Origin: an uncultured Bacilli bacterium
GTDB taxonomy: Bacteria; Bacillota_I; Bacilli_A; RFN20; CAG-826
Assembly: GCA_905235515.1 (NCBI GenBank)
Contig: CAJOLV010000017.1
Location: 1-33,679, forward strand
Length of the DNA stretch: 33,679 nucleotides
Reading direction: 5' to 3'
Under the pieces are notes generated by a model, which made no database searches, was not told the DNA's origin, and saw only the letters and a program-made list of their open reading frames with translations. This document shows, piece after piece, positions 1-33,679 of the stretch (positions within the stretch are counted from its first letter, which is position 1; each line of letters starts with the position of its first letter). Made by a program: the position numbers and the translations under genes.

Positions 1-35
1 TTTTATTTTGGGCAAAACTATAAGTTTTACCTCCA

Positions 36-57
36 CCCCAGACTATCTGGGGGTTTT
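36..57 (+). terminator. Possible plus-strand intrinsic terminator
   Basis: CCCCAGA (36-42) pairs with TCTGGGG (46-52) over a three-base loop and is followed by G and TTTT. It would end a plus-strand gene lying left of the window, converging on the minus-strand operon. The T tract is short, so this is tentative. A second small hairpin, CATCGT/ACGATG with loop TCGC, lies at 66-81 and has no obvious role. I see no gene in bases 1-142. Confidence 0.4.
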
Positions 58-89
58 AACTCGCTCATCGTTCGCACGATGGCTCAGAC

Positions 90-119
90 AAAAAACCAGG
101 AGTGTATTTACACTCCTGG
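90..119 (-). terminator. Intrinsic terminator of the glycan operon
   Basis: CCAGGAGTGTA (96-106) and TACACTCCTGG (109-119) form a perfect 11-bp inverted repeat. On the minus strand it is followed by six T (complement of A90-A95). It lies about 25 bases past the stop of the last gene of the minus-strand operon, so it is a textbook rho-independent terminator for that operon. Confidence 0.88.
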
Positions 120-142
120 AATTATTAGTTAGTAATTATTGA

Positions 143-3100
143 TTACATTGATGCAGTGTACTCGTATTGATCAGCAACAATTGTGATATCACCTGTAGCA
201 TTCCAAACAAGACTGTCATCATATGTATCTCCTGGAGCTGTGGATAATCTAACAACTTTCATTCCAGTAATATCATCTGGTAAGTAAACTTTAATTTGAT
301 TGAGTCCGACTATAAACGCTCTATACCAAGCGCTTGTTGTGCCGTTCCATGCCCAAACATAAATTCTTGCACCATCAGCGAAGATGTTTGGGACAGAACC
401 AGTAATAGTAATTGTGTGCATATTATGGACGAGATAACAATTAACGGCTTCGGCACCATTTGAGTTACTTGATTCAGTTTGTACAAGTGCAGTGATATAC
501 CCAGGTGCAGTACTTGCTCCACCAATGGCGTTCAATGTTGAGGCCTTTCCACCTGTGGAGCCAGTCATAATAGTTGCTTCTGCATAGCAAGCACAATTTC
601 TTACATTGATTCTGGCTATGCCAATAATTCCACCAATACCAGTGGATGATGAGCCAGTGATATCACCATAGTTATTGCAGTATTTGATTTCAGAATCGGC
701 AGTAGATTTTCTTGGTAAACCAGCAATACCGCCAACATATTGGCTACCGCTAATATTGCCAAAGTTATCGGAATATAAGATTGAGATATTGGAAGCATTA
801 TTAGCAATCGAAGCTCCTAAGATGCCAGCAGAACCAACACCAGAAGCGGCAGTTACGTCGCCTTCGTTAATACATTCAGTAATTGAAACTGACCCGGCTC
901 TTAATTGACCCATAATACCACCAGTTGCTTCTCTACCAGTAATTGTACCTCCATTGGAACATGTAGAAATGTTAACTTGAGAAGCAGCAAAATTGGCACC
1001 AAAGATACCACCAACACCAATGCCAGCGGCTGGAGTTAATGTAATATTACCTTCGTTGAAACAGCTTTTTATTGTTAATGTGCCTGTGCCAGATTGGCGA
1101 CCAACAATACCACCTAAGAAAGCAACATTGATTGCGGTACCAGATGTAGCAACGTTAGTAACGCCACCAGAGATATTGCCATAGTTTGCACAGCCGGTAA
1201 TAGTTGCGTTGTTATTGTAAACGTAACCAACAATACCACCATTTGAACCTTCTGTAGCAGTGAGGTTGGCTCTATTAATACAATTTGTGACTGTACAACC
1301 AGCAAGAGCAACAGCGATAATACCACCATTTTCTTTAACACCAGTAAGTATGCCAGAGAGGATTTCAACATTTTCAATTGTTGCGCCACTTGCTCTAGCG
1401 ACTAAACCAGCTGTTCTTTGGTTTGTGGTTGTGAAGTTAACGTTTTCAAGTTTTAAATTCTTTACTGTGCCGTCTGTCACTCTAGAGAATAAGCCTACAG
1501 CATCAGCTCTAGAAATATAGATATTGCTAATTGTGTAACCATTACCATCGAATGTTCCACTGAATGGTTTTGTATCGCTACCACCAATTGGGACACCGAA
1601 TAGATTATCGGCATTATTACCTAAGTCGATATCGTTGACCATCTTAAGGAATTTGCCGGCAAATGTATCATTTGTTTCGGCATTTGTGTGATTTCTTAAG
1701 TAGAGAATATCAGCATCATATTTAAGGATGTATGGGTTAGATTCAGAACTGACAAATTCTGTATCGTTATATTGACATAAGGCATTTTCCCATGCTGCAT
1801 CGTCATCAGCAATTTCTACATATGTGCCTGGTTCTTCACCAGCCATATATAATTTATCGCATTCACTACAGTGATGATATGCATGACGATAAGTACCGAG
1901 TGTTTTGATTTCTGGATAATCAACATCAAATGTATGAGAAGTTGGAGCAATTACCCAACTATTTTCAGAGACTTCATTTTCTCCTTCTTCGTCAGAGAAG
2001 AATTTGCCACAATCTTGGCATTCATAATATTTACTATTGCCAGCAGCTGTACATGTTGCAGCTTGGGCAGCATGTTCAGTCATATTATGACCTTTAGCAG
2101 GAATGATCCAGCTATCAGCATCGATTTCAGTTGTGCCTTCTTCATCTGAGAAATATTTATGACAATTCCCACATTCGTAATATTTGCTATTACCAGCGGC
2201 TGTACATGTTGCTTCATTAGCGGCGTGTTCAGTCATATCATGACCTGCAGGTTCAATAACCCAGCTATTTGCAGCAATTTCATCTGTTCCTTCTTCATCT
2301 GAGAAATATTTATGACATCTAGAACATTCATAATATTGGCTATTGCCAACTTCTGTACATGTTGCATCTTGGGCAGCGTGAACAGTAACACTATGACCTA
2401 AAGCAACAACAGTAACATCCGCGATTTCTACTTCATGTTCACAAGTTGCTTCCGCAAAGAGTTTGTTACATCTTGAGCATTTATAATGTTCAACATAACC
2501 AGCTTCTTCACATGTTGCAGCTTTTTCAGGAACTAAGACACCATCATGGCCTTTAGCAGGAATGACCCAGCTATTGGCTTCAATTTCAGTTGTGCATTGT
2601 TCATCAGAGAAATACTTATGACATTCATTACATTCATAGTATCCACTATTACCGTCTTCTGTACATGTTGCGTCTTGAGCGGCGTGAATTATCACATCAT
2701 GACCTAAGACACCAAGGGTTAATTGTTCTTGTGTTTTCTCAACTTTGTCAGCATCAAAGAGTTTATGACATCTTGAGCATTCATAGTGAGCGGCCATACC
2801 TGTTTCAGTACATGTCGCAGGAACTTGAGCGATTAATTCACCATAGCTATGACCTAAGGCTTTAATAACCCAGCTATTTTCTGCGATCTCTGTTTGACAT
2901 TCTGCTTCTGCATAGAACTTATGGCAATCTGTACATTCATAGTAGCTACTATTGCCAGCTTCTTCACATGTTGCATCTTTCGCAGGATGAGCAGTCACGT
3001 TATGACCAGTTTTAACAAGTTTTAATTCTGCTAAAGTGGTCTCAACTTTTTCTTCTGTGAAGTACTTATGACAGACAGAGCATTGGTAATGAGCTGCTAA

Positions 3101-3472
3101 GCCATCTTCTTCACATGTTGGTGCCACTCTCGCCACTAATTGGCCATAGTTATGAGCACCTAGTTCGCCATATTCTGTACCACAAACTGAACAAACAGCT
3201 TTGTGCAAGCAATCCGCGCTACCACCCGTATGCGCTTGCTTGGCAGTGGCTTCTTGGCAGCCTGTACAAACTTGCCAGTGGCCATTCGCGTCATGTTGAT
3301 ACCCTTGATAGGTATGTTCGTGAGCAGGAGTAACAGGTGTGTCATCAGCGGGTTGCTGATCACCTTGTTGATCACCACCGCCTTGTGGTTCTCCGTTAAT
3401 CGTACATGACGTTAATCCTAAACCAGCGACGGCTAGAATGGTGAATAATAATTTCCATTTTTTTCCTAACAT
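143..3472 (-). CDS. Cys/His-repeat and GLUG-repeat surface lipoprotein
   Basis: Predicted large lipoprotein of 1109 aa. The start is set at 3472 because AAAAAGGAGG lies 8 bases upstream. A longer frame reaching 3499 would begin inside the preceding gene and add nine residues before the signal. The signal peptide ends in lipobox LTSC (Cys23). After a Gly/Gln-rich linker come eight 50-51-residue repeats (about residues 107-512), each with His, ATC and CxxC elements resembling zinc ribbons. GLUG-type beta-helix repeats (GGIVG/GGIxG motifs) span about residues 600-1000. A C-terminal beta-rich module with aromatic residues (WAWNG, WYRAF) could bind carbohydrate, perhaps CBM26-like; this is a weak call. 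It is the last gene of the operon, and its RBS overlaps the stop of the GH43 gene before it. Role inferred: cell-surface binding or adhesion, not catalysis. Confidence 0.8.
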   Translation of the reverse strand: MLGKKWKLLFTILAVAGLGLTSCTINGEPQGGGDQQGDQQPADDTPVTPAHEHTYQGYQHDANGHWQVCTGCQEATAKQAHTGGSADCLHKAVCSVCGTEYGELGAHNYGQLVARVAPTCEEDGLAAHYQCSVCHKYFTEEKVETTLAELKLVKTGHNVTAHPAKDATCEEAGNSSYYECTDCHKFYAEAECQTEIAENSWVIKALGHSYGELIAQVPATCTETGMAAHYECSRCHKLFDADKVEKTQEQLTLGVLGHDVIIHAAQDATCTEDGNSGYYECNECHKYFSDEQCTTEIEANSWVIPAKGHDGVLVPEKAATCEEAGYVEHYKCSRCNKLFAEATCEHEVEIADVTVVALGHSVTVHAAQDATCTEVGNSQYYECSRCHKYFSDEEGTDEIAANSWVIEPAGHDMTEHAANEATCTAAGNSKYYECGNCHKYFSDEEGTTEIDADSWIIPAKGHNMTEHAAQAATCTAAGNSKYYECQDCGKFFSDEEGENEVSENSWVIAPTSHTFDVDYPEIKTLGTYRHAYHHCSECDKLYMAGEEPGTYVEIADDDAAWENALCQYNDTEFVSSESNPYILKYDADILYLRNHTNAETNDTFAGKFLKMVNDIDLGNNADNLFGVPIGGSDTKPFSGTFDGNGYTISNIYISRADAVGLFSRVTDGTVKNLKLENVNFTTTNQRTAGLVARASGATIENVEILSGILTGVKENGGIIAVALAGCTVTNCINRANLTATEGSNGGIVGYVYNNNATITGCANYGNISGGVTNVATSGTAINVAFLGGIVGRQSGTGTLTIKSCFNEGNITLTPAAGIGVGGIFGANFAASQVNISTCSNGGTITGREATGGIMGQLRAGSVSITECINEGDVTAASGVGSAGILGASIANNASNISILYSDNFGNISGSQYVGGIAGLPRKSTADSEIKYCNNYGDITGSSSTGIGGIIGIARINVRNCACYAEATIMTGSTGGKASTLNAIGGASTAPGYITALVQTESSNSNGAEAVNCYLVHNMHTITITGSVPNIFADGARIYVWAWNGTTSAWYRAFIVGLNQIKVYLPDDITGMKVVRLSTAPGDTYDDSLVWNATGDITIVADQYEYTASM
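1937..3154 (-). repeat. Eight tandem ~51-residue Cys/His repeats in the coding sequence
   Basis: Units of 50-51 codons begin at a conserved His and carry ATC, then Y-x-C-x-x-C-x-K-[FL]. Two types are visible. Type A has a HYxCSxCxKLF-like core. Type B has NSxYYECxxCHKYFSDE. The order is A-B-A-B-A-B-B-B, so a two-unit module of about 101 residues seems to have been duplicated, and the last B units, which are almost identical, were then amplified. Confidence 0.85.
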
Positions 3473-3488
3473 TAGAAAAGCCTCCTTT

Positions 3489-5888
3489 TTATTTATCACC
3501 TTTCATTGTTTTTACCATTATGTCTTTATACGCACCAGAAGAGCGATATGAGTATAAGCCCACTGCACCAGTCTGGAATGCGAGAGGATCAGAAACGCTA
3601 AAGAGCATTCCTTTGTCCATATATACCTTTATTGTATTACCGACAATAATTAATTTATAATTATGAAATTGTCCTGATAGATCCATGATAAATCTTTGTG
3701 ATGCTAGTTCATAAGATTTCACATCACCAAAGTTATATCTATTGAGAGCAATCTTATGTGGTTTGATTTCTAAATAGTAACCTTGTAAGTGTGTATTAGC
3801 GTCTTTAAAGTCTTGTTTTGGGACATCACTATAGGCGTAGTTATTTTGTCTTACTAATAAACCAATTGAGCCTTTTTCTTCTGTCACACTATCGAGTTTG
3901 ATTGTGGCGTTAATTTCCACATCTGTGAGGTTTTGATGAGACATAGAGGCAAAGTTTCTTCTTCCTTCGACAACTAATTCACCTTTACCTTTGAGATATT
4001 TATATCCCTCAGTGACATAGTTGATTTGTTCCATTGAAAAATCTAAGTTGTTATCAACTGGGATAAATGAAAGAGACACTAATAAGATATCTTCACCATT
4101 TAACAACACTTCGTGGATACCTTTTTCTATTTCTCCCACTTCAACATTCACTTTGACAATATCTTGTTCAACTTCAAATTTCTCTGGTAAATGTAATGGA
4201 TATTTCTTTCCATCGATAGAGAGATTGATATCTTTTTGTAAATCTTCTTTAGTAAGAGTTAGCACTAAAGAGTAATTAAGTGTTTCTTTGAAATTAACAA
4301 GATATCCAAGTGATTCATCTTTGACTAATCTCATTCCTTTAGTTAAAGAATATTCACTATTAAATTGTTGTAAAGAGACTGGTTTTGCCGTGTTTTTTGA
4401 TAATTTTTCATCAAAATCAAAAGCTGGGATTTCTTCTAATGCTTGTTTAATTACTGCATGATCACTACTACCATTAGCGTGTTCTGATATCGCTGTGTAT
4501 CCAACTTCAATATCATCATCTTCATATAAATAACCAACTTTACCTTTGACTAGTTTGACATCCGTTGATACTTTACGCATGTTATCAAAATAGACATTCA
4601 ATGTTCCATCATAGGCAACGCGCACAGTGTGTAAATCTTTAATGGAATATTGATAACGTAATTTACCTTTTGCGAGTAATGATTCTTGTCCATCTTTGAC
4701 TTGCATGACGACTAGTTCATGTTGTGCATATTTTACTTGGACATAGTAATAGTTCTTTTCATCAACATAGCTAAAGAGATATTTTACTTGTCCGCCATTA
4801 CGGGAGTTATATTCACTAGTAAATCTTTGCAAACTTTCTTGGTTAGAAAGAAGGAATTTATCTTTCTTAATAAGATTTTCTAATCCATAGCTTTGATAGA
4901 ATGGCCAATTTGGATAAATAGAACCTTTTTTATTATGAACTGAGGTCATTAATCCTTCTCCTAAAAGGAGTCGATCAATATTAAATGATCTATGAGTCAT
5001 ACCATCTGGATATAATGCGTCTAAGTTATGATAACAAATATAATAACTATCTAAATCTGGTCCTAAGAAGTTGATGGAATGACCTAAACCAACATGACCT
5101 TCATCTAAATCACAATTGAGGAGCACCACTCTCGCCGGTCCACGTTTAAAGGAATCAGCGATAGTTTGAATATTGGTTTTATCTAATTTATCAGTTGTCG
5201 CGTATATCACTTGATAACCAGGAGTTTGATAGTGACATCCGGTATAAGTTAAATAATACTGCCCTCTCACTTTAGTGAAGCCTGGACCTTCTGTCCAAGC
5301 ACCAGTGCCATCACTCGCTTTGATGATAGCCCCTTCACCTAATTCCTTCATATCTTTGATTTCGTGAATGGTGATACCAAATGGGGTCGCGTGAGCAAAG
5401 TAAATATCTTCATCATCATCGATGAGTAAAGTGCCATCGATTCTTTTATCAATTTGTTCTGTATATGCTTCAAATGGTCCTTCTGGATGATTGGCCACTA
5501 AGATACGGTGACCTCTAAATGGGCTAACAGCCTCTGGACCAGGAGAAATAATCATATAGAATTTGCCATTGAAATAATAAACTTCTGGAGCGTAAGCGTT
5601 TTGTGTGTATCGACCATTATCATCGACATTATTAACAACGTAGCCTAATGGTAGACCTTTGCCTTGGCAAGGTTCCCAATTTAATAAATCTTTTGATTTC
5701 CACGCTCTGAGGCCATAGTTAGTTAATCCACTTGTAGTGACATATAGATAGTACATGCCGTTATAACGCATGATATATGGATCGGCACAACCAGTGTTGA
5801 ATTGACCTTTTACTACTGATTTATCATAACCACCGCTATCGTAGTTATTAAATCTTGTGTTATCGTAATACTTCACTTCCGCTTTCAT
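3489..5888 (-). CDS. GH43-family glycosidase, no signal peptide, catalytic triad intact
   Basis: A 799-aa protein. Residues 1-325 look like the five-bladed beta-propeller of glycoside hydrolase family 43, which typically acts on arabinose- or xylose-containing glycans. Candidate catalytic acids are all present: Asp36 (ADPYI, base), Asp151 (RIDGT, pKa modulator) and Glu200 (TEGPG, acid). The GH43-type His in GLGHS (~270) is kept too. Two concanavalin/LamG-like sandwiches (about 345-470 and 625-795) flank a small beta-sandwich. Unlike its two upstream paralogues it has no signal peptide or lipobox: it begins MKAEVKYYD straight into the propeller. The RBS GAGGGG overlaps the end of the gene before. 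It would act in the cytoplasm unless exported by another route. The substrate cannot be read from sequence. Confidence 0.8.
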   Translation of the reverse strand: MKAEVKYYDNTRFNNYDSGGYDKSVVKGQFNTGCADPYIMRYNGMYYLYVTTSGLTNYGLRAWKSKDLLNWEPCQGKGLPLGYVVNNVDDNGRYTQNAYAPEVYYFNGKFYMIISPGPEAVSPFRGHRILVANHPEGPFEAYTEQIDKRIDGTLLIDDDEDIYFAHATPFGITIHEIKDMKELGEGAIIKASDGTGAWTEGPGFTKVRGQYYLTYTGCHYQTPGYQVIYATTDKLDKTNIQTIADSFKRGPARVVLLNCDLDEGHVGLGHSINFLGPDLDSYYICYHNLDALYPDGMTHRSFNIDRLLLGEGLMTSVHNKKGSIYPNWPFYQSYGLENLIKKDKFLLSNQESLQRFTSEYNSRNGGQVKYLFSYVDEKNYYYVQVKYAQHELVVMQVKDGQESLLAKGKLRYQYSIKDLHTVRVAYDGTLNVYFDNMRKVSTDVKLVKGKVGYLYEDDDIEVGYTAISEHANGSSDHAVIKQALEEIPAFDFDEKLSKNTAKPVSLQQFNSEYSLTKGMRLVKDESLGYLVNFKETLNYSLVLTLTKEDLQKDINLSIDGKKYPLHLPEKFEVEQDIVKVNVEVGEIEKGIHEVLLNGEDILLVSLSFIPVDNNLDFSMEQINYVTEGYKYLKGKGELVVEGRRNFASMSHQNLTDVEINATIKLDSVTEEKGSIGLLVRQNNYAYSDVPKQDFKDANTHLQGYYLEIKPHKIALNRYNFGDVKSYELASQRFIMDLSGQFHNYKLIIVGNTIKVYMDKGMLFSVSDPLAFQTGAVGLYSYRSSGAYKDIMVKTMKGDK

Positions 5889-5892
5889 ATTT

Positions 5893-8448
5893 CTATTTCC
5901 CCTCGATTGCTAAATTGCTATATGAAACTTCCGCGCCTGTCGCGTATAAACCAACCGCGCCTGAAGTAAATGAGTTAATATCATAGAATGAATGGACAAA
6001 TTGTTTATCAATGAATAAGTCGAATTGATTATCATGGACTTTTAAGATGTAATTATGTTTCTTTTTACTACCAACAGGGTGATCCACTATTTCAACGATT
6101 TCCATGTTGTTGACACCGGCATCAAGTTTATATAAGACAATCTTTCTTGATGTGAAGGCGAGGTAATATCCTTGAACATCATATTTACGGTTATTCCACA
6201 TTGTCACATCAGAGTGATCAACCATATAGTCTTCATAACTAACATAGTTAGAGGCTCTGAAGATGAAACCGGATTGATTAGATTCGGCAAAGATGGAATC
6301 ACTACCAGTCAAGGTCATATCCACACTCATATTGAAATCTGATAAATGATTTTCTTTTGTGAGGACAATATTACGATAATTATCAAGGCTCACTAATTGA
6401 TCATTAATGAAGTTCCAACGGCAATCACCTTTGAATGTTAATCCTCTTACTTCTTGTTCATTAATTAAGGAAGAGAATAAAGAGTAATTTGAAGAAGATC
6501 TTACTACAAATCTAAAGTTCACAAATGATAATGAAGAATCATTGTTTTGAATCTTCACTTGATGGACACCTTTACTAACAGCGATATTACCAAGAAGAAC
6601 TTTTACGTATTCTTTTTCCACATGTTTCACTTCTGGGATGACACATTCAATATCTTCTCCATCATCAATTTCAATGATGAGTTTCTTACCGCAATTATCT
6701 TTATTGAGGTATAACTCTAATCCATACGTCGCGTCACTATCAAAGTGGAGTAAATATCTCGCATAGTCATATTGTTGATTGAGTCTTAATTCTGGAGCGT
6801 TAACGATTACATCTTTATCAAAATAAACACCACTATTGTTGTTAAATAAGTATGATGTTACTCCTTTAATCGCTTCTTGTTCTAAATATAAAGATGATGG
6901 GATTTCACATTCCGCATTTTTAATATTGTTTTGATTGGCTAAACCTCTTGCCACATTAGAGAAAGATGTATATTCAATATCTAGGTTATCAGCTTTCTTA
7001 AAACCAATTTTGCCTGGGGCTAAATCAATAGATAAATTAGAGAACTTTAATGAGTTTTCAAAATGTAAATCTAATTCGTTGTAGCGATAACTTAATCTAA
7101 TCGTATGTAACACATCATTAGATAAATAGTTGAAGAAGTCTTCTTTAGCCACTAAAGTGTCTTGACCATTAACTTTATGATAAATGGAGATGACCTTTTG
7201 TAAATCTACTTTCAAGTAGGAGTAATTGTTTTCATCAATATAAGAGAAAACTAGTTCACTATCTTGAGCATTTTTAAAGTTATATTCAATGGAGAATGCA
7301 TCGTTAGTATTATTTTCACTTAATAAGTAATTACCAACTTCTTGTAAGCCTGATGCATCAGCAGTTTCAAAATCTGGTCTATTAGGCATTAAAGAGTTAA
7401 AACGTTGATGTTTAGCGGTTAGTGTATTACCAGAGATTAATAGTCTATCAAGATTGAAGGAATGAAGATTATTCTTCACACTATCGATACAATCATAGGC
7501 AACATAATAGCTATCAAGATCTGGTCCTAAGACCACTGATGGATGACCTAAACCAGTAAATCCTTCTTCTTTATCAGCGTTTAACATCAAGACATTATTA
7601 CTACCTCTATAGAATGATGAGGCTAATCCACTAGGAGTGTAGTTTGTCCAACCGTCACTGACAGCGTAGCTCATTTGATATCCATCAGTTTTAGAATAAC
7701 TAGAGGAATATAGTAAATAATATTTACCCATATAGTCAAAGACTGCTGGGGATTCAACATACATATTGCTATAACGATCAGTGCCATTCACTTTTAAGTT
7801 GGTATCAATGATTGATTCCATTGATTCCATCATCGAGATATTGATGTTATTTTTATAGGCTGTTAAGAAATATGGATTCTCATTCTTGTCAAAGACAAGA
7901 GTGCCATCATATTCACCATCAATCGCTGCTTTAGTAATAGAAGTAAATGGTCCAGTTGGAGAATCACTCTTTAAGATAAAGTGACCTTTTCCATCGTTAT
8001 ATGATTCATACATATAGAATTGACCATTATAGTAATAGACTTCAGGGGCTCTCGCTTTTAAAGTCTCACCAACAGTTGTGGAGACGACGTAGCCATCTTT
8101 TAAGCCTGGAGTTTTAACGATTTGCCAATGGACTAAGTCAGTGGAGAACCACGCTCTCACACCACTTTCATTGCTATTTGGAGTGGTTGATGAATATAGA
8201 TAATAGACACCATTATGTCTAAGAATAAATGGAGAAGAGATACCATGGTCTGCCCATTGATTCTTAATTAAAGATGCGCCATTAAAGATATAGTCGTTAT
8301 AGTCATTGTTGTTATATTGACCATAGTTATAGGTTTCTTTGCTACCTTGACTTTCTGGTTTGACAACTTCGTTATTATTTCCACCACAAGCCGAGATAGA
8401 TAACATAGCAACACTAGTTAATAAGTATATTAAAGATTTCTTTTTCAT
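5893..8448 (-). CDS. GH43-like lipoprotein with altered catalytic base
   Basis: An 851-aa paralogue of the next gene downstream. Signal peptide with lipobox ISAC (Cys21), so it is likely anchored outside the membrane. The propeller covers about residues 60-360, followed by a LamG-like sandwich, a CBM6/35-like module (about 525-675) and a C-terminal LamG/DUF1080-like sandwich. By eye alignment the general-base Asp is Ser72 (SSPFI), while the second Asp (Asp181, YDGT), the acid Glu (Glu232, VESP) and the GLGH His remain. Loss of the base suggests weak or no hydrolysis, perhaps glycan binding. RBS GGGGGGAG lies just before ATG and overlaps the preceding stop, so the genes are co-translated. Confidence 0.78.
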   Translation of the reverse strand: MKKKSLIYLLTSVAMLSISACGGNNNEVVKPESQGSKETYNYGQYNNNDYNDYIFNGASLIKNQWADHGISSPFILRHNGVYYLYSSTTPNSNESGVRAWFSTDLVHWQIVKTPGLKDGYVVSTTVGETLKARAPEVYYYNGQFYMYESYNDGKGHFILKSDSPTGPFTSITKAAIDGEYDGTLVFDKNENPYFLTAYKNNINISMMESMESIIDTNLKVNGTDRYSNMYVESPAVFDYMGKYYLLYSSSYSKTDGYQMSYAVSDGWTNYTPSGLASSFYRGSNNVLMLNADKEEGFTGLGHPSVVLGPDLDSYYVAYDCIDSVKNNLHSFNLDRLLISGNTLTAKHQRFNSLMPNRPDFETADASGLQEVGNYLLSENNTNDAFSIEYNFKNAQDSELVFSYIDENNYSYLKVDLQKVISIYHKVNGQDTLVAKEDFFNYLSNDVLHTIRLSYRYNELDLHFENSLKFSNLSIDLAPGKIGFKKADNLDIEYTSFSNVARGLANQNNIKNAECEIPSSLYLEQEAIKGVTSYLFNNNSGVYFDKDVIVNAPELRLNQQYDYARYLLHFDSDATYGLELYLNKDNCGKKLIIEIDDGEDIECVIPEVKHVEKEYVKVLLGNIAVSKGVHQVKIQNNDSSLSFVNFRFVVRSSSNYSLFSSLINEQEVRGLTFKGDCRWNFINDQLVSLDNYRNIVLTKENHLSDFNMSVDMTLTGSDSIFAESNQSGFIFRASNYVSYEDYMVDHSDVTMWNNRKYDVQGYYLAFTSRKIVLYKLDAGVNNMEIVEIVDHPVGSKKKHNYILKVHDNQFDLFIDKQFVHSFYDINSFTSGAVGLYATGAEVSYSNLAIEGK

Positions 8449-8449
8449 C

Positions 8450-10981
8450 TTATTCTCCCCCCTTACTAACTACTAAGTTACGGATAACCCCATTAGTGTC
8501 TCTACTACCAAAACCTAAATGACCACTACTAAAAGCAAATTGATCAGTGATAGAGAAGACTCTGTAATCTTCTCGATAGATTGTGATAGTGTTACCCACC
8601 ATAGTGATTGTGTATGGTAAGACATCACCAATGGAGTTAGCTAAGTCTTTAATTCCTAATGTGATGTTATAACCATATTGGTATTTCTTTAATCTAATTT
8701 GATATTGAGAAATTTCTAAATAGTAACCGATTAAACTATCGTCACCATCTTTACTACTAGATGCGAAATTATTACAACGGAACGCCACACCGACATAACC
8801 AGAAATGGATTGACTATATAAGAAACCAATTTCAATTTCCATCTTGAAGTCTGTGATGGTGTTATCACCGACATAGGCAAACATCTTCGCACCTTCATAA
8901 ACTTCATGGGAATGATAACTATCATTTAATGCAAAGTCTGTTTCATAATGAATGCCTTTAGTGGCGTAACTTTCTAATGTATTAGAATAATCAGGAACAA
9001 AACCAGAAACTTTCACTAATCGTAAAGCGATTAATCTTAATTGTGCTTTAGAAAGATTTTCTAAGAATAATTCTTTGGCCCCTTTAGTGACGTCAAATTC
9101 TGCGGTTAACACTCTAGCATAGCCTTGTTCACCTAGACGCGGGATTTCATAAATCAATTCATCACCACTACCGAGACGAACACCGATAGAAGAATTGAAT
9201 TTAGAGAATGAGGCATTAAATGTCATCTCAACACCATAACGGCCATCTTCTGGAACATCGACTAAGAATCTAGCGTAGTCATTGAAACTAGACATATCTA
9301 AGTAATAGGAACCATAGAAATCACTATAGGTTTCTGAAACTTGTTTTAATGGTTCACTGCTAGTGAGGTGGGAGAATTCTTCTAAATATGTATTCGCGTA
9401 AAGATTACTTTCACCTTGTTTAAAGAAATATCTTTCGTTAATAAGTGGAGTTGTTTCTACGTAAGTCGTATGAATGATTTGTGATTCTTCAGAAACTTTG
9501 TAACCTAATTTACCAGATAAATCACTACTGGATTGATAGTTACTCACAATGGCTTTGCCATCTAATTCGACATTTAATATTTTTTCATTAGCGATAACTT
9601 TCACAATATGTTTATCACCCATTGCATCATATCTACCGATTTCTGAGGCTAAACCATTTTCTTTCTTAGATAAGATGGCTTTACCATCCGCGAATGATAA
9701 TGAGTAATTATTGTTAGCGGTCTTATATGAGAAATAATATTCATCGACTTTATCCGCTACTAAGGTTGCGGTATAAGTGTTTTTAATAGTTTCTTCTGTT
9801 AATGCTTTTTCTTCATTAGTTAACACTGGTGTAATGATTTCTTTTACATCTTTTACTTCTTGAAGATTTCTATGGGCAAAAGAAATATTTGCACCGGAAT
9901 AGGAAATAGGAGCGAAGTTTAATCTTCTCACACCTGGAGATTCTAAAGATGTATACATCGCATAATAAGAAACCATATCTGGACCTTCAATGATTGATAA
10001 ATCACCAAGAGCGATATCTCCATGCATTGAGTTGGTGTTAATTAAGATTGGTCCTTGTTGCTGATTAAAGAACGACTGAGCGAATGTTTGAGAAGAGGAA
10101 TAGTCAGGATTAATTGCACTGACGAGATAGCTACGATAACTATTAAATGATTCATCCACTGATGAATAAGTGAGATATGTCACTCCATCAATATTAAAGA
10201 TAGATGGGGATTGAGTTTCAAATGAAGCACCAGAATAAGAATCAATTGTTGTGCAATCAACTTCCACTCTTGTTGATTCATCAATTTCATCAATTGATTT
10301 CATCTCATATAATGCGACGGATTTTTCTCCACCAGTGACAAAGAATAATTTGCCATTAGGCGCCATATAAATACTGGCGTTATATTTAGAAGCATAGTTT
10401 AAATCTTTAACATAGTTAAATTGTCCTTCTGGAGATGAGGAAGAATAAACCTTATATCCATTTGGAGTATTAAAGAATAAATAGAATAAATCATTATAGA
10501 AATAGACACGTGGAGAGGTCGCTGCATAAGTTAAGCGATCTTTTGAAATATAGCCAGATGTGAAACCAGATTCTGTGACATAGTCCCAATTGATTAAATC
10601 AGTAGACTTAAAGGCACGGATACCAACATTTGTTTTTGGAGTGGATTGATATAAATAGTAGACACCGGCATATTTCAAAATAGATGGTGTGTGAATACCA
10701 TAACCACTCCATTGTCCAGAGATATTGTGGAGTAAATTATTATCAAAATAGTCGTAATTTGCAGAATTTGCAGTGATTTCTAAAGGATTTGTCGCTTCAG
10801 AACCTTCAACTGGTAAATAAGCAGAACCTGGATTTGTTGATTCTTCTTTAGGCTCGGTTGGTAAATTAACGTCATCTAATGTTGGGGTGGCTTCTTGATC
10901 TTTGTTTTTATTTCCACAGCTCACAAGTGTTAAGGTCAACATCATGAGAAGGGATAATTTATTAATAGTTTTCATCTTCAT
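8450..10981 (-). CDS. GH43-like lipoprotein, catalytically degenerate
   Basis: An 843-aa paralogue with signal peptide and lipobox LVSC (Cys22), then a Glu/Pro/Thr-rich linker to about residue 60. The GH43 propeller fold is recognisable (VYYLYQST, RVYFYND, YLTYSS), but every catalytic position differs by eye alignment: Thr98 for the base, Asn201 for the second Asp, Gln257 for the acid Glu, and Asp for the GLGH His. C-terminal sandwich modules follow as in the paralogues. It is best read as a non-enzymatic glycan-binding protein. Two in-frame ATGs fit: the one at 10975 has better spacing (9 bases) from the GGGGAGG site than the one at 10981. The signal peptide is unaffected either way. Confidence 0.75.
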   Translation of the reverse strand: MKMKTINKLSLLMMLTLTLVSCGNKNKDQEATPTLDDVNLPTEPKEESTNPGSAYLPVEGSEATNPLEITANSANYDYFDNNLLHNISGQWSGYGIHTPSILKYAGVYYLYQSTPKTNVGIRAFKSTDLINWDYVTESGFTSGYISKDRLTYAATSPRVYFYNDLFYLFFNTPNGYKVYSSSSPEGQFNYVKDLNYASKYNASIYMAPNGKLFFVTGGEKSVALYEMKSIDEIDESTRVEVDCTTIDSYSGASFETQSPSIFNIDGVTYLTYSSVDESFNSYRSYLVSAINPDYSSSQTFAQSFFNQQQGPILINTNSMHGDIALGDLSIIEGPDMVSYYAMYTSLESPGVRRLNFAPISYSGANISFAHRNLQEVKDVKEIITPVLTNEEKALTEETIKNTYTATLVADKVDEYYFSYKTANNNYSLSFADGKAILSKKENGLASEIGRYDAMGDKHIVKVIANEKILNVELDGKAIVSNYQSSSDLSGKLGYKVSEESQIIHTTYVETTPLINERYFFKQGESNLYANTYLEEFSHLTSSEPLKQVSETYSDFYGSYYLDMSSFNDYARFLVDVPEDGRYGVEMTFNASFSKFNSSIGVRLGSGDELIYEIPRLGEQGYARVLTAEFDVTKGAKELFLENLSKAQLRLIALRLVKVSGFVPDYSNTLESYATKGIHYETDFALNDSYHSHEVYEGAKMFAYVGDNTITDFKMEIEIGFLYSQSISGYVGVAFRCNNFASSSKDGDDSLIGYYLEISQYQIRLKKYQYGYNITLGIKDLANSIGDVLPYTITMVGNTITIYREDYRVFSITDQFAFSSGHLGFGSRDTNGVIRNLVVSKGGE

Positions 10982-10990
10982 TTCCCTCCC

Positions 10991-13549
10991 CTATTTATTC
11001 TTCACTAAAGAGACATAGTTGCTCTGCGCTGAGAAAGCCGCTAATGTCTTTGTTAATGTTCTATTTTGGAATAACCAAGCATTGCCACTGCTGGTATAGA
11101 ATCTCACTGTTGTTTTACTAGTTTCACTGACTTCAAATAAGCATGTGCCAATTTCACTAGTGGCATCTAAAACTGTATCTTCTGGTGCGCCACCTAAGGC
11201 TAATAATTGAGCATAGGTAAATTTAAGAGTGTAAGTCTTATATCCTTCACCATTATCAATGATTAAGTTTTCAGCTGGAATATCTCTACCATCTAATGTG
11301 AAGTTAGAAGCAACACCATTATTATGACGTTTATCACTCCACCACATTTGGTTAGAGGATTGTCCAGCAAAATCATTTGACCTTGTGTATATAACACTAC
11401 CATCTCCATAAATACGAATATTTAAGTCATAGCAAGGAACATTCTTTTTATATAAAGCCCAGGCTGTTAAGTTTTGACCATCTAAATTCAATAAGATGTT
11501 GATAGCTTCTTGGCCCACTAAGTTTGTACTTGTATTAAAGTGGGTGCCTAAGCCTTCATCCACTGTCACATACATGGTTAAACCATCATTATCACGTTCA
11601 TAAGTCATATAGATATGATCAGCGTTATTAGGAATATCTTCAGAAATCGCTCCATCAATACCGTGATAGAAATAGAGGAATTCTGTATTTTCATTATTGT
11701 TAGAGAAATATGTTAAACCATCTGGAGAGAATCTTAGATATGTCATCGTGGAGAATGGGTTAACATCTTCATCTTTTGCGTATTTATCATCTAATAAGTT
11801 TTCTTGATATTGTTCGCCATTATAGAAAGCAATCGCAGAGCCAAAGGTCTTTGTGCTATCAATACCGAGAACGCTATATGGGATATTAATGCTTGTCTCA
11901 AATAAGACAGAATTAATGGTTTCACTAGTGATTAATGAAGAATGTTCTTCATCTAAAACAAAGCCATGAGACGCTTCATTATAGACGTATAATTTGCTCA
12001 CTCCATTAACAAAATCAACACGGCAATCTCCATCAAAATAATTGTTATTGAAGGCGGTTTTGCGGGAAGTATTGAAATAAAGTGATAATAATTCATCACC
12101 GCTGATGATATATGGTGAGGATACTTTGACGTATATTGAATCTTCGCCTCTAACAATACCCGCTCTCGCATAATTGTTAAGTAATCCTAATGATTTTGGA
12201 TTGAGTAAATTGACAATCTTGTGATGCATTTCAAAGGATGGAACTGTTGAAGTGGTTTTATTTACTATAACTTTCTTTGGTTCAAATCCAGTTTTAGAGA
12301 AGATTAATGTTGCATCAACGTTATCATAAACATCAATAGAATAGGCACCAGTTGATGTTGTTGTAGCGGTTAAATCAGAATAGCCAACTACTTTGACATT
12401 AAAGCCATCTAATGCATCAGTATCTAAGGCGGTAATTTGACCAGTAATTGTACGTTTGGTTTCGGTATTAACTATTAATGTAAATGTTTGGAAATATTCC
12501 GCACCATTAGCGTTGATTAAGTTTTCAACATCATAGGTCAGTGTATATGTTAAGAAGCCAGAACGTGATGCTTCGACGATGAAGTCACATCTAGTATCAA
12601 TATTTTCAAAAGCAAAATAGCCATTCAAGTCAGTGGAGGCACGATATAACTTACCTGGTAAATCAACGTGGTAACCAACGATGGAGGCGTTATAAATTGG
12701 ATCACCATTCTTTGTGATTACTTTACCCATGACACTTGGAGTGTTCTCGTTTAAATTATTAAATGCTGCTTTGGTGTAGAAACGGTTATCACCATTAAGA
12801 ACAATCGCGTTATTTGGGACATCTGCGTAAGCAATCTTAAAGGTTGGATGTCCTGACATACCAGTTCTAGTTCTCGCACCATTAATGTCTTGTACACTTG
12901 TATGAACAAAACAGAATCCTAATGGAGTGGTTTTATTAGTTTCACCAGAAATAGAGATATATGGGATACGATATTCTAAGTAATATCCTTCATCTTTTGT
13001 GGTGTTATCATTTGGAATGGTGTTTGGTTTTAAAGATGTTTTAAGAACTCCACCAAAACCGATTATATCTGTACCATAACCACTACCAGTGCCCATATTG
13101 ACTTTGGAGAATCCAGACACACCTAAATAGATACGATAGTCATCTTTTTGACCGGCTGTGCCACCATTGAGAAGTGGATCGATATAGACTTCTACACCAT
13201 CTTCATCTTGAGCGTTATTCGCACCAATAGCTCTCTTAGTGACATATTCATCATAGACATCAAAGAGTAAATATAAAGCTTGGTCACCATGATAAACATA
13301 GAGTTGAACGTCATATTGGCTAGATGTTGTTTTCAAACCGAAATCGACAGCAAAAGCATAAGCTTCATCTTTTAAACCATCTAAGATGATTTCACTATCA
13401 TTTATGTTATTGGAATCAAAATCAAATTGATCGCCAGAAGAAACTTTTTCTTCCGCATAATAGCGGTAAGTCGACGCATTAGCGCTACTAGCAACGACTA
13501 CACTAGTGCCTAAAGCCAATAAAGCAGTTAATAATAGTTTCTTTAACAT
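10991..13549 (-). CDS. Secreted protein with CBM9-like and carboxypeptidase-regulatory-like domains
   Basis: An 852-aa protein with a Sec signal peptide, probable cleavage after SANA (about residue 25). No lipobox, so it is secreted or loosely held. Residues about 45-265 resemble the carbohydrate family 9 binding domain (ILDGLKDEAY, ALYLLFDVYD, DGVEVYIDP). Two carboxypeptidase-regulatory-like beta domains follow (about 285-360 and 372-445; GKVITKNGDPIYNA, DLNGYFAFEN). Two further CBM9-like beta sandwiches seem to fill 450-620 and 630-850. No catalytic domain is visible. It sits between transporter and GH43 genes with a 9-base gap, which suggests a role in capturing or presenting the imported glycan. 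Cell-surface lattice or adhesion roles are alternatives. Confidence 0.72.
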   Translation of the reverse strand: MLKKLLLTALLALGTSVVVASSANASTYRYYAEEKVSSGDQFDFDSNNINDSEIILDGLKDEAYAFAVDFGLKTTSSQYDVQLYVYHGDQALYLLFDVYDEYVTKRAIGANNAQDEDGVEVYIDPLLNGGTAGQKDDYRIYLGVSGFSKVNMGTGSGYGTDIIGFGGVLKTSLKPNTIPNDNTTKDEGYYLEYRIPYISISGETNKTTPLGFCFVHTSVQDINGARTRTGMSGHPTFKIAYADVPNNAIVLNGDNRFYTKAAFNNLNENTPSVMGKVITKNGDPIYNASIVGYHVDLPGKLYRASTDLNGYFAFENIDTRCDFIVEASRSGFLTYTLTYDVENLINANGAEYFQTFTLIVNTETKRTITGQITALDTDALDGFNVKVVGYSDLTATTTSTGAYSIDVYDNVDATLIFSKTGFEPKKVIVNKTTSTVPSFEMHHKIVNLLNPKSLGLLNNYARAGIVRGEDSIYVKVSSPYIISGDELLSLYFNTSRKTAFNNNYFDGDCRVDFVNGVSKLYVYNEASHGFVLDEEHSSLITSETINSVLFETSINIPYSVLGIDSTKTFGSAIAFYNGEQYQENLLDDKYAKDEDVNPFSTMTYLRFSPDGLTYFSNNNENTEFLYFYHGIDGAISEDIPNNADHIYMTYERDNDGLTMYVTVDEGLGTHFNTSTNLVGQEAINILLNLDGQNLTAWALYKKNVPCYDLNIRIYGDGSVIYTRSNDFAGQSSNQMWWSDKRHNNGVASNFTLDGRDIPAENLIIDNGEGYKTYTLKFTYAQLLALGGAPEDTVLDATSEIGTCLFEVSETSKTTVRFYTSSGNAWLFQNRTLTKTLAAFSAQSNYVSLVKNK

Positions 13550-13557
13550 AATAATTT

Positions 13558-14502
13558 CTAGCCTTTAACCGCTCCAATGGACATTGATTTAATAAAGAAT
13601 TTTTGTAAGATTAAGTAAACAATTACCATTGGTAAACAACTCATAACCGCACCAGCAAAGACAACTGTTTGTTGTCCACTACCGGAGAATGATTGGTTAA
13701 TAGACGCCATTAAAACTTGGAGGGTCTTGTTTTTGGTTTGTAAGTAGATTGATGGAGCGAAGTAATCATTCCAAATACCCATGAACCAGAAGATATCTTG
13801 TGCTGCCACTGCAGGTAATAAAAGTGGAAGCATAATTTGTAAGAACATTCTAAATGTGGAACAACCATCAATCTTTGCAGCTTCAAATAGTTCAGATGGA
13901 ATACCTTTCATGTATTGAATAAAGAAGAACATTGTTCCAACGTGGATAAATAAGTGTGGAATAATTAATGGATATAAAGTATCAATCCAACCAATTGTGG
14001 AATAGGCAATATATCTTGGCATTAATAACACTGCGCCTGGAACCATCATGCCACTTAATAAGAAGAGTAACCAGAAAGTTTTGCTTCTTAATTTAAGTTT
14101 GGCAAAGGAGAAAGCACTCATGGCGGCAAAAACTGTGCCGCAAGGAATGACAGTGACAACAATGATTAAAGTGTTTTTATAACCGCTAATTAAGTTTAGA
14201 TCGACCATGATTCTCTTATAGTTATCAAAGTTGAACCAGTTCTTTGGGAACATATAGGCGATACGCGCAAAATATTCCTCAGTGGATCTAAATGATGAAC
14301 AAATCATGAATAAGAGTGGGAATAAAACTAAGAAGGAAAGGAACGCTAAAACTAAGTTAGCAACGATTCCACCAACGATTTCTTTAGCTTTATCGCGAGC
14401 GTCTTTCTTTCTCACTTCTTCATCTAAGACTTTGTAGTCTTTTTTCACTTTTGTGACAGTGAGAGTCTGATAATTTAAGAATGATTCGTCTGCGTATCTC
14501 AT
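13558..14502 (-). CDS. Carbohydrate ABC transporter permease, MalG type (CUT1)
   Basis: A 314-aa inner-membrane permease with a long hydrophilic N-terminus and about six hydrophobic segments. The EAA loop that contacts the ATPase reads EAAKIDGCSTF followed by LPLLLP (about 210-232). Its ATG overlaps the TGA of the partner permease gene (ATGA), which indicates translational coupling. With the second permease and the solute-binding lipoprotein it forms a CUT1 importer of the kind used for oligosaccharides. The ATPase is encoded by the divergent operon. Confidence 0.93.
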   Translation of the reverse strand: MRYADESFLNYQTLTVTKVKKDYKVLDEEVRKKDARDKAKEIVGGIVANLVLAFLSFLVLFPLLFMICSSFRSTEEYFARIAYMFPKNWFNFDNYKRIMVDLNLISGYKNTLIIVVTVIPCGTVFAAMSAFSFAKLKLRSKTFWLLFLLSGMMVPGAVLLMPRYIAYSTIGWIDTLYPLIIPHLFIHVGTMFFFIQYMKGIPSELFEAAKIDGCSTFRMFLQIMLPLLLPAVAAQDIFWFMGIWNDYFAPSIYLQTKNKTLQVLMASINQSFSGSGQQTVVFAGAVMSCLPMVIVYLILQKFFIKSMSIGAVKG

Positions 14503-15464
14503 AGATCAAGCACCCACTTATTTGATAAACGGAATTGAATAATGGTAATAGTCATAATAACTACACCCAGTAAGAGAGCCGCGGCAGCACCTAAGGAGTA
14601 GTTATATTCGTTAATACCATAGTTCCAAATATAGAAAACGACTGTCCAAGCATTTGGATTCTTAGCCGCAAAAATAGCGGAATCGGCATAGCTTTGTAGA
14701 CAGCCTGCTAAACGCATAATTAATAAATAGAAAGTGACAGGGGTTAACATTGGGAAAGTGATATGGGCAAATCTTTGGAAGCCATTCGCACCATCCATTT
14801 CCGCTGCTTCGTAATATTCTTTAGAGATGTTACACATGGACGCGTAATAAAGAATCATTGCACTACCCATGCCATTGATAGAGTTTTTAATGATAATAGC
14901 GGTGATTAATGGGACTTTGTCTTTAGTCCATCTAACCGCGATATCAAATAAGTTATTAATAACACCACTAGAGTCTGGAGTGGCGCCATCTAAAAAGATG
15001 ACTCTCCAAATGACATTTGCGGCAACAGCGCTACAAACGGTTGGTAAATATAATAAGACTCTATAGAGTGTATTAGTTTTTTTACATCCTCTGGAGTTCG
15101 CTAATGTCGCGCATAGTAAACCTAATGCGATAGCGATAGGAACTTCAATGATGAAACACAATGTTGTGAGGACACTATCAATAAATGTGCGTCCTTGGAC
15201 ACTATTGTAATTTAATAAGGTTTTAAAATTGTCAAAGCCAACGAATGTATATTCAAAGGTGAAAATATTGAATTGTCCAAAGGCCAAGATTAAAGCGACG
15301 AATAAAGGAACAATTGTAAAAACACAGAAGCTAATTACTGGAGGCAAGATAAACAGAAAAGCAGTTCTTCTCTCGCTTCTTAATAATTTGCTCGGTTTCT
15401 TCTTAACCTTAATAGGTTTAATCGAAGGAACACTTAATTCCAATTCATTGACAAAAGAGGCCAT
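14499..15464 (-). CDS. Carbohydrate ABC transporter permease, MalF/UgpA type (CUT1)
   Basis: A 321-aa membrane permease. A short basic N-terminus is followed by about six hydrophobic segments, and the EAA motif reads EAAEMDGANGF (about 222-232). The start is one base after the stop of the solute-binding protein gene, with a weak AGGT site, so translation is probably coupled. The gene ends in TGA inside the next ATG, which supports the standard code. It pairs with the MalG-type permease to form the channel. Confidence 0.93.
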   Translation of the reverse strand: MASFVNELELSVPSIKPIKVKKKPSKLLRSERRTAFLFILPPVISFCVFTIVPLFVALILAFGQFNIFTFEYTFVGFDNFKTLLNYNSVQGRTFIDSVLTTLCFIIEVPIAIALGLLCATLANSRGCKKTNTLYRVLLYLPTVCSAVAANVIWRVIFLDGATPDSSGVINNLFDIAVRWTKDKVPLITAIIIKNSINGMGSAMILYYASMCNISKEYYEAAEMDGANGFQRFAHITFPMLTPVTFYLLIMRLAGCLQSYADSAIFAAKNPNAWTVVFYIWNYGINEYNYSLGAAAALLLGVVIMTITIIQFRLSNKWVLDL

Positions 15465-15465
15465 A

Positions 15466-16992
15466 TTATCTACCTAATTTTGCATTAGATTCATTAATTC
15501 TTGATTGTAATGTGTCTTTATAGGCTGCGACTAATTGTGCACCTGTCATAGTGGCGTCTGACCAGAATCTTGTATTAGTGACAACCTTTGACCAGTCAGA
15601 TAAGTATTCATTAGAAAGAATACGAGTTTGGTGTTTGGCTCTGCCAGTAACTCTATCTGTTTCACTACTGCCATCAACGACATCAATGAAAGCAGATAAG
15701 TTAGATGGATTGACTGGGATTGTTTGACCATTATAAGTGGTGACAGTCTTATAACCAAAATCAATATATTCTTGTGCCATTGATTTTAAGTTTGGTAATT
15801 GTGTACCTTTTTGATAAAGCTCTCTTTGAGCATCTTCATTAATGGTTAACCATTTGCAGAATTTTAAAGCTGCCGCTCTTTGGAGGTTAGTAGTTGTTGT
15901 CTTATTAGAAATACAATAACCAGCAGAACCGATTTGAGCACAGCTCATGCCATCATCAGCGGTGTTATAAACACCATCAGCACCTGGGCCATAAGGAACA
16001 GGCATCATTTTAACAGTAAAGTTCATACCATTTGGATCAGCACTTGTGACACCCCAGAAGGTTTCACAGTCCCAAGGACCAAAGAATGAGAAAATGGAGT
16101 TTTGACCAACGAAAGAGTTATATCCTGTTGTGGTGCTACTACCGGAAGAGCCTGCCATTAAACCGTGTTCGAATGCTAAGGAATGCATAAAGTCTAAAGC
16201 ACCAGCAAATTGTGGTTCTTCAATGCGTGAAGCAGCACCATCATCTGTGAAGAAGTCAGCGTTATTAGAGAAAATGGCTGCATTTAATTCATAGTGAGAT
16301 AGGATGTTTTTATTAGAATTAGCAAAATATGGTTTTATTTTTAAACCTAATTCAATAAATTTTTCCCAAGAAATTGGTTTTTTATCGTTTAAATATTCTG
16401 ATTTAACGGAATTATAGTTTAGGCCTAATCCTTGGCAAGCTTCTTTCATCAAGTTCTCGTTATAACATAATGAGAATGTAGAGATGTCTTTTGGAAGAGC
16501 ATACATACCTGCTCCTGGAGTATTACCCACAATCTTTGTTTGAGGATTATACATATATCTTTCATAACCCGCTTCCCAGACATCTGCTATTTCTGCAGCG
16601 GTGATGTATTTTGAGAAATCCCATACAACACCATTAAAGGCATATTGATAGAAATCTGTATCAGGCATGAAGAATAAATCTGGTAAGTCATTAGATGAGT
16701 TAGCAAGTGTATTTAAATAAGAACTACTTGGTAAACATGTGTAATGAACCTTGATGTTTGGACAAACAACTGTGGAGAATGTGTTTGCGATATTTGTAAA
16801 AATTTCTTCAGCAGCATTTCCGCCCCAAGTCCACCAATCAATATCAACTTGTTCAGTGATATCAATTTCACCAGTATCTTTGTTGTACCATTGATCGATG
16901 TTTGCGTTTTTATCAATCTTAGCGACCGAACAAGCAGAAGCAAAACAAAGCGTTGGAATCGCAGCAACTACAGAAAGAATTTTCTTTTTCAT
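15466..16992 (-). CDS. Extracellular sugar-binding lipoprotein (solute-binding family 1)
   Basis: A 508-aa substrate-binding protein of a CUT1 transporter. The start is placed at 16992, where MKKKILSV opens a good signal peptide and GGAG lies 9 bases upstream; the frame extends seven residues further without an RBS. The signal ends at FASAC, an imperfect but plausible lipobox. Typical features are the early WWTWGG segment, an SBP hinge region and an aromatic-rich binding lobe (FFGPWDCE, about residue 305). It is the first gene of the minus-strand operon and sets its specificity. The ligand is not readable, but GH43-like neighbours suggest a pentose-containing oligosaccharide. Confidence 0.92.
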   Translation of the reverse strand: MKKKILSVVAAIPTLCFASACSVAKIDKNANIDQWYNKDTGEIDITEQVDIDWWTWGGNAAEEIFTNIANTFSTVVCPNIKVHYTCLPSSSYLNTLANSSNDLPDLFFMPDTDFYQYAFNGVVWDFSKYITAAEIADVWEAGYERYMYNPQTKIVGNTPGAGMYALPKDISTFSLCYNENLMKEACQGLGLNYNSVKSEYLNDKKPISWEKFIELGLKIKPYFANSNKNILSHYELNAAIFSNNADFFTDDGAASRIEEPQFAGALDFMHSLAFEHGLMAGSSGSSTTTGYNSFVGQNSIFSFFGPWDCETFWGVTSADPNGMNFTVKMMPVPYGPGADGVYNTADDGMSCAQIGSAGYCISNKTTTTNLQRAAALKFCKWLTINEDAQRELYQKGTQLPNLKSMAQEYIDFGYKTVTTYNGQTIPVNPSNLSAFIDVVDGSSETDRVTGRAKHQTRILSNEYLSDWSKVVTNTRFWSDATMTGAQLVAAYKDTLQSRINESNAKLGR

Positions 16993-17033
16993 AAAAAGTA
17001 ACTCCAGTATCAAAAAACTTTATATTCATTAAA

Positions 17034-17062
17034 AATATAACAAAACAAACTCGCTCAGTAAA
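17034..17062 (-). promoter_or_regulatory. Promoter of the transporter/GH43 operon
   Basis: Minus strand: -35 TTTACT (17062-17057), 17-base spacer, -10 TATATT (17039-17034), with an upstream TG giving an extended -10 (TGTTATATT). It places the transcript start about 35 bases before the solute-binding protein ATG. No clear cre site or operator was seen nearby. Confidence 0.55.
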
Positions 17063-17222
17063 TAATTTTGAAAAAATTTTTCTTTTTTCTGACAAAAAAT
17101 GTGAAAAAATGAAAAAGGTGTTGAAAAATAGTTTTTTTGTATTATATTTCTTTATTTAAGGAAACACACATAATATTTATTATTTAATAGGTATTTAATG
17201 GTTTTTTAACTGCAATGAATAA

Positions 17223-17251
17223 TTGAATAAAATGAATTATTTCACTATATT
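17223..17251 (+). promoter_or_regulatory. Promoter of the ATPase operon
   Basis: TTGAAT (17223-17228), 17-base spacer, TATATT (17246-17251). It gives a leader of about 70 bases before the ATPase start. The 334-base gap between the divergent genes (16993-17326) is very A/T-rich with long A and T runs, and holds this promoter and the opposing one. I see no gene or RNA element in it. Confidence 0.55.
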
Positions 17252-17326
17252 TTTGAAAATTTTTTTTATTTTATTTCCATTTTCATCCTCTTCTTAATAA
17301 AATAAAGTAAATAGAAGGTTTTTGCT

Positions 17327-18664
17327 ATGGCTACAGTCAAATTTGTTAATGTTAACAAGATTTACGATAACTTTGTCCAAGCTGTATTTGATTTTAACTT
17401 AGATGTCAAAGACAAGGAATTTGTCGTGCTTGTTGGCCCATCTGGATGTGGTAAGTCCACCACTTTAAGAATGCTCGCCGGTTTAGAAGATATTACCTCT
17501 GGCGAAATTATTATTGATGATGTTGTTGTTAATGATGTACATCCTAAGAATAGGGATATTGCGATGGTGTTCCAAAACTATGCACTATATCCACATATGA
17601 CTGTCTATGACAATATGGCATTTGCTCTTAAGATGAGACATTTGCCAAAAGAAGAAATTGATAAGAGAGTCCATGAAGCCGCTGAAGTATTAGCATTAGA
17701 AGAATATTTAAAGAGAAAACCAAAAGCATTATCAGGTGGTCAAAGACAACGTGTTGCGTTAGGTAGAGCAATTGTAAGAACTCCAAAGGTCTTCTTAATG
17801 GATGAACCACTTTCAAACTTAGACGCAAAATTACGTGTTCAAATGAGAAGTGAAATCATTAAGATTCATAAAAGAGTTAACGCGACAACAATATATGTTA
17901 CCCATGACCAAACCGAAGCTATGACAATGGCGGATCGTATTGTCATTATGAAAGGTGGCTACATCCAACAAATTGGCACACCAAAAGAAGTTTATAATTT
18001 CCCAAACAACATGTTTGTTGGTGGATTTATCGGTTCACCTGCTATGAACTTTATCAATTGTCACTATGACAATGGAAAAGTAAATGTAAAGGGCGATGAG
18101 CCTATTGAATTACATTTAGAAAAAGAACAATTGCAACTCCTCAAAGATTATTCAACAAAGAAAGTTGAAGAATTAAAAGAAGTGATAGCGAAAACCGAAG
18201 ATAAAATTAATGAACTAAAAGAAGAACTACAAGTTTCTGACCTAAAAGAACTCGAAGTTAATCCTGAAACAAAGAAGAATGCTTTGGAGGAAAAAGGTCG
18301 TAAGCTATCTAAAGAAGAAAAGAATAAAATTGAACATTTATTTAAAATAAATAGTATTAAGGAAAATTACGCACGCGAAGTAGAAGAATTCCAAAAAAGC
18401 ATCTTTGATTTTGAACTAGGCGTGAGACCTGAAGATATCATTATTTCTAAAGAAAAAGGTAATAACGATATTGAAGTTGAAGTTGATTTATCTGAATTAT
18501 TAGGCCACGAATTAATCGTTTATTCCTATATCTGTGGACAAAGAATTATTATCAAAGTCCCATCTGGTGAGGAATATGAATCAGGCACAAAGTTCTATCT
18601 CAATTTCAAACACGAAAAAGTCCATTTCTTTGATTTAGATACAACAAATAGGATTGTTCTATAA
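17327..18664 (+). CDS. Sugar ABC transporter ATPase, MsmK/MalK/UgpC type, with charged insertion
   Basis: A 445-aa ATPase of CUT1 importers. Walker [10 protein letters not shown] (37-45), Q-loop Gln83, signature LSGGQ (136-140), Walker B VFLMDEP (155-161) and the H-loop His194 are all intact, so it should hydrolyse ATP. The C-terminal TOBE regulatory region is interrupted: between NFIN (242) and GVRPED (365) lies a Lys/Glu-rich, probably coiled-coil stretch (about 265-360). It makes the protein some 70-80 residues longer than usual (about 370). RBS AGAAGG is 8 bases upstream. Such ATPases may serve several importers; here the nearest partner is the divergent permease set. The insertion could be a regulatory docking site (inference). 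Confidence 0.92.
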
Positions 18665-18665
18665 T

Positions 18666-18995
18666 ATGGCAAGATCATCCAAACGCACAAATAGCACCCA
18701 AAAAGATATCGCCTTGAAACCGATTACTTTAAGAATGGGCGCTGAAATGGCAATGCGTAAGGTTGGTGAAGTAATGCCTAAATATGGTTTTGATAAATAT
18801 AAAACAGTTTCTGATTATCATGAAATGTATGCTTCTAAAGGTGATTTTGAATACACAATTTCCTTTATTGAAGACTATGGAAAAACTCATATTTCAATTT
18901 TAATTTATAGCGATAATAAAATAATTGGTCTTAAAAAGAACCTCAAATCAGTGGCTTTATTTTTAAGAGAACAATTAGAACCATTTATGGAGTAA
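18666..18995 (+). CDS. Small conserved-looking protein of unknown function
   Basis: A 109-aa soluble protein, not recognised. ATG at 18666 lies one base after the ATPase stop; a TTG twelve bases earlier is in frame but overlaps the ATPase. The N-terminus is basic and Ser/Thr-rich (MARSSKRTNS). The remainder looks alpha/beta with no Cys, no signal peptide and no membrane segment. No strong RBS is visible, so translation may depend on the ATPase gene. Tight packing between the ATPase and a surface lipoprotein suggests a role linked to transport or its control, but nothing in the sequence shows which. Confidence 0.7.
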   Translation: MARSSKRTNSTQKDIALKPITLRMGAEMAMRKVGEVMPKYGFDKYKTVSDYHEMYASKGDFEYTISFIEDYGKTHISILIYSDNKIIGLKKNLKSVALFLREQLEPFME

Positions 18996-19002
18996 GACAG
19001 TT

Positions 19003-21306
19003 ATGAAAGCTAGCAAATTGTTATCTGTAATGTTCCTATCACTTACACTACTTATTGGGTGTAATAAAGATAATGGAGGCAATAATGGTCAAGATGATAA
19101 TATTGATATGGATACATTAACCACTCCTTCTAAAAAGACATATACCTTTGAAGAAATTGATCCAAGAGAGCATTTAAATCCAATCACAATTAAAAATGAA
19201 GAAGAATTGATCAGTTTTCAAGCAAAAGTCAATGAAAACGATGAAACATATAAAACTGCTTATGTCGAATTAGCGAACGATATTACTTTAACTAAACCTT
19301 GGACACCAATCTCAAATTTCGCTGGTCAATTCAATGGCAATGGCCATAAAATCACTGGTTTGAAAGCAAGTGAAAAGATTAGTAAATTTGGTTTATTTTC
19401 TTCAATTAACTCCGCAAAAATCGGTTGTTTTGTCTTAAATGGAGAAGTTGAAGTTTTAGATAATTCATCTTTAGTAATCGGATACACTGTTGGAGATTGT
19501 ACGGTTGTCGATGTAAAAGTTGGTGGCAAGTTATCAGGTAACAGTTATTTAGGTGGCATTGTCGGTACTGTTAACGATGGCGTGCTTAAAATAGTTGGTT
19601 GTATTAACGCTGCAAGAATTGAAGGAAAAGCTTCTATTGGTGGCGTTTTAGGTGCTAATAAAACATTTAAAACAAATGTCTCTGATTGCGCAAATTATGG
19701 CGTTGTATCAGGTAAAGGTTCCACTATCGGTGGTATTGTTGCTAGTTTAACCCACTCAACCAGTAAAGTTAATGACTACAATTTATATCAATGTTATAAC
19801 TATGGTACAGTTAAAGGCAGTACCTACGTTGGCGGCGTCATTGGTTTAAGTTGTTGCCAATTAATTAGTTGTGGTGTCGACGCAAAAGCTAAAACTTATC
19901 ACATTACTTCTGATAATAAAGAACAAGAGGTTATTACTTTAACAAGCTTTGATTCACCATTCTGTTCATCCTTATGTGGTGGTTTACTTTATAACACCGC
20001 AATTAATGAATATGGTGAATTGATTGGATGCGTCAATAAAGATGGTTTTGCTGTGACAGGCTTAAATGATCCTGCAGGTTGTACACGTATTATTAAGTTT
20101 AAAGATAAGATTTTATTATTCTCTGCTACAAATAGAATTGCTACTTCTACTGATGGTGGTCATACCTTTGGTCAATCAATTCAAGTTAGTAGCAAGACTA
20201 CAGAAATATGCCCAATCGATGGAGAAGCTTCCACAGATACCGGCAATACGCAACCATATATTCTTCCTGATGGTAGAATTGCGATGATGTATCGTGCTCA
20301 TAGGAGATCTAGTAATTTCTATTATGGTTCTTTAAGAATGAGAATATCTGATGAAGACGGCAATTTTGATAGCAGTGATGAGCCTATTACCTTATGTGAA
20401 AATTTTACAAGTATTACTGGCACTCCAGGTGCGTTCTATGAACCATACCCAATTCTATTGGAAGATGGCTCAATTGCTATTTATATTTCTGAAGATGTCC
20501 ACTACTCTGAAGAATACAATAAAAATGGTATTTATATTGCTAAATTAAAAGATGACATTATCTGCCCTGGTGGCAGTCAAAATACAGTCATGATTCCTTT
20601 GAAAGTTGCACCTGGAGCAACTGAAGTCGGTGAAGGAAAGATTGAAATCGGAGAGCTTAAACTTATCTTCAGAGGTTCCGATACTTCAATGTTTGGCCAT
20701 GAAAATTCACGTCCAGGTATGACTGTCCTTACCCCTCTTTATGATGGTGGCTGGGCTATGACTTTAGAAGATTCTACTGAACAAAGAGTTCCTGGTTATA
20801 ACATGGTTGTTCAAATTACATATTCCATGGATGGTTTAACTTGGACTCCTCCAAGAACAATTATTAGACCACATCACGATGGCGGTACAAGAAATGGCGA
20901 CGGCAGCTTGTATAAATGCTGCGCACCATTCTGTGCTACTCTTCCTGATGGCCGTTTATTAATCTCTTGTGCGACTGATGAAATGTATGAAGGATATTAT
21001 CCAAGCGATAGTTCTCACTACGACCAAGAAATTGCCTTTATTACGAAAAATAGAATTAAATATAACGATGATATTGAAAGAGACAAAGATTTAATCCAAA
21101 TCGGTAACTATGCCTATAGTCCAAATGAATATAGTGTTTGGGCCTCTTGTGCAGTGATTGATGGCACTATTTATGTCTCTGGATTACAAGGTGTTAATTT
21201 TATTAAAGATGATGGCACAATCGGTACACCTCAAGATTGGATGCTCGTTGAATCTATTTATTATCAAGACTTATATCAAAGACTTGGTATTTCTGAAATC
21301 AAATAA
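19003..21306 (+). CDS. Lipoprotein with GLUG repeats and sialidase-fold domain
   Basis: A 767-aa protein with signal peptide and lipobox LIGC (Cys20). Residues about 85-330 hold GLUG-type beta-helix repeats (FNGNGHKITGL, YLGGIVGTV, TIGGIVASL, YVGGVIGLS). Residues about 345-767 resemble a six-bladed sialidase/BNR propeller: one clear Asp-box, STDGGHTF (about 379), a degenerate one, SMDGLTW (about 612), and repeated LPDGRIA/LPDGRLL turns. The sialidase superfamily includes GH33 and the exo-arabinanase family GH93. I cannot assign either, and an Arg triad was not established. GGAG lies about 10 bases before ATG. It is likely exposed outside the cell and acts on, or binds, the same glycan as the divergent GH43 set. 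Confidence 0.72.
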   Translation: MKASKLLSVMFLSLTLLIGCNKDNGGNNGQDDNIDMDTLTTPSKKTYTFEEIDPREHLNPITIKNEEELISFQAKVNENDETYKTAYVELANDITLTKPWTPISNFAGQFNGNGHKITGLKASEKISKFGLFSSINSAKIGCFVLNGEVEVLDNSSLVIGYTVGDCTVVDVKVGGKLSGNSYLGGIVGTVNDGVLKIVGCINAARIEGKASIGGVLGANKTFKTNVSDCANYGVVSGKGSTIGGIVASLTHSTSKVNDYNLYQCYNYGTVKGSTYVGGVIGLSCCQLISCGVDAKAKTYHITSDNKEQEVITLTSFDSPFCSSLCGGLLYNTAINEYGELIGCVNKDGFAVTGLNDPAGCTRIIKFKDKILLFSATNRIATSTDGGHTFGQSIQVSSKTTEICPIDGEASTDTGNTQPYILPDGRIAMMYRAHRRSSNFYYGSLRMRISDEDGNFDSSDEPITLCENFTSITGTPGAFYEPYPILLEDGSIAIYISEDVHYSEEYNKNGIYIAKLKDDIICPGGSQNTVMIPLKVAPGATEVGEGKIEIGELKLIFRGSDTSMFGHENSRPGMTVLTPLYDGGWAMTLEDSTEQRVPGYNMVVQITYSMDGLTWTPPRTIIRPHHDGGTRNGDGSLYKCCAPFCATLPDGRLLISCATDEMYEGYYPSDSSHYDQEIAFITKNRIKYNDDIERDKDLIQIGNYAYSPNEYSVWASCAVIDGTIYVSGLQGVNFIKDDGTIGTPQDWMLVESIYYQDLYQRLGISEIK

Positions 21307-21328
21307 TATTTGTTTATAATATTTCTAT

Positions 21329-22243
21329 ATGTGGTGGAAAAAAGTACTTTATTTTCTTTTGGTCATTGTTCTAGGCATTGGCGTCACTATGATTGGTGGT
21401 TCCATATGTTTTAATGTCAAATCGAAACATTTGCTAAGAGATTGTGTAAGCAGTGAAAAATATTACACAGTTGAACGTTTCTTTAACTATACAATGCCAA
21501 CGGAAAACGATTATTTTTATAAAAGAAATCAAGAAGATGGTTCAAGAATTGAAGTCTATCCTTGTTTAGTTAAACAACCATATTACAAATACACGCCAAA
21601 AGATGGTATCTATGTGAAATATGATATTGTTGAGGAAGCGGTTGCTTTTTCTCTATTTAATTTACCAGGTAATTTTTCTTTAGAAGGGCAAGAGGGAAAA
21701 ATCAAATTATCTTTAGATAATAGCAACACTATTGATTTATTTTTTGATAATACACCATACACCACCGAAGATATTAATTACTACATCAACTTCTATTCTT
21801 ATATAGAACATTACTATTCTTTGACTGTATATATTACTTACGATGATTACATTAATCATGGAGGTAATACAGACTCATCCATTAATTCAATTGAAATATT
21901 TGATGGTAAGGGCACAAGTTTTTATCAAATCAACTTTGATATAAAGCCTAACTTTTTAACCAATATGCATAACGATTATTATGAAGTCTGCCAAGACTAT
22001 CGTAATTATATTTTGGAATATGGTGAAGCCATTAGCGTCACTACTTATGAACGTAAAGAAGCTAAGCTAAAAGCTATTGATCAAGTCACTGAAAACAATC
22101 CTACTAAATATTTTCCAAAGCCATCCACTAATGTTGTTTTAGCATCAGATGCATTCATCTTAACTATCTCTATTACTCTAGCGGCATATATCTCAATTGC
22201 CATAGTTGTAACTAGATTAATCTTCTTTAGAAAAAAGCAGTAA
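21329..22243 (+). CDS. Two-TM protein of unknown function with extracellular domain
   Basis: A 304-aa protein, not recognised. One hydrophobic segment at about residues 5-27 and another at about 268-295, followed by the basic tail FFRKKQ. The roughly 240 residues between are Tyr/Asn-rich and would lie outside the membrane. No RBS is visible before ATG. A TATAAT at 21315-21320 sits nine bases before it, so a near-leaderless transcript is possible. It is the last gene of the ATPase operon and could support assembly of the surface proteins or the transporter; this is only a guess from position. Confidence 0.72.
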   Translation: MWWKKVLYFLLVIVLGIGVTMIGGSICFNVKSKHLLRDCVSSEKYYTVERFFNYTMPTENDYFYKRNQEDGSRIEVYPCLVKQPYYKYTPKDGIYVKYDIVEEAVAFSLFNLPGNFSLEGQEGKIKLSLDNSNTIDLFFDNTPYTTEDINYYINFYSYIEHYYSLTVYITYDDYINHGGNTDSSINSIEIFDGKGTSFYQINFDIKPNFLTNMHNDYYEVCQDYRNYILEYGEAISVTTYERKEAKLKAIDQVTENNPTKYFPKPSTNVVLASDAFILTISITLAAYISIAIVVTRLIFFRKKQ

Positions 22244-22299
22244 AAAACCCTACATATTTAGCATATTTTAATTTTTCATGCGAGAAATGCAGGGTTTTT
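22243..22299. terminator. Bidirectional terminator between convergent genes
   Basis: AAAAACCCT (22243-22251) pairs with AGGGTTTTT (22291-22299); after one mismatch CAT/ATG extends the stem. The A/T ends make a U tract on both strands. It closes the plus-strand ATPase operon and the minus-strand regulator gene ending at 22307. Confidence 0.78.
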
Positions 22300-22306
22300 A
22301 TATTAT

Positions 22307-23158
22307 TTAGGAATTCTTTTTCTTTGTAGAAACTCTCTTAATCAAGATGGTATTTTCAATGTTTTCAATGATATCAGGAACCTTATCATCATTAGTGACA
22401 ATGTATGAATATAATGTATCAAATAAGGCCAATTGAGCATATCTTGATGATAAACCTAAGATACGATAATTAATCTCATCTGAGCTTGTGCATAAGACAA
22501 TATCAGATAACTTAGCGGCAGGTGATTTCTTGTCACTTGTGATTAAGATAACCTTAGCGTTATTCCTCTTAGCTACCTCAATTGATTCAATGATATCTCT
22601 TGTGCAGCCAGAGTGAGACACAGCGATAATGACACTATTTTCGTTAGTCTGGCAGGCAGAAATGATTTGAAAATGGGAATCAAAGCAGATGTGAACGTTT
22701 AAACCAATACGGGATAATTTATGATACGCATCTAAGCATACAGCATATGAATTACCAACACCCATCAAATAAATGCGATCAGCGTTAACAATATATTCAT
22801 AAGCTAGATAAAACGCATCATCCGTTAAGATGTCTTTGGTTTTCATTAAAGAAGCATAAACATCATCACAAACTTTGTTGTACATGGCTAAAAAATCATC
22901 ATCCTTACTGATAGATTTATTAGCAATATGTCTTTCTTCTTTAGCAAGTTGAATTTTAAATTGTTGATATCCTGAGCAACCCACCCTTTTGGTAAAACGG
23001 ACAATCGTCGCTTCACTAGCGTTTGTCAAATTTGAAAGTTCAGTAATTGAAACAGGGGAGAGATTATTAGCATTTTCAATTAAATAATCGGCAATCCTTT
23101 TTTCAGTTTTGCTCATCTTTGGATAGCAAGATTTAATGCTTATTAAAAGTTTTCCCAT
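22307..23158 (-). CDS. RpiR/MurR-family transcriptional regulator
   Basis: A 283-aa sugar-phosphate-sensing regulator. The N-terminal helix-turn-helix domain (about 1-77; TELSNLTNASEATIVRFTKRVG) binds DNA. A C-terminal SIS domain (about 105-250; MGVGNSYAV, VSHSGCTRDI, ITSDKKSP) normally binds a phosphorylated sugar. It is transcribed away from the seven-gene catabolic operon, the usual arrangement for a local regulator, with a 185-base shared promoter region. No good RBS precedes the ATG; MSKTEKR, 14 codons in, has none either. Its effector is probably a sugar phosphate made by one of the two kinases of the operon (inference). Confidence 0.93.
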   Translation of the reverse strand: MGKLLISIKSCYPKMSKTEKRIADYLIENANNLSPVSITELSNLTNASEATIVRFTKRVGCSGYQQFKIQLAKEERHIANKSISKDDDFLAMYNKVCDDVYASLMKTKDILTDDAFYLAYEYIVNADRIYLMGVGNSYAVCLDAYHKLSRIGLNVHICFDSHFQIISACQTNENSVIIAVSHSGCTRDIIESIEVAKRNNAKVILITSDKKSPAAKLSDIVLCTSSDEINYRILGLSSRYAQLALFDTLYSYIVTNDDKVPDIIENIENTILIKRVSTKKKNS

Positions 23159-23193
23159 TTTCAGTTTTCACACACTTTTCAAAATATATTTTC

Positions 23194-23225
23194 GCATATT
23201 TATATAAGAAAAATCAATAATATGC
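23194..23225. promoter_or_regulatory. Candidate operator: inverted repeat over the regulator promoter
   Basis: GCATATT (23194-23200) and AATATGC (23219-23225) form a perfect 7-bp inverted repeat with half-site centres 25 bases apart, covering both promoter boxes of the regulator gene. It would suit autoregulation by a dimer. AT-rich sequence raises the chance of coincidence. Confidence 0.35.
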
Positions 23226-23227
23226 AA
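23199..23227 (-). promoter_or_regulatory. Promoter of the RpiR-type regulator gene
   Basis: Minus strand: -35 TTGCAT (23227-23222), exact 17-base spacer, -10 TATAAA (23204-23199). Transcript start would be near 23192, about 35 bases before ATG. Confidence 0.55.
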
Positions 23228-23281
23228 AATGAAAAGAAGTTTTATTTTTTGTCATTTTTATGAAATTTTTTTATGGTATTA

Positions 23282-23310
23282 TTGAAAATTATTTTAAAAG
23301 TCAATAAAAT
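23282..23310 (+). promoter_or_regulatory. Promoter of the catabolic/ETF operon
   Basis: TTGAAA (23282-23287), 17-base spacer, TAAAAT (23305-23310). The leader would be about 27 bases, with GAGGT at 23331-23335. An inverted repeat ATTGA (23281-23285) / TCAAT (23301-23305) overlaps the -35 box and spacer and could bind the regulator. A further TATAAT at 23325-23330 lies too near the RBS to be preferred. Confidence 0.5.
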
Positions 23311-23343
23311 GTATATAGTATAACTATAATGAGGTAATCAGTT

Positions 23344-24762
23344 ATGAATGAATTTTTATTCACACAAATTCTTTCAGAATTAGAAGATGCAGTTGGTAAA
23401 GAGAACTGTTCAACCAAATTGGTTGACAAGATTGCTCATAGCGTTGACTATTTCTGGCTTTCAAGAATGTGGGCGGATAGAGGAAAAGAAATGCCAATGG
23501 GCGACTTTATTGTTTCTCCGAAGAACGCTCAAGAAGTTAGTAAAGTTTTAAAAATTGCTAATTATTACAAGATTCCAGTTACCACTTGGGGTGGAGGTGG
23601 AGGCACACAAGGTGGCGCAATTCCAGTTTGTGGTGGCATCCTCTTAGACACTAAGAGAATGAATGAAATCTATGAAATAAATGAAGAAGGAATGTATATC
23701 GAATGTGGCGCAGGTGCTATTTACAAGCACATTGAATGGGCGGCTAACGAAAGAGGCTACTCCACTATGCACTTCCCATCATCATTAACTTGTTCCACTG
23801 TTGGTGGTTTCTTAGCGCACAGAGGAATCGGTGTTGTTTCTACAAAATACGGCAAGATTGATGATATGGTTCTTCAAATGGAAGTTGTTTTACCAAATGG
23901 CGATATTATCTATACTTCAAGCGCACCTAAACACGCTGCTGGTCCAGATTTAAATCAAATCTTTATTGGTTCAGAAGGAACACTTGGTATTATCACTAAA
24001 GCTCAAATAAGAATTTATGTTCAACCTGAAGTAAGAAGTTTCAGAGGGTTCTTGTTCAAAGATATGCACTCTGCATTCCAAGCGAGTAGAGAACTTTTAC
24101 AAATTTTCAAACCATCAGTTATGCGTTTATACGATGATGCAGAAACAGCATCCCTTATTAAGAAGATTGTCGGTGTGGCTAAACCTGGTGCCTTTATGAA
24201 TATTGCTTGCGAAGGCAAAAAGGAATTAGTCGATGTCGAAGAAAAGATATTATTAGATACATTTGCTAAATATGGAGCGGAAGATTTAGGCTCCGAATAT
24301 GGCGAAAAATGGTGGGATGAAAAGATCACCTTCTTCTACCCTGGCCATATGATGGATTTACCACAAATGTTTGGCACAATGGATAGCATTGCCCCATATG
24401 ACAAAATCGAAGAAATTTATTGGGCAATGAAGAAAGCTATCGAAACTAAATTCCCAAATATTAAATTTATTGCTCACTTCTCTCACTGGTATGAATGGGG
24501 CGCAATGATTTATGACAGATTCATTTGTGATAATCCACCAGAAGATCCTATCGAAGCTATGAAACTTCATAATGAGGTTTGGAACACTGGCGTTAGAACT
24601 GCTATTGCTCATGGTGGTGTCGTCAATGATCACCATGGTGTAGGTATCAAATTAGGTCGTTTAATGAAAGAACAATATGGACCAGCCATGCAAGTATTTG
24701 AGGCACTAAAAAAATCCTTAGATCCAAATGGCATCATGAATCCATTTAAACTTGGTCTTTAA
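23344..24762 (+). CDS. FAD-linked dehydrogenase, GlcD/AGPS (PCMH) family
   Basis: A 472-aa flavoprotein. The FAD_binding_4 domain covers about 50-225, with nucleotide loop TTWGGGGGTQGG (80-91), STVGGFLAHRG (151-161) and IGSEGTLGI (208-216). A FAD-oxidase C-terminal domain follows, with HFSHWYEWG (about 378-386) and NDHHGVG (428-434). That last motif recalls alkyl-dihydroxyacetonephosphate synthase, and the LDPNGIMNP tail is typical of GlcD-like 2-hydroxyacid dehydrogenases. No signal or membrane segment. It is the first gene of the RpiR-controlled operon (RBS GAGGT, 8-base spacing) and directly precedes an Fe-S protein, as in GlcD-GlcF systems. Probable role: oxidation of a hydroxy group of a sugar acid or sugar derivative. 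The substrate is unknown. Confidence 0.9.
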   Translation: MNEFLFTQILSELEDAVGKENCSTKLVDKIAHSVDYFWLSRMWADRGKEMPMGDFIVSPKNAQEVSKVLKIANYYKIPVTTWGGGGGTQGGAIPVCGGILLDTKRMNEIYEINEEGMYIECGAGAIYKHIEWAANERGYSTMHFPSSLTCSTVGGFLAHRGIGVVSTKYGKIDDMVLQMEVVLPNGDIIYTSSAPKHAAGPDLNQIFIGSEGTLGIITKAQIRIYVQPEVRSFRGFLFKDMHSAFQASRELLQIFKPSVMRLYDDAETASLIKKIVGVAKPGAFMNIACEGKKELVDVEEKILLDTFAKYGAEDLGSEYGEKWWDEKITFFYPGHMMDLPQMFGTMDSIAPYDKIEEIYWAMKKAIETKFPNIKFIAHFSHWYEWGAMIYDRFICDNPPEDPIEAMKLHNEVWNTGVRTAIAHGGVVNDHHGVGIKLGRLMKEQYGPAMQVFEALKKSLDPNGIMNPFKLGL

Positions 24763-24779
24763 TTTGGAGGTAACTAGTC

Positions 24780-25853
24780 ATGAAAATTTCAGATAAAGCT
24801 AGACAACAAGCTGAATCATGTAGATTCTGTTGGATGTGCCGCCATGTGTGTCCAATCGGTAATGCTGATGGCCAAGAAAGAAATAATGCGAGAGCTAGAG
24901 CATTAATGGTTCAATATGTTCTAAGAGGAACAGAAAAATTAGAAGACATTGCTGACAATATGTATGAGTGTACTCTTTGTGGAGCGTGTACCAACAATTG
25001 TAAAACTGGATGGGATCCAAAGATCTTTATTCAAGAAGTTAAAACACAAATTGTCTTAGAAGGTAAAACACCTGAATATATTGTTAAATTATTAGAAAAA
25101 TACCAGCAAAACGGCACTATTTTTGATGAAAATGTTGAAAAACTATATCAAAAACATAGTGAAGGAAAAGTTCTTTTACTCGCTGGCCAAAACGCCATTT
25201 ATAAAGATAGTGATGCTGTTGAAAAAGCATTAGATTTATTAGCAAAAGGTAACGTTAAAGCACGTCTAGATAAAGAGGCAGATGATACTGGTTTTGCATT
25301 ATGGTTCTTAACAGGAAAAACTAATGAAACAGTCGAACAAGCTAAGAAGTCTGTTGCTGAGTTAAATAAATATGAAAAGGTTATTGTCTATAATCCTGTA
25401 GATTTGTCATTAATCCTTCATGAATGGAAAGAATGGGGAATTGAAGTAAAAGCTCAATTACTCAGTTTCAATGAAGAGTTATTAGAACTTATTAATAACG
25501 GACAATTAAAAGTGAAAAAATCTAAAAAAGAATATTCCCTACAAGATAACTATGCTTACGCTCGTGAACTCGATGATGAAAAATCAGGAAGAGAACTTAT
25601 TGCGAAAGTTGGCGTTGTCAAAGATATGCTTTTAATTGGTAAAGAAGCTAACTTAGCAGGCCATCTCATTATGAACGAATATATGCCAGAAAAGATGGCG
25701 CTCGTCGCTCAAGGAAGATGGGTTAATGCCAAGAATATGGGTTGCAAAGTTTTAGTCACTGAAAATCCTGACGAACATGTTTTGCTAGCAAAAACTGCTC
25801 CAGAGGGTTATAAAGTAATTACAGTTGAAGAAATGATTCTTGAAAATCTCTAG
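24780..25853 (+). CDS. 2x[4Fe-4S] electron-transfer protein, GlcF-like N-terminus
   Basis: A 357-aa protein. Two CxxCxxC-x3-C ferredoxin motifs (Cys14/17/20/24 and Cys64/67/70/74) would hold two [4Fe-4S] clusters, as in GlcF, HdrD and LutA-type proteins. The remaining 260 residues have almost no Cys and lack the CCG domains those proteins usually carry; they show alpha/beta character instead (VLLLAGQNAIY, KVIVYNPVDLS). GGAGG lies 10 bases before ATG, 17 bases after the FAD dehydrogenase stop. It is well placed to pass electrons from that flavoprotein to the fused ETF encoded further down the operon (inference). Confidence 0.88.
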   Translation: MKISDKARQQAESCRFCWMCRHVCPIGNADGQERNNARARALMVQYVLRGTEKLEDIADNMYECTLCGACTNNCKTGWDPKIFIQEVKTQIVLEGKTPEYIVKLLEKYQQNGTIFDENVEKLYQKHSEGKVLLLAGQNAIYKDSDAVEKALDLLAKGNVKARLDKEADDTGFALWFLTGKTNETVEQAKKSVAELNKYEKVIVYNPVDLSLILHEWKEWGIEVKAQLLSFNEELLELINNGQLKVKKSKKEYSLQDNYAYARELDDEKSGRELIAKVGVVKDMLLIGKEANLAGHLIMNEYMPEKMALVAQGRWVNAKNMGCKVLVTENPDEHVLLAKTAPEGYKVITVEEMILENL

Positions 25854-25863
25854 AGGTATAATC

Positions 25864-26655
25864 ATGAACTTAAAGAAATCTTATAAAGAACAATACGGCT
25901 ATGAACGTTTTATTACCGATCGTAATTCTCCTTTAGCTTTTGCTGAAATGGATATGCTCAAATTAGCAGAAGGTAAAGAATTTACCATTGAAGAAGAAAA
26001 CAAAGAATTTGTTCTTATCATCTTAGATGGTAAATGTGATGTTTGGGGTAAAGACTTCAAATTTGAAAAAGTTGGTTATCGTAAATCTTCTTTAGAAGTA
26101 GTTGGCGCTGAGTCAGTTTACGTTGGTAAAAACACCGTATTTACCGTGAAAGCCGTTGATGGTGATGTAAGAGTGGCTGTTTGTAAAGCACCAGCACCAA
26201 AATATTATCCACCACAATGCATCAGACATGATGAAGTTAAAATGGCGAGATTTGGCAAAGAAACATTTGTGAGAGATGTCGCCTTTACATTCCCAGAAAC
26301 AATGCAAGCTAACTATTTATACATTGGCGAATACTGGGTTGAAAACGGCTTCTGGGCCAGTTTCCCTCCACATAAACACGATGTTGAAAATGGAGTCGAA
26401 GGTGCCTTAGATGAGATTTACTATTATGAATTTGATAAGCCACAGGGATTTGGTATTCAAATGGTTTACACTTCTGATAAAACCATTGATGAAGCATATA
26501 GAATTCAACATGGTGATGCTGTAGAAATTCCTCGTGGTTATCATCCAATGGCAGTCGCCCCAGGATATAAGAACTATACATTATGGGTTATGGCAGGTCC
26601 ACGCAGAGGCTTATTAAGCACTAGTGAAGAATGCCATAAATGGATTGTTAAATAA
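25864..26655 (+). CDS. IolB/KduI-like cupin isomerase
   Basis: A 263-aa protein of the IolB (5-deoxy-glucuronate isomerase) family. ATG at 25864 is chosen because AGAGGT precedes it; the longer frame from 25840 overlaps the Fe-S gene. The C-terminal cupin keeps the family signatures PPHKH (His170, His172), an acidic residue near DEIYYYEF (Glu184), PQGFG and RGYHPMAVAPGY (His227), a likely metal site. In inositol breakdown IolB converts 5-deoxyglucuronate to its 2-keto form, but no other clear iol gene is present here. A related aldose/ketose or uronate isomerisation on a different substrate is therefore likely. Confidence 0.88.
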   Translation: MNLKKSYKEQYGYERFITDRNSPLAFAEMDMLKLAEGKEFTIEEENKEFVLIILDGKCDVWGKDFKFEKVGYRKSSLEVVGAESVYVGKNTVFTVKAVDGDVRVAVCKAPAPKYYPPQCIRHDEVKMARFGKETFVRDVAFTFPETMQANYLYIGEYWVENGFWASFPPHKHDVENGVEGALDEIYYYEFDKPQGFGIQMVYTSDKTIDEAYRIQHGDAVEIPRGYHPMAVAPGYKNYTLWVMAGPRRGLLSTSEECHKWIVK

Positions 26656-26666
26656 TTTAAGTTATT

Positions 26667-26690
26667 AGGGGTTATGAACCCCTTCTTTTT
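26667..26690 (+). terminator. Terminator-like hairpin inside the catabolic operon
   Basis: AGGGGTT (26667-26673) pairs with AACCCCT (26677-26683) over loop ATG, followed by TTCTTTTT. It stands between the isomerase and kinase genes, so it could cut expression of the last four genes or protect the 3' end of a processed upper mRNA. Its loop contains the ATG that a longest-frame reading would take as the kinase start. Confidence 0.6.
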
Positions 26691-26700
26691 AGGAACAAAT

Positions 26701-28164
26701 ATGTATTATTTAGGAATTGATTTTGGTGGTGGTTCCAGCAAAGCCACCCTTATTGATGAATTGGGTAATGTGATAGCCACTGCTAGCAGTGAATACCCCA
26801 CTACTTATGTAGAAAATGGTTTAGCAACGCAAAAACCTATCGATTGGTTTAATGCTGCCATTAAAAATATAAAATCAATTCTATCAACAGGTATTGATCC
26901 AAAACTAATTGAATGTATCTGTTTTGACGCTGCGACTCATACCGCTGTTCTTTTAGATGAGAATGAAGACGTCATTTGTGATTCTATTTATTGGACAGAT
27001 ACAAGAAGTGTTAAAGAAAAAGAATTCTTATTAGAGAATTATAAAGATTATTTGTTTGATAAAACAAAACACTTGCCTGACACTATTTGGACTCTCCCAG
27101 AATTAATGTATTTATACAATAATTATCAAGATGCTTACCGCCGCATTAAACACATAGTGTTCGCTAAGGATTATGTTAGACATTTATTCTGTGCTGGTTT
27201 AGTAACCGATTATATTGAAGCAGAAGGCAGTATGCTTTTTGATTTTGATAATAATTGTTGGGACGAAAAACTATTGTCATTAGCCCATTTAGATATTTCA
27301 CAAATGCCTAAGATAGTTTCACCACTTGATGTATTAGGAACAATTAATGAATGGGCCAGTAAAGTAAGTGGCTTATCCACTACCACAAAAGTTTTATGTG
27401 GATGTACAGATACCGCGATGGAAGTATTTGCTTCTGGTGGCGTGAAGAAAGGCGATATGACCTTAAAATTAGCTACAGCAGGAAGAATTTGTCTCATAAC
27501 AGATAAACCATATCCTGATAAGAACATTATTAATTATTCGCACTTAAATAAGGGCTTATTCTATCCAGGAAGCGGCACTAAATCATGCGCATCATCTTTA
27601 AGGTGGTTTAGAGATACCTTAGGTGGAACATATAAGGAATTAGATCAATTAGCAGAACAAATTCCTCTAGGTAGTGATGGATTAATCTTCCTTCCATATT
27701 TAATGGGTGAATTAACTCCTTACGCTAACCCAAATATTAGAGGTGGATATTTTGGTTTATCTGCGACTCATACAAAAGGACATTTAGTGAGAGCCTTATT
27801 AGAAGGCGTGGCTTTCTCTTTATTAGATTGTTATCTCTATTTAAAAGATCACGGATTAGAAGTTTCTAATCGCGCTTTTGCATTAGGTGGTGGAAGTAAA
27901 TCACCTCTATGGAGGCAAATAGTCAGTGATGTTTTAGGCATAGAATTATATGTCACTGAGAATAACGATTCCTCTTTTGGAGGCGCTTTATGCGCTGCAA
28001 CGGCGTGTGGTAAATTCACTTCTTTAGAGGATGCAATTAAGAGAACACAAAAGATTGTTGGGAGAGTAAAACCAGATTTAGAGAATCATGAGAAATATAT
28101 GAAAATTTTCAAAAAATACCAGCAAATCGCCAGTTTTTTAGTGGAATTTTACAAAAATGAGTAA
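26701..28164 (+). CDS. FGGY-family carbohydrate kinase (xylulokinase-like)
   Basis: A 487-aa sugar kinase. The start is set at 26701, where MYYLGIDFGGGSSKATL matches the family N-terminus and AGGA lies 6-7 bases upstream; an ATG 27 bases earlier lies in a hairpin loop. N-terminal FGGY ATPase-fold half, catalytic Asp probably in CGCTDTAME (about 240), C-terminal half with LGGGSKSPLWRQIVSDVLG, close to FGGY signature 2. Members phosphorylate ketoses and polyols such as xylulose, ribulose, fuculose and glycerol. With the fucose isomerase-like enzyme it forms a typical isomerase-kinase pair. The gene ends in an 8-base overlap with the ETF gene. Confidence 0.92.
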   Translation: MYYLGIDFGGGSSKATLIDELGNVIATASSEYPTTYVENGLATQKPIDWFNAAIKNIKSILSTGIDPKLIECICFDAATHTAVLLDENEDVICDSIYWTDTRSVKEKEFLLENYKDYLFDKTKHLPDTIWTLPELMYLYNNYQDAYRRIKHIVFAKDYVRHLFCAGLVTDYIEAEGSMLFDFDNNCWDEKLLSLAHLDISQMPKIVSPLDVLGTINEWASKVSGLSTTTKVLCGCTDTAMEVFASGGVKKGDMTLKLATAGRICLITDKPYPDKNIINYSHLNKGLFYPGSGTKSCASSLRWFRDTLGGTYKELDQLAEQIPLGSDGLIFLPYLMGELTPYANPNIRGGYFGLSATHTKGHLVRALLEGVAFSLLDCYLYLKDHGLEVSNRAFALGGGSKSPLWRQIVSDVLGIELYVTENNDSSFGGALCAATACGKFTSLEDAIKRTQKIVGRVKPDLENHEKYMKIFKKYQQIASFLVEFYKNE

Positions 28165-29515
28165 AAATATTTTGGTCTTGTTAAAGATATATAAAGGTGA
28201 CTTAAATCCATTTGATGAATGTGCTTTGGAATGTGCTTTATCATATCCAGAAAGTAAGGTCACAGTTTTAGCGATGTCTCCACTATCGCACTTAGAAACT
28301 TTAGAAAATTTAACAAGATTAGGATGCGATGCGATTTTAGTAAGTGACAAGCTTTACGCTGGTAGCGATACAATTGCTACTACAAAAGTTTTAGCAAAAA
28401 CGGTTGAACTATATAATCCAGATTTGATCTTTTGTGGAAGACAAAGCATCGATGGTAACACTGCACAAGTACCGATTATGCTCTCTGAATTAACTGGTTA
28501 TAAATTAGTTAATAAAGTGATTTCAATTGAAAGGGAAAATGCTAAAACAAGAGAAGATAAATCCTATGTTTTAGGTAATAAACAATTATTGACTTTTGAA
28601 AAATTTAAACTTTTAAGAGCCCCTTCCATCTTCTCCAAAAAAAGAGAAGTTAGAATTATCACAAATGAAGAATTAGATTTGCCAGTTGAATCGGTGGGAT
28701 TATTTGGTTCTCCTACACAAGTTATTAAATCTTACGCTAATGAAACTGATAGACGTTTTTGTAAATTTATCAATTTTAGCAAATTAGATGAAATAGTTTA
28801 CACATCATTGATTGTAATGCCAGATGAGAAAGTAGAGAAAGTGAACAAAGCTCCTCTTATTCATTACGTAGGTAATCTCAATGATGTCGCTTTAAAATAT
28901 GGTGAGCAAGTCCAAGAGATTAAAGTAGATGGACTATCCATAGATGAAGTAATCAAATTAATTGAAAAAATCAAACCAAAAATAATTCTTTGGGAAGAAA
29001 GAGAATATAAACAATTAGCCGCTCGTGTAGCGATTAGAATGAATGTTGGGTTATGCGCAGATTGTGTATCATTTAACTATGTTAAAAATCAATTTATTAT
29101 CACTAGACCTGCTCTCGGTGGAGATGTAATTGCTGATATTGTTTCTAAATCACCAATATCAATGGCGACAATTAAAGCTACTAATACAGAAGAATATGGT
29201 ATCGCCATTGTGATTGGAAGAGGAACATTACATTGCTTGAAGCACATGGATAAAATAGCCGATGATTTTAGAGCGAAGATTTATTGCACTCGTCCATTAG
29301 CGGATTCTGGCGTCATTGATTATTCACATCAAGTTGGTTTAACAGGTATATCAATAGCCCCAAGAGTATGTATTGTGATAGGTACTAGTGGCGCGGTACA
29401 AAATATTGTTGGTATCAATAAATCTAAAACAATTATTGCGATTAATAATGATAAAAAGGCGAAAATATTTGATTATTCCGATTATGGAATAATTATGGAT
29501 GCAAAGGATATATAA
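28157..29515 (+). CDS. Single-chain electron transfer flavoprotein (EtfB-EtfA fusion, compact)
   Basis: A 452-aa protein. Residues 1-210 match EtfB, with the adenine-nucleotide motif GRQSIDGNTAQ (94-104). Residues about 230-345 match only the later part of EtfA domain I (LAARVAIRMNVGLCADC, TRPALGGDVIADIV). Residues 346-452 match the EtfA FAD domain: RPLADSG (379-385), HQVGLTG (391-397), GTSGAVQNIVG (409-419). Separate EtfB and EtfA total about 580 residues or more, so the first part of EtfA domain I and the last C-terminal helix seem to be missing. No stop or frame break divides the halves. ATGAGTAA overlap couples it to the kinase gene. Probable partner: the FAD dehydrogenase and Fe-S protein of the same operon. 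Confidence 0.87.
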   Translation: MSKNILVLLKIYKGDLNPFDECALECALSYPESKVTVLAMSPLSHLETLENLTRLGCDAILVSDKLYAGSDTIATTKVLAKTVELYNPDLIFCGRQSIDGNTAQVPIMLSELTGYKLVNKVISIERENAKTREDKSYVLGNKQLLTFEKFKLLRAPSIFSKKREVRIITNEELDLPVESVGLFGSPTQVIKSYANETDRRFCKFINFSKLDEIVYTSLIVMPDEKVEKVNKAPLIHYVGNLNDVALKYGEQVQEIKVDGLSIDEVIKLIEKIKPKIILWEEREYKQLAARVAIRMNVGLCADCVSFNYVKNQFIITRPALGGDVIADIVSKSPISMATIKATNTEEYGIAIVIGRGTLHCLKHMDKIADDFRAKIYCTRPLADSGVIDYSHQVGLTGISIAPRVCIVIGTSGAVQNIVGINKSKTIIAINNDKKAKIFDYSDYGIIMDAKDI

Positions 29516-29524
29516 TAAAAAAGT

Positions 29525-30427
29525 ATGAAAAAAGTAATCGGTGTAGGCGCTTGCGTATTAGATACATATATTGAAATGGATTCTTATCCAAAAGAAGATA
29601 TTAAAATCAGAGCAAATAGAGTTTTTTCTTGCGGCGGTGGTCCAGTTGGTAATGCTTTAGTGGGTATTGCAAAACTTGGTGTACAAGCCGCATATTTAGG
29701 CTCATTAAGCAATGATGCTTATGGTCATCAATTAGTGGATGAATTCAAACAATTTGGTGTATGCACCAATAACATTAAACTATTGGATAATATCGATGCT
29801 TTTAAAGCATTTATAATATTAGGTGAAAATAAAGGTACAAGAACAGTCCTATTTGATAAAGGAACTATTCCTGATGATCCTTCATTATTAAATTTAGAAG
29901 CGATTCAAGATTTTGATGTTTTACATCTTGATGGCAACTTTATGAATTTAGCGATTGAATCCGCAAAAATTGCTAAGAAATATCATAAGATTGTTTCTCT
30001 AGATGCTGGTTCTCCATATCCAAGAGTGGAAGAATTATTACCTTATGTTGATATTTTAATTCCAAGCGAGAGCTTTGCTCTTAAGTTCACTGGTAAAGAT
30101 ACCGTCGATGACGCAATTATGGATTTATATTTAAAATACAAACCTAAGGTTTTAGTGGTTACACAAGGACCAAGGGGTGGAACATATATCGAAGACGAGA
30201 AAGTTCACCACTACGAGGCATTCAAGATTAATTGCATTGATTCTAATGGAGCAGGGGATATATTCCATGGAGCGTTCTTAGTAGCGTACTTGGAGGGCAA
30301 ATCATTACTAGATTCTATTTACTTTGCCAGTGCGACAAGCGCATTAAAATGTATGAAAGTAGGCGTTAGAAACGCCTTACCAAATAAAAATGAAGTTGAA
30401 GCTTTCTTAAAAGCGAGGGGTAAATAA
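29525..30427 (+). CDS. PfkB-family sugar kinase
   Basis: A 300-aa ribokinase-superfamily enzyme. Substrate-side motif GGGPVGNALVGIAKLG (37-52) and the ATP/anion-hole motif DSNGAGDIFHGAF (239-251), with catalytic base Asp245, are intact. The length is normal. Members act on ribose, fructose phosphates, KDG or 5-dehydro-2-deoxygluconate (IolC); the last would fit the IolB-like isomerase, but the sequence alone does not decide. It follows the ETF gene by nine bases without a strong RBS. As the second kinase of the operon it may phosphorylate a later intermediate before aldol cleavage. No aldolase is present in the window. Confidence 0.9.
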   Translation: MKKVIGVGACVLDTYIEMDSYPKEDIKIRANRVFSCGGGPVGNALVGIAKLGVQAAYLGSLSNDAYGHQLVDEFKQFGVCTNNIKLLDNIDAFKAFIILGENKGTRTVLFDKGTIPDDPSLLNLEAIQDFDVLHLDGNFMNLAIESAKIAKKYHKIVSLDAGSPYPRVEELLPYVDILIPSESFALKFTGKDTVDDAIMDLYLKYKPKVLVVTQGPRGGTYIEDEKVHHYEAFKINCIDSNGAGDIFHGAFLVAYLEGKSLLDSIYFASATSALKCMKVGVRNALPNKNEVEAFLKARGK

Positions 30428-30428
30428 T

Positions 30429-31826
30429 ATGTTAGATTACAAACTTAAAATCGGCCTTTGTCCAATCAGAAGATGGATTAAAGAACCACCAAAGAGAATT
30501 GGTATCTTCCAAAGTGATTACGCAGTTGATAACAAAAACGAAATCATTAAGTATTTAAAAGAACATTACTCTGATGAGATGACAGAATTTGTTGATCTCG
30601 AATTCTTAAATGAAGAAGGCCTTCTTTGTTTAGAAGAAGATTGTCCACGAGTTGTGGAGTATTTCAAAGAACAAAAGATTAATGCATTATTCATCATTAA
30701 CTGTAACTTTGGTATGGAAAACTGTGCTGGTTTAGTAGCCAGAGAATTACATCTACCAACATTACTTTGGGGTCCAAGAGATCGTAATTTTAAAGATGAT
30801 ATTAGATACACCGACACTCAATGCGGTTTGTTTGCAATGAGCAAGCAATTAAAGAGAAATAATGTTAAATTCTCTTATATTGAAAACTGTGATATTGAAT
30901 CACCTATTTTTGATAAAAGCTTAAAAGATTTCTTCTCTGTCGCTTGTATGGTGAAAAACTTTAAGAATATGAGAATCTTACAAGTTGGCACCCGCATCAA
31001 ACCATTTAAGAGCATTATGTATAACGAATTAGAACTTTGTGAAAAATTCGGTATTGATATTCGTATCTTTAACTTAGGCGAAGCTCTCATTGATTTAAAT
31101 AAGATTTGGGATGAGAAACAAGATGTCCTTGATAAAGATTTAGTCGAATTAAAGAAAACCTTTGATTGTGGCAATTTAGATGATACATATCTTAAAAAGA
31201 TGTTAGCAATTGTCTATTATTACGAGAATTTAGCTAAGGCTAATGATTGCAATATTATTTCTAGTGAGTGCTGGACTGGTATCAATCTCGCTTGGGGAGC
31301 GAATCCATGTTTAGCGATGTGCTTATTAGCGGATAGAGATATCTATGTCACATGTGAATGGGATATTCATATGACAATCACTAATGTTTTGTTATTATCG
31401 GCCTCTAGAGGCAAAGAAAAACCTATCCAAGGTGAATTTACTTGCCGTAATCCAGATAACGATAACAGCGAGCTTTTATGGCATTGTGGTCCATTCCCAC
31501 TTAAATATAAAGATCCAAGTTGTAAACCATTCTTATATAACACCAAACCATCATTTAAGTTAAAAGATGGTAACTACACTATCGCGAGATTCCAAGTTGA
31601 TAGAGGTCAATACTATTTATTAGCGGGTAATTTTAATACCTGTGAGGGGCCAAAAACATTTGGAACATATATGTGGGCAAAATTTAATGACTTACCAAAA
31701 GTTGAACGCAAACTTATTGAAGGACCATATATCCATCATATGAGCGAGGTTCCTGGTAATTACGTTGGAGTGTTAAAAGAATTCGCGAAATACGAAGACT
31801 TGATATTCGATCCAATCGAAGAATAA
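30429..31826 (+). CDS. L-fucose/L-arabinose isomerase-superfamily protein
   Basis: A 465-aa protein resembling the COG2407 group of fucose isomerase-like enzymes. It opens KIGLCPIRRW, and the middle holds an alpha/beta domain with GMENCAGLVARELHLPTLLWGPRD. Candidate metal ligands are Glu280 (SECWTG), Glu310 or Asp312 (CEWDIH) and His436/437 (IHHMSEVPG). It is shorter than classical FucI (about 590 aa), as usual for this group. Predicted role: aldose-ketose isomerisation, possibly supplying the FGGY kinase. Substrates range widely in this group (fucose, arabinose, sulfoquinovose-type sugars), so none is assigned. The start is one base after the PfkB stop (GAGGGG upstream). It is the last gene before the terminator. 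Confidence 0.85.
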   Translation: MLDYKLKIGLCPIRRWIKEPPKRIGIFQSDYAVDNKNEIIKYLKEHYSDEMTEFVDLEFLNEEGLLCLEEDCPRVVEYFKEQKINALFIINCNFGMENCAGLVARELHLPTLLWGPRDRNFKDDIRYTDTQCGLFAMSKQLKRNNVKFSYIENCDIESPIFDKSLKDFFSVACMVKNFKNMRILQVGTRIKPFKSIMYNELELCEKFGIDIRIFNLGEALIDLNKIWDEKQDVLDKDLVELKKTFDCGNLDDTYLKKMLAIVYYYENLAKANDCNIISSECWTGINLAWGANPCLAMCLLADRDIYVTCEWDIHMTITNVLLLSASRGKEKPIQGEFTCRNPDNDNSELLWHCGPFPLKYKDPSCKPFLYNTKPSFKLKDGNYTIARFQVDRGQYYLLAGNFNTCEGPKTFGTYMWAKFNDLPKVERKLIEGPYIHHMSEVPGNYVGVLKEFAKYEDLIFDPIEE

Positions 31827-31875
31827 TAGTAAACGTCGTTAAATAACACCCTACCGCCATTCAGTAAATAGATGT

Positions 31876-31910
31876 ATGCTCCAATCATTGCGAAAGGAGC
31901 ATTTATTTTT
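31876..31910 (+). terminator. Terminator of the catabolic operon
   Basis: ATGCTCC (31876-31882) and GGAGCAT (31896-31902) form a 7-bp stem, followed by TTATTTTT. It lies 50 bases after the isomerase stop. The right arm also holds a ribosome-site-like AAAGGAG ahead of a short ORF at 31911. Confidence 0.65.
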
Positions 31911-31994
31911 ATGGGAAAGCGTTATACTGATGCCGAATGTATGAATTTTGTTAAACAATGGAGATCTGCAAGTTCTTTGCATGTTGCTTTATGA
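31911..31994 (+). pseudogene. 27-codon ORF, possible transposase N-terminus remnant
   Basis: ATG with AAAGGAG 11 bases upstream opens MGKRYTDAECMNFVKQW and ends at TGA after 27 codons. The start resembles the helix-turn-helix N-terminus of IS3-type OrfA proteins (MGKRYT followed by acidic residues and a helix). No further transposase sequence or flanking inverted repeat is visible. It may be a relic or chance. The rest of the 31827-32292 gap holds terminators and one tiny minus-strand ORF. Confidence 0.2.
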
Positions 31995-32044
31995 GAAATC
32001 ATATTGCTTATTGTTTTCCTGTTGTCATCTGTTAAATGTGATAT

Positions 32045-32070
32045 AAAAAACCTCCTTTTGCCTACAGGAG
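32045..32070 (-). terminator. Possible minus-strand terminator
   Basis: On the minus strand CTCCT (32070-32066) pairs with AGGAG (32056-32052) over nine bases, followed by G and six T. The stem is only 5 bp. It lies downstream of the 24-codon ORF on the same strand. Confidence 0.35.
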
Positions 32071-32127
32071 ATTTCATTATACATTATTAGAGTAAAAGCA
32101 ACTTTTTGATATAAAACGGAATTTAGT

Positions 32128-32202
32128 TTAAGAATTAACATCCTTAACCTCGAGGTCTAAGAAAGGAACCAAAAATATTTTTTCCATGTTAAAATAAGGC
32201 AT
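32128..32202 (-). CDS. 24-codon ORF with strong RBS, unknown
   Basis: GGAGGT (32214-32209) lies 6 bases before an ATG that opens MPYFNMEKIFLVPFLDLEV and stops at TAA after 24 codons. The strong RBS, the spacing and a weak terminator just downstream are the only support. The peptide has a short hydrophobic core and resembles nothing I recognise. It lies downstream of the Big_2 gene terminator, so it would need its own promoter; none is convincing. Confidence 0.25.
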   Translation of the reverse strand: MPYFNMEKIFLVPFLDLEVKDVNS

Positions 32203-32235
32203 GTCAATACCTCCGTCAGATAGAGATATTGTAAC

Positions 32236-32270
32236 AAAAGAGGCGATTTCTAGCGGTTTCGCCTCTTTTT
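32236..32270. terminator. Bidirectional terminator after the Big_2 gene
   Basis: AAAAGAGGCGA (32236-32246) and TCGCCTCTTTT (32259-32269) form a perfect 11-bp inverted repeat with A and T tracts on its flanks. It lies 23 bases past the stop of the Big_2 gene and can end transcription from either side. Confidence 0.85.
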
Positions 32271-32292
32271 CAAAGTTTTATATTTTTGTAAG

Positions 32293-33651
32293 CTAGCTAA
32301 CTGTAATCACACAATAATCTTGGTAACTACCATCTTCAGTAGTGACTGTAATGACTGCTTCACCAGTAGCAATAGCAGTGACAACACCATTAGAGTCAAC
32401 AGTAGCGACTTGTTCGTTACTAGATTGATAGCTCACATTGGCGTTAGTTGCGTTATTTGGCAATACTGACGCTGATAATTGAGTAGTGTCACCAACACTT
32501 AATTGAGCGTTTTCTGGTTCTAAGCTGACGCCTGTTACTGGGATGTTAGATGGTTGGACACTAACGGTGCAACTTGCGGTATAACTACCATCAGTGGTTA
32601 TAACTGTAATAATGGCTCTACCACTACTAACCGCGGTTACTACCCCATTACTAATTGTGGCAACATTTTCATTATTACTAGTCCATGTGACTTCCTGATT
32701 AGAAGCGTTACTTGGTAAGATATTTGCCACTAATGTCGCAGTCTCTCCTTCTATTAATGATAATGTGGTTTGATCTAGAGAGACACTTTCGACAGGAACA
32801 TCAACACCAGATTCTGGTACGATTAATTGTTCATAAGAAGTGACTTCCCCATTAATGGATATTGTGCAGTTGACATTAGTGTTTTCACCAACATAGACAG
32901 AGAATTCATTAATTGGTTTGCCTTCATATAAATATAATGATTCATTATTATCACCAGTCACTTCGATAGTGACAAAGTCAATATCATCACCTTCATATGT
33001 AGCGGTAAAGATTAAATAATCATCAACAACTTCACTACTAGAGACATTACTTGAATGTGTATCATTGGCTTTAGTCTTATAACTACTATTAAAGATTTTC
33101 TTCATTGGGGAAACACTAGTGTCATAAGCTGTTAAGTCATAGACTGTATTTGGTGATAAATCATTAAAGATGGCTGGACTAACAACAGTGATATCTTGAT
33201 TAGCTTCATAACTATCATTAGTTAATGAAAGCAAAAAAGTCTTATCATTATCACCATTAATTTCAAATCCTAATTCAGTACTTCTTGTTAAGAAGTTATT
33301 AATATGATTTGAGGATTGAGTACCAATTAATCCAGTAGCCACTCCGATTGTGGCGATAGCGCCAACAAAAGTAACCAATATTCCTGGTAAGGCAGTCACC
33401 ATTCCTGATGCTCCTCCAGAAGTGATTTTATTAACATCTTCGTTATTTTTCTCAGTAGAAGATTTCTTATTATCCGTGGAAGATAAATCGCTAATTTCAC
33501 TAGAATTGGTATTTAGTTCGTTACTTAAAAAACTTTCTTGACCATCATTAAAAACTTCTTTTCCACCTTGGGACAAATTAATCTCTTCAGTTTTTATAAG
33601 ACCGTCTTGATTCTCAATATCAAAATTGTTCTTTTCTAAATCTTTCATCAT
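32293..33651 (-). CDS. Single-TM surface protein with tandem Big_2 domains
   Basis: A 452-aa protein. The first 83 residues are hydrophilic, acidic and Ser/Asn-rich. One membrane segment spans about 84-110 (GMVTALPGILVTFVGAIATIG). A fibronectin-III-like stretch follows (about 120-200; LSPNTVYDL), then another beta region. Two bacterial Ig-like group 2 domains close the protein (about 285-368 and 369-452), each with the SVSL, LPSNA/LPNNA and GVVTA marks. There is no N-terminal signal peptide, so the segment at 84-110 would act as an internal anchor with the C-terminus outside. No RBS lies at a normal distance; ATGATG overlaps the TGA of an upstream frame, suggesting coupled translation. Function is unknown, probably surface exposure or adhesion. 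Confidence 0.8.
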   Translation of the reverse strand: MMKDLEKNNFDIENQDGLIKTEEINLSQGGKEVFNDGQESFLSNELNTNSSEISDLSSTDNKKSSTEKNNEDVNKITSGGASGMVTALPGILVTFVGAIATIGVATGLIGTQSSNHINNFLTRSTELGFEINGDNDKTFLLSLTNDSYEANQDITVVSPAIFNDLSPNTVYDLTAYDTSVSPMKKIFNSSYKTKANDTHSSNVSSSEVVDDYLIFTATYEGDDIDFVTIEVTGDNNESLYLYEGKPINEFSVYVGENTNVNCTISINGEVTSYEQLIVPESGVDVPVESVSLDQTTLSLIEGETATLVANILPSNASNQEVTWTSNNENVATISNGVVTAVSSGRAIITVITTDGSYTASCTVSVQPSNIPVTGVSLEPENAQLSVGDTTQLSASVLPNNATNANVSYQSSNEQVATVDSNGVVTAIATGEAVITVTTEDGSYQDYCVITVS

Positions 33652-33679
33652 TTAATGTCGCTATTCACGTCCTCAATGC
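33648..33679 (-). CDS. C-terminal end of an off-window gene (partial)
   Basis: In the frame ending at TGA 33650-33648 the last bases read IEDVNSDIK. The stop overlaps the ATGATG start of the Big_2 gene, and that gene has no RBS of its own at normal spacing, so coupling to an upstream gene is likely. Only nine codons are visible; nothing can be said of its product. Confidence 0.35.
   Translation of the reverse strand, partial: IEDVNSDIK

Follow-up and report, generated by a model that had tools for sequence, protein, structure and literature searches.

This locus raises the question of why an operon for sugar catabolism would encode a complete flavin/FeS/ETF redox module, as pentose pathways are thought to be well mapped, with NAD(P) serving their redox steps. 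We analyzed the operon in the context of the entire 33,679-nucleotide stretch of DNA in which it lies (the window) and of related genomes.

Organization and conservation of the operon

The initial annotation described a seven-gene sugar operon built around the redox module, and the operon is real: all seven open reading frames are present on one strand (positions 23344 to 31826), and neighboring genes are separated by, or overlap by, no more than 18 nt. The genes and the divergent regulator are listed below with their family assignments from Pfam, NCBIfam and the PDB.

22307-23158, minus strand: RpiR/MurR-family regulator (Pfam SIS, 3.5e-23; HTH_6, 2.7e-20), divergent from the operon
23344-24762, plus strand: GlcD-fold, AGPS/YgcU-type FAD dehydrogenase, 472 aa (Pfam FAD_binding_4 and FAD-oxidase_C)
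24780-25853, plus strand: two-[4Fe-4S] protein, GlcF/EtfD-like (Fer4 dicluster; Fer4_8, 1.4e-9; Cys pattern)
25864-26655, plus strand: IolB/KduI cupin aldose-ketose isomerase (TIGR04378; 2QJV)
26674-28164, plus strand: FGGY kinase, XylB-like (XylB profile, 347.9 bits, under the cut-off of 380; best PDB match, the xylulokinase 5VM1)
28157-29515, plus strand: one-chain ETF, with the EtfB part followed by the EtfA part (ETF, PF01012; ETF_alpha, PF00766)
29525-30427, plus strand: PfkB kinase, sulfofructose-kinase/ketohexokinase-like (Pfam; best PDB match, the sulfofructose kinase 7AG6)
30429-31826, plus strand: isomerase with the L-arabinose isomerase fold, of an SftI-related family (AlphaFold/Foldseek; sub-cut-off NCBIfam match)

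The start of IolB is probably the ATG at 25864, inside an open reading frame listed from a TTG at 25840. An orthologue of the RpiR regulator occupies the same position in two relatives (G114 and G172), and a scan for terminators 3' of the operon found none.

The operon is present in 5 of the 224 genomes of the family, spanning four genera, and its few hosts are related bacteria of the gut or rumen. Conservation of gene order had been set as a test of the operon, and four further genomes of the family retain the same order. Fourfold sites are only 24-50% identical between operon copies, indicating saturated synonymous divergence, whereas the proteins are strikingly conserved (90-95% identity for GlcD, across genera, 84-91% for the isomerase and 83-88% for the aldolase found in relatives, see below). 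Together, conserved proteins and saturated fourfold sites signify constraint, and recent horizontal transfer is thus ruled out as the source of the 95% identity. GlcD is both the first gene and the most conserved protein of the operon in all four genomes in which that end is assembled. Outside the family, neither the FeS protein nor the flavoprotein was found in 392 Bacillota genomes at strict thresholds (1e-12 and 1e-100, respectively).

The arabino-oligosaccharide-type cassette and shared palindromes

The operon's place in an arabino-oligosaccharide-type locus had been overlooked in the initial annotation. The remainder of the locus comprises the following features.

143-3499, minus strand: large lipoprotein containing an M26_N-like stretch; the syntenic cassette ends with it
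3489-5888, minus strand: GH43 without signal peptide, arabinofuranosidase-like, triad D36/D151/E200 (4QQS)
5893-8448, minus strand: GH43-fold lipoprotein that seems to lack the first catalytic Asp
8450-10981, minus strand: GH43-fold lipoprotein that likewise seems to lack the first catalytic Asp
10991-13549, minus strand: secreted CBM9 protein (Pfam-type search; N-terminal sequence)
13558-14502, minus strand: ABC sugar permease
14499-15464, minus strand: ABC sugar permease
15466-17013, minus strand: solute-binding protein (SBP)
17254-17268, unstranded: candidate operator within the MsmK-SBP promoter region
17327-18664, plus strand: MsmK-type ABC ATPase (Pfam)
19003-21306, plus strand: lipoprotein, sialidase-like (BNR-type) by eye, with no Pfam match
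23230-23244, unstranded: candidate operator with three mismatches to TGAAAATWATTTTCA, the first of two paired sites at a spacing of 53 bp
23283-23297, unstranded: candidate operator, TGAAAATTATTTTAA, overlapping the -35 element of a promoter-like site at 23282-23310

The only PDB relative of the SBP is the arabino-oligosaccharide-binding protein 6RJY (9.4e-20), and the relatives of the GH43 proteins are of arabinofuranosidase and arabinanase types. The ABC transporter/GH43 cassette (143-18664, in the order MsmK-SBP-permease-permease-CBM9-GH43c-GH43b-GH43a-w1, where w1 is the large lipoprotein) is syntenic in three of the other operon genomes (G172, G114 and G021) and partly so in a fourth (G012); the sialidase-like lipoprotein beside RpiR is conserved in G114 and G172. 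The palindrome TGAAAATWATTTTCA is common to the promoter regions of the operon and the cassette: 11 sites with at most two mismatches were observed against 0.29 in shuffled sequences, a comparison made on the very sequences from which the motif had been derived. Operator-like pairs 52-53 bp apart occur in five of nine regions, and the only two sites in the window with at most two mismatches are those of the cassette and operon promoters. We infer from the shared palindromes and the synteny that an arabino-oligosaccharide-type locus, probably controlled by RpiR, fills the window, with the operon as its catabolic half.

The isomerase, kinases and aldolase in a candidate pentose route

The final gene had been labeled fucose isomerase-like. 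It has no Pfam match, and reaches only 78 bits against the NCBIfam model for sulfoquinovose isomerase (SftI, NF048012; cut-off 700). In a Foldseek search with its AlphaFold model (pLDDT 84.7), L-arabinose isomerases rank first (7CHL, TM 0.81), so a true fucose isomerase was rejected. The metal ligands E310, H352 and H437 align with E306, H350 and H450 of AraA, and E336 lies one alignment column away from AraA E333. Neither the AraA family (PF02610) nor XylA was matched in six genomes, five with the operon and one without; as both are also missing from the only operon-free genome tested, their absence may be a family trait. Taken together, the likeness of the SBP, the L-arabinose isomerase fold and the lack of AraA and XylA in these genomes make L-arabinose the likeliest substrate.

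Adjacent to the operon's seven genes, an aldolase had been sought. The operons of four relatives do contain a class II ketose-phosphate aldolase (PF01116), closest to YdjI, whereas the window's own operon lacks one, with only 36-42% identical paralogues located elsewhere in the genome. A class II aldolase would suit the stereochemistry of L-ribulose or D-xylulose 1-phosphate. We put the chances evenly for and against a single locus for arabino-oligosaccharides in small-genome, fermenting Bacillota, in which the operon would dissimilate L-arabinose in place of AraBAD. The transporter would import oligosaccharides, from which the cytoplasmic GH43 would free L-arabinose; the AraA-fold isomerase would form a ketopentose, PfkB (of the ketose C1-kinase type) would convert it to the ketopentose 1-phosphate, and the aldolase, in the four genomes that encode it, would cleave this, yielding DHAP and an aldehyde of two carbons. 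IolB and the FGGY kinase may act in a parallel branch or on a second sugar. Against the proposal, IolB and the second kinase are superfluous to a simple arabinose route, the window's operon has no aldolase, and the evidence singles out no substrate for the flavoprotein. With araBAD, the locus has in common an isomerase with the fold and metal ligands of AraA, an FGGY kinase, an arabino-oligosaccharide-type importer and GH43, but its isomerase falls outside the AraA sequence family, its FGGY kinase is nearer to XylB, and no AraD 4-epimerase is encoded within the window; it adds a kinase, an aldolase (in relatives), IolB and the redox module.

Also against it, the named proteins most closely related to the isomerase are sulfoquinovose isomerases or belong to apiose-type loci, not arabinose loci, and both settings were considered. 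Isomerases of the same family (37-43% identity) in other families of Bacilli adjoin an FGGY kinase and a split transketolase, two of them beside PF13204 apiosidases, in loci that match the AptA/AptB-AplK pathway for D-apiose (PMC13001218). The operon might accordingly handle D-apiose or another branched or rare pentose, with the isomerase forming apulose, a kinase forming apulose phosphate and the redox module taking the place of transketolase. However, none of the five operon genomes has a match to the apiosidase family, the AptA/AptB transketolase halves are absent from all five operons, the FGGY kinase is XylB-like rather than GlpK-like and hence of another subfamily, and a DHAP-forming aldolase is ill-suited to apulose. 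The apiose pathway itself was rejected for want of apiosidase and transketolase, and we consider the modified route improbable.

The SftI-related isomerase, the sulfofructose-kinase-like PfkB, the class II aldolase and a mutarotase in two relatives are also reminiscent of sulfoglycolysis (SftI, YihV) and of YdjH/YdjI. A sulfoquinovose pathway was nevertheless rejected, as the isomerase scores far under the cut-off for SftI, the locus encodes neither a sulfoquinovosidase nor SLA enzymes, and a sulfo-transaldolase-like locus lies separately on contig C7. An acidic sugar (a hexuronate or deoxy-uronate) is a further candidate: IolB, PfkB and the aldolase could act like IolB-IolC-IolJ or YihV/YdjH-YdjI to give DHAP and an acid aldehyde, with the flavoprotein oxidizing a hydroxy acid. 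This is consistent with IolB scoring above its family cut-off (TIGR04378, 222.8 bits against 205; HxH/E/H site intact, IolB-like 2QJV as its PDB relative), with sulfofructose kinase as the closest relative of PfkB, and with an aldolase closest to YdjI, which uses DHAP and L-arabinuronate (PMC11194214). The cassette points instead to neutral arabino-oligosaccharides, and IolD, IolE, IolG and uronate enzymes are absent from the locus, leaving an acidic substrate unlikely.

The flavoprotein, FeS protein and ETF

The best PDB relatives of the flavoprotein are alkyl-DHAP synthases, and it is 31% identical to E. coli YgcU. It carries the AGPS/YgcU signatures H-x-S-H-x-Y and HHG(V/I)G, as AHFSHWYEWGAMIY and DHHGVG, with Asp in place of the first His of the AGPS HHHG. 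Since alkyl-DHAP synthase is net non-redox, the enzyme could catalyze a non-oxidative or internal redox step, as in AGPS or an epimerase, and the ETF and FeS protein could then serve only to maintain the flavin; a dedicated ETF and FeS protein are kept in every operon copy that covers them, which makes such a role very improbable.

The FeS protein has eight conserved cysteines (14, 17, 20, 24, 64, 67, 70 and 74) and has lost the CCG cysteines. The best Foldseek match to its model is M. smegmatis EtfD (3.4e-7), which, owing to the low confidence of the model (pLDDT 63), is a lead and not proof. The ETF, the sole one found in the window's genome, has LctC and A. fermentans EtfB as its best PDB matches, and its motifs were compared with those of bifurcating ETFs (PMC9232219, PMC10734219). 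All five copies carry the b-FAD motif of group 2 EtfB, DGDTAQVGP (PMC9232219), in the form DG[NDS]T[AG]Q[VIT]P, without the G before P; the Arg of RPxFGG that contacts N5 of b-FAD is retained in all five (RPALGG), and the SPT anchor (GxxSPTxV) in four, with SKT in G172. At the NAD site, RxFxG, the aromatic residue and Gly are retained and the Arg is replaced by K, N, N, P or I, and the RxGV loop near b-FAD is deleted (LLKIYKGDLNPFDE). An N-terminal [4Fe-4S] ferredoxin domain is absent from the EtfA part, and the clusters are carried on the GlcF/EtfD-like protein; the domain is present in an LctC-like protein of a relative (G149), which separately contains a canonical LctDCB set.

The module had been likened to LctBCD, the electron-confurcating lactate dehydrogenase of Acetobacterium woodii, with which it shares a GlcD-fold flavoprotein, a group-2-like ETF, [4Fe-4S] clusters, DGxTAQ and the RPxxGG arginine. 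A direct analogy was not supported on closer comparison, and the module differs in several respects: the ETF is a single chain, a two-cluster protein is separate, and the setting is a sugar operon. In LctD, His377, His384 and Glu422 are metal ligands and His423 is the base (PMC9232219); in the flavoprotein, H381 and H431 are kept, and Met388 and His430 replace His384 and Glu422. The metal ligands and domain layout rule out membership of LctBCD, and the idea of Lct-type bifurcation is only partly supported, with some of the ETF motifs retained and others lost. The redox trio might still be a lactate- or glycolate-type dehydrogenase merely carried in a sugar operon, with LctBCD-like NAD/ferredoxin confurcation, as the retained b-FAD motif, RPxxGG Arg and SPT, a lactate-permease family gene adjoining the operon in G172, and an [FeFe] hydrogenase in four of the five operon genomes would suggest. 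The unconserved LctD ligands, the YgcU/AGPS-like active site, the lost NAD arginine and RxGV loop, and the leading position and conservation of GlcD described above all argue against it, and we judge this quite unlikely.

In the proposed L-arabinose route, the flavoprotein would oxidize a carbinol, either in an intermediate of the pathway or in the C2 product. The electrons would pass via the two-[4Fe-4S] protein and one-chain ETF to the ferredoxin/NAD pool, which could discharge through the [FeFe] hydrogenase in the four genomes that have one. The lactate-permease family gene beside the operon of G172 was also counted in favor of this route. That such a hydroxyl oxidation is coupled, via the ETF and EtfD-like protein, to low-potential carriers by flavin-based confurcation is a tentative suggestion, and probably not the correct one. 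The claim that no described pathway has this gene set agrees with searches of the literature on the ygc genes, on IolB with ETF and on ETF-linked pentose routes, which, as far as they reached, turned up none, and the operon appears to represent a variant of pentose catabolism that has not been described. A locus with no recognizable AraA or XylA, seemingly built for arabino-oligosaccharides, keeps an isomerase, a flavoprotein and an aldolase under extreme constraint and has an ETF of its own. Were the chemistry true, it would constitute a new pentose route and a new substrate class for ETF-linked flavoenzymes, and it would offer a natural setting in which to test the motifs that an ETF requires for bifurcation.

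Finally, the E. coli ygc cluster (ygcU, ygcQR, ygcO, ygcN, ygcE and ygcW), for which we know of no assigned function, likewise combines an AGPS-type flavoprotein, an ETF and an FGGY kinase in one neighborhood. It differs in its two-chain ETF, FixC-like ygcN and ferredoxin ygcO, its FGGY kinase is only 21% identical, and it is without IolB, PfkB, aldolase or isomerase; the common flavoprotein-ETF-FGGY theme provides a handle on this uncharacterized cluster.

Composition and conservation of the operon

The window is contig C17. Its source genome is 1.2 Mb in size and 92% complete, and the ETF of the operon, a single chain in which the EtfB part precedes the EtfA part, is the only ETF detected in it. 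The initial annotation had described a sugar operon with a flavin/Fe-S/ETF module; that observation stands, and the gene families it named were confirmed by family assignments. Neighboring operon ORFs are separated by a gap or overlap of at most 18 nt.

Features of the operon and its flanks
21329-22243: 304-aa probable membrane protein adjoining the RpiR gene, conserved in three genomes, no Pfam match
22307-23158, divergent from the operon: RpiR-family gene
Starts at 23344, 24780, 25864, 26674, 28157, 29525 and 30429, plus strand: operon ORFs (flavoprotein, Fe-S protein, IolB, FGGY kinase, ETF, PfkB, isomerase)
32293-33651, minus strand, 3' of the operon: protein with two Big_2 domains

Searching the family (224 genomes) for the ETF returned four more full-length relatives (48–60% identity), in genomes G012, G021, G114 and G172. 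All four sit in the same operon with the gene order kept (the G021 contig begins within IolB), bearing out the conservation that the initial annotation had proposed as a check. A class II ketose-phosphate aldolase gene lies between ETF and PfkB in all four; an aldose 1-epimerase is additionally present in the operons of G114 and G012, and a lactate-permease family gene adjoins that of G172. Protein identity between the relatives and the window is 90–95% for the flavoprotein, 84–91% for the isomerase, 74–88% for IolB but 49–62% for the ETF, with 83–88% among the relatives for the aldolase, whereas fourfold-degenerate sites are only 24–50% identical; the operon is therefore old and maintained by selection. 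The same comparison indicates that constraint is tightest on the carbon-chemistry enzymes.

The GH43 cassette and the shared palindrome

The operon is one half of a larger locus. The other half, a cassette at 143-18664, encodes MsmK, a solute-binding protein (SBP), two permeases, CBM9, three GH43 proteins and a large lipoprotein; it is syntenic in full in G172, G114 and G021 and in part in G012, where the SBP and permeases lie directly beside the operon. Both halves share one contig in the window, G172, G114 and G012, and occupy two short contigs in G021. At least three GH43 matches occur in all five operon genomes vs 37 of 220 in the family, a count from the match table that ignores relatedness. 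The single PDB relative of the SBP is an arabino-oligosaccharide-binding protein. GH43a lacks a signal peptide, and its triad (D36, D151 and E200) is intact; GH43b (5893-8448) and GH43c (8450-10981) are lipoproteins in which the first catalytic Asp is seemingly missing, and may bind sugar instead of cutting it. What is new is the biological setting, an arabino-oligosaccharide-type locus whose catabolic arm has a dedicated flavin/Fe-S/ETF module; no description of such a locus was found in the literature searched.

The palindrome TGAAAATWATTTTCA is common to the RpiR–flavoprotein and MsmK–SBP promoters across genomes. Sites with at most two mismatches number 11 in nine regions vs 0.29 in shuffles, an optimistic count because the motif was derived from the very regions counted. 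Better evidence comes from the spacing of palindrome pairs (52–53 bp apart in five regions) and from the whole window, where the only two sites with at most two mismatches are those in the two promoters. The site at 23283 overlaps the −35 element of a promoter-like site, and we infer that RpiR is the factor tied to the palindrome.

The isomerase and the proposed pathway

The confident AlphaFold model of the isomerase (pLDDT 84.7) finds its best PDB matches in L-arabinose isomerases (TM ~0.8), with fucose isomerases ranking below. Profile alignment places E310, H352 and H437 on the AraA metal ligands E306, H350 and H450, and E336 adjacent to AraA E333. None of the five operon genomes gave an AraA or XylA family match, and neither did G033, an operon-free genome. 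The sequence family of the isomerase includes SftI-like proteins.

L-arabinose is the favored substrate of the route proposed here. The sugar would be imported, cleaved by GH43 and isomerized; PfkB (nearest to sulfofructose kinase, with ketohexokinases also among its matches) would phosphorylate at C1; the class II aldolase (nearest to YdjI and tagatose-bisphosphate aldolase) would split the product into DHAP plus a C2 aldehyde. The route would also include an ETF-linked oxidation. On our stereochemical reading, L-ribulose 1-phosphate and D-xylulose 1-phosphate suit the class II fructose/tagatose aldolase family, and D-ribulose the FucA family. The window's own operon has no aldolase gene, so cleavage here must use a paralogue or differ. 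IolB and the XylB-like FGGY kinase could be there for another pentose, e.g. xylose.

The sequence family of the isomerase also has members, at 37–43% identity, that are encoded next to a split transketolase outside this bacterial family. Such loci elsewhere in the class (L065, L067, L068 and L069) pair the isomerase with split transketolase and an FGGY kinase (GlpK-like in L065), and two of them, L065 and L067, also carry a PF13204 apiosidase gene; these isomerases may represent an uncharacterized D-apiose isomerase type. Contig C7 of the window's genome (L066, 3270-9561) holds what looks like a sulfo-transaldolase sulfoquinovose locus: a second SftI-family isomerase lies beside genes for an MFS transporter, a GH31 protein, a transaldolase-family protein and a NAD-binding (HIBADH-type) protein.

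The redox trio

The flavoprotein is nearest to alkyl-DHAP synthase and E. coli YgcU (31%) and carries the signature motifs HxSHxY and HHGVG. Conserved cysteines in the Fe-S protein number exactly eight and form two CxxCxxCxxxC sets; the rest of the chain is degenerate and CCG-like, and a low-confidence model of the protein matches M. smegmatis EtfD. Compared with published ETFs (PMC9232219, PMC10734219), the ETF retains the b-FAD motif and the RPxxGG arginine, with SPT in four of five, and has lost the NAD-site arginine and RxGV loop; it may be bifurcating, have changed partner or have been reduced to a simple carrier. With two of three LctD metal ligands replaced in the flavoprotein and these ETF elements gone, the previously drawn analogy to the lactate dehydrogenase LctBCD is weak. 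Of the five genomes with the operon, four have an [FeFe] hydrogenase. Elsewhere in the family, genome G149 carries a canonical LctD-LctC-LctB-like set (L028, contig C56, 6976-10361), its EtfA with a ferredoxin domain. The uncharacterized ygc cluster of E. coli K-12 (2892657-2903374) shares with the operon the theme of an AGPS-type flavoprotein, an ETF and an FGGY kinase.
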